From positions 1 to 64,000 of the IMG/VR virus record IMGVR_UViG_3300035698_006348: DNA of 64,000 bases; one strand, 5' to 3'. A program made the position numbers and the translations under genes. Below the pieces are notes generated by a model. It had not been told where the DNA came from, ran no database searches, and saw only the letters and a list, made by a program, of their open reading frames with translations. The stretch comes from a virus. This document shows, piece by piece, positions 1-64,000 of the stretch; positions within the stretch are counted from its first letter, which is position 1; each line of letters opens with the position of its first letter.

Positions 1-386
1 ATGACGCTGTAGGTGGAATACTTGAATTTGAAGATGCTGCAAGAGTATCTGGTGCTGGTGGAGTTATTAAACAATTATTACTTATTGATGATGCTGGTCA
101 AGATGCCACACTTCAATTATGGTTATTCAACCAAACTTTTACAGCAATGGTAGATAATGCTGCTTGGGCACCATCTGTAGCAGACTTAGAAAACTTGATA
201 GCAATTGTCTATTCAACTGATGGTACTTGGAGTGCTGCCGGAACACCTTCAGCAAATATTATACCAATAGCCAATAGATATGATCTTGTTGGAACTAGTT
301 TATTTGGACAACTTGTCACGACTGGGATTCCAACTTACACAGGGACTGGTAATTTAACAGTTAAAATTGGAATTCTTCAGGATTGA
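1..386 (+). CDS. Partial phage virion-associated protein (5' end outside window)
   Basis: The frame that begins at base 3 is open from the window edge to the TGA at 384-386, so the gene starts upstream and the first Met visible (147) is internal. The visible part, about 127 residues, has a GG-x-L-x-F-x-x-AARVSG start, then an acidic L-x-L-W-L-F strand and a Thr/Gly-rich beta end. This pattern recurs in short beta-rich proteins of unknown fold next to phage tail genes. It lies 8 bp ahead of a LamG-type tail gene, so a virion role is likely, though I cannot name the protein. The call of structural protein is inference from family feel and context. Confidence 0.6.
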   Translation, partial: DAVGGILEFEDAARVSGAGGVIKQLLLIDDAGQDATLQLWLFNQTFTAMVDNAAWAPSVADLENLIAIVYSTDGTWSAAGTPSANIIPIANRYDLVGTSLFGQLVTTGIPTYTGTGNLTVKIGILQD

Positions 387-394
387 GGTGAAAA

Positions 395-1099
395 ATGAGT
401 TTACTTTTTGGTAGAAATAGGGCATTATTGGGGGCTAAAAAAATATATAAATTTAATTTTGATATAACTCTAGCAACCTTCACCGCCAAGATGGCAAAGC
501 GCACAGCCCCCGGCCCGTTTGACACTGCCCCTATAATTCAGGGCAACTTTGACGGGAGCGGTGTGCCTGATGTTGTGAGCTATCCGAGAGGGGCGCAGAT
601 TAGCGATAATTTTTATGCTAACTTTGACCCGTATCAGGGGAGTATAGTTGGATGGTGGACTCCTGAAAAAAGCAGAAATGCCACCCAAACAGATGACGAA
701 TATTTTGTTTCTATAAGTGGCGTTTTAACGTTTACCTATGAACATGACCAAGAAAGAATACGGTTTTCTATCGGCGGACAAACGATGTATGCTGATCATA
801 CTACCGTAGCGGGAACAACATATTGCATTAACGTTAGGTGGAATCAAAATAACGCATTAGATGGTACTAATTATGCGTGTATTACTATAAATGATACTCA
901 TACGTTTGGGATGTCTACACAACCAACTGCTGTGGCTCCTGGTGCAACAATTCATATTGGTTCTAATGGACTTATCCGACCTCTCAATGGGATAATGGAA
1001 GGCACAACGGCTTACCGCCGTGTCCTCTTCGACGGGCAGTGGGGAACAGATGTCGGAAATGGTGACGAATTAGCTCTAATATATGATGGTGGTGTATAA
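395..1099 (+). CDS. LamG/concanavalin-like tail or receptor-binding protein
   Basis: A 234-residue protein with a short basic N-terminal segment (about residues 1-25, probably the part that docks to the virion) followed by one LamG-like jelly-roll domain (about 45-230). The LamG pattern is seen in G-WW-x-P, the F-S-I-G-G strand, a central W-x-Q-N-N and the closing I-H-I-G-S strand. LamG domains bind carbohydrate or protein ligands and are common in phage tail fibres and collars. Bases 480-660 are much richer in G+C than the flanks, which suggests recent acquisition of this part. The stop overlaps the next start by one base. Exact receptor is unknown. Confidence 0.65.
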
Positions 1100-2031
1100 T
1101 GAAACTTATATGCCAATATTGTGGAAAAGAATATAAATCTCTCGGAAGAAATAAAAATCAGAAATATTGTTCACGAGAATGTTATGGTCTTGCATCTATT
1201 GTAGATATTCCAACAAGCGTTTGCCCAACATGTGGTAAAGAATTTGAGTGGAAGAGGGCACATAAACCACAGAAATATTGTTCTAGGAAGTGTTCATGCG
1301 AATCTCTAAAGGTTGATACTACTAGACTGTGCGAATACTGTGGAAAAGAATATGATCCACATTTTCAAACAAGCAAAAGAAAATATTGCTCTCATGAATG
1401 TGCAAACAGAGCTATGGATACTAGAATAACAACTAAATGCGAATCATGTGATAAGGAGTTTTTAGTCAGACCTCATGATTATGCTAATGGATTAGGTAGA
1501 TATTGTAGTAACGAGTGTAGACATCAGGCTAAGAGAAATAAAATTAAACGGACTTGTGTAACTTGTGGTAAGGAATTTTATACAATTCAAAGTGAAATAA
1601 ATCGTAAAGGTGGAAAGTATTGTAGTAGAAATTGCTTTTTCCTCAGTGATTCTTTTACTGGACATGGAAGAGGTCGTGGTGGAAAACGAGCCGATTTAAA
1701 TAATATATATTTTCGCTCCTCATGGGAAGCGAATTATGGGAGATATTTAAATAAACTAATTGGAACATATATTATAAAAGGATGGGAATTTGAGCCTGAT
1801 GTTTTTGAATTAGATGGTGGAAATTATTTACCTGACTTCAAGATAACGAATATGAAAAATGAAATTAGTTACCATGAGGTTAAGGGTTATATGACAAAGA
1901 AAGCACAAAATAAAATGGATGTTATGAAAAATACCTACCCAGATATTAAAGTAGTGCTAATAAATAATCTTGTATATAAAAGAATAGAGAAAACTTATGC
2001 AAGTTCAATTCCAAATTGGGAGGTGAGATAA
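1099..2031 (+). CDS. Tandem zinc-ribbon PD-(D/E)XK endonuclease, probable free-standing homing endonuclease
   Basis: A 310-residue protein in two halves. Residues 1-185 hold five C-x2-C...C-x3-C modules of about 35 residues each (YCGKEY/KYCSRECY type), a likely DNA-binding array. Residues 195-290 carry a nuclease signature: S-S-W-E-A-N-Y helix with the first acidic residue, W-E-F-E-P-D, Y-L-P-D-F (catalytic Asp) and Y-H-E-V-K-G (E-x-K). This E..PD..ExK order fits Vsr/PD-(D/E)XK homing enzymes found scattered in phages. Its AT-rich composition contrasts with the G+C-rich tail genes on both sides, and it splits the tail module with 1-base overlaps, all typical of a mobile endonuclease. It has no role in virion assembly that I can see. 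Confidence 0.8.
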   Translation: MKLICQYCGKEYKSLGRNKNQKYCSRECYGLASIVDIPTSVCPTCGKEFEWKRAHKPQKYCSRKCSCESLKVDTTRLCEYCGKEYDPHFQTSKRKYCSHECANRAMDTRITTKCESCDKEFLVRPHDYANGLGRYCSNECRHQAKRNKIKRTCVTCGKEFYTIQSEINRKGGKYCSRNCFFLSDSFTGHGRGRGGKRADLNNIYFRSSWEANYGRYLNKLIGTYIIKGWEFEPDVFELDGGNYLPDFKITNMKNEISYHEVKGYMTKKAQNKMDVMKNTYPDIKVVLINNLVYKRIEKTYASSIPNWEVR

Positions 2032-4859
2032 TGGCTAGAAAACCAGAAGAAATCACCGGTGGGCAAGACATTGTTTTCGCATTTCCTACCTCTGGCGTTG
2101 CTGGTGAACTTGTTACAGGCGATGGTGAGGCGCATAGTTTCCCTAATGCTAGTAATGAGCTGAACGTTGGCAACCTTGATGATAATCTCGGCCCGAATCA
2201 GGACAGCATTGTGGCGTTCAATGGGACGACTACGAGTATCAATGCAGGCAGTGAAGCGAGTATTGATGACCTAGCTGATGCTGCGTTTACGGCTGAGGTT
2301 TGGGTGAGGGCTGATAGTATAGGGGAAGGGGCAGCCAGGATTTTAGACAAAGGTAATGTATCTAGTGTTGGGTGGGTTTTATTATTACATCCAAGTTACG
2401 GGGTAGAAGCATTGGTTTATTGTGACACAACGTCTGCTGATACTCGGTTAGCTTCTGAGGTTTATGGGGGTATATTAGAAGATGGCAAATGCCATCACGT
2501 TACAATGTTCTTTGACGATGCTGGCGATAGAAAGGTTTATATTTCCATTGATGGAGTTTGGGCAACTTATGCAAGTCAAACGGCTGGTGTTGGTGCAATA
2601 CTTTCAGACGTATCTGAAAATTTAGTTATTGGCTCAAAAAGCGATGGATCAGATACCTTTGACGGCGCAATGTCCTTCGCTCGTATCTCAGACAACGACA
2701 GATATTCGCATGGCACAGACTTTGTACCACCTCACAATTTACCCGCTAACGATGGTAATACGGTTCGCCTATTTGCGATGAACGAAGGAACAGGCACAAC
2801 GATTACCGACACTTCCACCAACGCTCAAAACGCAACCCTTAGCAACGGCACATGGGAATCGAAGTGGGCTGACGAAGGCACGCCAATCATCCCAACATCG
2901 CTGGCTTTCAACGGGGAAGATACCAGCGTGAATTGTGGCAAAGAAGCGGGACTGAACGATTTGGCTGATGCTGCGTTTACATTTGAAACGTGGCTTAGAC
3001 CAAGTGGAGAAAGCGGGTTTAAGCGAATTGCTGATAAAGGTGATGGTTGGAATATATTGTATAGTCTTGACGCTAACACAATACAAGTAAGTGTTTTTTG
3101 TGCCACGACAAACGCATTATCAATAATAATAAATAACCTTAAAACAGATAACGAACATCATCACATCGCCGTGTTTTTTGATGATGCTGGTGATAGAAAA
3201 ATATATATTTCCGTTGATGGTGTTTGGGCAGCTACTTACAGCACACAAACTGCTGGGGTAGATGCGATTGTTACTGATGCAAGCGATAATCTGTATATTG
3301 GAAATCGCTCTGCTGGGGATAGAACCTTTGACGGTGCAATGTCAATGGCTCGCATCTCAGACAACGACCGTTATTCACATGGCGGAGCAGACTTCACCCC
3401 CCCACCACGAACCTCAACCGTTGCCACCGATGGCAATACGCTTCTACTGCTCAACATGGACGAAGGCACAGGAACAACCCTCGACAACGCAGAAGGAACC
3501 GCCGCTCGTGATGGCACAATCTCGAATGGAACATGGAACACGGTAGCGGATATGGCTACCGATGCTCCAGGAAGTAGGATTTATAATTGGGGCTACGTGT
3601 TAGGCTCAGATGCCGCCAATGAAGGGCTGTACGAGGACATCACGGTTACCGCTGGCGATGACTACTCCATTCGGGCAGTTGTTGGGAGCGATGGGCTTGT
3701 ATCACAGCCTAAAGTTATCCTCTACGATCAGGACAACACAGCTGAGATTGGCTCGATTACGGGCGTTGCAGCTGAAGCATTTGGGACGACTCAATACGAG
3801 TTTACAGGCGAAGTCCCCGCCGGTTGTACGACTATGCGGGTCAAGGTTGTAAACGCCGCTGCTAGTGGTGAGGTTTATTTCCATCAGGTTATGGTATTGC
3901 CAAATAGCGTTGTCAACGGTGGCATGGAAGGCACATACGATGACGAGAGCGCTGGCGGTGGTGGGACTGTCAATGTTGCGCCAGGGTGGAATGCTTTTGA
4001 CATCCTTACAGACGGAACAGACACACTTGATGAAAGCGCAACCGCCCACAGCGGAAGCAAATCACAACAAATAAATGTATCTGCGACAGGCAAAGGAATA
4101 AGAAGTGCTACGAGTTTATTGGCCTCTGATAAATGGTATCTTCTAGAACTCAATTTATACGGAACGTCTGGTTCTGTTCAAATTTCGGATGCCGCTCTAG
4201 CTTATTTTAATGCAACTGTCACTCCTCCAGTGGGTGTATGGACAAAATATAGTTATATTTTATTTTCCACAGCAAACAGAGAGCTTCTTATTCGCTCATC
4301 CGGTGGAGCCGCAAATTTCCTTGTCGATGACATATCAGTCACCCCCCTTTCAGACGTTGAGATCACAGCAGTAGCCGCCTCAGAAGCCAACAGCACGGAA
4401 GGCACGGGGCTTCGGGTCGATGGACGTGACACCCTCACCCAGCCGATTCCTGCGGGCAGTTTGGGGGCAACGAGTGGGAAGATTAGGTTCCCGTATACGC
4501 CTCGACATGATACGGCTGACACAAGAGATTTTAATTCCGATGCGTATGTAGCAAATATTTATAAAGATGCAAATAATTATATTTCTACGTATTGGCTTAC
4601 ACTTGGGAAATTGAGATTGCTTATAAATGTTGACGGAGTATCAACAAACACTTCTTTGACAGCCAACACAGTTGCTGGAACAGAATATTCAGTAGAAATT
4701 CAGTATTCATCTAGCCAAATTACACTGTCGGTTGATGGTGATATAAAATTGACCGTTACCCCTGCTGCTGGAATTGATTTTGGTGCGAATATTCCAGATA
4801 CAATTTATGCAGGTTCAAACAACAGTGGAACAAGTCAATCAGATGCAGTGTTCGGATAG
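2031..4859 (+). CDS. Large multi-domain LamG tail fibre / receptor-binding protein
   Basis: The ATG at 2031 is chosen because GGAGGTG lies 8 bp upstream and the start overlaps the previous stop; an in-frame TTG at 2016 has no site. The 942-residue product has two LamG domains (about residues 60-250 and 290-480) that are near copies of each other, with FFDDAGDRK, W-A-T-Y and R-I-S-D-N-D-R-Y-S-H-G repeated. Then come two beta-sandwich segments resembling carbohydrate-binding modules (about 535-625 and 640-775, the second with a V-V-N-G-G-M-E-G start) and a third LamG-like domain (about 800-942). It probably binds surface glycan. G+C-rich and AT-rich blocks alternate at the domain scale, which points to module shuffling. 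Confidence 0.75.
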   Translation: MARKPEEITGGQDIVFAFPTSGVAGELVTGDGEAHSFPNASNELNVGNLDDNLGPNQDSIVAFNGTTTSINAGSEASIDDLADAAFTAEVWVRADSIGEGAARILDKGNVSSVGWVLLLHPSYGVEALVYCDTTSADTRLASEVYGGILEDGKCHHVTMFFDDAGDRKVYISIDGVWATYASQTAGVGAILSDVSENLVIGSKSDGSDTFDGAMSFARISDNDRYSHGTDFVPPHNLPANDGNTVRLFAMNEGTGTTITDTSTNAQNATLSNGTWESKWADEGTPIIPTSLAFNGEDTSVNCGKEAGLNDLADAAFTFETWLRPSGESGFKRIADKGDGWNILYSLDANTIQVSVFCATTNALSIIINNLKTDNEHHHIAVFFDDAGDRKIYISVDGVWAATYSTQTAGVDAIVTDASDNLYIGNRSAGDRTFDGAMSMARISDNDRYSHGGADFTPPPRTSTVATDGNTLLLLNMDEGTGTTLDNAEGTAARDGTISNGTWNTVADMATDAPGSRIYNWGYVLGSDAANEGLYEDITVTAGDDYSIRAVVGSDGLVSQPKVILYDQDNTAEIGSITGVAAEAFGTTQYEFTGEVPAGCTTMRVKVVNAAASGEVYFHQVMVLPNSVVNGGMEGTYDDESAGGGGTVNVAPGWNAFDILTDGTDTLDESATAHSGSKSQQINVSATGKGIRSATSLLASDKWYLLELNLYGTSGSVQISDAALAYFNATVTPPVGVWTKYSYILFSTANRELLIRSSGGAANFLVDDISVTPLSDVEITAVAASEANSTEGTGLRVDGRDTLTQPIPAGSLGATSGKIRFPYTPRHDTADTRDFNSDAYVANIYKDANNYISTYWLTLGKLRLLINVDGVSTNTSLTANTVAGTEYSVEIQYSSSQITLSVDGDIKLTVTPAAGIDFGANIPDTIYAGSNNSGTSQSDAVFG

Positions 4860-4870
4860 GAGATAATTAC

Positions 4871-5149
4871 ATGGCGAAATTTAAAGTACAAAGCATAGAA
4901 GAACAATCGAACGGGAAAGTAAACTGTGACACCTTCGTGCTGAACGAGGAAGATGCGGTTATCGGGCATTTCACAGTTGTGTTGGATGCCGCCGAAGTCA
5001 ACGCCGCGAGTGGAACATTGGCACAAAGAGTGGCGGTTTATAAGGCTCTGTTCTTTGCTGACGAACGGATTGCCAGAACCACCGAGAGCGAATCGGCAGT
5101 GGTGAAGATGCAGGCTGACATTAACTTTCCTGTGACGGTAGAAATTTAA
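4871..5149 (+). CDS. Small protein downstream of tail fibre, unknown function
   Basis: 92 residues, well expressed by its ribosome site (AGGAGATAATTAC before ATG) and 11 bp after the tail fibre gene. It is a mixed alpha/beta, acidic protein with no Cys, no signal peptide and no membrane segment. Base composition matches the G+C-richer tail fibre blocks and not the AT-rich lysis genes that follow, so it probably moved in together with the fibre. It could be a fibre chaperone or a small virion component. I do not recognise the family. Confidence 0.6.
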   Translation: MAKFKVQSIEEQSNGKVNCDTFVLNEEDAVIGHFTVVLDAAEVNAASGTLAQRVAVYKALFFADERIARTTESESAVVKMQADINFPVTVEI

Positions 5150-5236
5150 TATTATGGAGACTGTTAGATTTTCATAGGACTTTTGGAAGCGTAGAAAATC
5201 ATTTTATTCATAAAAAATAGGCTAAGGAGTATAACA

Positions 5237-6037
5237 ATGAATGCAAAAGGCATTTGGGTAAATAAAGAATACGAACTAACAGAAGAGGACTTAAAAAGTG
5301 CCGATTTTGCTATATGCAAATATGGTAGTTTTTTACACAAAAATGTACAAAAATGCTATGATAATGGTGTACCATTCATTTTATTCTATGAAAATGATCC
5401 AGAAACAATGGTCGAAATGGGGCTCAATCCAAACAGTTGGGGAGACGACCACAACAAATGTTTACTAGATATTGTAAATGGAGTACAGTCAGGTGGTGTG
5501 AATATAGCAGTAAATGGAATTATGGTTGATAGTTCTAAAGTTTATATGGATACAGGTGGTACAATTACTGCTCAATGGATTGTTCAAACGGGTAGACATC
5601 TGTTATCTAGAATTAGAAAACTCACTGGACTAAAAACTTTTCTATACATGAATCAAAATCCAATAGTAGCACACAGTGGCTCAATGGAATCTAGAGAAGC
5701 ATTGTTCGCTTACATAAATGAAAATGATGGAGTGTCTACTGCGACCTTTGTTGGGGGTCTAAATGAAGATGGCTATCCAAAAGATAGTGACTCACCATCC
5801 TTACCTTACGATGGTGGTAACGGTTGGAGATTCTGGTTATACAATGTAAATTCTAATGGAGTACTAGATGTGGTTTATTACAAACCAAAAGAGTTTCTAT
5901 ATGAAGTACTTTCATATAATCAAGTTCAAAGTGAAAAACCATTAGAAGAAGTACCACCACAAGGAAATTTAGATTTTATATCAAGACTTACGAAAGTTAT
6001 AGACATAGCAGCAGAAGAATGGCTAAAGTATAAATGA
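5237..6037 (+). CDS. GH25-like TIM-barrel protein, candidate endolysin
   Basis: 266 residues. The first 220 look like a degenerate GH25 (Cpl-1-type muramidase) barrel: K-G-I-W-V opening strand, F-A-I-C-K-Y-G followed by H-K-N-V-Q-K-C-Y-D-N-G-V-P-F (the helix and strand after beta 2), then G-I-M-V-D near residue 97, where GH25 enzymes place a catalytic Asp, and a late W-R-F-W-L-Y-N strand. The usual D-x-E pair is not clear, so activity is uncertain. Residues 225-266 form a charged linker and amphipathic helix. The gene sits after the tail genes and before two membrane proteins with a 4 bp ATGA overlap, the usual place for an endolysin. It could instead be a non-catalytic barrel. Confidence 0.5.
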   Translation: MNAKGIWVNKEYELTEEDLKSADFAICKYGSFLHKNVQKCYDNGVPFILFYENDPETMVEMGLNPNSWGDDHNKCLLDIVNGVQSGGVNIAVNGIMVDSSKVYMDTGGTITAQWIVQTGRHLLSRIRKLTGLKTFLYMNQNPIVAHSGSMESREALFAYINENDGVSTATFVGGLNEDGYPKDSDSPSLPYDGGNGWRFWLYNVNSNGVLDVVYYKPKEFLYEVLSYNQVQSEKPLEEVPPQGNLDFISRLTKVIDIAAEEWLKYK

Positions 6038-6642
6038 ATATAATTCTAGCCATCATAACCATAATATTATCAGGTATACTAGTCTATAAGGCATACGCAG
6101 TAAGGGACGTATCAATAATTGGTTCTGCTATTCCAAGATTATTACTGGGAGGATTTCTCTTATTCCCAGATTTAACTTCAAACACTAATCTAAATTTAAC
6201 ATTATTTATAATTATAATATTCGCTTCTGATTTAATAGTAAACACTCTAAGATGGGTATCTAAAAAAGGATTGACTTATGGATATCACAGAGCAGCAATA
6301 AAAACACTATTAGCAATAGAATCTCGTTATAAAGCAATTATAGAAAACACCATAGTAGGTATATATGTAATAGACTGTAAAGGTAACTTTCTATATATAA
6401 ATGATAGGGCTTTAGAATTATTTGGAATATCTGAAACTGAGTCCAACCATCTAACTATATTTTCTGTATTGAAAAATGGCAGTACTCTATTATCTCTAGT
6501 AGAAAAATGCGTAGCTGGAAAATTAGATGAAATAGTTTTATACACAGAAGCAATACTAGTAAATAAAAATATAATCGTAGTAGGCAAAACTTCTATAAAT
6601 GGCTCAACAACAATAACAGGTATTGTAATAGAGGGAGAATAA
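6034..6642 (+). CDS. Membrane-anchored PAS-domain protein in lysis cassette (holin-like position)
   Basis: 202 residues. Residues 1-72 contain three hydrophobic segments (about 2-22, 30-46 and 52-70), as in small holins. After a basic linker, residues 88-200 match a PAS sensor domain: E-S-R-Y-K-A-I-I-E-N, G-I-Y-V-I-D-x-x-G-N-F-L-Y-I-N, A-L-E-L-F-G-I, and a closing G-x-V-I-E-G-E strand. PAS domains sense redox state, oxygen, light or small ligands. No kinase, HD or GGDEF output domain follows, so the membrane part itself may be the output. It overlaps the candidate endolysin by 4 bp and is followed 3 bp later by another small membrane protein. Function in lysis timing is inference; the PAS match is clear. 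Confidence 0.75.
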   Translation: MNIILAIITIILSGILVYKAYAVRDVSIIGSAIPRLLLGGFLLFPDLTSNTNLNLTLFIIIIFASDLIVNTLRWVSKKGLTYGYHRAAIKTLLAIESRYKAIIENTIVGIYVIDCKGNFLYINDRALELFGISETESNHLTIFSVLKNGSTLLSLVEKCVAGKLDEIVLYTEAILVNKNIIVVGKTSINGSTTITGIVIEGE

Positions 6643-6645
6643 AAT

Positions 6646-6909
6646 ATGGAGTGGAATGAGATAGTAGCCCTAGTATCAATATCTGTAACAGTCTTATTAG
6701 GGTTACTACAACTAAGAAAAATAAGATCACAAGCAGATCATGAACAAGCTTCAGCTACCAAAGAATTAGTAGAAGCAGCAAACATACTTCTAATACCATA
6801 CCAAAAAGAAACAGAAAGATTAAGATTAAGAATAATAGTATTAGAAGACATCATAGCAGACTTAGAAGAGGTGATACAATCTCTAAAAGTGACAGTAGAC
6901 TCCCTATAG
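6646..6909 (+). CDS. Small single-span membrane coiled-coil protein, holin-like
   Basis: 87 residues: one membrane segment (about residues 6-22), then a basic stop-transfer R-K-I-R and a long amphipathic coiled coil (about 28-87) rich in Leu, Ile, Glu and Lys. The architecture suits a membrane-docked helper of lysis, for example an antiholin-type or adaptor protein, or a Gram-positive counterpart of a bacteriocin-like holin (XhlA-type: coiled coil plus one span). The usual XhlA order has the span at the C terminus, so this is reversed. It ends the lysis cassette about 60 bp before a terminator. Confidence 0.55.
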   Translation: MEWNEIVALVSISVTVLLGLLQLRKIRSQADHEQASATKELVEAANILLIPYQKETERLRLRIIVLEDIIADLEEVIQSLKVTVDSL

Positions 6910-6972
6910 GATAGGAATAGAGAGCTAAAACGAAAAGAATAAGGAAAGCTAATTATTAAATTAGCTGTATAT

Positions 6973-7009
6973 CCCTAAAGGGCATTAATAGGCTCTTTAG
7001 GGGTTTTTT
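6973..7009 (+). terminator. Rho-independent terminator after lysis cassette
   Basis: An 11 bp stem (6973-6983 with 6992-7002, one G-T pair) with an 8 nt loop, followed by G and six T residues at 7004-7009. It ends the rightward structural and lysis transcript. Confidence 0.9.
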
Positions 7010-7476
7010 GTTTTTAGGTATATAACGAGACCTATTTCCATTCAAAGTCTCCAATTGGTCTTCCTACGAGGTCCATTTTCCTCCGATAAGGGTTCCAAGA
7101 AAATATTTTTAGAATCTGGAGAGAAAACGCAGAACCCAGTGGTTAAGAGTAACTATTCCTATAAGAAGGGGGGGGGAGTAACTTTCTCCAGCTATGGAGT
7201 AAGAATCGATAAGTCCAGGAGTCTTTCGATAAGCGATTTGGAAAAATAGGTTAGGAGTCTTTGGAAACCGATAAGCATTGATAAAACTACTTGAGGAGTC
7301 TTTGGGGTACAGTCCGTCTGCGACAGAGCTGTAATGCGACAATTTTTATCTGAATAGGGGGGGTACAATATTAGAGTTTCCTCATAATAGGAAATTGCTC
7401 CCCCCAAAACGCTGATTATATGAGATAATAGAGTTATCTCAGAGCTTCTTTTGAGTGTAGAAAAAGGAATTTATAA
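7010..7476. other. Gene-free, repeat-rich region (possible origin, packaging or control region)
   Basis: About 467 bp with no supportable gene. It holds three AGGAGTCTTT direct repeats (7217, 7253, 7294), four CGATAAG copies (7084, 7207, 7227, 7269), a run of nine G (7168-7176), and a nested hairpin in which seven G (7357-7363) can face six C (7400-7405) around a TTTCCT/AGGAAA stem (7377-7382 with 7389-7394). A further perfect 7 bp hairpin lies at 7422-7440. G and C homopolymers are very unusual in this AT-rich genome. Repeats clustered upstream of gene 7477 suggest protein binding sites, an origin or a packaging site. No convincing promoter was seen. Confidence 0.5.
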
Positions 7477-8121
7477 ATGACTAAGCAGACCAAAGTTATA
7501 TCTCAAGAAGTTGAAAAACAGGAAGTAGTAAACACTTTTTTAAATGCTAAGGCTACTCATTCCGGAACACGAGTAGAATTATTAGCAGAAATTATTAAAG
7601 ACGCGGGCAAGGTAAATAAGTTAATGATTTTACAATCCCTCGCTTATATCGCGGGTGTTACAAAGAATAAGGAAGGAAAAGAAGAAAAAACTTTTGATAG
7701 GTTACGTGATTACAAAGCTATTGCAAATGTCTCAGATGCTACGATTAAGAGCATATCCTATTCTCTTTATGAGACAGTAGGGAATAAAACCCAAAGTGTT
7801 TCAACAGGACAATTTACTAAGCGTCTATTAAAACAATTCGTTGATAATAATATCTCGCAGTCCTGCTTCTTTGTAGGACAATTCAAATCCTCAAGTAAAT
7901 TCTACAAAGTATTTATCAGTGTACAAGATATACTTGATAAACTAGCGGCGACTGAATTAATACTTGAAACAAAAGATACTTTTGAACGTGAACACCCGCG
8001 CATTATTGCACAGGCATTAGAGACAACGAGTACTACTTCCTCTGCTTTACGTGATGTTCCTGATCTATTAGGAAATATTGTTAGTAGTGAACCTAAAGAG
8101 GAAACACTTCCTTCAATGTAG
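7477..8121 (+). CDS. Unknown 214-residue protein, possible DNA-binding regulator
   Basis: 214 residues, hydrophilic, with a helical N-terminal two thirds and a low-complexity Ser/Thr/Glu tail (about 180-214). Residues 30-105 hold helices with a spacing compatible with a helix-turn-helix (A-I-A-N-V-S-D-A-T-I-K-S-I-S near 83-96), but I cannot assign a family. It stands alone between a repeat-rich leader and its own terminator, as expected for a separately controlled regulator or an initiator that binds the upstream repeats. G+C content is a little higher than in the genes to the right. Confidence 0.6.
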   Translation: MTKQTKVISQEVEKQEVVNTFLNAKATHSGTRVELLAEIIKDAGKVNKLMILQSLAYIAGVTKNKEGKEEKTFDRLRDYKAIANVSDATIKSISYSLYETVGNKTQSVSTGQFTKRLLKQFVDNNISQSCFFVGQFKSSSKFYKVFISVQDILDKLAATELILETKDTFEREHPRIIAQALETTSTTSSALRDVPDLLGNIVSSEPKEETLPSM

Positions 8122-8142
8122 ATTGTAAGTAAATAGAATAAT

Positions 8143-8169
8143 ATCCCTTACATAATGTAAGGGATTTTT
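8143..8169 (+). terminator. Rho-independent terminator after gene 7477-8121
   Basis: A perfect 9 bp stem (ATCCCTTAC with GTAAGGGAT), 5 nt loop, followed by a T run. It isolates the upstream gene as a one-gene transcript. Confidence 0.9.
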
Positions 8170-8257
8170 GTATTTAACAAATAGGTAAACAAACCCAGGA
8201 GCATATAGATTATAGAACAACAATTCTAAGAATGAGCAGACTGTTTATTATAACCAC

Positions 8258-8359
8258 TGTTCACCTTACGACTATGGAATTGAGGGATGTTTGTTCAATT
8301 ATTCGTACTGTACAACTAATCGAAAGTTAAGTGGAATTGTTCACTTACCTGTTCACTTA
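8258..8359 (+). repeat. Four TGTTCA direct repeats upstream of small-gene operon
   Basis: TGTTCACCTTA at 8258, TGTTCAATTA at 8292 and two exact TGTTCACTTA copies at 8338 and 8350 (12 bp apart). They fill the 235 bp gap before the first gene of the next operon. Likely operator or activator half-sites on the same face of the helix; the bound protein is unknown. A weak promoter could run from TTGTTC (8337) to TAGTAT (18 bp spacer), which would place the sites over it. Confidence 0.45.
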
Positions 8360-8405
8360 GTAGTATAGCTGAGTAACTGAGCCACCTATATAAAGGGATA
8401 CTATA

Positions 8406-8705
8406 ATGAATAAAACACTATTGACCACTTTGGAGATATTACAGTCTGATAAACGTTTTAAAGAGGCTTTGCAAGCGGTACTGAATAATATTGAAACCTC
8501 AGATTTGAAAGAAATTTTGCTCCATGTTAGAGATAAAAAAGAAGACTACGCTGCCGAAGATGTTGACTTATGGCAAACCATTAAGATTCAAGGGAAAGGT
8601 ACTACTGCCATGAGGAATAGGCGTGTGTATTTATGCCAATTGATTATTGTCATCAAAGGACTGGAACGTGTGATTGAGAAAAAACTTAGCCTTCGTAATG
8701 ACTAA
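8406..8705 (+). CDS. Unknown small helical protein
   Basis: 99 residues, start ATG with AAAGGGATACTATA upstream. It is charged and mainly helical (Leu- and Lys-rich, residues 5-60 and 75-99), with no Cys and no membrane segment. First gene of a rightward operon of small unknown genes that ends at the terminator at 13093. I do not recognise the family. Confidence 0.6.
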   Translation: MNKTLLTTLEILQSDKRFKEALQAVLNNIETSDLKEILLHVRDKKEDYAAEDVDLWQTIKIQGKGTTAMRNRRVYLCQLIIVIKGLERVIEKKLSLRND

Positions 8706-8734
8706 GCACCACCTGTATATATAAGGAGTAAGTT

Positions 8735-8974
8735 ATGGAACTAACTATGGAATTACTCACCGAATTGGTTGGTGAGATAGCAAGCAAAGAAAAGGTGGAT
8801 TTATATTTCTTGTTTAGGGCTATGAAGCCCCAGACATATAAAGACCGTAGAAATATTATACGGCAAGCTATCTTTAAGATGGCAATACATTTAGCTGGTT
8901 GTGGTAAAATGTACAGCTCTGAAAGGTTTACCAACTGGCATATGTACTTATTAGATAAGTATAGGATAGGATAA
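8735..8974 (+). CDS. Unknown small protein
   Basis: 79 residues with a good site (AAGGAG) before ATG 8735. Two amphipathic helices and a basic middle (K-D-R-R-N-I-I-R-Q) give it a mild nucleic-acid-binding look. Nothing more specific can be said. It lies 29 bp after gene 8406 and 4 bp before gene 8979. Confidence 0.6.
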   Translation: MELTMELLTELVGEIASKEKVDLYFLFRAMKPQTYKDRRNIIRQAIFKMAIHLAGCGKMYSSERFTNWHMYLLDKYRIG

Positions 8975-8978
8975 TATA

Positions 8979-9224
8979 ATGGCTATGGTAACTGAGAAAG
9001 TATCTTTCAAGATTGAAGGAGTGGAAGTAATTGGTAAATCTCTACGGAAAGCAGTTGAGATTATTGTATCAGAGTTACAAGTATTTAAACACGAAATAGA
9101 CGAATTTTTTGGATTTGCTGGTTTTCAATTAGTAGACGGCAGTATAATACTTATTGAGCCTGGTAAGTTTGGCTTCATTAGTAAAGTGGAAATTATAACT
9201 AACTACCCAGAGGAGGAGGTATGA
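8979..9224 (+). CDS. Unknown small alpha/beta protein
   Basis: 81 residues, beta strands at both ends and a central helix (K-A-V-E-I-I-V-S-E-L). No Cys motif, no membrane span. The gene ends with GAGGAGGAGGT just before the stop, which serves as the ribosome site of the following tiny membrane gene, so the two are translationally coupled. Confidence 0.6.
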   Translation: MAMVTEKVSFKIEGVEVIGKSLRKAVEIIVSELQVFKHEIDEFFGFAGFQLVDGSIILIEPGKFGFISKVEIITNYPEEEV

Positions 9225-9226
9225 AG

Positions 9227-9343
9227 ATGCTATGGTTTATATTCCTTGTGTTGTTATTAGTAGCACTTGTAATATCAATAATTCCAGCTATCGGGATGGC
9301 TTTAGAAACTATACGTATCATTGGAATTCTTATTAGTTTGTAA
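9227..9343 (+). CDS. Tiny single-span membrane protein
   Basis: 38 residues from ATG 9227 (40 from ATG 9221). ATG 9227 has an ideal 7 bp spacing from AGGAGG, while ATG 9221 is only about 4 bp away. Almost the whole protein is one hydrophobic helix rich in Leu, Val and Ile, followed by a second weakly hydrophobic stretch. Similar tiny membrane genes recur at 10276-10785. Confidence 0.55.
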   Translation: MLWFIFLVLLLVALVISIIPAIGMALETIRIIGILISL

Positions 9344-9368
9344 ATGTCCAGATTATTTGTTTAGTTAG

Positions 9369-9444
9369 TATATACAATTTCGGAGGATTGTATATATTAT
9401 AGTGAGTAAATAATTACTTACTCCCACGTAGAGGCTACAGTGGG
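9369..9444 (+). ncRNA. Three consecutive hairpins in leader of gene 9471
   Basis: Three adjacent stems: 10 bp perfect (9369-9378 with 9387-9396, loop TTCGGAGG), 9 bp with one G-T pair (9401-9409 with 9414-9422), and 9 bp in two parts around a one-base bulge (9423-9431 with 9435-9444). No T run follows, so they are not ordinary terminators. Probably a structured 5' leader that controls translation or stability. A regulatory role is inference. Confidence 0.5.
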
Positions 9445-9470
9445 AATTTGACTTACTTAGGAGAAATAAA

Positions 9471-9776
9471 ATGGCAACACTAATTAATATTTGTTATAAT
9501 GATGGCAAGGTTGAAGAAGATGCAATTGTAAGTAACATTGGAAAGCTTGTATCTGGTAGTCACAATAGTGTTAAGAAGGAATTATGTCCAGCTTGTGGAA
9601 AGAAAATAAAGTACGTTGATCCAGAATATCCAGAAGCATGTAATTGCAATGGTTATTATAATCCATCAGACTTGATGAAAGCAATCCTCAAAAATGGTAT
9701 TTATGGTGAAGTGGAAATTACTATTAGTGCATGTCAGAAACACCACATATCAGTTAAGGAGGAAAATAATGGCTAA
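9471..9776 (+). CDS. Zn-binding small protein, paralogue of next gene
   Basis: 101 residues with C-P-A-C-G near residue 40 and C-N-C near 58, a four-Cys zinc site of C-x2-C...C-x-C type, followed by S-D-L-M-K-A-I. It aligns over most of its length with the protein of gene 9769 (same spacing of the Cys and the Y-x-P-S-x-L-M motif), so the two come from a tandem duplication. The genes overlap by 8 bp. Function unknown; short zinc-ribbon proteins in phages often bind host RNA polymerase or nucleic acid. Confidence 0.65.
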   Translation: MATLINICYNDGKVEEDAIVSNIGKLVSGSHNSVKKELCPACGKKIKYVDPEYPEACNCNGYYNPSDLMKAILKNGIYGEVEITISACQKHHISVKEENNG

Positions 9777-10083
9777 ATTGGTTAAAATTGAATACAATGG
9801 ATTTGTGGAAGAGGCTATTGTAACAAATGAAGAGGATAGTATTTCATCTGGAAGTTATCATTCTCCATACGTTGCAATATGCAGAGCGTGTGGAAAAACA
9901 ATTAAGCATAATGAGAATAGTCTTCCAATTTCTTGTGAATGTGATGGTGATTACTCTCCATCGTCATTAATGTTGGCGATGATTGAACATAATTTTCCAC
10001 CAAAAATAGTGACTAGTAAGATGACTTGCCAAGATATACATATTCCAACAAAAGAATGGGAAGTTATAAAGGTTTGGTGGTAA
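9769..10083 (+). CDS. Zn-binding small protein, paralogue of previous gene
   Basis: 104 residues from ATG 9769, chosen for AAGGAGG 6 bp upstream; an earlier in-frame start at 9694 lies inside the previous gene and has no site. It has C-R-A-C-G (about residue 41) and C-E-C (about 60), the zinc site of its paralogue, and the same Y-S-P-S-S-L-M helix. The C-terminal 30 residues are diverged. It overlaps the next start by one base. Confidence 0.65.
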   Translation: MAKLVKIEYNGFVEEAIVTNEEDSISSGSYHSPYVAICRACGKTIKHNENSLPISCECDGDYSPSSLMLAMIEHNFPPKIVTSKMTCQDIHIPTKEWEVIKVWW

Positions 10084-10283
10084 TGACAGATTTATCAGAA
10101 GAGACTATTCTTAGGTTACTTAGCTTTGGTGTTAATCAGAAAGCTGAGTTAGTAGAAGTAACCATTGAGAATGGGGATACTGTAATTCAGTTTAGACTGA
10201 AAGCCCCAGAGGTTCTTCCTGGAGTTATAATAGCTAAGAATGAGACCACTACTGTGGTTCTCATGGAGGATAAACATGGATGA
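10083..10283 (+). CDS. Unknown small protein
   Basis: 66 residues from ATG 10083 (one-base overlap with the previous stop; no other good start). Helix then beta hairpins, no Cys, no membrane span. Its stop overlaps the start of the next tiny membrane gene by 8 bp. I do not recognise it. Confidence 0.5.
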   Translation: MTDLSEETILRLLSFGVNQKAELVEVTIENGDTVIQFRLKAPEVLPGVIIAKNETTTVVLMEDKHG

Positions 10284-10413
10284 ATTGAACATAACCACAG
10301 CATGTGCTTTGGTGGTAAGTATAGTAATAATCTTATTAGGTTACTTTTGGATTGGGGTTAGTATGTTAGTAATTATTCCAATTCAAGTAGTATGGAAATG
10401 GAAAACAAAATGA
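10276..10413 (+). CDS. Tiny membrane protein 1 of a four-gene overlapping run
   Basis: 45 residues, with GGAGG upstream of ATG. One long hydrophobic segment (about residues 9-38) and a basic C-terminal W-K-W-K-T-K, so the C terminus is probably cytoplasmic. It overlaps the next gene by 4 bp (ATGA). Confidence 0.55.
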   Translation: MDELNITTACALVVSIVIILLGYFWIGVSMLVIIPIQVVWKWKTK

Positions 10414-10517
10414 ATAGAAAAGAAATAGTGACTGGACGTTTAATAACAATTATAATCCTATTATCATTCACTATTGGTGTAATAGTAGGAAGTACACTTT
10501 GGAGGTTATTCTCATGA
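10410..10517 (+). CDS. Tiny membrane protein 2 of the run
   Basis: 35 residues: short basic N terminus (N-R-K-E) then one hydrophobic helix (about residues 10-32). ATGA overlaps on both sides tie it to its neighbours, which supports translation despite its size. Confidence 0.5.
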   Translation: MNRKEIVTGRLITIIILLSFTIGVIVGSTLWRLFS

Positions 10518-10669
10518 CTAGCAAATATAGAAAAAATTTACGAAAACAAAGATGGAATAAAGTAGCAGAAATATTGGCATATCTATTTGTATGTCTATTA
10601 CTATTTACTTTTGGATTCCTATTATCATCAATCCTAGTACGGATTATGGTTAATGGGATGGTTCAATGA
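10514..10669 (+). CDS. Tiny membrane protein 3 of the run
   Basis: 51 residues. Residues 1-17 are strongly basic (K-Y-R-K-N-L-R-K-Q-R), then one hydrophobic segment of about 25 residues. Preceded by TGGAGG inside the previous gene and joined by ATGA overlaps on both sides. The K-Y-R-K motif recurs in the next protein, which suggests duplication. Confidence 0.55.
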   Translation: MTSKYRKNLRKQRWNKVAEILAYLFVCLLLFTFGFLLSSILVRIMVNGMVQ

Positions 10670-10785
10670 ACAACCACAAATATAGAAAGAAATTGTGGAC
10701 TTTACTTATCATAATATTATTTATGATACTTAGTTATATTATTGGATATTATATATCTGATTATATGTTTTGGATTGGAGTGTAA
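10666..10785 (+). CDS. Tiny membrane protein 4 of the run
   Basis: 39 residues: N-N-H-K-Y-R-K-K-L then a hydrophobic helix rich in Ile and Tyr. It shares the K-Y-R-K start with the previous protein. ATGA overlap upstream, next gene begins 1 bp after the stop. Confidence 0.5.
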   Translation: MNNHKYRKKLWTLLIIILFMILSYIIGYYISDYMFWIGV

Positions 10786-10786
10786 A

Positions 10787-11242
10787 ATGAGTGGAATACT
10801 TAAGAAAATTGAAGACATTGTAAAACCAGTTGGGCTTGCAAATGAGAAATTACGGGAAGCCAAGTCCTTTTTTGAAGATACAGAAGATACTTCAAAAGCC
10901 AAACTCAAAGACCTCATTGAAATGGGAGGTTTAGATGGAAGTACATGGAGAGCCTCATACGGAGGAAACACACTGAAAAGAACCAGTATAATCTACTTAC
11001 ACAGCGATTACCGCAGTCAAGCATTCTTGAAAAATTTTCCAAGAACACATTTGGGAATAGTTGACATTTACTCAAATTGGGAAGGCGAATTAATTATAAG
11101 AGGGTCAGTAGAAAACATTATAAAATTCACTAAGAACCATGGAATGTGCATTATTAATCTTAGAGTAGCAAAAACTGGCTTATTCTTTGATGTAGAACGA
11201 CCAATCCACTGTCCGAAGTTCTTTGAAGGTGATTGGTGTTAA
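10787..11242 (+). CDS. Unknown 151-residue protein
   Basis: The ATG at 10787 is chosen because TTGGAGTG lies just upstream; an earlier in-frame start at 10742 would sit inside the previous gene. Residues 1-45 are helical and charged, 46-151 a mixed alpha/beta domain with many aromatic residues and two late Cys. Soluble. I do not recognise the family. Confidence 0.6.
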   Translation: MSGILKKIEDIVKPVGLANEKLREAKSFFEDTEDTSKAKLKDLIEMGGLDGSTWRASYGGNTLKRTSIIYLHSDYRSQAFLKNFPRTHLGIVDIYSNWEGELIIRGSVENIIKFTKNHGMCIINLRVAKTGLFFDVERPIHCPKFFEGDWC

Positions 11243-11244
11243 TA

Positions 11245-11439
11245 ATGAATCTATTTCTTTTAGCATATGTTAGTATTGGGGTATCTTTTATGGTTACCAT
11301 AACTGTAGCAACTCTAAAAGGTACTAAACCCAATCTTTGGGTGATAATATCAAGTATAGTAGTTTGGTCACTTGCTGGCCTTACTTGGCCGATATGGGCA
11401 TTCGTAACAATGTTATACACAGTAAGCAACCATAGATAG
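11245..11439 (+). CDS. Two-span membrane protein, paralogue of next gene
   Basis: 64 residues from ATG 11245 (a TTG at 11233 overlaps the previous gene and is less likely). Two membrane segments (about residues 3-22 and 32-58) with a short basic loop. The second segment, V-V-W-S-L-A-G-L-T-W-P-I, matches L-V-W-A-L-I-G-T-L-W-P-I in the next protein, so they are tandem duplicates. Confidence 0.6.
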   Translation: MNLFLLAYVSIGVSFMVTITVATLKGTKPNLWVIISSIVVWSLAGLTWPIWAFVTMLYTVSNHR

Positions 11440-11449
11440 GAGGAATATA

Positions 11450-11671
11450 ATGAAGGTACTTATTGGAGTTTATCTAGTTGGATTTCTTATTTTTGTAATA
11501 AGAATGGTATTTTGGAGCATTACATATAATAATAAAACTGATGGTAATATTGATATTGGGCTACTAATATTTAGTGTGCTAGTTTGGGCACTTATTGGAA
11601 CTCTCTGGCCAATTGTTGTAATAGCAACTATGGCATATGGAATGGATAAACAGAATGATACAACTGGATAA
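11450..11671 (+). CDS. Two-span membrane protein, paralogue of previous gene
   Basis: 73 residues, ATAGGAGGAATATA ahead of ATG. Membrane segments at about residues 3-25 and 37-64 with a polar, Asn/Asp-rich loop. Shares the W-P-I-V motif of the second span with its neighbour. The 3' end overlaps the next gene by 17 bp from the preferred start there. Confidence 0.6.
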   Translation: MKVLIGVYLVGFLIFVIRMVFWSITYNNKTDGNIDIGLLIFSVLVWALIGTLWPIVVIATMAYGMDKQNDTTG

Positions 11672-12002
11672 TGGTATATCTGAGGAAGTCAACGTTCACG
11701 GCAGATATGATATAGGAAGTAAAAGAGTAACTGTGGTAATTAATGGTGAAAGTAAATTCTGTGGAGTGCCAAATATGTTATGGGCACCACTTGTGTATGA
11801 ATATATTATTTCATTGTTAAAATTTAGACAATTTGGCTATTTTGAAGATACAAGTAAGCTTATGGTATATGTGCGTAAACAAGTTAAAATGCAAAAAGAT
11901 ATGGATGATTTAAAATGCACCATGTTAATTGTAGAAGTTACTTTAGCCTGGTTCTACTTAGGTGAGGGCTTAAAGAGATTATGGAGGCATATAAGAAAAT
12001 GA
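11655..12002 (+). CDS. Unknown protein flanked by a 16 bp direct repeat
   Basis: 115 residues from ATG 11655 (121 from ATG 11637). The first 16 bases of this gene are repeated exactly at the start of the following gene (11999), which supports ATG 11655. The protein has an N-terminal beta part, a central helix with L-W-A-P-L-V-Y-E-Y-I, and a C-terminal hydrophobic helix (about 95-108) with a basic end that may associate with the membrane. Unknown function. Confidence 0.5.
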   Translation: MIQLDNGISEEVNVHGRYDIGSKRVTVVINGESKFCGVPNMLWAPLVYEYIISLLKFRQFGYFEDTSKLMVYVRKQVKMQKDMDDLKCTMLIVEVTLAWFYLGEGLKRLWRHIRK

Positions 12003-12265
12003 TACAACTGGATACTAATTGGATTGTGTCTGCTAAGACCCTAAATCCAAATACATTTTATTTAATGAGAGAGGGGCAAAATTTCCGTGTAGCTGTCCTA
12101 AATTTGCAAGGAGTTTTTGGAATTGTAATTTCTCCAAGCCAATTAGCGGCAGGAGAGACCATAAGTGCAATTAGTAAAATCTCTGGTATTTCTTCTATGA
12201 GAAAAATAGCCTCAAAACTGGAATGTAACAAACAAACCGCTCACCTGTTTGTGAGGAATGGATAA
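11999..12265 (+). CDS. Unknown small protein
   Basis: 88 residues from ATG 11999, about 11 bp after GGAGG; ATG 11981 would overlap that site. N-terminal residues M-I-Q-L-D are shared with the previous protein because of the 16 bp direct repeat. It is a beta-rich protein with a Ser/Ile-rich middle. No motif recognised. Confidence 0.5.
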   Translation: MIQLDTNWIVSAKTLNPNTFYLMREGQNFRVAVLNLQGVFGIVISPSQLAAGETISAISKISGISSMRKIASKLECNKQTAHLFVRNG

Positions 12266-12521
12266 TATAATGGATAAAAATAAACAATACGTTATAAGTG
12301 GGAAATATACATTCTTGTTAGATGGATTAGAGTTATCATTAGAATTTTACAATGATTACGATGTTAAACTCTGTGATTTACCAAGCGAAGAATGGGCTCA
12401 GAAAGCTGCGGATTATGCAGTAATTGTGCTAACTCTTGGGTATTGTGATAATATTGGAGACTTACAAAATGTAATGGTAACTGCTATCAAAGATGCCGCT
12501 GAACCAGAGGATTTGAAATGA
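12258..12521 (+). CDS. Unknown small acidic protein
   Basis: 87 residues (83 if ATG 12270 is used). Acidic, with two beta strands then helices; two Cys without a metal-site pattern. Overlaps the previous gene by 8 bp and the next by 4 bp. Confidence 0.55.
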   Translation: MDNIMDKNKQYVISGKYTFLLDGLELSLEFYNDYDVKLCDLPSEEWAQKAADYAVIVLTLGYCDNIGDLQNVMVTAIKDAAEPEDLK

Positions 12522-13039
12522 GGGTCTCCAGGATTTATCCCACGTTATGTAAGTGTGGTAAGCCAGCCTTCTATAATATAGTGGAAGAAAACAAAGCAGC
12601 CAGACAAGTATGTGGTAAATGTCTGACCAATAGGGAAAGAAAACTGGTAGAGAAGGCAATCCCAGTAAATGAATATACAAAGATTGGAACCATCTTCGGT
12701 TGCAGAGAGGTAAATTCTGGGGATGTTACCCAAGTTATGGAAAGAATGACCAAATTTGAAAAGTCTCGTGGAGAGAACTCAAAAGTAGTTTCCGAAATTA
12801 GAAGGGAGAAGAAATCCAAAGATGAATTACTATATGGGGAATTGTCAATGCAAGCCAGCATTTACTTTGGTTTGGTTGGAATTGTATATGAAAAACCACC
12901 AATCGTTGTACTAAATGGTAGGAATTTTAGCTTAATATGTATTATGGGAAAATACGTATTATGCGATGTAAAAAACAGACCAATCTTTTATTCTAATGAG
13001 CATGGAAAAAAGGTCGGCTATGTGAAAGGAGCTAAGTAA
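12518..13039 (+). CDS. Zn-ribbon protein of unknown function
   Basis: 173 residues. The N terminus has C-K-C-G (about residue 11) and C-G-K-C (about 32), a four-Cys zinc site, followed by a basic helix (R-E-R-K-L-V-E-K), a charged middle and a beta-rich C-terminal half. Starts by ATGA overlap. Last gene of this operon, 53 bp before a terminator. Perhaps a transcription or translation modulator, but that is a guess. Confidence 0.6.
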   Translation: MRVSRIYPTLCKCGKPAFYNIVEENKAARQVCGKCLTNRERKLVEKAIPVNEYTKIGTIFGCREVNSGDVTQVMERMTKFEKSRGENSKVVSEIRREKKSKDELLYGELSMQASIYFGLVGIVYEKPPIVVLNGRNFSLICIMGKYVLCDVKNRPIFYSNEHGKKVGYVKGAK

Positions 13040-13092
13040 CCCATGAAATAATATAGATATATATGATAAAATATATAATTATGATAAAATTG

Positions 13093-13129
13093 GAGCCATG
13101 TCGGTACCGAGATACGGCTCTTATTTTTT
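13093..13129 (+). terminator. Rho-independent terminator ending small-gene operon
   Basis: GAGCC (13093-13097) pairs with GGCTC (13116-13120), with an imperfect inner stem around TCGGTACCGA, followed by TTATTTTTTA. The 95 bp between it and the next gene shows no clear promoter. Confidence 0.75.
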
Positions 13130-13224
13130 ATGTATTTGGTTATAACCCACGTTGAGCTTACAGCCCACGGAATTGGTGAGTATGTGAGCAAAAATTATGT
13201 GGTGTATATAAAGGAGGAATAACG

Positions 13225-13404
13225 ATGAATAAGAAGAAACGAATGATATATGCAATTGTGGTTGTACTTGGTCTATTTTCTGGTATCTCTGGTCTTATCT
13301 GGTTAAATCTAGCCTATCCAGAAATAGGTATAATTCTCTTTTTTGGTATTTTAATAGGATGTGCAATATATTTTACATATGAGCTTTTTGGTATGATTTT
13401 CTAA
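13225..13404 (+). CDS. Two-span membrane protein
   Basis: 59 residues, with AAAGGAGG 8 bp before ATG. Basic N terminus (N-K-K-K-R) then two hydrophobic helices (about residues 8-29 and 34-57). First gene of the long operon that runs to 27980. Function unknown. Confidence 0.6.
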   Translation: MNKKKRMIYAIVVVLGLFSGISGLIWLNLAYPEIGIILFFGILIGCAIYFTYELFGMIF

Positions 13405-13417
13405 GAAAGGAGGTAAT

Positions 13418-13687
13418 ATGGGATATACCAAAGAAGAAGAAGCTCTTTATATTATATGTGCGGATAGTGAAAATTTAACTTTGCTATTAAAAAGAATTCC
13501 AAAAGAGTCTAAAATTATTGGGATAAAAAAAATAAGTAAGACTAGAGAAAAAGTTATTTTTACCATGAACAAATCTAGAATAGAGGCTACATTTAGCCAA
13601 AAAAGTAATTACTCCCCATTAATTACAATATATACATTTTCAACAAATGAAAAATTGGCAGAAAGAGTGAGCATGGATATTGGATAA
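13418..13687 (+). CDS. Unknown small protein, member 1 of a local paralogue group
   Basis: 89 residues with AAGGAGG before ATG. The core, P-x-x-S-x-I-I-G-I-x-K-I-S followed by a strand pair and a Y-x-x-x-x-x-x-x-L helix, aligns with the next protein (gene 13712). Single-domain alpha/beta, no Cys cluster. Function unknown. Confidence 0.6.
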   Translation: MGYTKEEEALYIICADSENLTLLLKRIPKESKIIGIKKISKTREKVIFTMNKSRIEATFSQKSNYSPLITIYTFSTNEKLAERVSMDIG

Positions 13688-13711
13688 ACAGTAAAAAAGG
13701 AGGTACCATAT

Positions 13712-13993
13712 ATGTTACCACCAATTCAAAAAGTATTCTTTACAAATCTGTGTAGGAGAACCACCTCCATATCACACATACTAAGGATAATGCCAGTTCA
13801 ATCAGAAGTGATTGGAATAGCTAAATTATCCCCAATATTACAAAGAATAACTTTTGTTTCATATGGGTTTAGAATTAATATCTTGTACCAATCAAACCTA
13901 ATAGCACCACTTAACTTAAATGTTATGAACTACCCAACTATAGCAGCCTTAAGAAATCAAATTGCTGTAGATAGATCCACATTTGGAGGATAA
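13712..13993 (+). CDS. Unknown small protein, member 2 of the paralogue group
   Basis: 93 residues, AAGGAGG before ATG. It aligns with the protein of gene 13418 over about 70 residues (M-P-V-Q-S-E-V-I-G-I-A-K-L-S segment). Tandem duplicate with low identity, so the duplication is old. Confidence 0.6.
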   Translation: MLPPIQKVFFTNLCRRTTSISHILRIMPVQSEVIGIAKLSPILQRITFVSYGFRINILYQSNLIAPLNLNVMNYPTIAALRNQIAVDRSTFGG

Positions 13994-13996
13994 AAT

Positions 13997-14212
13997 ATGG
14001 CAATCCCTACTAATAGATATTACACAGGTGTTATTAGTATTCTCCAAACATTGGACATTGATTCCATTAAAAAATTGGAGATAAATAAAAATGGGAGTGG
14101 AAAAATACTATATACCAAAAAACGTTTCGAGAATTGTTATAAAATAATAAAAAATGATAATGGCTTATACTCACTGGAGTTTATATATAGGTCACATGGA
14201 TTTGTAGGATAA
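13997..14212 (+). CDS. Unknown small protein, possible third paralogue
   Basis: 71 residues, basic. The pattern of an N-terminal helix, then K-K-L-E-I-N-K-N-G-x-G-K-I-L and a beta hairpin resembles the two preceding proteins, but identity is weak. Starts 3 bp after the previous stop with GGAGG upstream. Confidence 0.55.
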   Translation: MAIPTNRYYTGVISILQTLDIDSIKKLEINKNGSGKILYTKKRFENCYKIIKNDNGLYSLEFIYRSHGFVG

Positions 14213-14213
14213 A

Positions 14214-14462
14214 ATGGATATATTACAAAAAAAATTATCCTTCCTAATGAGCAAGTTAAACACCACAATGGATGTAAAAGATATTTTACCATTTATATGT
14301 GTTGACGGTGTAAAGATTCTATCCTTTTACGTAACTAATAATGTATATGGAAAAACATATTTAGAGATAGATATAGAGTCTGATGGTGAATATTGTTGTA
14401 CTATTGATATAATATTAGACAGAAAAAAGTTTGACTCTGTGGCAATATTTCCTATATTTTAA
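14214..14462 (+). CDS. Unknown small protein, possible fourth paralogue
   Basis: 82 residues: helix, then beta strands (V-K-I-L-S-F-Y-V, Y-L-E-I-D-I-E, C-T-I-D-I-I-L). The same helix-then-sheet layout as the three genes before it. Starts one base after the previous stop. Function unknown. Confidence 0.55.
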   Translation: MDILQKKLSFLMSKLNTTMDVKDILPFICVDGVKILSFYVTNNVYGKTYLEIDIESDGEYCCTIDIILDRKKFDSVAIFPIF

Positions 14463-14473
14463 AGGAGTAGTTT

Positions 14474-15583
14474 ATGGGATCAATGAAATATCCAACGATT
14501 GATACTATCGGTTTGGAGATAGAAGTTGAGAATCTCTCTCAACGGAAACTACAAAACGAAGTCAATCCAGCATTATTTTCAATGGTGCATGATGCATCTA
14601 TTGAAAGCAATTCCCCAGTGTTTGGTAATATTCCTATTGTTGTAACTGGGGGAGGTAGAATCCCCAATGTAGGTACTTCTACAATTGGTACTGAGTTAGT
14701 ATCAATTCCTATGGTGATAGAAGGAAACTTTGATCTTCTTTCCCACCTAAAAGAAGTAACTAATATCTTAATTATGAATGGAGAGCCCTTAGAATCATTT
14801 AGAGCATCAACCCATGTCCACGTAAATATTCCCTGGAACTTACAAATTCTAAAGAATATCATGATTTTAGGTGGACATTTAGAAGATTTGTTTTTTAGAA
14901 TTGGCGGTATGGGGTCTACTTTCAGAGGATTGAAAGTAAACAATAGTCAATTCTGTAGACCAATTACTCTTTGGGGACCGCAGTGTGCTGAAGGCAGAAA
15001 CGGTGTATTCCAATTATTTAACATTGAAGATTTATTAAGGTCTAGAACCACATCTGGGTTCTGGAATAGATATGGAGGTATAAATATAACTAATAGTCAG
15101 GTATCAAGATATCACCCAGTTAGGTACACATGGTTAAATCTATATAGTTTGTTATACCATGGTACTCTGGAATTCAGAGTGTTCAATAAAAATTTGAATC
15201 CTCAATTTATCTTGGCAATCATTGATCTCTGCCAATCTTTCTCAAGAACAATTTTGAAAGAATTACCAGAAAATTTGGAAATGAACTCAGTATTTATTTC
15301 TAATGGTAATCAGGAAGAACGCTTTGAAAATATGATTGAGTTACTAGATATATCAGAATCCAAAACACTTCGGACTATCTTTAACCGCAGTAAAGAAGTT
15401 GTATTGGAAGAGGGGTATATCTATAGCCATCTAAATAGGGATACAAGATATAACTTTAACAGATATCAACCAAAGATTGTAACAAACGTATCTCGGTTTG
15501 AAATAGCTGATATCCATCATATAAATCGTGGAAGTCAGTATCTGGAAGATAACGTCTCTAGACCACTAGAAGAAGGAGAATAA
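14474..15583 (+). CDS. Amidoligase (Amidoligase_2 type, COOH-NH2 ligase superfamily)
   Basis: 369 residues, start with AAAGGAG. Motifs in order: G-L-E-I-E-V-E (residues 13-19, metal/ATP-binding acidic strand), H-D-A-S (about 39), G-T-E-L-V-S-I-P (about 73), A-S-T-H-V-H-V-N (about 110-117) and T-L-E-F-R-V-F-N (about 232-239). This is the glutamine-synthetase-like fold of predicted amidoligases that join a carboxylate to an amine with ATP. It is directly followed (3 bp) by a class II glutamine amidotransferase and an ATP-grasp protein, a set known from other phages. The substrate, whether peptide, protein side chain or small molecule, cannot be read from the sequence. Confidence 0.85.
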   Translation: MGSMKYPTIDTIGLEIEVENLSQRKLQNEVNPALFSMVHDASIESNSPVFGNIPIVVTGGGRIPNVGTSTIGTELVSIPMVIEGNFDLLSHLKEVTNILIMNGEPLESFRASTHVHVNIPWNLQILKNIMILGGHLEDLFFRIGGMGSTFRGLKVNNSQFCRPITLWGPQCAEGRNGVFQLFNIEDLLRSRTTSGFWNRYGGINITNSQVSRYHPVRYTWLNLYSLLYHGTLEFRVFNKNLNPQFILAIIDLCQSFSRTILKELPENLEMNSVFISNGNQEERFENMIELLDISESKTLRTIFNRSKEVVLEEGYIYSHLNRDTRYNFNRYQPKIVTNVSRFEIADIHHINRGSQYLEDNVSRPLEEGE

Positions 15584-15586
15584 CAT

Positions 15587-16717
15587 ATGTGCCAATTAAT
15601 ATTTGTAAAGAGTAAAGATCCAAAAATTGCAGCGACAATTACCTATTTACAGATGTACATTGATTCAATAACTGAGCACCAGGATGGTTATGGTGCATAT
15701 GCTAATAATAGTCTCTTTGTTAGTGATGGAGTGGCATCAAACATCACAAATTTACATAGAATCCTTACAAAAATGAATGCCACTGAGTATATTGGGCATG
15801 TTAGGAAAGCCACAAGCTTTAGAGGAAAGAAAGATGTTAAAAACTCTTTCTCCCATCCATTTGATAAAGAAGACTTTACTCTTGCCCACAATGGAACACT
15901 AACATGGGATAAAATTGTAGATGAGACTGCTTTTGAAGCAACAAGACCAGAAGTAAAAAGTATGATAGACTCTGATGTATTTGCAACTTATCTCCAAAGT
16001 GTTTATAATGGCAATATGGTGACCAGTGTACAGCTTGCAATGCGAAAGTTTAATGGTAAATTCGCTTTTATTATATTTGATAAGACTGTCCAAAAACATT
16101 TTATTGTCAGAGGAAAAGCCACATTGTACAAAGCACTTATCACCGCTGGGGAAGAAACAATACTAATTATAAACACAGAAAAAGAATCTCTAAAACGTGG
16201 GCTAGTTCTTACCATAAATATACTAAACACTTATGGATTAAAAGTAGAAGACTTTCCGAAAATAGAAGAAATTCCCGCAGAAACAATTTCTATTATTGAT
16301 GGATATGACGTAAAGGAGGTAGGAAAAATAAAAGAAACCACAGCAACTTACTATCACTCTACTTACAAAGAGAGTACATATATAGCTCCAGCATCAAGTT
16401 GGCAGTATGCTCCACCAACTGGGGCTAAGAAGTTAATTGATTACTGTGTTGACTTTATACGGGACACTGGATTAAGTCTTGCTGAACTAGATATGGTGGC
16501 AAAAGTTGTATTGAATACACCCCTCTTTGGAATGAGGAAAGAAGACGTGGAAAAACTTACTCTTGTTTTGGATGAGCTTCAGAAATTAAACTCACAAGAT
16601 AAGATAAATGCATTTTTATATGGAGATTGTAACCTGACTAATTTACAGTATCCATATATGCTAAATGAAGTAGACGAATTATATGGAGGCCAGAGTGCAG
16701 ATACTATATTTATCTAA
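15587..16717 (+). CDS. Class II glutamine amidotransferase (Ntn hydrolase)
   Basis: 376 residues. Cys2 is the N-terminal nucleophile after Met removal (M-C-Q-L). Further class II signatures: G-H-V-R-K-A-T (about 65), H-P-F, L-A-H-N-G-T-L (about 100) and D-S-D-V-F (about 128), then G-K-F-A-F-I-I-F-D. The enzyme would release ammonia from glutamine and pass it to a partner synthetase. Residues 200-376 lack a synthetase domain, so the acceptor enzyme must be separate; the amidoligase and ATP-grasp neighbours are the obvious candidates. It overlaps the ATP-grasp gene by 23 bp. Confidence 0.9.
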   Translation: MCQLIFVKSKDPKIAATITYLQMYIDSITEHQDGYGAYANNSLFVSDGVASNITNLHRILTKMNATEYIGHVRKATSFRGKKDVKNSFSHPFDKEDFTLAHNGTLTWDKIVDETAFEATRPEVKSMIDSDVFATYLQSVYNGNMVTSVQLAMRKFNGKFAFIIFDKTVQKHFIVRGKATLYKALITAGEETILIINTEKESLKRGLVLTINILNTYGLKVEDFPKIEEIPAETISIIDGYDVKEVGKIKETTATYYHSTYKESTYIAPASSWQYAPPTGAKKLIDYCVDFIRDTGLSLAELDMVAKVVLNTPLFGMRKEDVEKLTLVLDELQKLNSQDKINAFLYGDCNLTNLQYPYMLNEVDELYGGQSADTIFI

Positions 16718-17453
16718 ATTTAAGCCATCAGCAAGAATCCTTCGGGATGCTTTGAATAATGCTGGAGTTACAACCACACTTGCAGGTGAGTGTGAAGACC
16801 TAAATGGCCCATTTATTAGATATGGTCATAAAGGTAGTATTGGGATTAGAAATAATGCTGTTGATTTAAATTTTAATACTCGTAAATTTATTGAAGCTTC
16901 TGGAAATAAAATGATTATGTCAAAAACATTTACAGAGGCTGGAGTAGTAACTCCACAGTTCTACCAAATGACTAAAGATCCAGAAGATTATCCAGTAATG
17001 GTTAGAACAACTCTAAGTGGGTTTAAAGGAAGAGGGATTTATATCTGTGAAACAACAAAAGAGTTTGAGTCCTTCTGCGACCAAAAAGGAAGCTTCTGGA
17101 CACCATTCTTAAATATCTCAAGGGAATATCGGGTTCACGTTGTGAATAACCAAATTGTAAAACTCTTTAAGAAGGTATACTCTGGTGAAGAACCAGAAGA
17201 TTACCCAATTAGGAATATGGATAATGGATACCACTTTTCTATTAGAAATAATATGAATCCATTTGTAAAATTGGTTCAGTTTGTTGATAGAATTTGTGAA
17301 GTAATGCCTATTGGGTTTACTGCAATGGATATAGGATTCTTGGAGAATGAAAGAAAATATATCCTGATAGAAACAAACTCTGCTCCAGGGCTAAATGAAA
17401 ACTCAGCTGGCCTCTTTGTGGATGAGATAAAAAGGAGACTAGATGATCTTTAG
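16695..17453 (+). CDS. ATP-grasp ligase
   Basis: GTG 16695 is preferred because GGAGG lies 5 bp upstream; the ATG at 16683 overlaps that site. 252 residues. An N-terminal Rossmann-like strand, then the ATP-grasp core: P-V-M-V-R-T-T-L-S-G-F-K-G-R-G-I (Lys and Gly-rich loop), E-Y-R-V-H-V-V, and a C-terminal D-I-G-F-L...I-E-T-N-S-A-P-G-L (metal-binding Glu and Asn). The last motif is typical of RimK- and D-Ala-ligase-like enzymes, which join amino acids through an acyl phosphate. Probably works with the amidoligase and the glutaminase next to it. It overlaps the RuvB-like gene by 11 bp. Confidence 0.85.
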   Translation: MQILYLSKFKPSARILRDALNNAGVTTTLAGECEDLNGPFIRYGHKGSIGIRNNAVDLNFNTRKFIEASGNKMIMSKTFTEAGVVTPQFYQMTKDPEDYPVMVRTTLSGFKGRGIYICETTKEFESFCDQKGSFWTPFLNISREYRVHVVNNQIVKLFKKVYSGEEPEDYPIRNMDNGYHFSIRNNMNPFVKLVQFVDRICEVMPIGFTAMDIGFLENERKYILIETNSAPGLNENSAGLFVDEIKRRLDDL

Positions 17454-18207
17454 AGGGCAAACACGAATAATGAGGGAGGTGGATATTCTAACCAAAAACA
17501 TTATACGTGGATACCCTATCAACATTGCTCTGATTGCTCAGAGTGGCATGGGAAAAACAACTCTAGGTTTAAAAATATTGGGTGATGTGGGCATTCATCA
17601 ATCTCAAGTAAGTGGACCACCTGATTTTAATTTTGACTTCGGAAAAAGACACCATCTTTTTGATGAAGTACATGAATTAAAATATCCAGAAGCTTTATAT
17701 GAGATTATGGATAGAGGGGACTACACAATGCTCTTAGCCACAAATGAAAGTGGTGATTTAAAAGAACCGCTATTAAACAGGTGTATTCCATTAATCTTTG
17801 AGGCTTATACAGAAGGAGATTTATATAATATCCTTGGAGATATCATTGGAGACGAACTAAGTAAAGAGTTGTATCCAACTATAATTGATTCTTGTAAGAG
17901 TAATCCACGGGAATTGAAAGTATTAGCAGAACGATTGCTATATGTTAATCGGGAAGTAAAACTTACATCTGTAAGAATGTTAAAAGATGTAATGGAAGAT
18001 ATACTAAATATATACGGAGGCTTAAACCAGAATGATAGAATATATCTTGACAAGTTAGATTCTCTAGGTGGAATGGCTAGTCTTACTTTATTAGAAAATA
18101 GCACTGGGTTATCGAAAAGCTCATTGTTACGTTTAGAGCCAGAACTAATAGCCAATGGGTATATTAAAATTTCCTCACGTGGAAGAGTTTTAGTCAAAAA
18201 ATATTAA
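17443..18207 (+). CDS. RuvB-like AAA+ ATPase with winged-helix C terminus
   Basis: 254 residues. Walker A A-Q-S-G-M-G-K-T-T (about 32-40), Walker B H-L-F-D-E-V-H (about 71-77), sensor 1 L-L-A-T-N-E (about 99), N-R-C near 111 as the possible arginine finger, and a C-terminal winged helix (about 200-254) like that of the RuvB motor, which drives Holliday junction branch migration. It is shorter than cellular RuvB (about 330-350 residues) and no RuvA is present. The phage also has a Hjc-like resolvase at 41711. Its place inside the amidoligase operon is odd; it could be a remodelling ATPase for that system. Confidence 0.8.
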   Translation: MIFRGQTRIMREVDILTKNIIRGYPINIALIAQSGMGKTTLGLKILGDVGIHQSQVSGPPDFNFDFGKRHHLFDEVHELKYPEALYEIMDRGDYTMLLATNESGDLKEPLLNRCIPLIFEAYTEGDLYNILGDIIGDELSKELYPTIIDSCKSNPRELKVLAERLLYVNREVKLTSVRMLKDVMEDILNIYGGLNQNDRIYLDKLDSLGGMASLTLLENSTGLSKSSLLRLEPELIANGYIKISSRGRVLVKKY

Positions 18208-18225
18208 GAATTATTTGGAGGTACA

Positions 18226-19170
18226 ATGAAACAAATTTTTAATTACAACACAAACAGCAAGTATCTTTTACACTCACCAGCTTTTAAAGAAATATCTGCG
18301 GTTTTAAAAGATAAAGGATTTGAAACTGTTTACCAGCTGGAAGTTGATCCTAATATTACATTCCTAATAGAAATAGAAAAAGATGACCTACGTCTTTATA
18401 AACCATCTACAGCCCCAGTTGAGGCAGGATATATTGAGATGGCTTATAAGAATAATGAGTATTCTAAATTTATTGGGCATATGCTATTAGTTGATAAATA
18501 CGGAACTAAGCTATATGATTTTACAGACAAAACCCCACTCAGTATAGGGGTTAAAAAATGTGAGGTTTTCTATGATTTGGGATCAGATATGCTGGAAGAA
18601 TCACCACGTATATTCTTTTTTAAGGATACTGCTATTGTTAATGACAGCAGGAAAACAAATATATTTGCCATGTTAAAAATAATCTATATGTCTGCTGGGC
18701 TTATGATACCCCAAAAGGAAACTGAATTCGGATCTGGAGTTGTATTTGGTATCATAAGGAAATTGGGAGGAATGGAAGATAAAACAGTACTTACAATAAA
18801 ACTGGCAGAACCAGTGTTATATCCAAGGAAAAAATTAACAAAGAATCCAAAAGAAAGTAAAAAACTTGGGAAAATTGGTGCAAAAATTGCAAGAAAACTT
18901 GTGAAAGATAAAAGAAAGGCAGAAACGAATGTATTGACATATAGTACTTCCATGAAATTATCAGAACTCCTAAAAACAAAATTGGGAGAAGGAGCTGAAA
19001 TTCCAACAGTTATTAATGACATAGAATTGGATAAAGTGGAATCAATGGCTGTTAGAAAAGGACGGCTATACATAAAAATTAGTACTAATGACCCAGCCAC
19101 ATTTGAAAAGGTTTATAGCACCTTCAATGATGCGGCAATAGCTTTATATACGATCATAGGAGTAGACTAA
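18226..19170 (+). CDS. Unknown 314-residue protein in amidoligase operon
   Basis: Start with TTGGAGGTAC upstream. Residues 1-190 are mixed alpha/beta; residues 200-235 are extremely basic (K-K-L-T-K-N-P-K-E-S-K-K-L and K-D-K-R-K-A-E), likely to contact nucleic acid or an acidic partner; 240-314 form an alpha/beta end. No enzymatic motif seen. It overlaps the following Zn protein by one base. Confidence 0.6.
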   Translation: MKQIFNYNTNSKYLLHSPAFKEISAVLKDKGFETVYQLEVDPNITFLIEIEKDDLRLYKPSTAPVEAGYIEMAYKNNEYSKFIGHMLLVDKYGTKLYDFTDKTPLSIGVKKCEVFYDLGSDMLEESPRIFFFKDTAIVNDSRKTNIFAMLKIIYMSAGLMIPQKETEFGSGVVFGIIRKLGGMEDKTVLTIKLAEPVLYPRKKLTKNPKESKKLGKIGAKIARKLVKDKRKAETNVLTYSTSMKLSELLKTKLGEGAEIPTVINDIELDKVESMAVRKGRLYIKISTNDPATFEKVYSTFNDAAIALYTIIGVD

Positions 19171-19529
19171 TGTTATACCATGCAAAATGTGGTGGTAGTA
19201 TCACTATTGATATTGCCCAAAATATATCCACGGTAGCTTCGTTTGGAATTGGTTATTCAGAGCTAAGAACAAGTCTTATTAAACTAAACTTCAATAAAGG
19301 TGCAGCAAATGCCAGGGCGTTCTATTGTGTAAACTGCGATAGAGTCATTGAGCCAGAAGAAGTTGTCGGTAAGTGTATGCACTGTGGAGAAACATTCCCA
19401 GCTGATAAGCTGTATATTCCAGAATGTGGTGGAGTATACTGTGAAAAATGTGCTAAAGAAGAGTTTAAATCATACAAGAAAAAGAACGTACTTGTAATTC
19501 TCAAAACTTGTAAACTGGTAATTAAATAA
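19170..19529 (+). CDS. Double zinc-ribbon protein
   Basis: 119 residues. The C-terminal part has C-V-N-C (about 52), C-M-H-C-G (about 69) and C-G-G-V-Y-C-E-K-C (about 88-96), enough for two zinc sites. The N terminus contains a further C-G-G. Likely a small nucleic-acid- or protein-binding adaptor within the amidoligase operon. Confidence 0.65.
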   Translation: MLYHAKCGGSITIDIAQNISTVASFGIGYSELRTSLIKLNFNKGAANARAFYCVNCDRVIEPEEVVGKCMHCGETFPADKLYIPECGGVYCEKCAKEEFKSYKKKNVLVILKTCKLVIK

Positions 19530-19541
19530 AAGGAAAAACAA

Positions 19542-20438
19542 ATGACAAAGTATGGAACTGACCCAGAAGTGTTTATCTCTACTGAAGTAATTCCAAGTAG
19601 TTATGATGAAAATTTTATTAAAGATATTCCGTTCTGTGATATTCCCATCTCACTAGAACGAGAGGGCAAGATTAAACCAATGGATGAAGATGTAAGACAC
19701 CCATTGTATTTTGAAGGAAAAGACTATAAAGTTATTGGTGATGGTGTAGCGTTAGAAGTTAATTTGAAAAGACCACACACTGATCCAAATGAAATGAGAG
19801 AAATTGTTTTAGACGCTTTAGCCACAGTAGAACTGGAGGCTGGGCTGAAGTGTGAAGTTATCCCAGTTGTAAACTTTGATTATCAGAGATTCTGTACTCA
19901 AGAGAATATGATGGATGAACGGTTTGCGACATCTGTTATCTTTGGCTGTGACCCAGATGAAGATGCATTCGATGTATACGACTGTAATACCATAGATGCT
20001 ACAAGCCATCCATATAGATATGGTGGTGGTCATATTCATCTCTCCGATATCGGAGAGGCTGTAGAATATCCAAGAGTGATTACTAAATTATTAGCACTTA
20101 CAGCTGGAAACTTCTGTAACGCTAATACTAAATTCCCTGAGTTAACGAAGGTACGTGGCGAACTATATGGTAATCCCGGAAGATTCAGAAGGCAGAGTTA
20201 TGGAAATGGAACAAAAGGTGTTGAATACCGTTCACCATCCAATGAGTGGCTTACCTTTGAAAAGAGTACATTTGAATTACTATTTAAATGGATTGATACA
20301 GCAGTAATCTTATTCAATAGCCCAGATGGTAAAAGTGTATTGGAGAAGTTTGAATTTCCAACATTCTCTGCAATAAAAAGCTGTAATGCTGAAAAATCAA
20401 ATGTTATTTTGAAACAATTGGAAAAATATCTACAATAG
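19542..20438 (+). CDS. phiEco32-type amidoligase (COOH-NH2 ligase type 2)
   Basis: 298 residues. Motifs: G-T-D-P-E-V-F (residues 5-11), G-D-G-V-A-L-E-V-N (about 73-81, acidic strand), F-G-C-D-P-D-E-D (about 133), G-G-G-H-I-H-L-S-D (about 161-169), then G-N-P-G-R-F-R-R and V-E-Y-R-S-P-S-N-E-W (about 228). These match the phage-specific amidoligase family named after phage phiEco32. A second, differently built amidoligase in the same operon as gene 14474 suggests two ligation steps or a heteromeric ligase. Its substrate is unknown. Confidence 0.88.
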   Translation: MTKYGTDPEVFISTEVIPSSYDENFIKDIPFCDIPISLEREGKIKPMDEDVRHPLYFEGKDYKVIGDGVALEVNLKRPHTDPNEMREIVLDALATVELEAGLKCEVIPVVNFDYQRFCTQENMMDERFATSVIFGCDPDEDAFDVYDCNTIDATSHPYRYGGGHIHLSDIGEAVEYPRVITKLLALTAGNFCNANTKFPELTKVRGELYGNPGRFRRQSYGNGTKGVEYRSPSNEWLTFEKSTFELLFKWIDTAVILFNSPDGKSVLEKFEFPTFSAIKSCNAEKSNVILKQLEKYLQ

Positions 20439-20447
20439 GAGAAAATA

Positions 20448-21179
20448 ATGAATTGCAGTTTAAAAATTGTATACAAGGGCTTGGTGGATTGTCCAAGTAA
20501 AAGTTATGGTAACTACTGTGGGAATACTGTCCCATTCTCAAGATTTATGAGGGATATGTCATTCACGTATGATGTGGATTATTCCTGTAGGGAATCACTC
20601 CTATATGGAATCAGGAAGTTTACAAGGATGCTTGATGGCCATAAAGAATTATACGGCACAAGGGATTTTTGGATTTATATCTCCGCAACAGAGTATATTG
20701 CTTCAGTGAAAACAACCAATATGATTGAGGAGTTATTTTCAGCAGATGGATGGGGAGTTAGTGTAGAACGAGATAAAAGCATAGCTAATGGTGTAAAAGT
20801 TAAAATTAATCCATACAAAGGATGGGCTGGGCAATTTTCATACAGTTTTATACTTCTGATGTTATGTTTAGAAGTTAGCACGTTTCCCACAACTCCAGAA
20901 GACCTTATTGCCCATATGCTGAGGATAGATATGGTTATACGGGTTGACTGCTTATTTACAGGCTTTGCATACAGACTGCTAAAGGCCTCTCCGCATTCAA
21001 TCCCAAGAGGTGATTTGGGCCCAAGAATAAATGGTTGCTGTAATGCAATAAAAAATTCACCCCTCAATGTGGATAATTTACGTTGGTACAGAGCAAATAT
21101 CAGAAGTCAGTATAATTTTGATACTGAAATATTATCCAAAATGGGATTAAATATTGGTATTTTTAAATTTAGAGGCTAA
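20448..21179 (+). CDS. Unknown 243-residue protein in amidoligase operon
   Basis: Starts 9 bp after the amidoligase and precedes the gamma-glutamyl hydrolase by 16 bp. Mixed alpha/beta with several scattered Cys (K-G-L-V-D-C-P, G-C-C-N), aromatic patches, and a hydrophobic helix near 140-155. No catalytic motif identified. Co-transcription with the amide-bond enzymes suggests it may be the modified protein or an accessory factor; that is inference. Confidence 0.55.
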   Translation: MNCSLKIVYKGLVDCPSKSYGNYCGNTVPFSRFMRDMSFTYDVDYSCRESLLYGIRKFTRMLDGHKELYGTRDFWIYISATEYIASVKTTNMIEELFSADGWGVSVERDKSIANGVKVKINPYKGWAGQFSYSFILLMLCLEVSTFPTTPEDLIAHMLRIDMVIRVDCLFTGFAYRLLKASPHSIPRGDLGPRINGCCNAIKNSPLNVDNLRWYRANIRSQYNFDTEILSKMGLNIGIFKFRG

Positions 21180-21195
21180 AAAAGGAGTATAAAAA

Positions 21196-21813
21196 ATGAA
21201 AATCGGGATCGCATATCCAACATTGCATACCAACTTCCTAAATACATGGGAAGATGTAAAAGTAATTGAATCACGAGATGATATCGCATGGGCTGATTTA
21301 GTGGTGTTTACTGGTGGAGAAGATATAAGCCCATCCATTTATGGGCATCGAGCTACCTACACAAGTGGAACCAACATGAAAAGAGATAACACGGAAAAAA
21401 ATGTCTTTAATTATGCTTCTAGATTAAATAAACATATGCTTGGTATTTGTAGAGGACACCAACTAATTGCTGGGCTTAAAGGAACTAGACTAGTCCAGGA
21501 CATTAATCAAGAAGAATATAGACATCATGGATATCACCATAACGTTGATTGGGAAGTACCACCGATAGACAGATCATACCCATTTGCAGAAGCTGGAAAA
21601 GAGATTGTGGACTTATACTCAGATGGAGTAAATAGTTTGCATCATCAAGGATACACTGATCCAAGCTTTAGTACATGGGTATTGGGGGTGTTTGGTGAGA
21701 TTGTTGAAGCAACAATTAATAAAAGAATTATAACAACACAGTTTCACCCAGAAATGCTATCCACTTTTAGGTCTTTCTTAGAGATAGTAGAAAGATGGGT
21801 AGAGAGATGCTAA
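21196..21813 (+). CDS. Peptidase C26 / class I glutamine amidotransferase-like gamma-glutamyl hydrolase
   Basis: 205 residues. V-F-T-G-G-E-D-I-S-P-S-I-Y-G (about 38-51), nucleophile elbow G-I-C-R-G-H-Q (Cys about 85), N-S-L-H-H-Q-G and T-T-Q-F-H-P-E (His and Glu of the triad, about 179-184). The TGGxDxxPxxYG and GxCRGxQ motifs are those of PuuD-like enzymes that cleave gamma-glutamyl bonds. In this operon it may remove a gamma-glutamyl or amide-linked group added by the ligases or process their product. Class I and class II glutaminase folds in one operon imply separate chemistry. Confidence 0.88.
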   Translation: MKIGIAYPTLHTNFLNTWEDVKVIESRDDIAWADLVVFTGGEDISPSIYGHRATYTSGTNMKRDNTEKNVFNYASRLNKHMLGICRGHQLIAGLKGTRLVQDINQEEYRHHGYHHNVDWEVPPIDRSYPFAEAGKEIVDLYSDGVNSLHHQGYTDPSFSTWVLGVFGEIVEATINKRIITTQFHPEMLSTFRSFLEIVERWVERC

Positions 21814-22319
21814 ATCCACTAGGTGATTATATTCTTTCTATGACTCCATCTGGAAATGATGTTAAGAAAAGATTTGGTGATCTAAGCCTACGAATTAAAC
21901 AAGCAATTATTACTGCCAATCGGGATTCCTATCCAAAAATAAATAGTATGAAGCTGGAGTTTGAATCTAAAAATACGACACAATTTAATAAAGATATGGC
22001 TAAATTGAAAAAGTATGTAAAAGAATTAGAAAAAGATTTTGAATGGGTTATACCGTCTATTAGTAAAAATGCTTTGGACGGTAAAAAACTGACTTTCTCT
22101 GAGAAACTTAGGGAAGAACATGCTATGGGAATGGCTACTCCTGATGTTATAAGAGTGAGAGGCGGTGATGTAAGAATGGCTGAAGGAGATACACTTCATG
22201 TGCAAGCACCCACTCAGCCCTATTATTCACCCCCACAAGTTAGAACTAGTAGTGGGTTCTCAACAACTACAGCAACTGATGGCACTTCCACAACATATAC
22301 TCATTCAGATAATGATTAG
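21795..22319 (+). CDS. Unknown protein with low-complexity C terminus
   Basis: 174 residues (170 if ATG 21807 is used), overlapping the C26 gene by 19 bp or less. Residues 1-95 are helical and Lys/Glu-rich, possibly coiled coil; residues 110-174 turn into a Ser/Thr/Pro/Gln-rich flexible tail with no hydrophobic core. Such a tail next to amide-bond enzymes would be a plausible substrate, but there is no direct sign. Confidence 0.55.
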   Translation: MGREMLNPLGDYILSMTPSGNDVKKRFGDLSLRIKQAIITANRDSYPKINSMKLEFESKNTTQFNKDMAKLKKYVKELEKDFEWVIPSISKNALDGKKLTFSEKLREEHAMGMATPDVIRVRGGDVRMAEGDTLHVQAPTQPYYSPPQVRTSSGFSTTTATDGTSTTYTHSDND

Positions 22320-22333
22320 AAAAGGAAAATAAT

Positions 22334-23221
22334 ATGAAAGACCGCGTTGGAATGCAGATTCTGGCATCAAAGAGAACTAATGGACAAATAGGAAATACAA
22401 CTTCAATCTCTCAATTTTGTGCAGCCCTATATGATGGACGATCAGAGAAAAAGATCGTCCTAGTCAGAAACAGTGTGGATTCATGTAGAGAGAGCATATA
22501 TGCAACTTACGCACAAGCCTATGATGCAATACCAAACTCCCATCAAATTGTAAGCGAGTGCTCAGTCTTCATTGGTGTATCACCAATGTACAAAAATGGG
22601 ACACCAGAAAATGTAAAAAAGAAAGTGAGGCAGATTCTTGGTTTTAACTACACTGGTGCCAGTCATATATGGGAATCAAGAGTTATCCAAGAAAGAAACT
22701 TTAATGGAATTACACTTAAAGGTAAATTGGTTACACCAAACATCATATCCCTTATAACTTTTGTACTAAAATATCCAAGTATAAGTACAGTTTCCCATCA
22801 ATCCATGATTACTATGGGAATGGGAGATATTGACCATGGTACCTATGGTATTAGTAAAAATCAAGTTTTCCTAACTACAATGATGCTTCATGCAGTGGAG
22901 CATAGAAAAAGTTTCTGTAGTGTTGTCTTAGCCTTTGGAAACCAAGCCTCAAATGGAATAGGGACTTATTTACTTAAGTTTCCTCCAAAAAGTTTTATTG
23001 TGGAAGCTATTAAATACTATATTAAATATAGAAAAACATTTGATAAAATGTACTTTACTCCAGATTTTCTATTTGCAGGAACAGTTTTTGAAACCAAAGA
23101 AGCCTATGATATTTTCTTTAAAACCCTGGTTGAGCTTATGCCAAATACTATACATCCTGATACAAATTGCCCAGAAGATGAAGATGATTGGGATGAAGAA
23201 GATGAGGATTATGATGATTAA
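22334..23221 (+). CDS. Unknown protein with acidic tail
   Basis: 295 residues. Residues 1-265 form an alpha/beta domain with many Ser and aromatic residues; residues 276-295 are almost only Asp and Glu with Trp and Tyr (E-D-E-D-D-W-D-E-E-D). Such tails can mimic DNA or bind basic proteins. The stop overlaps the next start. No family recognised. Confidence 0.6.
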   Translation: MKDRVGMQILASKRTNGQIGNTTSISQFCAALYDGRSEKKIVLVRNSVDSCRESIYATYAQAYDAIPNSHQIVSECSVFIGVSPMYKNGTPENVKKKVRQILGFNYTGASHIWESRVIQERNFNGITLKGKLVTPNIISLITFVLKYPSISTVSHQSMITMGMGDIDHGTYGISKNQVFLTTMMLHAVEHRKSFCSVVLAFGNQASNGIGTYLLKFPPKSFIVEAIKYYIKYRKTFDKMYFTPDFLFAGTVFETKEAYDIFFKTLVELMPNTIHPDTNCPEDEDDWDEEDEDYDD

Positions 23222-23933
23222 GCCCACTTACACTAATACCAGAGTATCTATATATGTAAAAGATACAGAATCTGGAAATATCACTTATCGTCTTGGTTCT
23301 TATTGTAAAGATATATTATTAAATGGGATTGTAGCTATTTTACGTCTCGACAATAAAACGATTGGGCTAACACTTCCAGTAGACACAAAACCTAAGCATA
23401 TCCATAGATTTATAAACATACTCAATAAAATTTATGGGGTGGAAATTACATGGGAAACTATAGAATCATTACCTGTACTATGGATAGAAAATGAAATACC
23501 AACTCATCTGTATGTATTTATAATCCATCTAATTAAGCATGGAGAGTTTGATTTTTATAGTGATATATATAATGAACTTACACCTGGGTGGGATTTAGCT
23601 TTTGGACGTAGCAGTATAGCGAGTTGGCTACTCAGTAAAATTCCAAATGACACACGGTCTACCTATATGCTATCTTCTGCTTTTTATGCTTTTCTTAGAC
23701 CAGAAGAAATAGTTGAGGAAATCCCGAAAAATATTGGTTGTGCTATGGTGATTGAATTATCCAAAACACACCGTATGTTTTATTTTGTTAGAGTTAATTT
23801 TGAATGGTTCGATAAAAGGTTTAAAGAGCAGTTAACGACCCATGTGGATGATTTAGTAATGTGTATGTCAGAAACTGACTGGTTATTGATTAGAGCTTAT
23901 ATTACATGCCTTATACATATGAAAAGGAGCTAA
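23214..23933 (+). CDS. Unknown 239-residue protein
   Basis: ATG 23214 is used; it overlaps the previous stop by 8 bp, with GAGG upstream. Longer in-frame extension into the previous gene (to 22998) is a shadow. Helix-rich with scattered Cys and Trp, no membrane segment and no recognised motif. Confidence 0.55.
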   Translation: MIKPTYTNTRVSIYVKDTESGNITYRLGSYCKDILLNGIVAILRLDNKTIGLTLPVDTKPKHIHRFINILNKIYGVEITWETIESLPVLWIENEIPTHLYVFIIHLIKHGEFDFYSDIYNELTPGWDLAFGRSSIASWLLSKIPNDTRSTYMLSSAFYAFLRPEEIVEEIPKNIGCAMVIELSKTHRMFYFVRVNFEWFDKRFKEQLTTHVDDLVMCMSETDWLLIRAYITCLIHMKRS

Positions 23934-23934
23934 G

Positions 23935-24303
23935 ATGGAGAACAAAATGGTTAAAGAATTACTTACAGAAAAAGAACTAATGGAAAAAGTAAAACAAGCA
24001 AATAATATAATGAAACTTAGATATGATAGTGATGATTTTAGTATGATATGGGTCTTACGTTTTAAGTATAATGGAAATAATGATTACTTTATATATAATG
24101 CAGAGGGAGACTATAATATCTTTATTTCTCCATATTATATATCTATCTCTGGAAATATGGGAGCAATTATGAAGTTTTTTGACAATCATTATGGAAATAT
24201 TTTCCCAAAATTAGAAATAGACTCAGAAACAATGGAAGTTATGTTAGAAGAATGGCGTGGATTTAATAAACTAATGCCTATTATAAGTGGAGAGGATAAA
24301 TAA
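23935..24303 (+). CDS. Unknown small protein
   Basis: 122 residues (118 from the Met at residue 5, which has better spacing from AAAAGGAG). Two N-terminal charged helices then a beta-rich part with many Tyr, Phe and Asn. Placed 1 bp before the RtcB gene. Function unknown. Confidence 0.55.
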   Translation: MENKMVKELLTEKELMEKVKQANNIMKLRYDSDDFSMIWVLRFKYNGNNDYFIYNAEGDYNIFISPYYISISGNMGAIMKFFDNHYGNIFPKLEIDSETMEVMLEEWRGFNKLMPIISGEDK

Positions 24304-24304
24304 A

Positions 24305-25522
24305 ATGTTAAAAATTTCTGGTAAATATAATGAAGCAGTAGTATATGCAAATGAAGTTGAAGAGACTGCCAAAGACCAAATCATTGAATTGTGTAACCAA
24401 CAATTTACTGCTGGATGGGCTATTAGAATGATGCCAGATTTACATGCTGGTGCTGGATGTGTAATTGGAACAACTATTGATCTGAAAGAGAATAAGAAGA
24501 TTGTACCAAACCTCATTGGGGTAGATATTGGCTGTGGGGTTAGAGTTGTACATCTAGGAAAGGTGGATATTGATTTTGATAAATTAGAAAACTTTATTAG
24601 AACAAATATCCCAACTGGATTTCATGTTAGAAGTAAACCTCATAGGTTATTGGAAGAAACAAGACTACGTGATCTATGCTGTTATTCAGATGTTTACAAG
24701 CCAAAGCATAAATTAGCCATTGGAACTCTCGGAAGTGGCAATCATTTTATTGAGATAGATAAAGATAACCAAGGAAATAAATATTTACTAATCCATACTG
24801 GTAGTAGAAATTTAGGGTTCAGGATAGCTAATTTTTGGCAAAGAAGAGCTATTGAGACCATTGGTATAGCCAAAATTAAATATAGGGAGGATGTAATTGC
24901 CCATGCAAAGAAAACAAATGAAGAAGGTACTATCCAAGATAGACTTAAAGGAAATTTTTTAAGGACACCACCAGAGGCATTGTGTTATCTAGAAGGAGTA
25001 AACTTTGATGGTTACATGATGGATATGAAGGTAGCCCAGGAATATGCAGAGCTAAACAGAAAAGCCATAGCAGAGGTTATCATCGAAGGTATGGGATTTA
25101 CACCTATTCATCAATTCTCATCGGTCCATAACTATATTGAAGATTCAAGAATTATTAGAAAAGGTGCAGTCTCTGCCAAAGAGGGTGAACGGCTAATTAT
25201 CCCAATCAATATGAGGGATGGGGCTTTACTATGTGCTGGTCTTGGGAATAAAGATGCAAACTATTCTGCTCCACACGGGGCTGGTAGACTATATTCACGT
25301 GGTGATGCAAAGAGAAAACTTAGCATGGCTACATATGAAAGTGAGATGTCTGAGGTTTATACAACAAGTGTAACTCCAGAAACTCTTGATGAATGTGCTG
25401 GAGCGTATAAACCAATAGAAGAGATTATTAAAAACATTGATACTCTGGTAACAGTTACTGAACATATAGTACCAGTATACTCACTAAAGGATATCCCAGA
25501 GAAAAGAAGAAGGAGAAGGTAA
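24305..25522 (+). CDS. rtcB: RNA 3'-phosphate ligase RtcB
   Basis: 405 residues from ATG 24305, next to the previous stop and with GGAGAGGATAAATAAA upstream. All hallmark blocks are present: M-P-D-L-H-A-G (about 45), G-V-D-I-G-C-G-V (about 73, metal Cys), G-S-G-N-H-F-I-E (about 145), H-T-G-S-R-N-L-G (about 163), S-V-H-N-Y-I-E (about 273), K-G-A-V-S-A-K-E-G-E, and the G-A-G-R-L-Y-S-R-G-D-A-K loop that bears the guanylylated His region. RtcB joins 2',3'-cyclic phosphate or 3'-phosphate ends to 5'-OH ends using GTP and Mn2+. In a phage it would repair tRNA cut by host anticodon nucleases. Confidence 0.97.
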   Translation: MLKISGKYNEAVVYANEVEETAKDQIIELCNQQFTAGWAIRMMPDLHAGAGCVIGTTIDLKENKKIVPNLIGVDIGCGVRVVHLGKVDIDFDKLENFIRTNIPTGFHVRSKPHRLLEETRLRDLCCYSDVYKPKHKLAIGTLGSGNHFIEIDKDNQGNKYLLIHTGSRNLGFRIANFWQRRAIETIGIAKIKYREDVIAHAKKTNEEGTIQDRLKGNFLRTPPEALCYLEGVNFDGYMMDMKVAQEYAELNRKAIAEVIIEGMGFTPIHQFSSVHNYIEDSRIIRKGAVSAKEGERLIIPINMRDGALLCAGLGNKDANYSAPHGAGRLYSRGDAKRKLSMATYESEMSEVYTTSVTPETLDECAGAYKPIEEIIKNIDTLVTVTEHIVPVYSLKDIPEKRRRRR

Positions 25523-25869
25523 TGCCCACTGTAACATATTGTTTTTATGGAGTGTATAGAACTATGTATAAAATGGATAATATTCTATGTAAAGTTACTG
25601 AGGATAATGGGTATTACAGAACAACACATATACCATCAGCTACAACTGGTTTAGAAGCTATCCGTAGTAAATTCCCCATAACTCCTTTGGCAACCGTAGT
25701 ATATAAAGGACTTTATGAAGAACATGGTTTTAAAGGATTTAATATTATCGACTGTGAAGATAAGCATATATGGTTACATGCTGGCGTTGATTTAAATAAT
25801 AAATTTGTGTTTGAATATACACCAAAAAAGGCGGGTGTAGTGGATAAAGATGGGTTTATTTGGATATAG
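25522..25869 (+). CDS. Unknown small protein, paralogue of next gene
   Basis: 115 residues, one-base overlap with rtcB and AGAAGGAGAAGG upstream. Beta-rich barrel-like pattern: F-Y-G-V-Y...K-M-D-N-I, K-G-F-N-I-I-D-C-E-D-K-H-I-W-L-H-A-G and a C-terminal D-K-D-G-F-I-W. The next protein shares all of these, so they are tandem duplicates. Function unknown. Confidence 0.6.
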   Translation: MPTVTYCFYGVYRTMYKMDNILCKVTEDNGYYRTTHIPSATTGLEAIRSKFPITPLATVVYKGLYEEHGFKGFNIIDCEDKHIWLHAGVDLNNKFVFEYTPKKAGVVDKDGFIWI

Positions 25870-25883
25870 AAAAGGATAAGATA

Positions 25884-26225
25884 ATGGAATTTGATTTTTA
25901 TGGAACATATAAGGATATGTTTAAAATGGGCACTGTGATAGCTTTAGTAACTCCTGATGAGCATCTTGGATTCAGAACTGAATTTATATCTGCTGCTATA
26001 GAAATAGCTAATAAATTCTCTGAAGAACCATTGGCAAGAGTAACATATAAATCTATACTATCAGAAGGATGGAAAGGATTTACATTAACTGATGCAGAGG
26101 ATGGACATATTTGGCTAACTGCTGGTACTAAAGAAGATCATTATGGTAATAAAGAGTTTGTATTTCTATCTAATATGGAACAAAAACAATCAAAAGTGGA
26201 TAGTGAAGGTTTTGTATGGATGTAA
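25884..26225 (+). CDS. Unknown small protein, paralogue of previous gene
   Basis: 113 residues from ATG 25884 (AAAAGGATAAGATA upstream); an in-frame start at 25860 overlaps the previous gene. Shares F-Y-G-T-Y-K-D-M-F-K-M-G, K-G-F-T-L-T-D-A-E-D-G-H-I-W-L-T-A-G and the D-S-E-G-F-V-W end with its neighbour. Confidence 0.6.
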   Translation: MEFDFYGTYKDMFKMGTVIALVTPDEHLGFRTEFISAAIEIANKFSEEPLARVTYKSILSEGWKGFTLTDAEDGHIWLTAGTKEDHYGNKEFVFLSNMEQKQSKVDSEGFVWM

Positions 26226-26240
26226 AAAAGGAGGAATAGA

Positions 26241-26504
26241 ATGGCTGCTATTGATAAAATCTATGGCACAACACAAGAATTTCTTGAGTTTTTTGAATGG
26301 TGTAAGAAAAATAAAAAGAGTGCTTTACCATATTTTTATTATGCTAGTAATGAACATATTACAAATATCAGAATGAAAGAGTGGAATGATGGGAAAAATC
26401 ACGTGATTTCAAACTTCCCAAAACACATTGATGTATGGATGCTTAATAATTGTCCACTAGAGTTTATTACTAAGAAAATTAAAGAACAATATAATATGGA
26501 TTAG
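26241..26504 (+). CDS. Unknown small protein
   Basis: 87 residues, AAAAGGAGGAATAGA upstream. Helical, with aromatic and Lys-rich stretches (E-F-F-E-W-C-K-K-N-K-K). No motif recognised. Confidence 0.55.
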   Translation: MAAIDKIYGTTQEFLEFFEWCKKNKKSALPYFYYASNEHITNIRMKEWNDGKNHVISNFPKHIDVWMLNNCPLEFITKKIKEQYNMD

Positions 26505-26514
26505 GAGAATTAAA

Positions 26515-26850
26515 ATGAGAATTGATATTGAAACAGTGAATCTTATACAGTATCTACGGAGAATGATTAATCAAACACCATTAGAAGAAATTGAGTGGTA
26601 TTCTGAGGGTAAACAATTAATACCTCCACCAGAAACTATCAAAGAGTTTAACTATATTGGATTAAGTAATATTCAATTTGTAACATGTGATTACAAAGAT
26701 TGGAGAGAAGATTGGCCAGTAAATGCTGTACCCTCTAGGGAACGTAGAGAATATCTACGGGATGGTGTGGAAGACTTTTTTATTGACAATAAGGATATAC
26801 TTAGTAGATTGGCAGAACTGACTAAAGAAATATATAAAGAGGAGAATTAA
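26515..26850 (+). CDS. Unknown small protein
   Basis: 111 residues, AGGAGAATTAAA upstream. Acidic, rich in Glu, Asp and Trp, helical at both ends. Ends directly before the start of the Lar-like gene. Not recognised. Confidence 0.55.
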   Translation: MRIDIETVNLIQYLRRMINQTPLEEIEWYSEGKQLIPPPETIKEFNYIGLSNIQFVTCDYKDWREDWPVNAVPSRERREYLRDGVEDFFIDNKDILSRLAELTKEIYKEEN

Positions 26851-27225
26851 ATGAGTGAAAATGAGAAATGCCCAGTGTGTAATAGTGATGGTGTACTTAT
26901 GCAAACAGAATTTTATAATCAATTCTATGTAGTATGCTCTAGGTTATTTGATTGTGGTTGGAGAAGACAAGAAGCATTTAATACAGAAAAAGAAGCTTGG
27001 CAATCCTGGGATTACCGCCCAGAAAATGATATTGAATCGGGGACAACATCTTATTTACAGACACGTTGTGGAATACAAAAAATATCAATAAAAAAATTGA
27101 GAACAGAAATGGAAAGATTAAAAGATATTATCAATCGAACGCATGATGAAGCATGTAATATATTTTGTGATTCTGGTATAAATTCAGGAAAATTAATGGA
27201 AATTTTAGAGGAAGAAGTAAAATGA
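26851..27225 (+). CDS. Lar-like zinc-ribbon protein with coiled-coil tail
   Basis: 124 residues. N-terminal C-P-V-C-N (residues 7-11), a second Cys pair C-S-R-L-F-D-C-G (about 29-36), then T-E-K-E-A-W-Q-S-W-D-Y-R, which is the zinc ribbon plus helix pattern of the Lar restriction-alleviation family (CPFCG...C..CG...EA...WN.R). A coiled coil follows (about 75-120). In Rac prophage, Lar lessens type I restriction; here the role is inferred from pattern only. A second protein of the same layout is encoded at 36376. Confidence 0.6.
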   Translation: MSENEKCPVCNSDGVLMQTEFYNQFYVVCSRLFDCGWRRQEAFNTEKEAWQSWDYRPENDIESGTTSYLQTRCGIQKISIKKLRTEMERLKDIINRTHDEACNIFCDSGINSGKLMEILEEEVK

Positions 27226-27980
27226 AACTAAATAAATCTGTAAAATTATACAAAGTACTACGTGGTGGCGGGAACTCATGCCATGGCGGTAACTGTGTTT
27301 GGTCTCTACCTGATGGTGATACACCAGGTAAATGGATGCCAAAAATTAATGATAAACTAGTAGTATGTAAAAATGGATACCATCTTATTACAAGAAACTT
27401 CCTAATTGACTGGATTAATTTGGGAGTTTATGAAGCGGAATGTAAAGGAAAAACTTTATTATCTGGTGATAAAATTGTTACAAAAAAAGTTAGACTACTA
27501 CGCAGAGTTGGGCTTTTGGATAAAAGACTGGTCAGACTTTTTACTTACGATTGTGTTGATAGAATATTACCTATGTTTGAGAATGAGAATCCGTATGATA
27601 AAATCCTAAGAAAAGCAATAGAAACAGCAAGATTATATGCAGATGGTAAAGCAACAGAAAAAGAAATAATTATGGTAAGAGAGGAGGCTGAAAATATACT
27701 ACTAGCATGTACCACAGACACTAGAACAAAATATGCAATAACTGCTGTTATATCTGCTACTCTATTATATGATAATCCAAAGAATCTTAACGTATTGCTT
27801 TGTGAACTGGATTTTGTGGCATATATTGCAAAAAGTGTTGCAAATAGTGCAAGAATCTCAAAGGCACATGCTATGATGGAACAAGGTATAAAATGTAATA
27901 CCACATATATTAGCGAAAGAGCCTGGCAAAGCGATAAATTGTTTGAATATTTAGAGGTAGGGAATAAACTATACTCGTAA
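27222..27980 (+). CDS. Unknown phage protein with Cys/His N-terminal and helical C-terminal domains
   Basis: 252 residues, ATGA overlap with the previous gene. Residues 1-75 hold Y-K-V-L...S-C-H-G-G-N-C-V-W and V-C-K-N-G-Y-H-L, a pattern seen at the start of many uncharacterised phage and host proteins. Residues 115-250 are helices rich in Ala. Last gene of the operon, 20 bp before a bidirectional terminator. Function unknown. Confidence 0.6.
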   Translation: MKLNKSVKLYKVLRGGGNSCHGGNCVWSLPDGDTPGKWMPKINDKLVVCKNGYHLITRNFLIDWINLGVYEAECKGKTLLSGDKIVTKKVRLLRRVGLLDKRLVRLFTYDCVDRILPMFENENPYDKILRKAIETARLYADGKATEKEIIMVREEAENILLACTTDTRTKYAITAVISATLLYDNPKNLNVLLCELDFVAYIAKSVANSARISKAHAMMEQGIKCNTTYISERAWQSDKLFEYLEVGNKLYS

Positions 27981-28000
27981 TAAAATAGTTTTACTTAATT

Positions 28001-28038
28001 AAAAAGAGCCCGATGGGAAAGTCCATCGGGCTCTTTTT
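28001..28038. terminator. Bidirectional terminator between convergent operons
   Basis: A perfect 16 bp inverted repeat (28001-28016 with 28023-28038), 6 nt loop, with an A run on the left arm and T run on the right arm, so it works in both directions. It sits between the rightward gene ending at 27980 and the leftward RNR ending at 28050. Confidence 0.95.
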
Positions 28039-28049
28039 TTATGGTTATA

Positions 28050-30353
28050 TCATTTATTCAGTATCTGGAAAAACTTAGATTTATCTCTGTAAATTGTGCC
28101 TCCTTTTAACTCTGACTTCCACATATAAATATACATAGCAAATACTTCATCTACTGTAGTATTAGTTGGACAATTAATTGTTTTACTAATACTATTGGTA
28201 ATATACTCTTGCCATGCTGATTGCATGTTTACATGGTCTTTCCAATCAAGATCATGAGCAGTAATAAATACTTCCTTAAGCTTATCTGGAACTCCATCTA
28301 TATCTTGTAGTGAGCCTTTAGCTATAATTTCTTTCTTTATTTCCTCTAAATTTTCAACCCCATATTCTTCTAGTTTTCTAAATAGAATTGGGTTTACTTC
28401 TACAATCTTATCCTTTACAGAATTACCAACACCCTCTGTTATATATCTAGTGTAAGCTAAAGCAAAGAATGGTTCAATACCAGAATTTACTCCAGCTAGT
28501 AAAGCAATACTTCCTGTTGGTGCTATTGATGTAACTGATACATTCCGTAATGGAAAGTCAGTACGTTCAATAGGTTTATTTATTCCAGATAGTGGGGAAT
28601 TTAATACTCTATTTACTGATGAGAAGTCAATCTGCTCCGCATCATAATCAGGAAATGTTCCGCGTTCTTCTGCAAGTACATTTGACTCCAATATAGCAAA
28701 GAATGAAATAAACCATCCTAAATAATTTGCGAGAGTTATAGCATCTTTGGAATTATATGGCATCTCCAGCTCTGCTAACAAATCAGCAAACCCCATAACA
28801 CCTACACCAAGCCTACGCAATGCTTTGGATGTAGTGTTGATTTCATCAATCTGGGTCTCCGAGATCGTCTGAACATTATCAAGAAATCTTACGGACTTTC
28901 TAACTAAAAACTCTAAGAACTCTAAATTGAGTGCCTTCGTGTTAAAATCATATACACTATGTAAGTTAATACTACCTAAGCAACATGATTCATGTGGTAA
29001 TAGGGGGACTTCACCGCATGGGTTGGTCGTATCTATATCTCCCTTATACTTCCTAACTATATTATCTTTGTTTACTCTATCTAAGAATAGAATTCCTGGA
29101 TCTCCAGACTCCCAAGCCCGTAAAGCAATATTATATAAAATAGCTCTGGCTGGTACAGTTTTTACTACCTTCTTATCAACAACAGATAATAAATTCCAAT
29201 TCTTATCCTCAATAACTGCTTCCATAAAATCATCTGTAATTCCAATAGAGACATTGAAATGAGTTAGTTGATTGTTCTGTAATACATGAGATAAATCTTC
29301 AATGTTTCCAGCATCCTTAGAATACGCCTGGAATTCACTAATCAGGCGTTTATTTTTTTCAGTTAATGTAGATTTATAATCTATAAATTCAATAACATCT
29401 GGATGAGTAATATTCATAATACCCATCTGTGCTCCTCTTCTAGAAGCCTGTTGTATTACTTCTCCTGTATGGTCAAACAAGGTCATAAAAGATAATGGAC
29501 CAGAATTATGTGAAATAAATCCATTTGCAATAAAATTATGAAACGGCTTTTTCATCGCTAAATCATACACCTTCTCAATACCAACATATTCAATGGAAAT
29601 AATCTTATCAAAGTATATTTCCTTGTGTAATCTTGGATTTCCTACTGCAATTAAGTCTCCAACAGAGAATTGTTTTGTTTCTTGCCAATCATGTTTAGAA
29701 TTTAAAAACCTATGATTACTTGTCGCCTTTATTGAATATCCGTCTTCTGTGGTTATTTTATAGACCTTTTCCTCTCCATTGTAAATAATATCCACTATAC
29801 TATTTAGACCCAATGAATTATTTTCTTTCATACACCTAATAAGAGGAAAAACCTTGCCTCTAGACCTTCTATCAAATAATGTGGAAAGAGTTACTTCCTC
29901 TTTTTGTTTCCATCTTGCACTATCTTTATATACAACTGTGTCACCAGTCAAACAAGCCTTACCTCCAGTAGTTTTTATCTCAGCACCCTTTTCTCTAATA
30001 CGAGAGAAATTATATCCTACTCCCCCTCCCCAAGCAAACACTTCAGCAGACTTACCTAAAGCATCATATAATGATTTTCGTGAGTCCTCTATTGGAATCA
30101 CAAAGCAGTTCATAAGATTCTTTATACCAGTACCAGCATTAGCTATAACTCTCCCACCTGGAAGAAAAGCATTATTACTAATCATATTGAAGAAGTCTCC
30201 AGCTAACTTGGAGACTTCTTCTTTTGTTTTACCATATGAAAGTTCTGCATTAGCCACTGTTGAACTTACTCTCCAGCAAGCCTCTTCCCATGTTTCTTTT
30301 GGATCCACAGCATACTTCATCTTGAATATTCTGTTTGCTACATCATTTAACAT
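28050..30353 (-). CDS. nrdJ: Class II (B12-dependent) ribonucleoside-diphosphate reductase, mini-intein inside, C-terminal redox tail missing
   Basis: 767 residues including a 150-residue intein (134-283). Extein motifs: G-G-R-V-I-A-N-A-G-T and M-N-C-F-V-I-P (redox Cys, residue 83), G-P-L-S-F-M, S-R-R-G-A-Q-M-G, N-P-C-G-E-V-P (radical Cys and Glu) and C-C-L-G-S-I-N-L, then A-P-T-G-S-I-A-L and N-C-P-T-N. This is the NrdJ pattern; it makes dNDPs with adenosylcobalamin and needs no radical partner subunit. The protein ends at G-G-T-I-Y-R-D, where normal NrdJ continues to a C-terminal Cys-rich redox tail. A matching tail is encoded at 48842-48970. Last gene of the leftward operon. Confidence 0.93.
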   Translation of the reverse strand: MLNDVANRIFKMKYAVDPKETWEEACWRVSSTVANAELSYGKTKEEVSKLAGDFFNMISNNAFLPGGRVIANAGTGIKNLMNCFVIPIEDSRKSLYDALGKSAEVFAWGGGVGYNFSRIREKGAEIKTTGGKACLTGDTVVYKDSARWKQKEEVTLSTLFDRRSRGKVFPLIRCMKENNSLGLNSIVDIIYNGEEKVYKITTEDGYSIKATSNHRFLNSKHDWQETKQFSVGDLIAVGNPRLHKEIYFDKIISIEYVGIEKVYDLAMKKPFHNFIANGFISHNSGPLSFMTLFDHTGEVIQQASRRGAQMGIMNITHPDVIEFIDYKSTLTEKNKRLISEFQAYSKDAGNIEDLSHVLQNNQLTHFNVSIGITDDFMEAVIEDKNWNLLSVVDKKVVKTVPARAILYNIALRAWESGDPGILFLDRVNKDNIVRKYKGDIDTTNPCGEVPLLPHESCCLGSINLHSVYDFNTKALNLEFLEFLVRKSVRFLDNVQTISETQIDEINTTSKALRRLGVGVMGFADLLAELEMPYNSKDAITLANYLGWFISFFAILESNVLAEERGTFPDYDAEQIDFSSVNRVLNSPLSGINKPIERTDFPLRNVSVTSIAPTGSIALLAGVNSGIEPFFALAYTRYITEGVGNSVKDKIVEVNPILFRKLEEYGVENLEEIKKEIIAKGSLQDIDGVPDKLKEVFITAHDLDWKDHVNMQSAWQEYITNSISKTINCPTNTTVDEVFAMYIYMWKSELKGGTIYRDKSKFFQILNK
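29505..29954 (-). mobile_element. Mini-intein in NrdJ (no endonuclease)
   Basis: Residues 134-283 of the NrdJ reading frame. It begins with Cys (C-L-T-G-D-T block A), has T-S-N-H-R-F (block B His) and ends F-I-A-N-G-F-I-S-H-N, followed by Ser as the +1 residue. Removing it joins T-G-G-K-A to S-G-P-L-S-F-M, an unbroken conserved RNR block. At 150 residues there is no room for a homing endonuclease, so it is fixed or degenerate but should still splice. Confidence 0.95.
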
Positions 30354-30363
30354 AGATAATCCC

Positions 30364-31191
30364 TTATTTTAATAATAAACCTTGATAATCTTTACTGAAT
30401 ATAAATACTTCCCGTGACTTTTCAGCACCTGGGAACATTCCATAAGCCCACTGTTCAGGCTCTGCTCTTATAAAATCTCTGTACAAGTTACCTATATAAT
30501 CTGAATTATTATAAGTCATAATCCAATTCAGTTTATTCGTAAGAAGGTCTCTTAGTTCTTCATGAGGGAATCCTTTATGTAAACTACCATCTTTACCATA
30601 ATACTCAGAATTATTACCTAAAGCATAAGGGGGATCAAGAAACATAAACGTATCCTCTGTATTATTATTTATTGTATCTCTAAAATCCTGTAAATCTACA
30701 GAGAAGTTATCTACTTTGAATTTAGATAAAAAGTTTACATTAGACTCTTTGAAGCCTTTTTGTTTCTTTGCCATACTTCCAGACATTCCTCTACCTGAGA
30801 AAGAGGCTCTATTTAAAACATAGAACTGTACAGCTTTTTGATACTGAGTTTTGTATACAGTCTTCTTTAGGGCTTTAAAATCATCAACAGAAATAGGTAA
30901 AAACTCCATTGCAGCTTTTGCAACACCTTCTGCGTTGTCTATAACTTCCTTCCAAAAATCTACCAATAATGGATAACCATCGTAACACTTTGTTTTTACT
31001 CCTACTGAGGCAGTAGATAACTCTACCCAAGCCCCACCAACAAATGGGGAGATAATTTTTTCTACTTCCCATGGAATACATGCTAGTATTTGTCGAATAG
31101 CTTTTGATTTTCCTCCTGGATACTGTAATGGAGAACGTGGTAGATTCTTTCTAGGCAACAACTCCCCTAAATTATTTTCTATATGCAACAT
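30364..31191 (-). CDS. DNA adenine methyltransferase, D12 class (Dam-like)
   Basis: 275 residues from ATG 31191, with GGAAG 7 bp upstream; the codon before is TTG. N-terminal Y-P-G-G-K-S-K (about 23-29, SAM motif X), F-V-G-G-A-W-V-E-L (motif I, usually FxGGG) and F-L-D-P-P-Y (about 196, catalytic DPPY). Transfers methyl to N6 of adenine, with GATC-like sites being usual for the class. Probably protects phage DNA from host restriction or marks it. Overlaps the dUTPase gene by 20 bp. Confidence 0.92.
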   Translation of the reverse strand: MLHIENNLGELLPRKNLPRSPLQYPGGKSKAIRQILACIPWEVEKIISPFVGGAWVELSTASVGVKTKCYDGYPLLVDFWKEVIDNAEGVAKAAMEFLPISVDDFKALKKTVYKTQYQKAVQFYVLNRASFSGRGMSGSMAKKQKGFKESNVNFLSKFKVDNFSVDLQDFRDTINNNTEDTFMFLDPPYALGNNSEYYGKDGSLHKGFPHEELRDLLTNKLNWIMTYNNSDYIGNLYRDFIRAEPEQWAYGMFPGAEKSREVFIFSKDYQGLLLK

Positions 31192-31675
31192 CAACTACTT
31201 CCTTTCCATCATCTTTAGATAAGCCCGTAATTTTACTCATAAATTGAAGAGTTCCTTGTTGAGTTATTCCACCAACAGCACTTCTCTTTGATTTATTAGC
31301 TAATTCCTCAATAGGTACTTCTATCAATTCTGGAGTATCCACTTTAATAAAAACTCCCTGAGCAATACCTTTTCCTTTCTCCAGTAAAACAGGTGCACCT
31401 GTAGCATTGAATACCTTTACAAAAATCTCACCTGGATGATAAAAAGCATCCCCAACACCTGCACCTACTAAATGATTAGAGCCTCCCTTCGGTTTTATAA
31501 GTAACATATACCCTTCTGGTATTTCTACACTAACCCCAGTAGCAACTACTCGTATAGAATGAGGAGCAACATATATTTTCTCTGGAGCAAAGAAATCCAT
31601 CCCTGCATCTGTTGGATTCTTGCGTTTTGGTAATATACCTTCTTCTCTTATTTTAGCGACTCGTACACTTTTCAT
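31172..31675 (-). CDS. dut: dUTP diphosphatase
   Basis: 167 residues. Five dUTPase motifs visible: T-D-A-G-M-D-F-F (22-29), K-P-K-G-G-S-N (about 62), G-V-G-D-A-F-Y-H-P-G-E-I (about 74), K-G-K-G-I-A-Q-G-V (about 101) and S-A-V-G-G-I-T-Q-Q-G-T (about 132). Hydrolyses dUTP to dUMP, lowering uracil in DNA and feeding dTMP synthesis. A 25-residue C-terminal extension after motif 5 is unusual. ATGA overlap with the HAD gene. Confidence 0.93.
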   Translation of the reverse strand: MKSVRVAKIREEGILPKRKNPTDAGMDFFAPEKIYVAPHSIRVVATGVSVEIPEGYMLLIKPKGGSNHLVGAGVGDAFYHPGEIFVKVFNATGAPVLLEKGKGIAQGVFIKVDTPELIEVPIEELANKSKRSAVGGITQQGTLQFMSKITGLSKDDGKEVVDVAYRK

Positions 31676-32214
31676 TTTACCATCTCCAAATATATAGCTA
31701 AATCAGTTACATGTGGAATTCTAAATACTCCCTCAATTTCACATCCAATATTGAATGGGTGCGTCACTAAGAAAGTAGTAGCAACCTTTCGTAATTGTTT
31801 TACATTAGATATTCTGTCCTCAACAAATATATCTAAATTTAAAAGTACACTTGAGATATCCTTTCTCTCTACAAAGTATAACTCATAATCCTCTAACTTT
31901 GTTCTATTTAGCCATGTCTCAGTAACTAAAGTTAATTTACTAGCATCCCTCTGTGTTACAAAATAAATAGAATGCCCATCCTCTTGTAGTTTAAGTAAAA
32001 AATTTTCTATTTCTATAGTCATAGGTCTTTTATCATAAAGAGGAACAATATCTTTAACAAAGTCCCAATACATTTGAGAAAATTCCACTGGAGCTCTCAT
32101 CCAATATTCATCATAAGACATATCATACCCTTTAAGCTTATTCTCTTTAACATGATTATATAAAACCTCATGCCAAGGATACACCACACCATCTAAATCA
32201 AACCCGATCCTCAT
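31672..32214 (-). CDS. HAD-superfamily 5'(3')-deoxyribonucleotidase-like protein
   Basis: 180 residues. HAD motif I D-L-D-G-V-V-Y (residues 6-12), motif II Y-F-V-T-Q-R-D (about 94), motif III Lys in the E-R-K-D region, and motif IV F-V-E-D-R-I-S-N (about 128). The layout fits small cytosolic 5'-nucleotidases that balance dNMP pools. Context (RNR, dUTPase, dNMP kinase) supports a nucleotide role. Overlaps both neighbours by 4 bp. Confidence 0.8.
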   Translation of the reverse strand: MRIGFDLDGVVYPWHEVLYNHVKENKLKGYDMSYDEYWMRAPVEFSQMYWDFVKDIVPLYDKRPMTIEIENFLLKLQEDGHSIYFVTQRDASKLTLVTETWLNRTKLEDYELYFVERKDISSVLLNLDIFVEDRISNVKQLRKVATTFLVTHPFNIGCEIEGVFRIPHVTDLAIYLEMVK

Positions 32215-33134
32215 CTTTGATCTCCTTTATTATATTTTTTCCTTTTAGTTACTTTACTAGGAAATTCAAAAGCATACTTACTATTTTCCTTTACAAGCTT
32301 TTCAAAATCTTTAGCTGTATTTCCATCACTAAAGAAATCAGTTATATCATACTTATCTTCAAAACCACTGAACGTATATATATGTGACCTATACAAACCA
32401 AGATTCTCAGCTACCTTTATAGCACCTTTAAGCCCAGCTTTATCATTATCATAAACAATGTAAATCTCCTTCTGTCCTGCAAAATATCTAAACCATTCAT
32501 TCTGCCATCCAGTAGCTCCAGTACTTTGGGCTACCGCTGGAAATCCATTCTGTTCTAGCATTATTGCATCTACTGGGCCTTCACAAATGTACACAACCTC
32601 TGTAGTAGCTAATGCCTCTGTATTATACAGGACTATTTCAGAATATTTCTTATAGTAGAGCCTAATTGTTTTCTTAGGTATCTCTTTTCTTAGTTGAAAA
32701 TTCGTAAATTCTCCATCTTTATACAGAGGAATTGTGTAGTATTCTTCAAAGTACCCTAACCTAAATCTGTCTATTGTTTCGTCTGTGTAACCACGTTTAT
32801 TATACCAATAGTCTCTGTTATTCTTTCCATTTTCAAAAAACATTTCAACAAGTTTAGGATACACTACAAAGTTATCTCTTGTAGCATTCTTTGCTACTAT
32901 TGGTGCAACATACTTATTTGCATCCCTAACACGCTCTTTAGCCTTTGTAAATGTATATCCTTTTACCTTTATTAGATAAGTGTAAACGTCTCCAACAATA
33001 TTTCTTGAGTTCCAAAAGAACAGTTGTCTATCAATATCTAAAACTAATGAATCATGTTCTACAGCATGTTTCCACCTTCCACTACCCTCCAATTCAAAGT
33101 CTGAACCAACAATTGATTCTAAAAGAGTACTCAT
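32211..33134 (-). CDS. DNA primase, Toprim type
   Basis: 307 residues from ATG 33134 (a TTG 15 bp upstream has no support). Residues 10-75 resemble a DnaG CHC2 zinc-ribbon domain with the Cys and His lost (W-K-H-A-V-E...F-F-W-N). The Toprim domain has Y-I-C-E-G-P-V-D-A (about 182, catalytic Glu), S-T-G-A-T-G and I-Y-I-V-Y-D-N-D-K-A-G (about 224, acidic DxD). C-terminal residues 280-307 are basic. It would lay RNA primers for the DnaB helicase and PolA encoded in the same operon. Confidence 0.85.
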   Translation of the reverse strand: MSTLLESIVGSDFELEGSGRWKHAVEHDSLVLDIDRQLFFWNSRNIVGDVYTYLIKVKGYTFTKAKERVRDANKYVAPIVAKNATRDNFVVYPKLVEMFFENGKNNRDYWYNKRGYTDETIDRFRLGYFEEYYTIPLYKDGEFTNFQLRKEIPKKTIRLYYKKYSEIVLYNTEALATTEVVYICEGPVDAIMLEQNGFPAVAQSTGATGWQNEWFRYFAGQKEIYIVYDNDKAGLKGAIKVAENLGLYRSHIYTFSGFEDKYDITDFFSDGNTAKDFEKLVKENSKYAFEFPSKVTKRKKYNKGDQR

Positions 33135-33208
33135 TATACAGCAAGGCAAACACGGATACTAATATATAAAGTAAACAAACCGACTAAAATAAAAAAAAGC
33201 TCTACCAT
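33134..33208 (-). CDS. Tiny single-span membrane protein upstream of primase
   Basis: 24 residues from ATG 33208 with AAGGAGAATATT upstream. A single hydrophobic helix with one Arg near the end. Its TAA overlaps the primase ATG (TAATG), so its ribosome site may also serve to start primase translation. It may therefore be a leader peptide rather than a working protein. Confidence 0.45.
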   Translation of the reverse strand: MVELFFILVGLFTLYISIRVCLAV

Positions 33209-33221
33209 AATATTCTCCTTC

Positions 33222-33551
33222 TCAATAGCAATAATCCCAATCACACTCCCACTCACCATCATCATTTTTTGAAATACTAAGACAGTCTTGCTCATCCATA
33301 AGATTTAATAACTGCTTTACTTCTTCTTCCAATTTTTTAATATGCTGTTCAGAGTCTTCTATATTTTTGTCTAAATTTTCTTCAAGCATATCAATGGTTT
33401 TATACAGCCCCTCAATAGTAGCATCCTTCTCTTTGTTTAAATCAACACACTCTGTATAATATCTTTCCCAATCATCACACAACGTTTGAAGATAATCAAT
33501 AAATACATTATCTTCTTTTATAGTTGTTCTTAATTCTCCTTTAGTAATCAT
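33222..33551 (-). CDS. Unknown coiled-coil protein
   Basis: 109 residues. Residues 38-90 are a long acidic coiled coil (heptads with Leu and Ile), ending in an acidic D-G-E-W-E-C-D-W-D-Y-C-Y. ATGA overlap with the previous gene. No family recognised. Confidence 0.6.
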   Translation of the reverse strand: MITKGELRTTIKEDNVFIDYLQTLCDDWERYYTECVDLNKEKDATIEGLYKTIDMLEENLDKNIEDSEQHIKKLEEEVKQLLNLMDEQDCLSISKNDDGEWECDWDYCY

Positions 33552-33811
33552 CCTATCCTTTCCTTTATATAGTCTGAAAGCTTTATAGACATATCAACTA
33601 AATAGAAAAACGCACTAATTCCTCGTGTAAATAATAGATAGAACATAACAGGGTACCAAAATATAGAAATTGCAATTACTTTATATGTAAGAAATAAAAC
33701 ATCTAATAGGATATCACCTATAATTCCCTTTTCTATATAAGAATACAACCTTATCGTATATAAACTTATAAATACAACAAACCCAATTTCAAAATACTCC
33801 TTTTCAGTCAT
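33548..33811 (-). CDS. Unknown membrane protein
   Basis: 87 residues with two hydrophobic segments (about 8-24 and 33-68, the latter perhaps two spans) and a charged C terminus. Placed between soluble coiled-coil genes in the replication arm. Unknown. Confidence 0.6.
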   Translation of the reverse strand: MTEKEYFEIGFVVFISLYTIRLYSYIEKGIIGDILLDVLFLTYKVIAISIFWYPVMFYLLFTRGISAFFYLVDMSIKLSDYIKERIG

Positions 33812-33820
33812 GGTACTATC

Positions 33821-34120
33821 CTAAAGGTCTAATAATCTATACATTGATTTAACAATTTCATGTGTGTCTCTTACTCTACCTGTAGCAGTTGCTATTTTTT
33901 TTGCGAGTAAGCTTTGATTTCTATCATCTTTCTCAAGCTCAGATATGCCTGTACTTGGAGCAGGAGAAACACAAACCTCTCCCAAAGCTTCTGATAAATC
34001 AGCCACATCATTATTTAGCTCAATAAGAACCTTTTCTAGCTCTACAAAGTTCCTATCAATCCAACCATTTTCCTTATCAATTTCCATTCCTGCGGCCTTA
34101 ATTTCCCGTTCTGTTGACAT
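33821..34120 (-). CDS. Unknown small helical protein
   Basis: 99 residues, AAAGGAGATTGTA before ATG. Helical, with Leu/Val heptads (about 27-50) and a short Pro/Ser linker (about 52-58), then a second helix pair. Looks like a small oligomerising protein. Not recognised. Confidence 0.55.
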   Translation of the reverse strand: MSTEREIKAAGMEIDKENGWIDRNFVELEKVLIELNNDVADLSEALGEVCVSPAPSTGISELEKDDRNQSLLAKKIATATGRVRDTHEIVKSMYRLLDL

Positions 34121-34131
34121 TACAATCTCCT

Positions 34132-34269
34132 TTATATAAATAACTTAGTTTTATCCACTAATTTCTTATTCTCTATTGCATAATATTTCATACATAGAAA
34201 ACAATACAGATAACGAATGTTATCCTTATACACTATTTCAAAACAACCATTACACGTTGGGCATTTCAT
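34132..34269 (-). CDS. Tiny zinc-ribbon protein
   Basis: 45 residues from ATG 34269. Four-Cys pattern: C-P-T-C-N-G-C (residues 3-9) and C-F-L-C (about 23-26), followed by a basic helix. Overlaps the upstream gene by 20 bp. Below usual length limits, but the Cys pairs and tight packing support it. Confidence 0.6.
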   Translation of the reverse strand: MKCPTCNGCFEIVYKDNIRYLYCFLCMKYYAIENKKLVDKTKLFI

Positions 34270-34756
34270 GTACTCTGTCCAATAAACTATAAATCTTTAA
34301 TTTGCAAGCGGCCTTATAAATAGATAATCCAAACTCAATATCACTACTGGTTACCATATTTCCTTTATTAGAGATGATTGTAACAAACTCTCCATCTATG
34401 GTAGTAATTGAAAAGCTAAAGTCTTTTGGATTACTAAATTGCCCAACAAATAATTCTAACCCAGACCGTAAACAGCGATCCTTATACATACAAAATATAT
34501 CAATGAGTTTCTTTTTAAACCCAATCTCTATATAAGAGATTCTAGTTAAATCTGACCTATTCTTTATATGGTATGGATTTACCAATGTAATTTCCCCAGT
34601 GGTATTATCCTTTACCCATGTGTATGTATAATATAAAATATAGTATAGAATAATTATTTCTTTTTCCTTTAGTTTATCTACATCTAAAGTCTTTATCCAT
34701 TCCAATTTATCAGAAAATATATTGAGTACTTTACTTCTTTTCACAAATATCTCCAA
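34250..34756 (-). CDS. Unknown 168-residue protein
   Basis: Basic N terminus, a Tyr/Ile-rich hydrophobic stretch (about 34-47), and a C-terminal alpha/beta part. No membrane signal strong enough to call. Starts 3 bp after the phosphoesterase stop. Not recognised. Confidence 0.55.
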   Translation of the reverse strand: MEIFVKRSKVLNIFSDKLEWIKTLDVDKLKEKEIIILYYILYYTYTWVKDNTTGEITLVNPYHIKNRSDLTRISYIEIGFKKKLIDIFCMYKDRCLRSGLELFVGQFSNPKDFSFSITTIDGEFVTIISNKGNMVTSSDIEFGLSIYKAACKLKIYSLLDRVHEMPNV

Positions 34757-34759
34757 TCT

Positions 34760-35281
34760 CTAATGTCTGTACTTTCCATTCTTTAATATCTTCCTAACAG
34801 CATCTCTATAGGAATATGGATAGAAATTATTTGTATCAACTCCACAATCAAAAGAAGATGATCCCTGTGAATGTGTTAATGTTCCATGGCTATGCCCGTA
34901 AATATGATAAGAGCCATGATACGATTTATTCCAAACCCTCATTGCATAATGACATAAAACAAACAGCTTTCCCTTTATTCTTATTTCGTGAATGGTGTCA
35001 TAAAAATCAAAAAACTTTTCTTTATTCTTAATGGCTAATCTATCATGGTTGCCACTTATAAGAATAATCTTACCATTCAATCTATCAAAATATTTATCAA
35101 ATCTATTTCCAAATGCAAAGTCACCTAAATGATATATGGTGTCATTATTAGTAATAACAGAATTCCATCTTTTTATTATTTCATTATCCATCTCCTCTAC
35201 ATCTTTAAATGGTCTCTTACAATAACCTATAATCTTACTATGGCCAAAATGTGTATCAGCAGTAAAAAAAATCTTATTCAT
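34760..35281 (-). CDS. Calcineurin-like metallophosphoesterase
   Basis: 173 residues. All metal-binding motifs: D-T-H-F-G-H (9-14), G-D-F-A (about 54), G-N-H-D (about 77), C-H-Y-A (about 110) and G-H-S-H-G (about 128-132). The compact form fits phage and bacterial phosphoesterases of the YfcE/unknown type that act on nucleotides or phosphodiesters. Since the phage has RtcB and a cREC protein, action on RNA ends or cyclic nucleotides is possible, but the substrate cannot be read. Confidence 0.88.
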   Translation of the reverse strand: MNKIFFTADTHFGHSKIIGYCKRPFKDVEEMDNEIIKRWNSVITNNDTIYHLGDFAFGNRFDKYFDRLNGKIILISGNHDRLAIKNKEKFFDFYDTIHEIRIKGKLFVLCHYAMRVWNKSYHGSYHIYGHSHGTLTHSQGSSSFDCGVDTNNFYPYSYRDAVRKILKNGKYRH

Positions 35282-35546
35282 AACTAAAATAATCCTGACT
35301 ACTATGTTCTTTCTTTCCTGTTATAAAATATTTATATAGTAAAACAGATAAAAACATCCATACATTCATTCTTCTATCAACGTTACCAAACTCAGTCTCC
35401 TTTAGAAACTTAGAAGAAAAGAGTTTATAATCATAATATGGAGCACCATTTTTAGACTCACCTTTATTTTCTATAACTATCCTGTCTAATACTTCTTTTT
35501 TAGTCTCATCTCCAAATGGAATAAGCTCTACTGTAATTCTTAACAT
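35274..35546 (-). CDS. Unknown small phage protein
   Basis: 90 residues from ATG 35546 (AAAGGAAGAATA upstream); an earlier in-frame start at 35567 overlaps the previous gene. The beginning L-R-I-T-V-E-L-I-P-F-G-D-E is a recurring start of small conserved phage proteins of unknown function, followed by a two-strand sheet and a helix. Overlaps the phosphoesterase by 8 bp. Confidence 0.6.
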   Translation of the reverse strand: MLRITVELIPFGDETKKEVLDRIVIENKGESKNGAPYYDYKLFSSKFLKETEFGNVDRRMNVWMFLSVLLYKYFITGKKEHSSQDYFSYE

Positions 35547-35692
35547 TATTCTTCCTTTCTTAACCACCTAATAGATATAAATGGAAACCGCCAACTAAGG
35601 CAAAGTGTGATATATTGCATCTCTCTAAAAATACTATAGCTTCCAAAGTTTTCACAATAAATTCGCCGAATAGGTGTATAAAATTTTACCAT
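35546..35692 (-). CDS. Tiny basic protein
   Basis: 48 residues from ATG 35692, with TTAGGAA as a weak site. Basic and aromatic (R-R-I-Y-C, S-W-R-F-P-F, R-W-L-R-K), with a TAATG overlap with the next start. Gap-free packing with both neighbours supports it; no motif. Confidence 0.45.
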   Translation of the reverse strand: MVKFYTPIRRIYCENFGSYSIFREMQYITLCLSWRFPFISIRWLRKEE

Positions 35693-35988
35693 TTCCTAAC
35701 TGCTCCAAATTTATCTAATTCTACTTCACCAGTTATTATTAAGTCTGTTGGTACAAAATCTCCCATAAACTGTCCTAAATACATTGGATGATTATCAGCT
35801 ATAATTTCTAAACCACATGAGCAATCAATTGATGTATCTTTTGGGGGTAACGGCCATACTCTCCTACAGCGTGGGCAACAAAACAACTTCGCTGGCTTTG
35901 GAAGTATAAGCCCACTAACTAAAAAGGATTCTTCTCTAGCATCATCTAGTAAATAATCTTTTAGTGGTAATCTTTCAGTAATTTGCAT
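35686..35988 (-). CDS. Zinc-ribbon protein
   Basis: 100 residues. C-C-P-R-C-R (about 37-42) and C-S-C-G (about 56-59) form a four-Cys zinc ribbon in the middle, flanked by beta strands. One-base overlap with the cREC gene. Small phage zinc ribbons of this kind are of unknown function. Confidence 0.6.
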   Translation of the reverse strand: MQITERLPLKDYLLDDAREESFLVSGLILPKPAKLFCCPRCRRVWPLPPKDTSIDCSCGLEIIADNHPMYLGQFMGDFVPTDLIITGEVELDKFGAVRKW

Positions 35989-36359
35989 TATAAAATCCCT
36001 TCATATCCAAATGGAACCCTTGACACAGAAGTAAACCCACTGTCAACAAGCTTTTTACTCATCTCTTTTCCTGCTTCAATATTCCATGTATGGACAACAA
36101 TTAGTACATTTTTATATTTATAATTATCACACATCCATCTAACAACTTCCATTCCACAATCTTCTCTAAAAGAATCTACAAATACTTCACCACCTAAATC
36201 ATGGTCTAATTTAATAACATCAAACTCAGAGTTTTTAAGTGCCTCTATTGCTTCTGTGGCTGTTTTACAATAGTGTACATTATCATTATACTTACCATGA
36301 AACTTCTTTGCTCTATCTATCCTATCTTCACTATCATCTAAAAATAAAACTTTAGCCAT
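35988..36359 (-). CDS. cREC: receiver-like domain linked to cyclic-phosphate RNA end processing
   Basis: 123 residues from ATG 36359 (AAAGGATTAAC upstream; the start at 36395 is inside the previous gene). Motifs: V-L-F-L-D-D-S-E-D-R (3-12), I-K-L-D-H-D-L-G-G (about 48-56) and I-V-V-H-T-W-N (about 86-92). These LDDxxDR, LDHDLG and VHxWN blocks mark the stand-alone receiver-like family proposed to work on cyclic-phosphate ends of RNA, and not response regulators (no switch Lys/Thr pattern). It fits with the phage RtcB. The biochemical role of the family is predicted and not proven. Confidence 0.75.
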   Translation of the reverse strand: MAKVLFLDDSEDRIDRAKKFHGKYNDNVHYCKTATEAIEALKNSEFDVIKLDHDLGGEVFVDSFREDCGMEVVRWMCDNYKYKNVLIVVHTWNIEAGKEMSKKLVDSGFTSVSRVPFGYEGIL

Positions 36360-36375
36360 GTTAATCCTTTCATAT

Positions 36376-36654
36376 CTACAGCCCACTTTTAACAACTGGT
36401 GAGTTTAATACAATATATCCCTGCATTTCAAGAAGTTCATAAATTCCTGTAATTTGTTTTTTCAATCTTTCTATCTCAGCATTCAACCTATCTTCTTCAG
36501 GGCGAGTATTCCAGGCGGCCCAGGCTTCGGCTTCGGTCTTAAATTGCATTGTTTCTATACCGCACTTACGACACTCAACAACATAGTACACTCGATCTAA
36601 ATCACCAGTAAGTAAATTCGGATCACATCCGCAAAACGGACACTTTTTATTCAT
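36376..36654 (-). CDS. Lar-like zinc-ribbon protein with coiled coil
   Basis: 92 residues from ATG 36654 (GGAGGTAAGG upstream). C-P-F-C-G-C (5-10), C-R-K-C-G (about 31-35), then T-E-A-E-A-W-A-A-W-N-T-R-P (about 41-53), the canonical Lar-type ribbon, followed by a coiled coil (about 56-80). Same layout as the protein at 26851. Possible restriction alleviation; small ribbons of this type are also common without known function. Confidence 0.7.
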   Translation of the reverse strand: MNKKCPFCGCDPNLLTGDLDRVYYVVECRKCGIETMQFKTEAEAWAAWNTRPEEDRLNAEIERLKKQITGIYELLEMQGYIVLNSPVVKSGL

Positions 36655-36712
36655 CCTTACCTCCATATAAAGAATGGTGCCACAAATAAAAGTGGCACCA
36701 AACATACCTAAC

Positions 36713-37165
36713 CTACCCTACAGCGTCTGCATAAGCAATTGCCATTAGTTTACAATCTTCTAAAGTCTCGGCTGTAAACCCAACTTCTAAAGCTTTACTA
36801 TCTTCTGGGTGCTTTTTCAAATGTTCATCAGACCATCCAGAGGTATTAGTAAGATTACCTGCTTCAACTTTATCACCAATCTCAAAACCAAAAAATGCCT
36901 TATGTGACCAACCATACCATTTATTCATTGTTTTGCTAAAACCAATTGAACAAACTTTATCTTCTGGATTTGATAACTCAGGAGCAATCCCCATATCAAC
37001 ACATAATTTCTTTGCAAAACGTGACGGCCCAATAAAATGACCCTCTGGAGTAAAAGCTGAAGTAATAATCATTACCTTTTCAGAGGCATTCTCATCAGCA
37101 TCATACTCAATTCTCTTTACTACATATCCTGCCTTATATTTCCGTTCCTTTAAAATTCTAGTCAT
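36713..37165 (-). CDS. Conserved-looking phage protein of unknown function
   Basis: 150 residues. Central block C-S-I-G-F-S-K-T-M-N-K-W-Y-G-W-S-H-K-A-F-F-G-F near 91-113, with many aromatic residues, is a motif I associate with a widespread uncharacterised phage family. Slightly higher G+C than the neighbours. Starts inside the end of the acidic small gene (8 bp overlap). Confidence 0.65.
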   Translation of the reverse strand: MTRILKERKYKAGYVVKRIEYDADENASEKVMIITSAFTPEGHFIGPSRFAKKLCVDMGIAPELSNPEDKVCSIGFSKTMNKWYGWSHKAFFGFEIGDKVEAGNLTNTSGWSDEHLKKHPEDSKALEVGFTAETLEDCKLMAIAYADAVG

Positions 37166-37298
37166 ATGAATCCTCTGCCGCTACACTTGCGGCTAACTCT
37201 ACAAACTCTTGTGCCGTTTCATCGTAATCATACAATTCAGCAATATCTAAATCAGTCATTCCACCATCATCTCCACTAGGAGGATCGCAAGCTTTCAT
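37158..37298 (-). CDS. Tiny acidic protein
   Basis: 46 residues from ATG 37298 with AAAGGATTATGAA upstream. Strongly acidic (12 Asp/Glu in the last 30 residues, L-Y-D-Y-D-E-T), helical C terminus. Its stop overlaps the next start (ATGACTAG). Could act as a nucleic-acid mimic, which is a guess. Confidence 0.55.
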   Translation of the reverse strand: MKACDPPSGDDGGMTDLDIAELYDYDETAQEFVELAASVAAEDSYD

Positions 37299-37299
37299 T

Positions 37300-37539
37300 T
37301 CATAATCCTTTCCTTACTATAATATTATTTTCCTTATCACTAATAATTGCTTTTAATTGGTTAATCATATCATCTAAATTTGTAAACGAAAATAAAAGCA
37401 AAACCTTTCCATCTTCTGTTACAACGAAAACTTCTCCACTAATAATATTGCTTGAGAATGATACACGTACATCTGCAAGAGAATATGTAGATTTAATTCG
37501 TTGCACCAACGATCTAACAATTAGTAACTTTGAGTACAT
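37300..37539 (-). CDS. Unknown small protein, first gene of a leftward transcript
   Basis: 79 residues from ATG 37539, chosen for a perfect AAAGGAGG 3-4 bp upstream. Alpha/beta: helix, three beta strands, helix. It follows a promoter at 37661-37689 by a leader of about 115 nt. Not recognised. Confidence 0.6.
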   Translation of the reverse strand: MYSKLLIVRSLVQRIKSTYSLADVRVSFSSNIISGEVFVVTEDGKVLLLFSFTNLDDMINQLKAIISDKENNIIVRKGL

Positions 37540-37660
37540 AAACCTCCTTTCCAAATAGACATATATGGAACTGCACCATAAGATACTCTTCAACAAGTTA
37601 TGTCTACAATGACAAAATGAATAACGCTGACCCTTGCTCGTTTTTCATCTCTATAGTATC

Positions 37661-37689
37661 ATTATAACAAAATCATAGACATAATACAA
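37661..37689 (-). promoter_or_regulatory. Leftward sigma-A promoter
   Basis: On the minus strand TTGTAT (37684-37689), 17 bp spacer, TATAAT (37661-37666). Start expected near 37654. Drives the leftward small-gene and RNR part of the operon. Confidence 0.7.
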
Positions 37690-37719
37690 ATGACAAATGT
37701 CATGTCTTTAATATGACAT
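37690..37719. promoter_or_regulatory. Palindromic operator-like sites abutting promoter
   Basis: ATGACA-AA-TGTCAT (37690-37703) followed by ATGTC-N8-GACAT (37702-37719). They sit immediately upstream of the -35 box, so they suit a regulator that activates or blocks this promoter. The binding protein is unknown; the sigma-like protein at 39853 is one candidate. Confidence 0.45.
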
Positions 37720-37729
37720 TCATACAAAA

Positions 37730-37769
37730 GACTAAAACTGTCAATATGCTAAATAAGACAGTTTTAGTC
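37730..37769. terminator. Perfect 13 bp hairpin between membrane protein gene and promoter region
   Basis: GACTAAAACTGTC (37730-37742) pairs with 37757-37769 around a 14 nt loop. On the minus strand it comes 10 bp after the stop of gene 37780-38100 and is followed by TTTTG, so it may be a modest terminator that separates the upstream replication genes from the promoter at 37661. Confidence 0.6.
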
Positions 37770-37779
37770 TGATTAATTC

Positions 37780-38100
37780 TTATCCTGCTTTAAGCTCTCG
37801 TGAATATGTTTTCAGAGGTTTGATAGCGGCATCATAACCAAAGTAGGACACCAATGAAGCTAAAGCTACCATAATAGTAAACTTCAAAAGTACAAGCCAA
37901 CTCATAGCCAATACCGGTGATTCAACGCTAATCCCAAGCCAAAACAAAGCAAAGGGCATAAAAATATTAATAATTGGAATAGCCAATACATAGAATAAAG
38001 CTGGAAGATCCAACTCTGGATTCTTTGCAATCTTTCGTACCACAAATTTAATAAATTCTACGAACAAGGCGGTCAAGCCGCCAGAAGTCAATACAGTCAT
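37780..38100 (-). CDS. Multi-span membrane protein, holin-like
   Basis: 106 residues, AAGGAGAATTATT before ATG. Three hydrophobic helices (about 5-24, 30-55 and 60-87) and a basic C terminus (K-P-L-K-T-Y-S-R-E-L-K). Size and topology resemble class I holins, but it lies in the replication arm far from the lysis genes and before a hairpin, so another role, such as membrane anchoring of replication, is as likely. Confidence 0.6.
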   Translation of the reverse strand: MTVLTSGGLTALFVEFIKFVVRKIAKNPELDLPALFYVLAIPIINIFMPFALFWLGISVESPVLAMSWLVLLKFTIMVALASLVSYFGYDAAIKPLKTYSRELKAG

Positions 38101-38116
38101 AATAATTCTCCTTTAA

Positions 38117-38665
38117 TTACCATTCTTTTATCATTGTTTGTATATAAACATACATATCTTCAACAATATGTTCTTTAGAGATAGTACCATTATTATTGAT
38201 AAGTCCATGTGGTCTATACTTATCTAGGCTAGTTTCAGAATCTGTTAGCCCTAGAGGGGAATCTAAAAGTGTATCAGAATATGGACGATTAATTATAAAG
38301 GTTATTGGAACACCAACATGTGCTTCAGTTACAAAATCAACCTCATTTGGATATCGCCAATCATCAATAATAATAAAATCAAAATCTTTCCCACAACTAA
38401 ATAAAGTATTGAGTGATTTCTTTATCCAAACATCTTTATCATACTCCCTAAATACCTTTCCACAGTCTATTAGTAGTTTCCGTCCTCTTTCATCCTTTTC
38501 CCCATCCCAACCAAGAAATGAGCAAATTCTTTTTAAACTAGACGCTACTGGTAAAACTACAGACTTGTATTTAGTATTCAATACATCATTTAACTCATCT
38601 GCTATTGTACTTTTACCAGCCCCTGCTTTACCTCCTATGAAGATAACATATCTATTTCCAAGCAT
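38117..38665 (-). CDS. Deoxynucleoside monophosphate kinase
   Basis: 182 residues. P-loop G-G-K-A-G-A-G-K-S-T (11-20), I-I-D-D-W-R-Y-P-N-E (about 98-107; compare DVRFPNE of phage dNMP kinases), and a LID-like region near 130-150. Converts dNMPs to dNDPs for replication, as T4 gp1 does. Belongs with RNR, dUTPase and the nucleotidase. Confidence 0.82.
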   Translation of the reverse strand: MLGNRYVIFIGGKAGAGKSTIADELNDVLNTKYKSVVLPVASSLKRICSFLGWDGEKDERGRKLLIDCGKVFREYDKDVWIKKSLNTLFSCGKDFDFIIIDDWRYPNEVDFVTEAHVGVPITFIINRPYSDTLLDSPLGLTDSETSLDKYRPHGLINNNGTISKEHIVEDMYVYIQTMIKEW

Positions 38666-38666
38666 C

Positions 38667-38897
38667 TTATTCTCCTTTCCTATCCGAGTGATACTCCTCT
38701 AAAATTCCTTCTAATACCTTATGTGAGATAGCCCCATCCATTACGAGAAAATGAAGGATAAAAGCTAAGCTATCTATCCCAATAACTATAGAGTTATTTG
38801 TAGCAATAAAAAAACCTTTCCCACCAACTTGTTGTAATACAAGTGTATTTAGATGTGGAATATTTTTTATAAGTAGTTTTGGGGCATCTTTTTCCAC
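38667..38897 (-). CDS. Unknown small protein
   Basis: 76 residues, beta strands then a helix, with a charged C terminus. One-base overlap with the upstream gene and 1 bp from the kinase. Not recognised. Confidence 0.55.
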   Translation of the reverse strand: MEKDAPKLLIKNIPHLNTLVLQQVGGKGFFIATNNSIVIGIDSLAFILHFLVMDGAISHKVLEGILEEYHSDRKGE

Positions 38898-39151
38898 TAT
38901 TCCTCCTTACTGAATAAGTCATACTCACAGTCTTTAAGCACCTGTTGGGCAGAAAAATTTACATCAGCCACTGCTGAACCAAACTCTTTTGCAACAGACC
39001 TAAATTTACTCTCTACAGATTCCCACTCTAGTAGATTTGTAGTACGTTTCTGGGTAACCACCATAGTAGCTACCCAGAGACCTTTTTCATTCTTGATTGT
39101 TTTTGTATCTAATATAATCTCTTTACCAATATAGTCTTCTTCTTCCGACAT
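38897..39151 (-). CDS. Unknown small acidic protein
   Basis: 84 residues, AAGGATAAT before ATG. Acidic N terminus, central beta hairpin (W-V-A-T-M-V-V), C-terminal helix. No motif. Confidence 0.55.
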   Translation of the reverse strand: MSEEEDYIGKEIILDTKTIKNEKGLWVATMVVTQKRTTNLLEWESVESKFRSVAKEFGSAVADVNFSAQQVLKDCEYDLFSKEE

Positions 39152-39179
39152 ATTATCCTTCCTACAGCCTAAGCTTTTA

Positions 39180-39863
39180 TTAGATTGACTTTCTGTTCCA
39201 TTTTTGGAATGGTGCTAATCTATTGTGTAATGATTCAAGAATCTCTACGTCACCCTCATTATGATCCATTACTCGCTGTAAAGCGGCATTGTCACCATAC
39301 TTAGCATCTCTCCAATCACTCCAATCAATCTCTGTTTTACCATCAATACCTAAGAATTTTGTAGCAGTTCTCAGTGTACTATTATGAAGCTGTAGTTTAT
39401 TTCTAACTGTGTAATACAAATCCCAATGATATACTTCTCCAAAGCTAGGAAAATCTAAGTTATGATATAAAGCTCTAGAACGAACAAATGGAATATCAAA
39501 GCGTGTACCATAATATGTAACAATAATAGAGTAATCCCGCATAGCTTCAACAAGGTGCTGAGTAACAGTCTTATCATAATTCTTTGTTACAATATCTTTT
39601 TTGGTGATTCTGTCTGCGATAATTTCGCCTTCTTTTGTTTTAATACACCAAGTAAGAATAACACCAAAATCTGCTTTAAGATTGTCAACCTCAATATCTA
39701 AGTACCCTACTTTTAGTCCAGGTTCTTTATACCACGGTAGAGCTCTATCTGCTGGTTTTCGACCATCTACTACCTTTCCCTGAGCAAAACAAGCAGGATG
39801 CTCTTCAAAACGATGTCTATGTGTACATTTTATAATATCTCTAATACCCTTTTTAAAATTCAT
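39180..39863 (-). CDS. DEDD-family 3'-5' exonuclease (YprB/RNase H-like)
   Basis: 227 residues. Exo I D-I-E-V-D-N (56-61, D-x-E), Exo II Y-Y-G-T-R-F-D-I-P-F (about 116-125), Exo III H-N-E-G-D-V-E-I-L-E (about 203-212). The H-W-D-L-Y and N-x-L-x-x-A-x-K-x-L-G motifs are those of the YprB-like predicted nuclease family. The N-terminal 50 residues include two His and a Cys without a full zinc site. Likely removes 3' ends in repair or recombination. Overlaps the regulator gene by 11 bp. Confidence 0.82.
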   Translation of the reverse strand: MNFKKGIRDIIKCTHRHRFEEHPACFAQGKVVDGRKPADRALPWYKEPGLKVGYLDIEVDNLKADFGVILTWCIKTKEGEIIADRITKKDIVTKNYDKTVTQHLVEAMRDYSIIVTYYGTRFDIPFVRSRALYHNLDFPSFGEVYHWDLYYTVRNKLQLHNSTLRTATKFLGIDGKTEIDWSDWRDAKYGDNAALQRVMDHNEGDVEILESLHNRLAPFQKWNRKSI

Positions 39864-40290
39864 CTGTTCTCCATAAAAGTTCCCTAGTTCTTCCTATTTG
39901 TTCACCAGTCAGGTTATGCTTCTCTATCATATATTCCAAATACCCTTCATTAGTGAAAACATCCCCAAGACTAAACCCTATCCTTCCGCACATAATAGAA
40001 AACACTTTCATAATTGTTATTGTGGTTAGTTTAACTTTTTTTGCTATATCTGATAGCACCATTCCATCCATAACAAACTCTAAAATCTGTGTCTCTAATT
40101 CAGAAAACTGTTTATTATCTTCTAGTCTTGTAATAGCTTTTTCAAGTGATAAAATATTATAGTAATCATCAGACATATCATGTCGTAAATCTCCATAACT
40201 TTCACCAAAAAGCATATTCTGATTTGCTGTTGGAACAGATTTTATAGCTATAAAATTCTTTAGCAACTGTTCAACATACCAACTACCCAT
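39853..40290 (-). CDS. Sigma region 4-like helix-turn-helix regulator
   Basis: 145 residues from ATG 40290 (GGAGTTTAATA upstream; a start at 40383 is inside the nuclease gene). Residues 55-105 carry F-S-E-L-E-T-Q-I-L-E-F-V-M-D-G-M-V-L-S-D-I-A-K-K-V, the sigma-70 region 4 / LuxR-type HTH pattern, then a recognition helix. No sigma region 2 is present. Candidate regulator of middle or late phage transcription, possibly acting on TGACAT sites at 37690. Confidence 0.65.
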   Translation of the reverse strand: MGSWYVEQLLKNFIAIKSVPTANQNMLFGESYGDLRHDMSDDYYNILSLEKAITRLEDNKQFSELETQILEFVMDGMVLSDIAKKVKLTTITIMKVFSIMCGRIGFSLGDVFTNEGYLEYMIEKHNLTGEQIGRTRELLWRTDEF

Positions 40291-40972
40291 TATTAAACTC
40301 CTTTTGACATACTCCTCTGTAACTACAATTCTTGCATACAAAGTTTCCGTAATTATACATTCCAATAGCAGGGTATACTTCATTCTTTATACCACTTACA
40401 ACATAAGGAAACACATAGTTACTAAAATAATTAATCTTACTTTTATTTATTGTAAACTTGTACGACTTTGGTTTCGTGAGTAGTGCATATATAATTTCTT
40501 TTGGCTCCTTTCTATATAATTTTACATAGGCTATATAATATAACATAAACTGAATATCATTGTCAAGATTATAAGGCTGTGAAGAAGAAGTTTTCCAATC
40601 AATCAGTAATCCTGATGTGGTTATTCTATCTATTTTGCCAACTATATCTACACCCTGAAAATCAAGTTTAAAATATTTTTCTACTTCATCATCCTCCGAT
40701 AATAGACTAGAAAATTCTTCATAGAAATTATATACACAAGCCTCTATCTTATTTTTTGCACTCTGTGAAATAATATTATACTTAGTGTATAATCTTTCTA
40801 AATTAGCAAGAGCTTTTGGTAAATTCCTCCAATCTTTTTCAATAGAGTCATGTACAGCACTTCCAACAGCCATTGCACTAGTCTGTACAGATAACTCTGG
40901 GTAGGTACGCCTATAAAAAGCACGTTTTGGACATGTTAGATAATCCTTTATCATTGATTGGCTTATTCTCAT
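40283..40972 (-). CDS. Cas4/RecB-like PD-(D/E)XK nuclease with Fe-S cysteines
   Basis: 229 residues. T-C-P-K-R (13-17, first Cys), G-S-A-V-H-D-S-I-E (about 37, His), G-K-I-D-R-I (about 112, Asp), L-I-D-W-K-T-S (about 122, D-x-K), Q-x-x-x-Y-x-x-A, and C-K-N-C-S-Y-R-G-V-C (about 213-222). The one-plus-three Cys arrangement is typical of 4Fe-4S nucleases of the AddB/Cas4 kind. It would trim DNA ends in phage recombination or attack host DNA. No CRISPR array is nearby. Confidence 0.85.
   Translation of the reverse strand: MRISQSMIKDYLTCPKRAFYRRTYPELSVQTSAMAVGSAVHDSIEKDWRNLPKALANLERLYTKYNIISQSAKNKIEACVYNFYEEFSSLLSEDDEVEKYFKLDFQGVDIVGKIDRITTSGLLIDWKTSSSQPYNLDNDIQFMLYYIAYVKLYRKEPKEIIYALLTKPKSYKFTINKSKINYFSNYVFPYVVSGIKNEVYPAIGMYNYGNFVCKNCSYRGVCQKEFNNG
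40537..40566 (-). promoter_or_regulatory. Possible internal leftward promoter
   Basis: Minus strand TTGACA (40561-40566), 18 bp spacer, TATATT (40537-40542), inside the nuclease gene and about 245 bp ahead of the HTH regulator. The sequence fits sigma-A well, but a coding location makes it less certain. Confidence 0.4.
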
Positions 40973-40975
40973 TAG

Positions 40976-41335
40976 TTACCAAGCACCCTTCCGCTGGTTT
41001 GCATTCTGAGTACGCCAAACATCTATAATAGATTTATACATATTTAGAATATTTTGCTTCTGTTCTAAAAGTACAGAGAGAGCAACTAATTTCTTGCGTG
41101 GTTCTACAAGCTCATTGTTAATACCTAACTGTTTTATTGTATTTGTTAGGTACGTTATAGAAGGCCGTTTACCATCAATAAAGAAGTCTTTGTTTAGGTA
41201 GGCTTCCTTCATTACCTTAGCCTCTGTATTTTTTATATCCAAAGACAGTAATGAAGTCTCTATACTAATTGCCCCTATCTCAGTAATCAACTTCTCCATA
41301 TCATCAAAATCTGGAGCTTCTAAAAGTTTACTCAT
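40976..41335 (-). CDS. Unknown helical protein in replication operon
   Basis: 119 residues from ATG 41335, or 129 from ATG 41365. ATG 41335 follows AAAGG by 12 bp and overlaps the previous stop by 8 bp. Helical throughout, with Leu, Lys and Glu heptads and a basic, Gln/Asn-rich C terminus. Not recognised. Confidence 0.55.
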   Translation of the reverse strand: MSKLLEAPDFDDMEKLITEIGAISIETSLLSLDIKNTEAKVMKEAYLNKDFFIDGKRPSITYLTNTIKQLGINNELVEPRKKLVALSVLLEQKQNILNMYKSIIDVWRTQNANQRKGAW

Positions 41336-41711
41336 AAAATTTATCAACCTTTCGTTCAATCTCATAGAAAGTCATACAGTACTCAAACATTCTCTCTAAA
41401 TACTGTATAGAATAATATGGACTCAACAATAAACATTCCTTTATAAAATATTCTACTTCAAACGTTTTAGTAAATATAGAGTAAAAAGATAAATCAGCAT
41501 CTCCTTTCGGTAAGGAAGACAAGGCACCAAAGACATTTTCCAATGTTGCATTAATCGCTGAGATATCATCATTATAAATATAAGTTATTGTCTCTGGACT
41601 TAGCCCACAAACAAATAAACGTAAAATCTCCAATGAAGCAATATACTCTAAAATCTCTGGGTTTATTGTCGTATGTTCCTTAATATAAGTTATAAATTTT
41701 TTCCAATTCAT
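41328..41711 (-). CDS. Unknown helical protein in replication operon
   Basis: 127 residues, helix-rich with many Tyr, Phe and Ile (Y-I-A-S-L-E-I-L-R-L-F). One-base overlap with the resolvase gene. Not recognised; a replisome accessory role is only suggested by location. Confidence 0.55.
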   Translation of the reverse strand: MNWKKFITYIKEHTTINPEILEYIASLEILRLFVCGLSPETITYIYNDDISAINATLENVFGALSSLPKGDADLSFYSIFTKTFEVEYFIKECLLLSPYYSIQYLERMFEYCMTFYEIERKVDKFYE

Positions 41712-42154
41712 TAGCTTTCGGCTATTTTATCATACATGGAATCTAACTCATCTCGTAGTTTAGTTGTATTATTCACAAGCCATATAAAATCTTCAATAGC
41801 TAGAACAACGAATTCTTGAACACCATCTGCTTTACGTGCTCCAGAAAACTTACCAACTAAAAAACCGAGCCCCCATACACTTTTAGCTTCCATAATTATT
41901 TTATTTAGCCACTCCCGTTTAAAAGTTAATTGACTAGCACCACCATACCCAACTTTACACTCTATTTTCATCTCTCTTGGAATTGATGGCACACTACCTT
42001 TTACATCTCCCATTAGGGCTGGCTCATCCAAAACTGTTCCTAATGCCCCAGACCCTGCTACACGTTTAAATTTACCGTCAATAATTTCTTCATTAAATTT
42101 ATCTGCAATATCCCGTTCAAACTTACTTCCTTTAACTTTCGATTTACTGACCAT
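41711..42154 (-). CDS. Hjc-like Holliday junction resolvase
   Basis: 147 residues. K-G-S-K-F-E-R-D-I-A (8-17, first Glu), R-V-A-G-S-G-A, G-D-V-K-G (Asp about 49) and M-K-I-E-C-K-V (E-x-K about 63-67). The order fits PD-(D/E)XK resolvases of the archaeal Hjc / phage type. Resolves branched DNA before packaging. Coupled to DnaB by a TAATG overlap. A plain restriction-type nuclease is the alternative. Confidence 0.78.
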   Translation of the reverse strand: MVSKSKVKGSKFERDIADKFNEEIIDGKFKRVAGSGALGTVLDEPALMGDVKGSVPSIPREMKIECKVGYGGASQLTFKREWLNKIIMEAKSVWGLGFLVGKFSGARKADGVQEFVVLAIEDFIWLVNNTTKLRDELDSMYDKIAES

Positions 42155-43446
42155 TACTTATGCTTATCTCCAAAAACTCTACAGATGTCTGCCATAAATT
42201 TAAGTTCTACAGTACCAGTTGGACCAGAGCGATTCTTTAAAATTATTGTTTCCATTATGCCCTTATCCTTTGTATTAGCATCATATAACTCATCTCTATA
42301 TATTCCAATAACAATATCGGCATCCTCTTCAATATTACCTGATTGACGTAAATCGTGTAAGACTGGCCGTTTATTATCTCTCATCTCAACACCACGATTA
42401 AGCTGTGATCCAAGAACAATTGTAATATCTAATTCTCTTGCCAATAATTTTAAATCTCTACAGATTTGCCCAATCTCTTGTGTAGCATTTGAATCCCTTC
42501 TTGCCAATAATTGTAAGTAGTCAATGTAAACTGTTTTTAGACCCCGTGTTTTAGCAAATCTACGTATACTACTGATAATCGCAGTCATGGATGGATCGTA
42601 CTTAGCATCAATAAAGAATGGATATTCTTTTATAGTTTTTATAGCATCAGAAATCTTATTCATTTCAATTTGAGAAAGTGTCCCTAACTTCATACTTGTT
42701 AATGAAATCCCAGTTACTGACGCTAAAACTCGTTCTATAATACTAGTCTCACTCATCTCTAATGAGAATAATATAGATGGTACACCTAACTTAGCTTGAT
42801 TATAAGCTAAAGAAGCCATGACTGAACTTTTTCCCATGCCAGGTCTTCCTGAGACTATCCATAATTGATTTCCTGCCATACCATTTGTAGCTATATCTAA
42901 TCCAGCTAGTCCAGTTGAAATACCCTGAACACCTGGATTCTCTACTCTATCACATAATTCATCCCATGATTGTTTAAGAATACTTGTTAAATCTCTCGCT
43001 CCATGAATTGAGTCTGCCTCTAAAGAATCTAATTCTCTCTTATACTTATAAATAACAGAATCAACATCCTCTGTTATTCTTATTTCTTCGTTGACACCTG
43101 ATGAAAGCGAAATAATTTTTCTTGCTTTATACGAGCTAACAACTACTCTCTCATATTCCATTAGGTTATTTTCATTATATTCTAATGAATAAATATGTTG
43201 TATATAACCATTTCCACCTACAGAAGCTAAAAGATTCTTAGATTCTAAATGAACAGAAACAAGCTCTGTATCAGGTACAAGACCATCTAAAATAAGGTCT
43301 GCTAACGTACTAAATAATAATTGATTTGGTGAAGAAGAAAACATATACGACTTTACTGCACTAAGTGTAAAAAACATATCTTTATTTCTAAACACCAAAT
43401 TTATAAGAGCCAATTCAGCATCAGAAGAAAATAGGTTATTACTCAT
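42154..43446 (-). CDS. dnaB: Replicative DNA helicase, DnaB family
   Basis: 430 residues from ATG 43446 (AGGAG 8 bp upstream). N-terminal primase-binding domain (1-150), then the RecA-like motor: G-I-S-T-G-L-A-G-L-D, Walker A G-R-P-G-M-G-K-S-S (about 195-203), F-S-L-E-M-S, Walker B Y-I-D-Y-L-Q-L-L (about 300), G-S-Q-L-N-R-G and D-L-R-Q-S-G-N-I-E-E-D-A-D (H4-type DNA loop). Unwinds DNA 5' to 3' as a hexamer, with the phage primase as partner. Confidence 0.95.
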   Translation of the reverse strand: MSNNLFSSDAELALINLVFRNKDMFFTLSAVKSYMFSSSPNQLLFSTLADLILDGLVPDTELVSVHLESKNLLASVGGNGYIQHIYSLEYNENNLMEYERVVVSSYKARKIISLSSGVNEEIRITEDVDSVIYKYKRELDSLEADSIHGARDLTSILKQSWDELCDRVENPGVQGISTGLAGLDIATNGMAGNQLWIVSGRPGMGKSSVMASLAYNQAKLGVPSILFSLEMSETSIIERVLASVTGISLTSMKLGTLSQIEMNKISDAIKTIKEYPFFIDAKYDPSMTAIISSIRRFAKTRGLKTVYIDYLQLLARRDSNATQEIGQICRDLKLLARELDITIVLGSQLNRGVEMRDNKRPVLHDLRQSGNIEEDADIVIGIYRDELYDANTKDKGIMETIILKNRSGPTGTVELKFMADICRVFGDKHK

Positions 43447-43819
43447 CAAATGGACTCCTAAATCTTAATTTACGGCGTAACTGTTTATCAATTTTTTCAA
43501 ACACTTTATCAACATCTACAACTGGATTTCTATCATTGTATGCATCATCTACATATTCTGATAATCGTCTTTTGCATATATATGATAGTAATGGGTAACA
43601 ATTCTCTTTTGGATTAAACTGCTTAACAAAAGCTAAATCAACTATAGATAAAAAAACATTTTTTCTTCCAAAAAGTTTAACCAACTTAGCAACTTGTGGA
43701 ATCAACTTAGCATCGAATGGCAAAGAGAAGATTTGAGCATATAGTCCAACTAGAAAACTAGCTGGGTTCTTAGCATCAGCTAATCTATCATAAAAAACAG
43801 TGACAATATTCTCGTCCAT
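43439..43819 (-). CDS. Unknown protein upstream of DnaB, possible helicase loader
   Basis: 126 residues from ATG 43819 (AAGGTGTGT upstream; a longer start at 43858 runs through a hairpin). Helical, basic C terminus (R-R-K-L-R-F-R-S). Overlap of 8 bp with dnaB and a place between the SSB-like gene and the helicase are where phage helicase loaders are often found. That role is inference only. Confidence 0.5.
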   Translation of the reverse strand: MDENIVTVFYDRLADAKNPASFLVGLYAQIFSLPFDAKLIPQVAKLVKLFGRKNVFLSIVDLAFVKQFNPKENCYPLLSYICKRRLSEYVDDAYNDRNPVVDVDKVFEKIDKQLRRKLRFRSPFDE

Positions 43820-43830
43820 ACACACCTTAC

Positions 43831-43857
43831 TGTGGAGAGAGATTATCTCTCTCCACA
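43831..43857. promoter_or_regulatory. Perfect 12 bp hairpin in SSB / helicase junction
   Basis: TGTGGAGAGAGA (43831-43842) pairs fully with 43846-43857 around a 3 nt loop. No T run follows on either strand. It lies 11 bp ahead of the ATG at 43819 on the transcript, so it may control translation of that gene, or be an RNA cleavage or stability site that separates high-level SSB mRNA from the helicase genes. Confidence 0.6.
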
Positions 43858-43867
43858 AATTTATTTA

Positions 43868-44689
43868 CTAAAGTTCTAATAGTTTATTTGCAATATCTTC
43901 TGCATCTGATTTAGAAATACTTGCCTGAATTTCAGCTTTCTTAAATTCAGCGTCTTCTTTTGGAAGAGCTGGCTCAGTGGAACGAGCGGCAAATATATCC
44001 CGTAATTGTACTCCACGTAACAAATCTTCAATCTCTGGTCGAGTCAATGAAATGGCGGCTGAATCATGGGAGAATAGCTCAGCCACAGGCATATTTACAA
44101 CTTCTCCTCTAGTACCAAGGTCTGCAACAACCATTGTATTCTTAGTTCTTCCAGCTCCAGTAACTACGAATTTAATATCATAATTATTCAAGCCAATTTT
44201 TTCTCCATCTTCTTTACGTGTATTTTCATCAACAATAACAATCTGCTGAGTTAACGTTGGACCAACTGTAATAAGACCAATAACATTAATCGGACCAGGA
44301 GCTACACCAGCTAACATTGCATTACATGATGGGCAAGCCCCAGGAATGTTTCCATTTTCTTGTGCTTTCACAGCAGAATTACAAGATGGGCAAATTTTTC
44401 CGACTGTTCTATCTAAGCCATTAAATACAAATCTTTGTTGTCGTGGAGAGTACCCAGTGATATCTCTAAAGTTACTTGGATTCTCAAGAATAATCCGTTT
44501 ATTATTTCTACAAACTGGACAATCCTCACCAATACATTTTACTGGATATTTTCTATTTACAAAGTGCTGGAAATACTCAGTAGCATTTGGATCCAAAATC
44601 CGTATATTATGCTCTCCAGCATTCAATCTAATATAATTAGTTTTCTTAAATTCTTTACGTTCTTCTTGCTTTGTAATATTTGCAAACAT
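43868..44689 (-). CDS. Zn-containing single-stranded DNA-binding protein (gp32-like)
   Basis: 273 residues. N-terminal K-F-K-K-T-N-Y-I-R-L...H-N-I-R-I-L-D, then two zinc-ribbon insertions: C-I-G-E-D-C-P-V-C-R (about 52-61) and C-P-S-C-N...C-P-S-C-N (about 100-123), a beta-barrel half (I-N-V-I-G-L-I to V-V-A-D-L-G) and an acidic tail with S-K-S-D-A-E-D. Zn in the core and an acidic C-terminal tail are features of phage gp32-like SSBs. Position between recA and dnaB agrees. OB fold assignment is not certain. Confidence 0.6.
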   Translation of the reverse strand: MFANITKQEERKEFKKTNYIRLNAGEHNIRILDPNATEYFQHFVNRKYPVKCIGEDCPVCRNNKRIILENPSNFRDITGYSPRQQRFVFNGLDRTVGKICPSCNSAVKAQENGNIPGACPSCNAMLAGVAPGPINVIGLITVGPTLTQQIVIVDENTRKEDGEKIGLNNYDIKFVVTGAGRTKNTMVVADLGTRGEVVNMPVAELFSHDSAAISLTRPEIEDLLRGVQLRDIFAARSTEPALPKEDAEFKKAEIQASISKSDAEDIANKLLEL

Positions 44690-44695
44690 AGTTGC

Positions 44696-44974
44696 TTACT
44701 CCTCTTTCTTTATAATGTTGCCTAATGTGGTCACAGCCGTTTCTTCCAAAATGGCTTTTGCCTTATCTCTGGGCATTGTCTTTGTCAGTTCTAAAATCTC
44801 ATTATATTTTATAGCTCTTCCCTCCATTCGTAAAAGTAAGTGCGTTGCTAAAGCCTCAATGTATTCATCATCAAGTACTTTATCCTCTGGAATATTTGAA
44901 ATTTCATCGTACAATTCCAGGTTTTGAAAACTACCTAAACTATAAATCCTTTTTACCCTGATTGTCCGTTCCAT
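44696..44974 (-). CDS. Unknown small protein
   Basis: 92 residues, overlapping the recA 3' end by 35 bp. N-terminal strand then acidic helices (E-Y-I-E-A-L-A-T-H-L-L-L). A consensus promoter inside recA lies just upstream, so this gene and the SSB can be transcribed apart from recA. Not recognised. Confidence 0.6.
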   Translation of the reverse strand: MERTIRVKRIYSLGSFQNLELYDEISNIPEDKVLDDEYIEALATHLLLRMEGRAIKYNEILELTKTMPRDKAKAILEETAVTTLGNIIKKEE

Positions 44975-46007
44975 CCTTACTTACCTCCTTTTCTTCCTCA
45001 ATAGGCTCTTCAATTAACTTCTCTGTTATACAATAATTATAACATAATTTTGTAATATTGTCAAGATGACTTTTGTCACTATTTAAGGCTGTCACTGTTT
45101 TTGTTACACCGTGTCCTAAAACCTCACCTTCAAATGCAATATAACTACCCCTTTTATCTAAAATTCCTTGCATAAGAGCAAACTCTACTAAGTCCATTGT
45201 ATTATCAATTCCAGTCCCAAAAAACATTGGAAACTTGAAAGCTTTGAATGGAACGGAAAGTTTATTTTTCTTTATTACAAAATTTGTATACGCCCCAATA
45301 ATAATCTTATCATCTTTAGGGTCTTTTATCTTTGCACCTTGTGTCAACTGAATTACTAGTGAATCATAATGCTTTAGAGCATTCCCACCAGTTCTAGCAA
45401 ACCCACCAAAAAAGCTTCCAATATTTGCTCTAATTTGATTTACAAAAACAACCGCGGTGTTTGAAGCACGTATTCCAAATGAATTACGCCTCAAAAATTG
45501 AGTAAGCAATCTGCTAACAAGAGCAATATTTGCATCGCCTAAATCTTTTTCTTTTTCTTTCTCTGGAGCAAGTGCTCCAACAGAATCCAGTACTATTAAA
45601 TCAAACTCTTTTGAAGTTATCCCATATTCACAAATCTGTAGTGCCTGTTCACCAGTCTCTGGCTGTATAAGAACAAACCTTTCAAAATCAGTTATACCAG
45701 AGATAGTTGTGATATATTTATGATCTATTGCGTTTTCTTGGTCAACATATAAAACTTTGCCACTACAATTCTTTGCTATTGATAAGCATAAGGTTGTCTT
45801 TGCAGATGATTCTGGACCGTATATCTCAGTTATTCTACCCCGTGGAATTCCACCTATACCTGTTGATATATCTAAAGATACAGAACCTGTCTGTATAACT
45901 TCAAGTGGTCTATCATCATAAATCATTTCTTTAAGTGTTTCTTCACTGTAGGTTTTATTCAGTAGACCCATAAAACTTAGAGCTCCCTGTTTTTTAGCTT
46001 TTGCCAT
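44940..46007 (-). CDS. recA: RecA-like recombinase
   Basis: 355 residues. G-S-V-S-L-D, Walker A G-P-E-S-S-A-K-T-T (64-72), the E-N-A-I-D-x-x-Y motif, L-I-V-L-D-S-V-G-A-L (Walker B, about 139), V-N-Q-I-R-A-N-I-G (about 194) and G-G-N-A-L-K-H-Y (L2 loop end). Forms filaments on single-stranded DNA and pairs homologous strands. The acidic C-terminal tail (E-P-I-E-E-E-K-E) is like that of bacterial RecA. Placed between PolA and SSB. Confidence 0.96.
   Translation of the reverse strand: MAKAKKQGALSFMGLLNKTYSEETLKEMIYDDRPLEVIQTGSVSLDISTGIGGIPRGRITEIYGPESSAKTTLCLSIAKNCSGKVLYVDQENAIDHKYITTISGITDFERFVLIQPETGEQALQICEYGITSKEFDLIVLDSVGALAPEKEKEKDLGDANIALVSRLLTQFLRRNSFGIRASNTAVVFVNQIRANIGSFFGGFARTGGNALKHYDSLVIQLTQGAKIKDPKDDKIIIGAYTNFVIKKNKLSVPFKAFKFPMFFGTGIDNTMDLVEFALMQGILDKRGSYIAFEGEVLGHGVTKTVTALNSDKSHLDNITKLCYNYCITEKLIEEPIEEEKEVSKDGTDNQGKKDL
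45036..45064 (-). promoter_or_regulatory. Consensus leftward sigma-A promoter inside recA
   Basis: Minus strand TTGACA (45059-45064), exactly 17 bp, TATAAT (45036-45041), within the last 130 bp of recA. Start expected near 45029, about 55 nt ahead of gene 44974. Gives separate expression of gene 44696-44974, the SSB-like protein and the helicase genes. Confidence 0.8.
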
Positions 46008-46016
46008 TAGACTCCT

Positions 46017-47894
46017 TTACTTTATCCAAAAATCTTCTATTTTCGAGCTAACCTCTGCTGGAATTTTACCAAGAAAAGGTTGCTCTGCTTCTTTCATACT
46101 CTTAGCTATAAATGCTTCTGCCTCCTCAGCTATATCTTCTTTTACAAGACAAGATACTTCGTCATGAACAGTCAAAATAATTCGTAAATCCTTTCCAAAT
46201 GGATTATCATAAAAAATATTACAGATAGCAATTTTCATAATATCTGCACCAGTTCCCTGAATAACAGTATTGAATGCTTGTCTGCGTAAACTACTTATAT
46301 GCTTATCCCTCTCTTTATACCCATCAACTCCAGGAAAAAATGTTTTCTTTGGAAGGTATCTACGTCTTCCAAGAAGTGTAGAAGTATATCCTATCTCTAC
46401 TGCTTTGTCTTCAACAACGTCTTTCACTAAAAATAATGTTGGATGCCCAGCTTTATATTTATTTAGGTAATCTCTAGCCAATTGAACACTAAAGCCAAAA
46501 TTATGTGCTAGACCATATTCTGTAGAACCATAAATCAAAGCAAAATTATAACCCTTAGCAATCGTTCTCTGTTCTTTTGTTACTTCCTCATATGGAGTTT
46601 CAAATATCAAACTAGCAGAGGTTGTATGTAAATCAAGATTATTTACGTAAGCAAATATCATGATTGCTTCTTTTGTAAAATTAGCTGTTATCCGTAGCTC
46701 TTGTTGAGAATAATCAATAGTAATTATTTTATATCCTTTTGGTGCTCTAAAACAAGAACGATAACTTATATCTGCTGGAATATTTTGTAAGTTTGGATTA
46801 GACGAACTGAATCTTCCAGTATGAGCGATTAGCTGATTAAAATTGGCATGTAAATTTCCTGTAGAGGGCTCAATATTCTCAATAAACTCTTCTCCATAAG
46901 TGGAGACAAGTTTTGCAAATTCTCTGTATTGTAGTAAATGCCCTATAAACTTATTCCCTTCTCTGAATGGTTTTAGATACTTTGCTCCAGTAGACTTTAA
47001 CAATAAGCCAGTATCAGCTAATGCCAACTTTATTTGAACGTGAGACCCTGGATTGAAAGCATATTTGAAATAAGACCTAATTGCCTCTGGCTTAGTAATA
47101 TTTACTAAAACCTCTCTTGCTTTTTTCGTCTTTGCTCCAGCAATCTTATATCTATCTGCTACTTGTAAAGCAGAATCAAAGTTTTCTAATTGTAGCATGT
47201 CAGTTAGAGATTCAAGAGCTAATTCTTTTTGTTCAATTGCTTGTGGCTCAGCTTTTTCTAATAAAGCTAACCAAGCTTCTTTATCAAATGGAACACCTTT
47301 TATTTCCATATCAACAACTACAGGTAGTAATCTCATTTCTAAGTCCATTACTTGACCAAATTGTGCAATAAGCTCACTCTGAATCTCATAAATCTCTGTA
47401 GTGTATTTTACATCAAGAGCGGAGTATTGTAATTGATCTGAAGTTAATTCAGTCAATTCTCCAAGCTCATAAAATTCTTTTCTAACAGACTTATCTATTT
47501 CTACACCTAAGTATTTTAAATATAAATCTCCCATAGAATAAAATCGTTTTGAATCTTCGGCACCATTTCTTAAAATGGTTTCTGCATACATTGTACAGTA
47601 TAATTTTTTTAGAAGTATACCAGTCTTAGCAAAGATTACAGAGACATCAAATTTTATATTGTGCCCTATAACAAATTTATTTTCTATAAGAGCGATAAGA
47701 TAATTAATATTTTTAAATTTTAAACAATCGAAAACAAATATTTTATCTCCAATTCCTATTTGTATAACATACAACTTACAAGTAATAGGATTTAATGAGC
47801 TAGTTTCCACATCAAGAACAACCTTACTATACTTACAGCAGTAATCAATAAAAGTCCCCATTTGAATAACATCTGTAATTTCTATAAATTCCAT
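46017..47894 (-). CDS. polA: DNA polymerase I family (family A) with 3'-5' exonuclease
   Basis: 625 residues from ATG 47894 (AAAGGAGAG 4 bp upstream; the in-frame GTG at 47909 overlaps that site). Exo domain: V-L-D-V-E-T-S (Exo I, about 30), H-N-I-K-F-D (Exo II, about 78), S-A-L-D-V-K-Y (Exo III). Polymerase: G-R-F-S-S-S-N-P-N-L-Q-N-I-P, motif A D-Y-S-Q-Q-E-L-R (about 391-398), motif B R-T-I-A-K-G-Y-N-F-A-L-I-Y-G (about 440), motif C V-H-D-E-V (about 576). No 5'-3' exonuclease domain. Proofreading replicative polymerase of the phage, first gene of the leftward operon. Confidence 0.97.
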   Translation of the reverse strand: MEFIEITDVIQMGTFIDYCCKYSKVVLDVETSSLNPITCKLYVIQIGIGDKIFVFDCLKFKNINYLIALIENKFVIGHNIKFDVSVIFAKTGILLKKLYCTMYAETILRNGAEDSKRFYSMGDLYLKYLGVEIDKSVRKEFYELGELTELTSDQLQYSALDVKYTTEIYEIQSELIAQFGQVMDLEMRLLPVVVDMEIKGVPFDKEAWLALLEKAEPQAIEQKELALESLTDMLQLENFDSALQVADRYKIAGAKTKKAREVLVNITKPEAIRSYFKYAFNPGSHVQIKLALADTGLLLKSTGAKYLKPFREGNKFIGHLLQYREFAKLVSTYGEEFIENIEPSTGNLHANFNQLIAHTGRFSSSNPNLQNIPADISYRSCFRAPKGYKIITIDYSQQELRITANFTKEAIMIFAYVNNLDLHTTSASLIFETPYEEVTKEQRTIAKGYNFALIYGSTEYGLAHNFGFSVQLARDYLNKYKAGHPTLFLVKDVVEDKAVEIGYTSTLLGRRRYLPKKTFFPGVDGYKERDKHISSLRRQAFNTVIQGTGADIMKIAICNIFYDNPFGKDLRIILTVHDEVSCLVKEDIAEEAEAFIAKSMKEAEQPFLGKIPAEVSSKIEDFWIK

Positions 47895-47929
47895 ATACTC
47901 TCCTTTCACTGTTTGTTATTGTGTACATA

Positions 47930-47958
47930 ATTATAACATACTTTTACTAAAAAGTCAA
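47930..47958 (-). promoter_or_regulatory. Leftward promoter P-L1 for polymerase operon
   Basis: Minus strand TTGACT (47953-47958), 17 bp, TATAAT (47930-47935). Start expected about 30 nt before the polA ATG. Nearest of two similar leftward promoters. Confidence 0.9.
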
Positions 47959-47995
47959 GGTTTATTAGAAAACTCTAATGTTAGGTAATAACTTA

Positions 47996-48024
47996 TTGAC
48001 AAATTGATAAAAATATGGTATAAT
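47996..48024 (+). promoter_or_regulatory. Rightward promoter P-R1
   Basis: TTGACA (47996-48001), 17 bp, TATAAT (48019-48024), a full sigma-A consensus facing the tRNA and morphogenesis side. Back to back with P-L1. Confidence 0.9.
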
Positions 48025-48107
48025 CTATAAGTACTAACAAACAATAACTAATTAAAGATTAAAGATAAGTAATAGCAGAAAATGTTTTTAATCTAATCAC
48101 TGTATAT

Positions 48108-48136
48108 ATTATAACACACTTCTTCTAAAAAGTCAA
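48108..48136 (-). promoter_or_regulatory. Leftward promoter P-L2
   Basis: Minus strand TTGACT (48131-48136), 17 bp, TATAAT (48108-48113). Shares the flanking CTAAAAAGTCAAGG and TTAGAAAACTCT words with P-L1, so the promoter block has been duplicated. Confidence 0.9.
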
Positions 48137-48184
48137 GGGTTAATGCAGTTACATTAGAAAACTCTCATAAATCTACTTGTACCC

Positions 48185-48213
48185 TTGACAAATATTGAAA
48201 AGTGTGTTATAAT
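48185..48213 (+). promoter_or_regulatory. Rightward promoter P-R2
   Basis: TTGACA (48185-48190), 17 bp, TATAAT (48208-48213). Second full-consensus rightward promoter, about 90 nt before the first rightward gene. Confidence 0.9.
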
Positions 48214-48315
48214 AGTACTATAAGTAATTAAGTACTTAAACATTAAATACTTAAAGATTAACCATTAAAAGAAAGTAACTAAGTAATTGCGGAAAAAATC
48301 CGCATGGAGAAAATA

Positions 48316-48528
48316 ATGTCTAAATATAAATGTTCCATCTGTCATAAAGAATTTACAAATGTTTTGATGGCAGATAGTTGTGAAAAGAGTCATGATATTA
48401 TGTATGTTCCATTAACAAAGGCAGATATTCTTCGCTTAATTCAGTTTATTATAACAAAAGATGAGAAATTACTAACTGAATCATTGGTAACAACTTTACA
48501 GAAATATTCATCTACTCTGAATAAATAA
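48316..48528 (+). CDS. Small C2H2-like zinc-finger protein
   Basis: 70 residues from ATG 48316 (GGAGAAAATA upstream; ATG 48304 overlaps the site). C-S-I-C-H-K-E-F (5-12) and C-E-K-S-H (about 22-26) give a CCCH/C2H2-like single zinc finger, followed by a helical region. First gene after the rightward consensus promoters, so it is probably expressed early; a transcription or host-takeover role is plausible but unproven. Confidence 0.65.
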   Translation: MSKYKCSICHKEFTNVLMADSCEKSHDIMYVPLTKADILRLIQFIITKDEKLLTESLVTTLQKYSSTLNK

Positions 48529-48569
48529 TAGCCACCATATAGCGTGCACTATAAAAAGAGGTAATCCAT

Positions 48570-48785
48570 GTGAAAGTTATATGTCCTATTTGTGATAAAG
48601 AGATACTAAAGACTGATTCTAAGCAGATTGTAGCTATTGATCGTCCAGATAAGATGAATATATTCTGCCACCTATCATGTATAAATAATACAAATTTGGA
48701 GGAATATCTAAAAGATAATAAAAACTATACTAAATTCCTTTCTATACATACTGCTAGGAAAATAAAAATAAATATGAAAAAATAG
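48570..48785 (+). CDS. Small zinc-finger protein
   Basis: 71 residues from GTG 48570, which follows AAGAGGTAATCCAT; the ATG two bases earlier is out of frame and closed by TGA. C-P-I-C-D-K (5-10) and C-H-L-S-C (about 33-37) form a zinc site; basic C terminus (R-K-I-K-I-N-M-K-K). Unknown function. Confidence 0.55.
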   Translation: MKVICPICDKEILKTDSKQIVAIDRPDKMNIFCHLSCINNTNLEEYLKDNKNYTKFLSIHTARKIKINMKK

Positions 48786-48791
48786 TAATAT

Positions 48792-48821
48792 TTGACAAAA
48801 TGTGCACTTTCATGGTATAAT
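48792..48821 (+). promoter_or_regulatory. Rightward promoter for the NrdJ-tail gene, tRNAs and ncRNA
   Basis: TTGACA (48792-48797), 18 bp, TATAAT (48816-48821). Start expected near 48828, about 14 nt ahead of ATG 48842. It can serve the short genes, three tRNAs and the structured RNA that follow. Confidence 0.8.
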
Positions 48822-48841
48822 TAAGATAGTGGAGAAAATAA

Positions 48842-48970
48842 ATGACAGAAAAAGATGAGGTTGAAGAGGTAGAGGAAGAATGTTGCCCTGAATGTGGATC
48901 CCCATACTATGTAAAAAATGGTAGATGCTCAACATGTTTATCTTGTGGATTTTCTCTATGTGGTATTTAA
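48842..48970 (+). CDS. Stand-alone C-terminal Cys-rich redox tail of class II ribonucleotide reductase
   Basis: 42 residues, with GTGGAGAAAATAA before ATG and its own promoter. After an acidic helix (E-V-E-E-V-E-E-E) comes C-C-P-E-C-G-S-P (residues 14-21), then C-S-T-C-L-S-C-G-F-S-L-C-G near the end. The CPECGS...GxCxTCxxCGxSxC spacing is that of the extreme C terminus of full-length NrdJ, which binds zinc and carries the Cys pair that re-reduces the active site. The NrdJ body at 28050 lacks this part. Known: the tail's role in NrdJ. Inferred: that the small protein acts in trans. A generic zinc ribbon is the alternative. Confidence 0.7.
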   Translation: MTEKDEVEEVEEECCPECGSPYYVKNGRCSTCLSCGFSLCGI

Positions 48971-49071
48971 AACTATACCGTTTACTTTCATTTGACCAAA
49001 CTTGTAGAGCTTGTGGATCAATTATTACTGGGCATAGAAAATACTGTCCTGTTTGTGGGGCAAGAATCTAA
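48958..49071 (+). CDS. Tiny zinc-ribbon protein overlapping the NrdJ-tail gene
   Basis: 37 residues from ATG 48958, overlapping the previous gene by 13 bp with no clear ribosome site of its own, so it would depend on coupling. C-R-A-C-G (16-20) and C-P-V-C-G (about 30-34) form a complete zinc ribbon. It ends 6 bp before the first tRNA. Real expression is uncertain, but four correctly spaced Cys in 37 residues are unlikely by chance. Confidence 0.5.
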   Translation: MWYLKLYRLLSFDQTCRACGSIITGHRKYCPVCGARI

Positions 49072-49077
49072 TATTAT

Positions 49078-49150
49078 AGGGGCATATTTCAATTGGCAGA
49101 ATACTTGCCTTGGACGCAAGTGGTTGGGGATTCAAATTCCTCTGCCCCTA
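49078..49150 (+). tRNA. tRNA-Pro (anticodon TGG)
   Basis: Cloverleaf with a perfect 7 bp acceptor (AGGGGCA with TGCCCCT), D-arm 49087-49102 with 3 pairs, anticodon stem CTTGC/GCAAG with anticodon TGG at 49111-49113, and T-arm GGGGA-TTCAAAT-TCCTC. Discriminator A; CCA not encoded. Confidence 0.92.
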
Positions 49151-49220
49151 CTAGATGCAATAGTTCCTAAAAGCTATAGCTCCCTTTGTAAAGAGTGACA
49201 GCCTGGAGAGACAGGCATAT

Positions 49221-49294
49221 GGACAGGTAGCTCAATTAGGTAGAGCACTAATCTCCAAAATTAGTGGTTCTGGGTTCGATTCCCAGCCTGTGCC
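49221..49294 (+). tRNA. tRNA-Trp (anticodon CCA) with irregular acceptor stem
   Basis: D-arm GCTC/GAGC, anticodon stem CTAAT/ATTAG with CCA at 49255-49257, T-arm CTGGG-TTCGATT-CCCAG. The acceptor GGACAGG faces CCTGTGC, leaving a G-G mismatch at the second pair; alternatively G 49292 bulges and the stem closes with 49293-49294, making G 49295 the discriminator, as is usual for bacterial tRNA-Trp. CCA not encoded. Confidence 0.85.
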
Positions 49295-49303
49295 GCTAGA
49301 CAT

Positions 49304-49376
49304 TCCTAGATAGCTCAATTGGTAGAGCGAGCGGCTGTTAACCGCTAGGTTAGTGGTTCGATTCCACTTCTGGGAG
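49304..49376 (+). tRNA. tRNA-Asn (anticodon GTT)
   Basis: Acceptor TCCTAGA with TCTGGGA (one G-T pair), D-arm GCTC/GAGC, anticodon stem AGCGG/CCGCT with GTT, T-arm AGTGG-TTCGATT-CCACT. Discriminator G followed by CC, so the CCA end is not fully encoded. Confidence 0.93.
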
Positions 49377-49380
49377 CCTT

Positions 49381-49955
49381 ATCTGTATGATCAAAACCTC
49401 GGCCAGAAGCAGTACTGGTCTATACGTAAGTTCTGCGTATAATCAAAAATGCACGGGCAGTATATGGAAGGTCTGCCTCTGTACAGATATAATACTGTAA
49501 TACACTTATGGATCATGCGTTCTTTAACGCTTCTTTTCTGTGACAAATCTCGTATATAGAAAAATACACAGATGCATAATACAGATCATGGAGTATATTA
49601 CAGTAATTCATGCTAACAACATGGCAAAACAGCCTTATGAGTTACTATGTAAGGTGAGGTTAATCAGCAGACCTAAAGATTCGCAGACGTGCGGAAGCTG
49701 AGAAAGTTTGGGTAAGGTATCACATTTGGGTCTAGATTTAGTCTCTGCGTGAGCTTCACTAAATGTGATACTCATTCCCAATTAAGTCCATGTTTTTCAT
49801 GGCAATCCTCCCTGATCTCCAGTCTAATACTGGTGGGAGGAGACTGGTAGTCAAATATTTGTTGTTACTCGATATACAACTAAAATAAGATCAAGTTCTA
49901 AATGTTTGTTGCTACTTGGTATGCAACTGAAAAAAGGCCAAGTTCAAATATGTAA
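49381..49955 (+). ncRNA. Large structured non-coding RNA, possibly ROOL/GOLLD-like (family not assigned)
   Basis: About 575 nt without a supportable ORF, directly after three tRNAs. Many long complementary pairs can be traced by eye: 49381-49387 with 49482-49488; 49422-49426 with 49436-49440; 49493-49502 with 49596-49605 (10 bp perfect); 49717-49727 with 49761-49771 (11 bp perfect); 49694-49699 with 49752-49757 (pseudoknot into that hairpin's loop); 49788-49792 with 49798-49802; 49807-49812 with 49835-49840 enclosing 49819-49823 with 49829-49833; and two tandem pseudoknots at 49861-49943. Size, complexity, phage setting and place beside tRNAs agree with the ROOL and GOLLD classes. I cannot confirm the family by sequence. 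Probably transcribed with the tRNAs and cut free. Confidence 0.75.
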
Positions 49956-49967
49956 AGGAGCTTTATA

Positions 49968-50420
49968 ATGGATAACGGAAATAATTCTTTTTTTAGTGAG
50001 GTTATAAATTTTGGTGAGCTTAGAGATGAAAATGGTAAACTAGTGTACTCATGGCCATACTCTAAGCGTTGCCCAGATTGTGGGGAAGAAGCAATGGTTG
50101 GAGATAAGTGCACCGCTTGTGGAATTGATAACTATCAGGAGAAATGTCCTAAATGTAGTAAATGGGTAAACAATAGGCAAATAAAGGAGTTTGGACATTG
50201 CACATTCTGTGAAAGGGATATTATTCATAAAAAAAGTAGGGCTACTGCTATTGCATTAGAAAAAATTAGGATTGATACACTTATAGAGGATGTTAAATTA
50301 CTTTCTACACGTGATTTAGTTGAATCATTAGATTTAAGTTTAGATTATATAGACCCAGCTAGTTTAGTGTTTTTAAATGAGCTAAAGGAAAGGATAAAAG
50401 GAGGAAATATTGGCAGATAA
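49968..50420 (+). CDS. Multi-zinc-ribbon protein
   Basis: 150 residues, AAAGGAGC before ATG. Six Cys-x2-Cys pairs in residues 35-85 (C-P-D-C-G, C-T-A-C-G, C-P-K-C, C-T-F-C) make two to three zinc ribbons in tandem, followed by a helical C-terminal domain (about 95-150). Starts 12 bp after the structured RNA. May bind that RNA or DNA, or act with the next gene; unknown. Confidence 0.65.
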   Translation: MDNGNNSFFSEVINFGELRDENGKLVYSWPYSKRCPDCGEEAMVGDKCTACGIDNYQEKCPKCSKWVNNRQIKEFGHCTFCERDIIHKKSRATAIALEKIRIDTLIEDVKLLSTRDLVESLDLSLDYIDPASLVFLNELKERIKGGNIGR

Positions 50421-51099
50421 GAGAATTACTATTCCAGACAGTAGAAAGCTTAGAAATCTTAGGCAATACAAAGATATGTCTGAAGATGAATTTAATGCAG
50501 TTATGGAAAAGAAACAGAAGAAAGTGTCTGTAAATAATTCGATGGAATCTCGTATTGAGGATAAAATCAATACCCTAGCTGTAGACTATGATTTAGACGA
50601 CCTAAATGCCAATGATATTATGATGCTTAGGGCTTTAGTACAAGCACTTATAAGTCTGGAAGATTATGAGATAGAAATTTATAAACTTAGGGGAGAAGGA
50701 ATTAATATTGGTAATATTGCTGTACTAGAAAAATTATCTAGGGTTTCTTCTGATTTACGTGCAGATATTAGCAAGTTTCAAACAGATTTAAATATAACAA
50801 GAAAATATAGAGCTTCCGATAAAGCAGAGTCAGTTGTAAAGGAATTAGAAACTCTAACGAAAAAAGCAAGAAAATTCTATAAAGAAAAAATGTCTTATGT
50901 TTTATGTCCAGAATGTAATATGTTACTTGCAACAATCTGGGTACACTATCCAGAAGTAAATAATAAACTAACCTTTATCTGTAATAGATTACTTGATGAG
51001 GATGGTAATAGATGTGGACATAAATTTTCTGTTACTACTAAAGAACTAATGGAAAAACATGGTGTGAATGTTGACCATTTTCCAGAGAGTATGAAATGA
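50410..51099 (+). CDS. Unknown protein with C-terminal zinc ribbon, possible small terminase
   Basis: 229 residues from TTG 50410 (AAAAGGAGG upstream). Residues 1-60 charged, 70-165 a helical domain (L-R-A-L-V-Q-A-L-I-S-L-E-D-Y-E), then C-P-E-C (about 173-176) and C-N...C-G-H (about 194-206), a zinc site. Sequence order in this operon (small gene, glycan cluster, terminase, portal) leaves room for a small terminase subunit here, and the long helical repeat would suit it. Weak evidence. Confidence 0.5.
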   Translation: MADKRITIPDSRKLRNLRQYKDMSEDEFNAVMEKKQKKVSVNNSMESRIEDKINTLAVDYDLDDLNANDIMMLRALVQALISLEDYEIEIYKLRGEGINIGNIAVLEKLSRVSSDLRADISKFQTDLNITRKYRASDKAESVVKELETLTKKARKFYKEKMSYVLCPECNMLLATIWVHYPEVNNKLTFICNRLLDEDGNRCGHKFSVTTKELMEKHGVNVDHFPESMK

Positions 51100-51356
51100 G
51101 TGATTTTATCTTTTTACATATAGGGTATTTTTTCTTTGGAATGATTATTGGTATAGTCCTGGCCTCTTTAAAAAATAAACAAAGTAGGCATTATGTAGTT
51201 AGACCGAAGAAACCAAATAAGCCTCCTAAAGTTCCAGCATATCCACAAGTAGGTAAAAATTGGATATTTTTTAATCCGACTGGTTCCTATGATGATGATC
51301 CATTTGTAGTGCAAGATAAAAGTATAAAGAGGTATAAAATTGGAAAAGGAAAATAA
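51096..51356 (+). CDS. Small membrane-anchored basic protein
   Basis: 86 residues: one N-terminal membrane helix (about 4-24), then a basic Lys/Pro-rich segment (R-P-K-K-P-N-K-P-P-K) and a soluble C terminus. ATGA overlap with the previous gene; the 3' end overlaps the dehydratase by 17 bp. Unknown function. Confidence 0.6.
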   Translation: MSDFIFLHIGYFFFGMIIGIVLASLKNKQSRHYVVRPKKPNKPPKVPAYPQVGKNWIFFNPTGSYDDDPFVVQDKSIKRYKIGKGK

Positions 51357-52323
51357 AACAGCAGTAATTACTGGTGTTTATGGGCAAGATGGTAGTTACT
51401 TAGCAGAGTATCTTCTATCACTCAACTACACAGTATATGGAGTATCTAGACCAAAACATACTGGATACATTCCAGAGTATATGTATAAAATATTGGAGCA
51501 TGAGAATTTTAAAAGTGTATCAATTGATGTAATTGATGCTGGGGCTGTATTTGGAATTGTAAATCAGATAAAACCTGATGAGTATTATAATTTGGCTGCT
51601 ATCTCATTTATTCCTATTTCTTGGGATAATCCATCCTTAGTTTTGAATATAAATACAATTGGCACACTAAATGCTTTAGAGGCAATAAGAACTTGTTCAC
51701 CAAATACTAAGTTCTATCAAGCTAGTTCTAGTGAGATGTTTGGAAACTCTAGAGATGTTCCACAACATGAAAATACACCAATGAATCCAGAAAGTCCTTA
51801 TGCAATTTCAAAGGTAACTGGACATAATTATACAAATAACTATAAAGATAGTTATGGAATCTTTGCTGTATCTGGATTAGCATTTAATCATGAGTCTCCA
51901 CGTAGACGGAAGGAGTTTGTTACTAGAAAGATTACAAATGCTGTGGTTAGAATAAAAGCTGGTTTACAAGATAAATTATTTTTAGGGAATATTTCTGCTA
52001 AACGTGATTGGGGTTTTTCAGGGGATTACGTAAAAGCAATGTGGCTTATGCTACAAAATAGTGAGCCAACAGATTTTGTGATTGGAACAGGTATTGATTA
52101 TTCTGTCGAAGATTTCTGTAAAGAAGCCTTTAGCTATGTAAATTTAGACTATACTAAATATGTAGAAATTGACGAAAAGTATATTAGACCTGTAGATGTT
52201 CAACGATTGTTGGCAGACCCCTCTATGATTGAACAACGATTGAATTGGGTGTCTATTATTGGCTTTAGTGATCTTGTTTCTATGATGATGGAGCACGATA
52301 AAAGTTTAGTAGGGTTACATTAG
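51340..52323 (+). CDS. GDP-mannose 4,6-dehydratase-like SDR enzyme
   Basis: 327 residues from TTG 51340, the only start that keeps the N-terminal strand, with AGAGG upstream. I-T-G-V-Y-G-Q-D-G-S-Y (NADP-binding GxxGxxG), N-L-A-A, S-S-S-E-M-F-G (catalytic Ser/Thr and Glu), Y-A-I-S-K (Tyr and Lys of the SDR triad), N-H-E-S-P-R-R. These are GMD motifs. Produces GDP-4-keto-6-deoxymannose. First enzyme of the glycan locus, and its product suits the aminotransferase at 55277. Confidence 0.9.
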   Translation: MEKENKTAVITGVYGQDGSYLAEYLLSLNYTVYGVSRPKHTGYIPEYMYKILEHENFKSVSIDVIDAGAVFGIVNQIKPDEYYNLAAISFIPISWDNPSLVLNINTIGTLNALEAIRTCSPNTKFYQASSSEMFGNSRDVPQHENTPMNPESPYAISKVTGHNYTNNYKDSYGIFAVSGLAFNHESPRRRKEFVTRKITNAVVRIKAGLQDKLFLGNISAKRDWGFSGDYVKAMWLMLQNSEPTDFVIGTGIDYSVEDFCKEAFSYVNLDYTKYVEIDEKYIRPVDVQRLLADPSMIEQRLNWVSIIGFSDLVSMMMEHDKSLVGLH

Positions 52324-52336
52324 AAAGGAAAGGATT

Positions 52337-53242
52337 ATGAAGAACGTATTGCTTATTGCAGGTGGAAGACGAGTTGATCTTGGAAGACGCTTTGAACAAG
52401 CTGGTTATACTCCTATATTTTATGAATTATGTTCTACTGCACCAGTTTCTACTTATTTCAGAACTGTAAAAGGTTTGAAATGGGATGATAAGAAAATTTA
52501 CTGGGATATTGAAGATACAATTAAACGCTTTAATCCAAGTTTTGTATTTCCATTACAGGATGCTGCAATTCCTATCTTGGCTAGAATAAAACAAAGAGGC
52601 TACGATAATATTATTGTATCTGATGAAAAGACTGCTAATATTTGTACTGATAAACAATCTTTTGAAACCTTTATGTTAAGTAATTTTCCGTTTATTTACC
52701 CGTATCCAGAAGTACATAAGAAAATGATTGTGAAACCAAGATTTGGTTATGGATCAAGGGGAATTACAATAGAGGAGTCTCCAGAGCTTATAGTTCAACA
52801 TAATAAAGTATGTCAGAGATTTGTAGAGGGTGTGGAATATTCAGTTGATGCTTATTTTGATAAAAAGAATTCTTATGTAGATTCAGTACCTAGAATAAGA
52901 AATATAATTGGAAGGGGAGAAGTTGTTTCTAGTACTACAAAAGAAAATAAGCTCTTACAGTACTACGTAAAAGAAGTTGGAAGGAAACTTCAATTATATG
53001 GTCCAATTAATTTTCAGTTTATTGTAGGAAAGGGAGCACCAGCCCTAATAGAGATAAATGCTAGGTTTGGTGGTGGGATGACACTCTCTATGGAAGCAGG
53101 ATTAGATATTATTAAGTTACTAGAAATTGATCGTGGATTATCAAAAGAATGTTATAGTGTTGATAAATGGAGGAAAGGCTTAACAGTGGAAAGATCATAT
53201 CAAGACCACTTCTTTACTGAGCCTTGTACTCTAATGGGATAA
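52337..53242 (+). CDS. ATP-grasp enzyme in glycan locus
   Basis: 301 residues. N-terminal Rossmann part (L-L-I-A-G-G-R-R, V-F-P-L-Q-D), then ATP-grasp core: M-I-V-K-P-R-F-G-Y-G-S-R-G (Lys and Gly loop), Q-R-F-V-E-G-V-E-Y-S-V-D and A-L-I-E-I-N-A-R-F-G-G-G (metal Glu and Asn). The layout is that of the CarB-like group, which forms carbamoyl- or amide-type bonds and is often found in sugar modification clusters. Substrate unknown; perhaps amidates or acylates the sugar. Confidence 0.82.
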   Translation: MKNVLLIAGGRRVDLGRRFEQAGYTPIFYELCSTAPVSTYFRTVKGLKWDDKKIYWDIEDTIKRFNPSFVFPLQDAAIPILARIKQRGYDNIIVSDEKTANICTDKQSFETFMLSNFPFIYPYPEVHKKMIVKPRFGYGSRGITIEESPELIVQHNKVCQRFVEGVEYSVDAYFDKKNSYVDSVPRIRNIIGRGEVVSSTTKENKLLQYYVKEVGRKLQLYGPINFQFIVGKGAPALIEINARFGGGMTLSMEAGLDIIKLLEIDRGLSKECYSVDKWRKGLTVERSYQDHFFTEPCTLMG

Positions 53243-53256
53243 ACGAAAGGAGTTTT

Positions 53257-53694
53257 ATGTTTACTTATACAGAAAATAGGAAATTAATTGGATATGCTTA
53301 TGTTTGTGGAGATATTCTCCATTATGGGCATGTGCTCCATTTACAAAACTGTAGAGCTTTATGTGATAAGTTAATAGTTGGCGTTCTAACAGATGAAGCT
53401 ATTATGGAAAAGAAACAGAAGCCAATTATCGGATTACGAGATAGAATGGAAATGGTTGAACTACTTCCATATGTAGATATTGTAGTACCACAGAATGATT
53501 ATTCACCTATATATAATATATGTGATATTGGTGTAGATGTTTTATTTGAAAGTACAAGTCATTCAAAAGAAGATTTAAAAGAAACATTTGATATCGCTAA
53601 AAAGAAAGGAATCAAAGTAAGAGTAATGCCTTATTATCCTAATAACAGTTCAACAGAAATAAAGGAGAAAATTAAATCTGAATGGAAGAAGTAA
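53257..53694 (+). CDS. Cytidylyltransferase-family nucleotidyltransferase
   Basis: 145 residues from ATG 53257 (AAAGGAG upstream). Y-A-Y-V-C-G-D-I-L-H-Y-G-H (HxGH, about 20-25), V-G-V-L-T-D-E, K-Q-K-P-I-I-G-L-R-D-R (about 59) and N-S-S-T-E-I (ISSTxI motif near 133). The family moves CMP or AMP to glycerol-3-phosphate, ethanolamine phosphate or similar, giving CDP-activated groups. Likely feeds the LicD-like transferase two genes on. Confidence 0.88.
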   Translation: MFTYTENRKLIGYAYVCGDILHYGHVLHLQNCRALCDKLIVGVLTDEAIMEKKQKPIIGLRDRMEMVELLPYVDIVVPQNDYSPIYNICDIGVDVLFESTSHSKEDLKETFDIAKKKGIKVRVMPYYPNNSSTEIKEKIKSEWKK

Positions 53695-54092
53695 AGAGAG
53701 CAAGTTCAGCACTAAAAAGTATTATCTGGAGAGTTATGGGAGTTATTGTTTTAGCTACCATTACATATCTTGTTACTAGACAATGGATTGTTACCACGTA
53801 TATAACCGTTGTACATCATGCCACATTTCTGTTAGTTTTCTATCTGCATGATAGAGCATGGATGAAGTTTAAAAAAGATATTGGGTACTGGCGAAATGTT
53901 ATTAAAGCCTTTACATACGAAGTTATATTGGGAATGGGTATAGGTGGGTCTATTGTTTATTTATTCACAGGTAGTTGGTCTAGTGTAACACTTATCACAC
54001 CTATTTACACTGTTGTCAAAATAGTTATGTATTTCTTTTACGATAGGATTTGGGATGGAAAAAATAGATCAATTAAGAACATTAGTAAGTAG
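53682..54092 (+). CDS. DUF2061-like membrane protein
   Basis: 136 residues with four membrane segments in two similar halves. Each half has a K-S-I-I-W-R-V or K-A-F-T-Y-E-V lead and ends with an H-D-R-A-W or Y-D-R-I-W motif, the DUF2061 pattern. Function unknown. Overlaps the cytidylyltransferase by 13 bp and the LicD-like gene by 38 bp. Confidence 0.75.
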   Translation: MEEVKRASSALKSIIWRVMGVIVLATITYLVTRQWIVTTYITVVHHATFLLVFYLHDRAWMKFKKDIGYWRNVIKAFTYEVILGMGIGGSIVYLFTGSWSSVTLITPIYTVVKIVMYFFYDRIWDGKNRSIKNISK

Positions 54093-54597
54093 AACAGCTG
54101 AGTTTCTTATTAAAAATGGCATTGACTATTGGGCAGATTTTGGAACTTTGCTAGGTTTATACAGAGATGATGATATTATCCCGTGGGATACAGATGCTGA
54201 TATTTCTTTAGAAGATATTTGGCTTCCATATTTTATGCATATAAAAGATAAACTTGAGAGAAAGACCGGTTTTATAGTAAAAGGTAGTACAGAAGTTAGG
54301 GTCGTGTTTGAGGAGTCATTTCTAGATTTATATTTTTGGCACTTTGATAAAGATAAAATATTAGGTTACAATATAAATAAAGGATTTGAACATTTTAATA
54401 ATAGACTAGCTGTAGATCGTAATCATATCAATGAACTACCTAAAGTATTTGAATGGAAAAATAAACAGAAAATTCTATTCCCATCTAATCCAGAGGGTAG
54501 ACTTATACAATTATACGGTAAAGATTTTATGAAGCCAGATAAAACAATTAACTATTGGTCTTGGAAGAACTATTATGCTAGGAGTAGAAATAAATGA
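54055..54597 (+). CDS. LicD-family phosphotransferase
   Basis: 180 residues. Y-W-A-D-F-G-T-L-L-G-L-Y-R-D (about 25-38) followed by I-I-P-W-D-T-D-A-D-I (about 41-50) is the LicD nucleotidyltransferase-fold signature; D-L-Y-F-W is the third acidic strand. LicD proteins transfer phosphocholine or similar groups from CDP onto sugars. With the cytidylyltransferase this suggests addition of a phospho-group to the phage glycan. Confidence 0.87.
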   Translation: MEKIDQLRTLVSRTAEFLIKNGIDYWADFGTLLGLYRDDDIIPWDTDADISLEDIWLPYFMHIKDKLERKTGFIVKGSTEVRVVFEESFLDLYFWHFDKDKILGYNINKGFEHFNNRLAVDRNHINELPKVFEWKNKQKILFPSNPEGRLIQLYGKDFMKPDKTINYWSWKNYYARSRNK

Positions 54598-54887
54598 GTG
54601 ATACCATTGGAAGTCTTATAGATAAACTAATAACAGTAGATATGAAATTGTGGGATTCTCAAGATAAAGTTTATAAATTACGTAAAATGACAGAGGACGA
54701 ATTTAAAGAATTGTTCACAAACAGTCCTGATGAAATATTGGGATTTTGGAAGATATTAAATAAAGCAACTAATTTAAATGTACAAAGAAATGATTTGATT
54801 GAAGAAATTGACACGTTGCTTGTTGAAATGGGAAAGAGTGGGGCTGATGTTAGCAAATACATACAGAAAGCCCATAAAACTTATTAA
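54594..54887 (+). CDS. Small protein of glycan locus (DUF4254-like)
   Basis: 97 residues, ATGA overlap with licD-like gene. S-L-I-D-K-L-I-T-V-D-M-K-L-W-D-S-Q-D is like the start of small helical proteins (DUF4254) seen in glycosyltransferase clusters. Helical, charged. Role unknown. Confidence 0.5.
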   Translation: MSDTIGSLIDKLITVDMKLWDSQDKVYKLRKMTEDEFKELFTNSPDEILGFWKILNKATNLNVQRNDLIEEIDTLLVEMGKSGADVSKYIQKAHKTY

Positions 54888-54896
54888 GGAGTTAGT

Positions 54897-55334
54897 ATGA
54901 ATAATGAAACAAATCTCATAGTTTTTGTTAATAATACTCATGAGTTGGCGTTGTATGAAAAATTCTTTAGTGCTTTTGAGCATGTATTTATTCTTGCGAG
55001 TGAATATGTATATTGGCCAGTTGTTAAAAAGTATAAACATAGTAAAGGAAGTATTAGTGTATATGGGTTTGATAATAATATTGATATGGTAACTACAATC
55101 TTTACAGGATATAAATCAAATGCATTTTATGTTATTAGAGAGCATGTTGATGTAGAAATAATTTCAAAGATTAAACAAAGAGGAAATAAGTTAGATAAAT
55201 ACTTATGTTTATATGGTAATAAGGTTTCAGGGTTTACTAAACAAAGTAAAGAAATTAACGGAAAGGAGTTATTTGAATGTATAAAATCAACGTCTACGAA
55301 CCGACAATCTCGGGCGAAGAAATCAAAAAGGTAA
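54897..55334 (+). CDS. Unknown protein in glycan locus
   Basis: 145 residues, AAGGAGTTAGT before ATG. Rossmann-like alternation of hydrophobic strands and helices (L-I-V-F-V-N-N, V-F-I-L-A-S-E, A-F-Y-V-I-R-E), basic C terminus. May be a small glycosyltransferase fragment or sugar-binding protein. Overlaps the aminotransferase by 58 bp. Confidence 0.5.
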   Translation: MNNETNLIVFVNNTHELALYEKFFSAFEHVFILASEYVYWPVVKKYKHSKGSISVYGFDNNIDMVTTIFTGYKSNAFYVIREHVDVEIISKIKQRGNKLDKYLCLYGNKVSGFTKQSKEINGKELFECIKSTSTNRQSRAKKSKR

Positions 55335-56404
55335 CAGCCGCAATAGATAGAAATGAAATAGCGATTGGCAAAGACTTAGATTTTGTTAGAACAGTTTTAA
55401 CAACTTTAACTAATTCCTCTTTTATTATTCCAGTAAATAGTGGAACAGCCGCTACACATCTTTTAGCAAAAGCTTTACAACTAAGAATGCCAAATAAAAG
55501 AATACGATTGGCAGTACCAAACAATGTTTTTGTAGCCGCTTGGAATAGTTTTTTATACGAAGATATATTTGACTTTTTTGTTGTAGATGCAGACCCATTT
55601 ACTTGGAATATTGATGTAGATCAACTTGTTTCTAATAGAGAAAACTATGACGCTGTGCTAGTTGTACATAATCTAGGTAATATAATAAATGTACCAGAAC
55701 TAAAAAGAATGCTTCCAGATAAGTTATTTGTTGAAGATAACTGTGAGGGATTTGCAGGTATGTACGAAGGATTTTTTACTCCTAGTGCTTCTTTAGCTGG
55801 TTCAATTTCCTTTTATGGGAATAAACTAATTACAAGTGGTGAAGGTGGGGCATTTGCAACAAATGACCCAGAGTTATTTAGAGAGATTCATAAGATTGTT
55901 GGTCAAGGGCAGAGTAATGTTAAGTTTATTCATCAGTGTCTTGGTTACAATTATAGAATGAGTAATTTACAGGCTGCTTTTTTATCTGGGCAACTTAGTA
56001 TTTTACCACAGTCACTTGGTAGAAAGAAAGAAATAATGGCAAGATATTACGAGAATTTAGCAGATACTTTTGGGGAACAACTTGATTATCAGTCACATGC
56101 TAATAAAACCTCGTTTAGCAATTGGATGCTAGGTTTTAGATTTCCAAGGCAGTCTACATATTCAACAGCAAATGCCTTTTTTGATGATAAGGGTATAGAA
56201 ACTAGGCCAATGTTTTATCCAATACATTATCATGGACATTTGAGTCATTTTTATGTGAAGAATACAGTTGCTGAACGACTATCAAGAGAATGTGTTATTT
56301 TTCCATCACATCCAAATATGACAATGAAAGATGTAGATTATGTTTCTGAACATATTATAAAATATATATCTATACTAAATAGCTCAAAGCTTCCAATGAT
56401 ATAA
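55277..56404 (+). CDS. DegT/DnrJ/EryC1-family sugar aminotransferase
   Basis: 375 residues, AAAGGAG before ATG 55277. P-V-N-S-G-T-A-A-T-H (about 53, PLP phosphate), E-D-N-C-E-G (about 155, Asp to pyridine N), S-F-Y-G-N-K-L-I-T-S-G-E-G-G (Lys Schiff base about 182), G-Y-N-Y-R-M-S-N (about 223). Transfers an amino group to a keto sugar. With the GMD-like enzyme it could make GDP-perosamine (GDP-4-amino-4,6-dideoxymannose), the usual product of this pair; that pairing is inference. Confidence 0.93.
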   Translation: MYKINVYEPTISGEEIKKVTAAIDRNEIAIGKDLDFVRTVLTTLTNSSFIIPVNSGTAATHLLAKALQLRMPNKRIRLAVPNNVFVAAWNSFLYEDIFDFFVVDADPFTWNIDVDQLVSNRENYDAVLVVHNLGNIINVPELKRMLPDKLFVEDNCEGFAGMYEGFFTPSASLAGSISFYGNKLITSGEGGAFATNDPELFREIHKIVGQGQSNVKFIHQCLGYNYRMSNLQAAFLSGQLSILPQSLGRKKEIMARYYENLADTFGEQLDYQSHANKTSFSNWMLGFRFPRQSTYSTANAFFDDKGIETRPMFYPIHYHGHLSHFYVKNTVAERLSRECVIFPSHPNMTMKDVDYVSEHIIKYISILNSSKLPMI

Positions 56405-56417
56405 AGGAACAGGAAAC

Positions 56418-57062
56418 ATGGCAAATATTTATGAGGTCGATTACAAAGTAATTGAAGATGATAGACTAGAAGCTTTACCAAGCATTCTATATGCAAAATA
56501 TAATGATTTAGTACTTGTTAGGAGAAGTATTTTTAACTTCCAAAATAGAGTACTTCCTAAAATTAATAATTCAATTGTATTAGAAATTGGGACAGCCTTT
56601 TTTGATAGTTATAGATCAAATCCTGTTTATAATTTAGTGGAAGATTTTTATGTTGATGTTCCTGTTAAAATGCAAGAACAAGGTAATAAATATATTAGCT
56701 GTGGATTAGATGATGAAATGGAGTTTGATTTTAATATTGATGCCATAGACTTACAATCAGTTATAGCAAATGATTACCTAGATTTTATTCTTGCTTTTGA
56801 TGTGTTTGAGCATTCTAAATATGTCATGGAATTACCTAAAGTCCTGAGCAATATTTTGAAACCAGGGGGTATTCTATTTTTTACTGTTCCATTTTATTGT
56901 AGAAAACATGATAATAAGAATGATTATTGGAGATTTACTGAGTTAGGTATTAGACAATTATTTGGTAAGTATTTTGATTTATATATAGAAAAAGTATTAT
57001 GGAAAGAAAACGATGGGGACACACCAGTACATATTGTAGTAAAGGCAGTAAACAATGTTTAA
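56418..57062 (+). CDS. Class I SAM-dependent methyltransferase
   Basis: 214 residues. V-L-E-I-G-T-A (about 54, motif I), F-I-L-A-F-D-V-F-E-H (about 123, motif II/acceptor), L-K-P-G-G-I-L-F-F-T-V-P-F (about 148). Likely methylates the sugar or the glycan end. Overlaps the next gene by 8 bp. Confidence 0.85.
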   Translation: MANIYEVDYKVIEDDRLEALPSILYAKYNDLVLVRRSIFNFQNRVLPKINNSIVLEIGTAFFDSYRSNPVYNLVEDFYVDVPVKMQEQGNKYISCGLDDEMEFDFNIDAIDLQSVIANDYLDFILAFDVFEHSKYVMELPKVLSNILKPGGILFFTVPFYCRKHDNKNDYWRFTELGIRQLFGKYFDLYIEKVLWKENDGDTPVHIVVKAVNNV

Positions 57063-57900
57063 TGTATTAGGATTTTATAATTACTTCGGTAATGGAGATT
57101 TATTTAATTCAAAAGAGTTTGTAAGGGACATTGTTGCTAATGTTCCTGCAAAAGAATATTATTACTTACATTTAAGAGACCCAAAGTTACTATATGATCT
57201 TGAGGGTGTAAAGTATAGTAAACCAAATTATCTATGCCAACCAAATAAACAATTTTACATAGAGAATAATGAATTATATATTAATACATGGATAGGTTTA
57301 GATAGTAAGTATGTCCTACCAGGTATTGGTTGTACACTAAAAAAGAATATAGATTTATATAATATGATTCTTAGTAAAACAGGTGTAAGTTTTAGATTAA
57401 CCAAACCAGCAGAGAATTATGTACCAACAATAGATTTTGATAGCTTATATTCAGTTGATGGATTAATTGGAAATATTCTAATATCAAATGGGCTTGTTTA
57501 TTCTAGTCAAGCAAAGAACTTTGATTTTACACCAATAATAGACAAGCTATCTGATAATTTTCCAAATGAGCACTTTGTGCTAACCTCTCCAACAAATTTA
57601 AAAAAGGAAAATATTTCTTATACAAATGATTTATTTCCATCATTGATTGGAGCAGATTTAAATGAGATAGGCTATCTAAGTACTAGGTCAAAACTAATTA
57701 TAGGGCGGTCTTCTGGACCATATGGTTTTTGTCAAAATAAACATAACCTATATACTAGCCCTAAAGACTTTATATCTTTTTGTTACCATAAAAACTGTGC
57801 TTCATTTGTACATGATATAAAAACAAATGCAACTATTACACACTCTTCTGCAACAGATGCAGAGGCAGTTTATAATGTAATTGCATCACATATAAGGTAA
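57055..57900 (+). CDS. Probable GT-B-type glycosyltransferase
   Basis: 281 residues. The C-terminal third, L-I-G-A-D-L-N-E-I-G-Y-L-S-T-R-S-K-L-I-I-G-R-S-S-type with G-P-Y-G-F-C, resembles the nucleotide-sugar pocket of GT-B enzymes (helix then I-I-G-R-x-S-G-P loop). The N-terminal half is divergent. Place between a methyltransferase and a GT2 supports the call. Confidence 0.6.
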   Translation: MFNVLGFYNYFGNGDLFNSKEFVRDIVANVPAKEYYYLHLRDPKLLYDLEGVKYSKPNYLCQPNKQFYIENNELYINTWIGLDSKYVLPGIGCTLKKNIDLYNMILSKTGVSFRLTKPAENYVPTIDFDSLYSVDGLIGNILISNGLVYSSQAKNFDFTPIIDKLSDNFPNEHFVLTSPTNLKKENISYTNDLFPSLIGADLNEIGYLSTRSKLIIGRSSGPYGFCQNKHNLYTSPKDFISFCYHKNCASFVHDIKTNATITHSSATDAEAVYNVIASHIR

Positions 57901-57906
57901 AGGTAT

Positions 57907-58824
57907 ATGAATAAAAAACTTTTAGTAGGAATAGGTACTTTCGGGCTATTGGAATATACAAAACTAGCAATTAAATCAATTAAAGATACAGTAAAGAAAA
58001 CAGACTATGATATATTACTTATAGTTGGTAAGAATGGGGATGTTGAAACAATAAATTATGCAAAGGCAAATGGACTAAAACATATAGTCCATACAACTAA
58101 TAAAGGATTTCCGGCCTCTATAAATGATATGTATGATTATGCTTGGAAAGATAATGCTTATGAATATTTGCTTATTATGGGAAATGATGTTATAGCTTAT
58201 CCATATGCTGTTGATTCAATGGTAGAGGTAGCTGATACCACATTATATGATTGGGTATGCTCAAGAGAATTTAGTGTGCAAGCTCTTGTAAAAGCATTTC
58301 CAGTAACTTCCTCCTATTTTACAGGAAAAGCTTTCAAGTATAAATTTGGAAGTGGCCCATGTTGGGAATACTTTGATAAGTATAAAGAAAAGATTACAGT
58401 TAGCACCTCTGGTATGTCTGATACTCATAACTTAGGGTTATATAAGAAATCAATTTTTGATAAGGTTGGATATATTGATGTAAATTTCTATCCAGCCTAC
58501 TTTGAAGATAATGACTTTGCAAGGCGGTCTATGTTAGCAAATGTGAAATCTTGTACAGTTGATAATGCTTTTTATTTCCATTTCTGGAGTAGAGTTATAA
58601 ACGAAGGCTCTGGAGGATCAACTCCAAAATATTTCTCAAATAATCAGCAGTATTATATACAGAAATGGGGTGGACTCTTTACAAAAGAATTATATGATTT
58701 ACCATTTAATGGAAATGGGCATACCTTAGATGGAGACATATTTTTAAAATCAGAAATAAAAATAACGTCTAGAGAGGATGAACTCAATATAGCTAAATAT
58801 TGGACACATCTTGGGAGTGGTTAA
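57907..58824 (+). CDS. Family 2-like glycosyltransferase (GT-A)
   Basis: 305 residues, AAAGGTAT before ATG. N-terminal G-I-G-T-F, T-N-K-G-F-P-A-S-I-N-D (about 63-73), I-M-G-N-D-V (about 94, GND in place of DxD), Y-F-E-D-N-D-F-A-R-R (about 199, catalytic ED). Transfers sugar to the growing glycan or to a virion protein. Its stop overlaps the terminase start by one base (TAATG), which couples glycan and packaging genes. Confidence 0.87.
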   Translation: MNKKLLVGIGTFGLLEYTKLAIKSIKDTVKKTDYDILLIVGKNGDVETINYAKANGLKHIVHTTNKGFPASINDMYDYAWKDNAYEYLLIMGNDVIAYPYAVDSMVEVADTTLYDWVCSREFSVQALVKAFPVTSSYFTGKAFKYKFGSGPCWEYFDKYKEKITVSTSGMSDTHNLGLYKKSIFDKVGYIDVNFYPAYFEDNDFARRSMLANVKSCTVDNAFYFHFWSRVINEGSGGSTPKYFSNNQQYYIQKWGGLFTKELYDLPFNGNGHTLDGDIFLKSEIKITSREDELNIAKYWTHLGSG

Positions 58825-61565
58825 TGGCACTAATTGAGAATGTGAATCAAGAGGATTTAATTCTTTATGAAATATTAAAGCATCCAGTATTATCTGGTGA
58901 GTTCCTTCAAAACTTAGATAGACTCGAACATGAAGATATTTTTAAGTTTGAGTGGTATCAGGTGGATTTTTTAGCTGATTTTGCTAAGCAAGTGTCTATT
59001 GCTTGTGGAAGGGCTGTTGGGAAGACAGTTAGTCTAACTAATATGACTATATGGTTACTTATAAATAAGATTTTCCCAGAAGATTATATAGTATATACAG
59101 TTCCAAGTAAGGTTCATTTAGATCCAGTTTTTACATCTCTTACTAGAATGTTTAGAAGTAACTCTTTATTAAAGAATTTTTTACAGGCAAAGAAAGGGAT
59201 AAATGGTTCTGATTTTACAATAAACCTTTTAAATGGCACAACACTAATGTGTCGTATAGCTGGCCAATCTGGAACTGGGGCTAATGTTATTGGTTTACAT
59301 ACACCATTTATAATTCTTGATGAGTGTATTGTTGGTACTCAGCATGTTGCTATGCCAACTTGTAATAAAACAGCAGATAATGTAAAAGTTGGAGATTCCA
59401 TATTATCATGGAATGGTGAATCTATTGAAGAGGATAGAGTTATAAATGTTCGCCGTACCAAAAGAGAGCAAAAAGTTTTAGAGGTTGTATATGATTCTGG
59501 GAAAATTAGAGTAGGAGAAAATCATAAAATATATACAGATAATGGATATGTTAAAGCCTCAGAGTTAGTAGTAGGTGATAATATATACTATACTGAAACT
59601 ACTAGAAGTAATCTGCCATGGACGAAGAAAGATTATAAAATTTTGGAAAAGAATGTTCAAGTTGGAATTCGTGTAAAAGAAGTAGCAAAAATACTAAATC
59701 GTTCTGAGCAGTCTGTTTTTAGTAAAATAGAGAAAAAATATACTTCTACCCACAATTTATTTTATTCTAAGCCCCTAACAGAAAAGCAATTAGATATAAT
59801 TAGGGGATCATTATTAGGAGATGGGTCTACAGCAATATACACAAAAACTGCATCATACTCTACTAATCATAGTTTAAAACAAAAAGAGTACGTTGATTGG
59901 TTATATACTGAATTGAAATCAATTACTAGATGTAAACCACGAATTTATAAAAATGGTGGCTATGGTGAATATAACTATGCCTTTTCAACGCTAGGTCATC
60001 CAGAGATTTTTGATATTGTTTCAAAATTATACATAAATGGTAAAAAGACAGTTACACGAGAGTATTTAGATAAATTATCAAAATTAGCATTGGCTGTATG
60101 GTGGATGGATGATGGATCAAATAGTGGTGTATTGTCTTCACATTCTTTCTCAAAAGAAGAAAATGAAATTGTAATTGAGTGGATGAAGGATACTTTTTCA
60201 ATAAATTGTAAATTATATAAAGATAAAAAAAGAAACTTATATTTTATAATATTTCCTGCAAAATCTAAAAGAGAACTAAATAAGCTTTTAGCCCCCTATA
60301 TGCATAAGGCTATGAAATATAAAGTAGGTATAGGGAAATATAATAATGAATATACCTTACCAAATATTGAACTTATTGGTAAAGGCGAAGATAATAAATC
60401 ATTAGTAAAAAAAGTAGTACTTAATATTAGAGAGGTAAATACAAGGGCTGCTTATCTTTATAACTTTGAAGTTGAAAAGAATCATAACTATTTTGTAAAT
60501 GGTATTCTTACTAAAAATTCTGGTTACTACCCCTGGGGCACATGGTTAGAGTTACAACCAACACGTAATACTTGGACACCTGGAAGTAGGATTATTACAT
60601 CAGGAGTTCCAACAGGTTTACGGGAATCAAATGTTCTGTATAATACAGACATGGTAGATGGGGGATATATGAAACATAGAATAAGTGCATATGATAACCC
60701 ACGATTTACAAAAGAAGACGAAGAAAATGCCATAGCTCAATATGGTGGAAAAGATGGTGAGGATTTTACTCACTTTATTATGGGTAGGCATGGTAAACCA
60801 TTATATTCATTATTTGACAGATCCTTATTTAAGGTTGAACCCTATCCAGTATACAAACTGAAGATAAATGGTCTAAAAATGACAGGGGATATTGCTGAGT
60901 ATCTTACAAGAATAAGAACAATTCCAAATACTGATGAAGGTGTTGAAACAATTATTGGAATTGACTTAGGTTATACTGAACCGACAGCTATTGTTGTAAT
61001 GTATAAAAATAAGAAAGGCAGATTTAAATTTCATTGTAGAATAGAATTGAAGAAAGTTCCATATCCTATACAAGAGATTATAATAGATTTACTAGATACA
61101 AAGTTTGCTCCTTTTAAAATAGGAATTGATAAAGGTAGTTCAGGTATTTCAGTAATCCAGAACCTAACTAGTAATTTAAAATATGGTCATAAAAATTATG
61201 AAGATATTATTGTACCAGTTGATTTCTCATCTTCAATAGTAATTGGTTTAGATGCAGATGGTGCAGAAATAAAATCAAAGACAAAGCCATTCTCTACTTC
61301 AATTTTACAAGATTACTCAAATAATCATAAAATAGTTTATTCGTCAACAGATTTGGAAATGATAACTGAACTTGAACGAATGTCATATACTAAAACCCCA
61401 TCTGGTGATATTGTATATAAAACTTTAACCCAAAGAGGTGGGACACGGGGAGAAGATCACTTTACTGCTGCTATGCTTTGTTTTTCATTATCAAATTATT
61501 TGTATACAGATTATATAAATATGCGAAGAACTAGAAAATTAGCAGCCCCAACATGGATACGTTAA
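58824..61565 (+). CDS. terL: Terminase large subunit interrupted by an intein
   Basis: 913 residues from ATG 58824 (GGGAGTGG upstream), of which 168-565 are an intein. ATPase: C-G-R-A-V-G-K-T (61-68, Walker A with Arg), F-I-I-L-D-E (162-167, Walker B, the intein follows the Glu), and S-G-V-P-T-G (motif III/coupling). RNase H-like nuclease: G-I-D-L-G-Y-T-E-P (about 711, first Asp), I-G-I-D-K-G-S-S-G (second Asp), D-H-F-T-A-A (late Asp). It cuts and pumps DNA into proheads. Spliced length is about 515 residues, normal for TerL. Confidence 0.95.
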   Translation: MALIENVNQEDLILYEILKHPVLSGEFLQNLDRLEHEDIFKFEWYQVDFLADFAKQVSIACGRAVGKTVSLTNMTIWLLINKIFPEDYIVYTVPSKVHLDPVFTSLTRMFRSNSLLKNFLQAKKGINGSDFTINLLNGTTLMCRIAGQSGTGANVIGLHTPFIILDECIVGTQHVAMPTCNKTADNVKVGDSILSWNGESIEEDRVINVRRTKREQKVLEVVYDSGKIRVGENHKIYTDNGYVKASELVVGDNIYYTETTRSNLPWTKKDYKILEKNVQVGIRVKEVAKILNRSEQSVFSKIEKKYTSTHNLFYSKPLTEKQLDIIRGSLLGDGSTAIYTKTASYSTNHSLKQKEYVDWLYTELKSITRCKPRIYKNGGYGEYNYAFSTLGHPEIFDIVSKLYINGKKTVTREYLDKLSKLALAVWWMDDGSNSGVLSSHSFSKEENEIVIEWMKDTFSINCKLYKDKKRNLYFIIFPAKSKRELNKLLAPYMHKAMKYKVGIGKYNNEYTLPNIELIGKGEDNKSLVKKVVLNIREVNTRAAYLYNFEVEKNHNYFVNGILTKNSGYYPWGTWLELQPTRNTWTPGSRIITSGVPTGLRESNVLYNTDMVDGGYMKHRISAYDNPRFTKEDEENAIAQYGGKDGEDFTHFIMGRHGKPLYSLFDRSLFKVEPYPVYKLKINGLKMTGDIAEYLTRIRTIPNTDEGVETIIGIDLGYTEPTAIVVMYKNKKGRFKFHCRIELKKVPYPIQEIIIDLLDTKFAPFKIGIDKGSSGISVIQNLTSNLKYGHKNYEDIIVPVDFSSSIVIGLDADGAEIKSKTKPFSTSILQDYSNNHKIVYSSTDLEMITELERMSYTKTPSGDIVYKTLTQRGGTRGEDHFTAAMLCFSLSNYLYTDYINMRRTRKLAAPTWIR
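59325..60518 (+). mobile_element. Large intein with LAGLIDADG endonuclease in terminase Walker B
   Basis: 398 residues (168-565 of the reading frame). Block A C-I-V-G-T-Q; block B G-E-N-H-K-I-Y; two LAGLIDADG-type motifs, R-G-S-L-L-G-D-G-S and L-A-V-W-W-M-D-D-G-S; C-terminal N-H-N-Y-F-V-N-G-I-L-T-K-N, then Ser +1. The penultimate residue is Lys instead of the usual His. Removal joins L-D-E to S-G-Y, restoring the Walker B helix. Confidence 0.95.
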
Positions 61566-61567
61566 TT

Positions 61568-63073
61568 ATGCCTGAAAAAACAAAAGATGTTACTCCAGAA
61601 GAGGTTACACAGAAACTAGCTTTAGCTAGTAGTCTTAGTATATACCCCTCTGGCACTGCTGCACCGTGGTCACCTACAGATGTAGATAAAATGGATGTAG
61701 CTGATGTAGATACTCACTTTTCAAAAGTAGTATCTATGTGTAAGTTTTTCTATAAAAGAGACCCATTAGCCTCAACTGTTATTAATAAGGTAGTTGATAT
61801 AGCTATAAGTAATCTAATATTTGATAAAAATGATTTAAACGATAATGAGTTTAAAATCTATACTTCTATAAGAACAGAACTTACAGAGTTTGCAGAAGCA
61901 ATGGCACTTGAATTTCTATTATCTGGGCTTGTTGTTCCAGAGATAAGTTATAGCAAGGTTTTAAAAGAAAAGTTACAGATGTTTGGTATTAAAAAATACA
62001 CAAATCTTACATTACCTGTAACAATGTGGCTAAGAAATCCTAGTGATATAGCAATAAAACAATCCTTATTTTCTGATAAACCTTCTTACTATCTGCATAT
62101 TTCCGATGCTATTATATATTTCCTACAGCATGAAGGGAGATATTCAGATGGCATGGTGGATACAAAACTGTATAGAGAAATTCTTGTTTTATATCCTGAG
62201 TTTGTAGCTGCTGTTCTTAGAGGAGAAAAATACATATTATTAGAAAACGAACTAATATTTAGACGTAGACCAACAACTGATTCACCTTATCCATTACCTT
62301 TCTTATATCCATCTCTTGAGGCTATGAAACATAAACGTAATTTACGTAGAATGGATTATTCTATTGCATCTAGAGTTATTAGTGCTATTATGCTATTCAA
62401 GCTTGGATCAGATGAGTTTCCTATAACTGCTGATAATAGTGAAGATTTTGAAGCAATTAAAAATCAAATGGCATGGAGAGATACTCAAGGAAGAGATATA
62501 GAACGCATCTTCCAATTGTTTGCAAACCATACATTGGCTATTGAGTGGATATATCCTCCAACTGAGGCATTACTAAATGATATAAAGTATATAAATATAA
62601 ATCAAGACATTATTTTTGGTATGGGATTTCCAAGGATTCTTATAACAGGTGAGTCTGAAAGAAGTAATTCATCCAACCCAGAGTATGCACTTATGGGTCC
62701 AATTAAGACAATGGAGAATATGCGTAGAAAGCTAGAAGTTATTCTTAATAAGATTCTATATAAAATTAAAACTATGAATGGTCTAAAAGGTACTCCTGGT
62801 GTACATTTCTCAGAAATGAATTTAGTTAGTTTTGAGGTCTTTATCTCTGGGTTATCAGAATTATATACAACAGGTAACTTATCTAGAGAAGCTTACGCAG
62901 AAGCTTTTGGATATAATTGGAATGATGAAATTCAGAAACGAATTGATGAGCAGGCTATTATTGAAGATTCAGGAATACCCGAGTTTGCACCTGTGCCTCA
63001 TTCACAGAATCCAGAGAGTACAACTGAGCCTATGGTGAAACCTGTGAAAAAGGATGAAAATACTAAGAAATAA
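61568..63073 (+). CDS. Portal protein
   Basis: 501 residues from ATG 61568 (506 from ATG 61553; neither has a strong site). Follows terL directly. Residues 20-480 show the portal pattern: F-F-Y-K-R-D-P-L-A-S-T-V-I-N-K-V-V, a W-L-R-N-P wing strand, L-P-F-L-Y-P-S-L-E, R-D-T-Q-G-R-D-I stem helix, G-F-P-R-I-L-I-T-G-E-S region and F-I-S-G-L-S-E-L-Y-T-T-G. The C-terminal 40 residues are disordered, Pro/Thr/Lys-rich. Forms the twelve-fold ring through which DNA enters. Motif recognition is moderate; context is strong. Confidence 0.82.
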   Translation: MPEKTKDVTPEEVTQKLALASSLSIYPSGTAAPWSPTDVDKMDVADVDTHFSKVVSMCKFFYKRDPLASTVINKVVDIAISNLIFDKNDLNDNEFKIYTSIRTELTEFAEAMALEFLLSGLVVPEISYSKVLKEKLQMFGIKKYTNLTLPVTMWLRNPSDIAIKQSLFSDKPSYYLHISDAIIYFLQHEGRYSDGMVDTKLYREILVLYPEFVAAVLRGEKYILLENELIFRRRPTTDSPYPLPFLYPSLEAMKHKRNLRRMDYSIASRVISAIMLFKLGSDEFPITADNSEDFEAIKNQMAWRDTQGRDIERIFQLFANHTLAIEWIYPPTEALLNDIKYININQDIIFGMGFPRILITGESERSNSSNPEYALMGPIKTMENMRRKLEVILNKILYKIKTMNGLKGTPGVHFSEMNLVSFEVFISGLSELYTTGNLSREAYAEAFGYNWNDEIQKRIDEQAIIEDSGIPEFAPVPHSQNPESTTEPMVKPVKKDENTKK

Positions 63074-63098
63074 GTAAATTATACATAACTTTATATGT

Positions 63099-63127
63099 TT
63101 TTCACTAAAATGGTGTATAATTATAAT
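63099..63127 (+). promoter_or_regulatory. Promoter upstream of protease / capsid genes
   Basis: TTTTCA (63099-63104), 17 bp, TATAAT (63122-63127). A second TATAAT lies at 63116. The -35 box is weak. Placed in the 96 bp gap between portal and protease, it could raise capsid gene expression. Confidence 0.5.
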
Positions 63128-63169
63128 GAATCTAGGTATGGAAACAACCCTTACCTAAGAGGGATGTCT

Positions 63170-64000
63170 ATGAAGAAAACTGTTGTATTGACAACAAATT
63201 TAAGATCATTGACAAGTAATGATCTTAAGAAAGAAACCTTTGCGTCTATAGTTGAAAAAGATACCCGTCCTATTACGTGGGCAACATTTATCCTTACGGA
63301 TGATATCCCAAATGGGAATAAGCAACGTGTTCCAAAAGATGAGTTTGCTAACCTAATTAGTACTGGTGTTTTTATGCCTGTGAAAATGAAGCGTGGTGAA
63401 ATTGCCAGAGGACATAAAGATTCTGAGCCTCTTGGTGTTATCTCCCATTTACTAGAAGAAAAAAACCAGGTATATGGTTTAGCTGCTTTATGGGATAAAG
63501 AACGCCCAGAAGATATTGAGCACCTAAAAAAATTATTTGACGAGGATGGTAGTTTACAACTTTCATGGGAAATTTCCTATGAAAAAGAGGAAGCGTCTGC
63601 CGAATATGAAGGTGTTACTGATTTACATGATTTAACTTTGAATGCTGTCACACTTGTCGGAATGCCGGCATATAAGGGCAGAACACCGATTACGGCATTA
63701 GCATCAGAAGATCAGGAGGATATTTTGGACGAATTGAAAGTATTACAGGGAAAATATGATGAGCTTGAAACTAAGTACAATAAGCTTGTTTCAGAGGCAT
63801 CTACTAAAGAAGCTTCTTTAGCAACTACAGAAGCAGAACTTGTTGTATTACGTGAGTTTAAAGCTGGTATTGATGAAGAAAACGAAAAGGCTGAAAAGTT
63901 AGCTGCAATCAAAGTTAAATTTGAAGAAGCTTCTCTTGAGCGTGGTACTGAGTTTTTCGATGAAAAAGCCGATTTACTTTTATCATTTACTGATGAAGGT
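63170..64000 (+). CDS. Prohead protease, fused to a scaffold-like coiled coil (3' end outside window)
   Basis: Open to the window edge; at least 277 residues from ATG 63170 (AGAGGG upstream; ATG 63164 also possible). Residues 1-180: G-H-K-D-S-E-P-L-G-V-I (His about 91), L-Q-L-S-W-E-I-S (Ser about 131) and L-V-G-M-P-A-Y-K-G-R-T-P-I (about 163-175), the pattern of S78-like capsid maturation proteases. From about 182 on it is a charged coiled coil (E-L-K-V-L-Q-G-K-Y-D-E-L) typical of scaffolding, so protease and scaffold are probably one protein. A perfect 11 bp hairpin lies in its first codons (63200-63228). Confidence 0.8.
   Translation, partial: MKKTVVLTTNLRSLTSNDLKKETFASIVEKDTRPITWATFILTDDIPNGNKQRVPKDEFANLISTGVFMPVKMKRGEIARGHKDSEPLGVISHLLEEKNQVYGLAALWDKERPEDIEHLKKLFDEDGSLQLSWEISYEKEEASAEYEGVTDLHDLTLNAVTLVGMPAYKGRTPITALASEDQEDILDELKVLQGKYDELETKYNKLVSEASTKEASLATTEAELVVLREFKAGIDEENEKAEKLAAIKVKFEEASLERGTEFFDEKADLLLSFTDEG

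Follow-up and report, generated by a model that had tools for sequence, protein, structure and literature searches.

Organization of the glycan cassette

The window analyzed here comprises 64,000 nucleotides (positions 1 to 64,000) of IMG/VR record IMGVR_UViG_3300035698_006348, an 86-kb and possibly incomplete record of an uncultured bacterial or archaeal virus. Within it, a glycan cassette of 11 ORFs, all on the + strand, runs head to tail with near-zero spacing from 51340 to 58824 (Table 1). A sequence-only reading had reported nine-plus genes in this interval; every gene it named lies at the coordinates given, and the gene count was revised to 11. Two small ORFs, beginning at 54594 (DUF4254-like) and 54897, were missing from its list. 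The TAATG overlap with terL that it described is present at 58822-58826, where the GT2 stop codon TAA meets the terL ATG at 58824, preceded by GGGAG. This ATG replaced an earlier candidate terL start (TTG, 58800), and a probable start at ATG 53257, with a Shine-Dalgarno sequence, replaced 53224 for the nucleotidyltransferase. The + strand operon is headed by the sole site within 48500-64000 that matches the sigma-70 consensus at 12/12 positions.

Table 1. Coordinates (window numbering) of the cassette, its left flank, and the adjoining head genes.
Feature	Coordinates	Strand	Evidence or remark
Candidate sigma-70 promoter, TTGACA-18-TATAAT	48792..48821	+	12/12 consensus match only
ORF229 (zinc-ribbon-like C terminus), conserved gene bordering the cassette slot on the left	50410..51099	+	Homologue left of slot in relatives
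86-aa ORF, single hydrophobic N-terminal segment	51096..51356	+	
GDP-mannose 4,6-dehydratase-like SDR (GMD)	51340..52323	+	PF16363 GDP_Man_Dehyd 4e-107; SSSEMFG and YxxxK present
ATP-grasp ligase, ATPgrasp_Ter / PRK12767-like	52337..53242	+	Pfam ATPgrasp_Ter 4e-18
Nucleotidyltransferase, TagD/HldE-like, HYGH motif	53257..53694	+	Pfam CTP_transf_like 2e-12
DUF2061 membrane protein	53682..54092	+	Pfam DUF2061 2e-20; hydrophobic segment
LicD/FKRP-like phosphotransferase, GTLLGLYRDDDIIPWDTDAD motif intact	54055..54597	+	Pfam LicD 2e-7
u97, 97-aa DUF4254-like small protein	54594..54887	+	Core cassette gene, 17 slots
145-aa ORF	54897..55334	+	No match in family searches
DegT/perosamine-synthase-like PLP aminotransferase, catalytic Lys in FYGNKLITSGEGG	55277..56404	+	PF01041 2e-53
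SAM methyltransferase-like, motif I degenerate (VLEIGTAFF)	56418..57062	+	Pfam Methyltransf_23 1e-6; motif read from sequence
u281, 281-aa GT-B fold glycosyltransferase, GT9-like (WaaC/TibC)	57055..57900	+	Predicted fold, pLDDT 85
GT2-family glycosyltransferase (core gene), immediately upstream of terL	57907..58824	+	Pfam Glycos_transf_2 5e-5
terL with intein (LAGLIDADG) at catalytic DE motif	58824..61565	+	
Portal protein	61553..63073	+	

The first part of the cassette encodes putative donor-synthesis and tailoring enzymes. GMD matched PDB entry 1n7g at 7e-92 and scored 356 bits against NCBIfam TIGR01472, under the equivalog cut-off of 415. The best solved relative of DegT is the perosamine synthetase 3bn1, with the catalytic Lys conserved, and its top NCBIfam model is LegC-type with a score below cut-off. 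The amino-deoxy sugar proposed earlier is reasonable given GMD, DegT, and the relationship to 3bn1. Its more specific form, GDP-perosamine, was not established, since 10 contigs (some truncated) have near-clade cassettes with DegT but no detected GMD homologue, and neither enzyme reaches equivalog cut-offs; GDP-perosamine would be one candidate for the exact sugar. Solved-structure and family searches did not fix the substrates of DegT or of the nucleotidyltransferase. The latter, previously called a cytidylyltransferase, is no closer to cytidylyltransferases than to HldE-type adenylyltransferases; a single-protein search of viral contigs returned no relative. ATP-grasp had no relative among the named phages searched and co-occurs with DegT in 6 of the 7 relatives that carry it. 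The 145-aa ORF is absent from every cassette-protein cluster of at least two members and was found only in this locus.

Of the two glycosyltransferases recognized earlier, GT2 is backed by Pfam, and u281, which matched nothing in Pfam or PHROG at 0.01, was identified by its predicted fold only. The u281 model aligned with 6dfe over 237 residues (Z 13.7, rmsd 4.6, identity 9%), and we name it only GT9-like because it lacks a sequence-profile match to family 9. Enzymes with the GT9 fold mostly target LPS; TibC modifies a protein. No relative of GT2 was detected among the named phages searched. Protein u97 scored 20.4 bits against 27 for Pfam DUF4254, a family that 12 of the 120 cassette proteins match with E values up to 0.01, the lowest being 1e-5. 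Downstream, the portal gene is followed by genes for a protease, a decoration protein, an HK97-fold major capsid protein (MCP), and a third glycosyltransferase, GT4, at 66775-67968 of the record in the same head operon; a tape measure gene also occurs later in the record. The low-confidence capsid model (pLDDT 64) serves only to assign the HK97 fold.

Conservation, relocation, and exchange among relatives

Of 40 non-duplicate related viral contigs, 39 had their u281 homolog close to terL, portal, or capsid genes. GT2, present in 39 of the 40, almost always followed u281 and in most contigs directly preceded terL, with gaps of tens of bases. A scan of genome contigs for u281 recovered two MAG contigs, both from phages of the same group. 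The cassette occupies three different places in the morphogenesis module: between ORF229 and terL in most relatives, before ORF229 in contig L080, and after the portal gene in a distant clade. Contigs L002 and L013 had been scored as lacking the cassette. This was withdrawn because both begin inside ORF229 and the L080 cassette lies upstream of ORF229; their slot is empty and the cassette may sit elsewhere.

In the distant clade, and in all near relatives whose contigs extend far enough to tell, GT4 lies among the head genes. Its homologs in the otherwise unrelated cultured phages S-CBS4, Mae-JY09, and TJE1 also occur in the head module (between portal and MCP in S-CBS4, two genes past MCP in Mae-JY09). 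The homolog in S-EIVl adjoins primase, away from head genes, which counts against a virion target.

The remaining cassette genes are exchanged among relatives. Across 20 filled slots they fall into 48 families, 29 of which were seen once, and phages with portals 90% identical have 1 of 15 families in common in the ~9 kb that follow the portal gene. Ratios of dN/dS were about 0.03-0.16 for u281, GT2, GMD, and DegT, indicating purifying selection, as for terL, portal, and MCP. Distances among GT2 homologs correlated with those among terL homologs (rho 0.46) to a degree similar to MCP distances (0.44).

Candidate targets of the glycan

We consider it somewhat probable that the locus is a phage-encoded, exchangeable module for glycosylation of the virion. 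The sequence-only reading had reached a glycosylated virion from co-transcription; the link to the morphogenesis operon is indeed conserved over dozens of contigs, and the virion as target is favored rather than demonstrated by it. Operon position likely reflects late co-expression and says nothing of the target. The virion is favored over the host surface because linkage is conserved despite relocation and because GT4 is nested among head genes. The dN/dS ratios, the GT2-terL correlation, and the head-module GT4 homologs of unrelated phages also speak for the virion reading. In the proposed mechanism, the variable genes would make the sugar donor, with GMD and DegT plausibly yielding an NDP-4-amino-4,6-dideoxyhexose to which ATP-grasp, the nucleotidyltransferase and LicD, and the methyltransferase may add acyl or aminoacyl, phospho, and methyl groups, respectively. 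The conserved u281 with its putative small partner u97, GT2, and GT4 would act as soluble cytosolic glycosyltransferases and, as the virion is assembled, would build a short glycan straight onto a structural protein. We infer that this acceptor is a virion protein of the head, decoration, or tail. A Ser/Thr-rich acceptor tail was sought in MCP and the decoration protein and nothing clear was found; the lack of Ser/Thr enrichment at the capsid C terminus counts against the virion reading. Since the attaching enzymes are kept in the head operon while the sugar-making genes are swapped, the particle probably bears a phage-specific sugar coat.

The sugar might instead be added late in infection to host LPS, capsule, or S-layer, which would block superinfection or keep progeny from re-adsorbing to debris. 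Similar phage gene sets are usually read as LPS modification (PMC9602691; PMC10980836, where GT9 genes are among them), and the predicted fold of u281 resembles LPS heptosyltransferases. The cassette also holds a LicD-like enzyme and the DUF2061 membrane protein, the latter counting against a virion target, but membrane proteins are nearly absent overall: 4 of 139 cassette proteins, DUF2061 among them, have a hydrophobic segment. No Wzx flippase (PF01943) was found in nine records, all fragments, such that flippase genes might lie outside them; nor was a tyrosine integrase (PF00589) found in the possibly incomplete 86-kb record, outside which lysogeny genes might lie. Moreover, remodeling of the host surface does not predict a fixed linkage to terL, portal, and MCP that is kept through relocation, and we regard it as unlikely.

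Two further explanations appear less probable still. The slot could be a site of frequent gene acquisition that is sugar-rich by chance and yields no common product, as its high turnover, with 29 of the 48 families seen once, and a non-sugar gene in the slot of one relative (L007:3083-4156) would allow. The recurrence of u281, GT2, and u97, selection on cassette genes as strong as on head genes, and Pfam tallies consisting almost throughout of sugar and methyl-transfer enzymes make such a passenger island improbable. Glycosyltransferases acting on modified bases of phage DNA are known (T4; cited in PMC12619734, PMC9614988), yet no ThyA-family base hydroxymethylase was detected in the record and eight relatives, all fragments, and methyl, amino, and phospho tailoring of sugars together with a head-gene link is atypical of DNA-modifying systems. 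We therefore consider DNA hypermodification very improbable.

Comparison with known glycan systems

Very few phages are known to carry glycans on their particles. Virion glycosylation has been described in mycobacteriophages; what is new here is a complete, variable sugar pathway inside the head operon. In Che8 and relatives (Freeman et al. 2023), glycans have been shown on capsid and tail tube, as relayed by the citing papers PMC11256854 and PMC12619734. From these accounts, that group and the present locus have in common phage-encoded glycosyltransferases and a glycan proposed on structural proteins; the present locus differs in having a full donor-synthesis set in the head operon that varies between relatives, and in that its glycan is predicted from gene content. 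Chlorovirus PBCV-1 likewise carries glycosyltransferase genes of its own with which its capsid is glycosylated (PMC7826918), but it is a eukaryotic virus with N-glycans and a different capsid and enzymes. Literature searches on hypervariable phage glycan loci and glycosylated virions returned nothing usable.

In bacterial O-antigen loci, conserved borders enclose sugar genes that can be exchanged. The present locus follows the same plan, with virion assembly genes as borders and no Wzx found. By analogy with O-antigen exchange in bacteria, this uncultured group of tailed phages may possess glycan serotypes, in which fixed virion-directed glycosyltransferases and an exchangeable sugar-synthesis interior would give close relatives chemically different coats that are swapped by recombination in the head operon; we advance this tentatively, as a possibility somewhat short of even likelihood. 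If virion glycosylation is true, a large environmental phage group spends as much as about 8 kb of the head operon on a self-made, rapidly exchanged surface glycan, which would imply strong, unrecognized selection on the particle exterior, whether from grazers, surface adsorption, competing phages, or host glycan-binding factors.

Cyanophages and groundwater phages carry nucleotide-sugar auxiliary genes (for example P-SSM2, S-SCSM1) that include GMD homologs at about 43%. Such genes are read as LPS or cell-wall genes in PMC9602691 and PMC10980836, whose passages on them describe no linkage to a head operon. Were the virion reading true, nucleotide-sugar 'auxiliary metabolic genes' in viromes would need rereading, since they are at present attributed to host LPS as a matter of routine. 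The genome of Tetrasphaera phage TJE1 contained no match to u281 or GT2. Like the present locus, it has putative sugar genes and a GT4 homolog near terminase and portal genes: orf9-orf14, a few genes upstream of terS-terL-portal, encode a nucleotidyltransferase, kinase, epimerase, methyltransferase, and the GT4 homolog (31%).

Layout of the cassette and its glycosyltransferases

The window covers the initial 64 kb of a viral record 86,463 bp long, and the cassette of sugar genes comprises 11 successive ORFs, all on the + strand, that overlap or are separated by a few bases and are mostly preceded by a Shine-Dalgarno sequence. The gene functions assigned in the sequence-only reading were borne out by Pfam, and the TAATG overlap it had described is present between terL and the last cassette ORF, the glycosyltransferase GT2. 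Downstream of terL are a portal, a putative capsid protein, and a tape measure; the capsid protein was identified from a weak PHROG match together with a low-confidence model that still matches HK97-fold shells (E about 1e-8). A consensus promoter precedes three tRNA genes and the entire late + strand operon, and a consensus scan found no strong + strand terminator within the cassette. In terL, the catalytic DE motif is the insertion site of a large intein that carries a LAGLIDADG endonuclease; this intein is absent from related contigs L002 and L005, and terL of contig L006 has a ~1.2 kb insert further along.

Features of the window, the longer record, and related contigs
Feature	Position	Remark
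Amidoligase-ligase cluster	14474-22316	
RtcB-type tRNA ligase	24287-25522	
Sigma-70 consensus promoter	48792-48821	perfect 12/12, TTGACA-18-TATAAT, TG before second hexamer; consensus scan
tRNAs	49078-49378	Pro, Trp, Asn
ORF229	50410-51099	left border of cassette slot
Cassette	51340-58824	+ strand
u97	54594-54887	97 aa
u281	57055-57900	281 aa
GT2	57907-58824	
TAATG overlap	58822-58826	
terL	58824-61565	
Third glycosyltransferase, family GT4	record 66775-67968	among head genes
VSR/homing-endonuclease-like protein	record 71642-72157 (L003:9643-10158)	172 aa
Intein-like insert in GT2	L005:7022-8458	Pfam Intein_splicing 1e-7
HENIH protein	L007:3083-4156	357 aa

The u281 product had no match in Pfam or PHROG. 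An AlphaFold2 model built from seven relatives (pLDDT 85) matched the heptosyltransferase WaaC (Z 13.7, 237 residues), a Veillonella GT9 enzyme (Z 13.3), and the protein heptosyltransferase TibC (Z 12.5), with 9-11% identity across the three. These matches indicate that u281 is a predicted GT-B, GT9-like glycosyltransferase. A protein of Solumvirus, a giant virus, matched the u281 fold with 28% identity, and u281 homologs are located near DegT homologs in three huge-phage genomes of 636-735 kb (LR756501, LR756503, and LR756504; matches H51-H53). In contig L005, an intein-like insert splits GT2. Inteins are usually located in important genes, and the insert thus fits with GT2 mattering to the phage.

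Linkage to head genes, variability, and selection

Viral loci were gathered with portal (30) and u281 (48) profiles, and 40 u281-bearing contigs were left once duplicates were dropped. GT2 was present in 39 of these and a structural gene likewise in 39, the two exceptions (L079 and L070) being short stretches that end near the cassette. The usual order was u281, GT2, and terL, tens of bases apart, and GT4 was found at the same site in all near relatives that reach that far and also in a distant clade. The cassette lies between ORF229 and terL in the majority of contigs, upstream of ORF229 in L080, and behind the portal in the distant clade, where ORF229 adjoins terL. Two MAG contigs labelled Bathyarchaeota (L081) and Brevinema (L082) belong to this phage group; these labels probably reflect binning errors or unrecognised hosts.

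The 20 filled ORF229-terL slots (one a duplicate; 3.3-8.8 kb each) held 143 genes in 48 families, 29 of them singletons. Only u97 (17 slots; weak DUF4254 match), u281 (17), and GT2 (16) were near-constant. Top matches among the 120 cassette proteins scanned were methyltransferases, DUF4254, nucleotide-sugar epimerase/dehydratase, C-methyltransferase, FkbM, DegT, ATP-grasp, and sulfotransferase; an IspD-SDR fusion or an additional GT2 occurred elsewhere among relatives' cassettes. In the distant clade, phages with 90% identical portals had 1 of 15 gene families in common within ~9 kb downstream of the portal, and pairs with 85-86% portal identity had 2 of 11. Contig L007 encodes a non-sugar, metallopeptidase-like protein with a HENIH motif between GT2 and terL.

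The aminotransferase DegT and ATP-grasp tend to co-occur, DegT being present in six of seven contigs with ATP-grasp. The dehydratase GMD and DegT of the window's type were not seen together in the near clade outside the window, and the window's cassette is therefore a new combination of genes. GDP-perosamine, the product proposed from sequence, remains chemically natural for GMD plus DegT, although no conserved pairing of the two stands behind it.

The cassette genes are in use by the phage. Their dN/dS was 0.04-0.16 (u281), 0.03-0.16 (GT2), 0.06-0.09 (GMD), and 0.08-0.12 (DegT), equally low values being obtained for terL, portal, and the major capsid protein (MCP), with many dS values saturated. 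The cleanest pair, contigs L040 and L042 (dS 0.1-0.6), yielded 0.04 for u281, 0.07 for GT2, and 0.08 for DegT. GT2 is inherited largely together with the head module; correlations with terL distances were rho 0.46 for GT2 and 0.44 for MCP, and lower (0.17) for u281.

Proposed target of the glycan

Most likely, the variable cassette genes would direct the cytosolic synthesis of a modified NDP-sugar, which the conserved glycosyltransferases would attach, perhaps as a short chain, to a structural protein either ahead of assembly or while it proceeds. Retention of the linkage between cassette and head genes through relocation argues for the virion as target, as does the solubility of the enzymes, a hydrophobic segment being present in only 4 of 139 cassette proteins. 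The recurrence of GT4 homologs in head modules of the otherwise unrelated cultured phages S-CBS4, Mae-JY09, and TJE1 also favors it, S-EIVl being a counter-example. Counted against it are a membrane protein in the window's cassette, the failure to find a glycan acceptor (no clear Ser/Thr-rich tail was seen in MCP or the decoration protein), and the prevailing interpretation of such genes as acting on LPS (PMC9602691, PMC10980836). The absence of a Wzx flippase from nine records, and of a tyrosine integrase from this one, points weakly to the virion, as these records may be fragments. Action of the glycosyltransferases on DNA is unlikely, since a ThyA-family enzyme is absent from the same number of records, possibly all fragments.

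Virion glycosylation by phage-encoded enzymes is described for mycobacteriophages (Freeman et al., 2023, as cited in passages of PMC11256854 and PMC12619734) and, by virus-encoded enzymes, for chloroviruses (PMC7826918). Relative to the open-access literature, what appears to be new is a whole, strongly variable donor-synthesis set inside the head operon across a phage group, where three glycosyltransferases and a DUF4254-like protein form the fixed core.

Other features of the phage

A cluster encoding an amidoligase, a class-II glutamine amidotransferase, an ATP-grasp protein, a phiEco32-like COOH-NH2 ligase, and a peptidase C26/GATase is, judging from its gene content, a putative second modification island that may form peptides or amides. 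The three tRNAs and the RtcB-type ligase occur in the same phage. The VSR/homing-endonuclease-like protein, recognized by eye, follows a putative tail tube gene.
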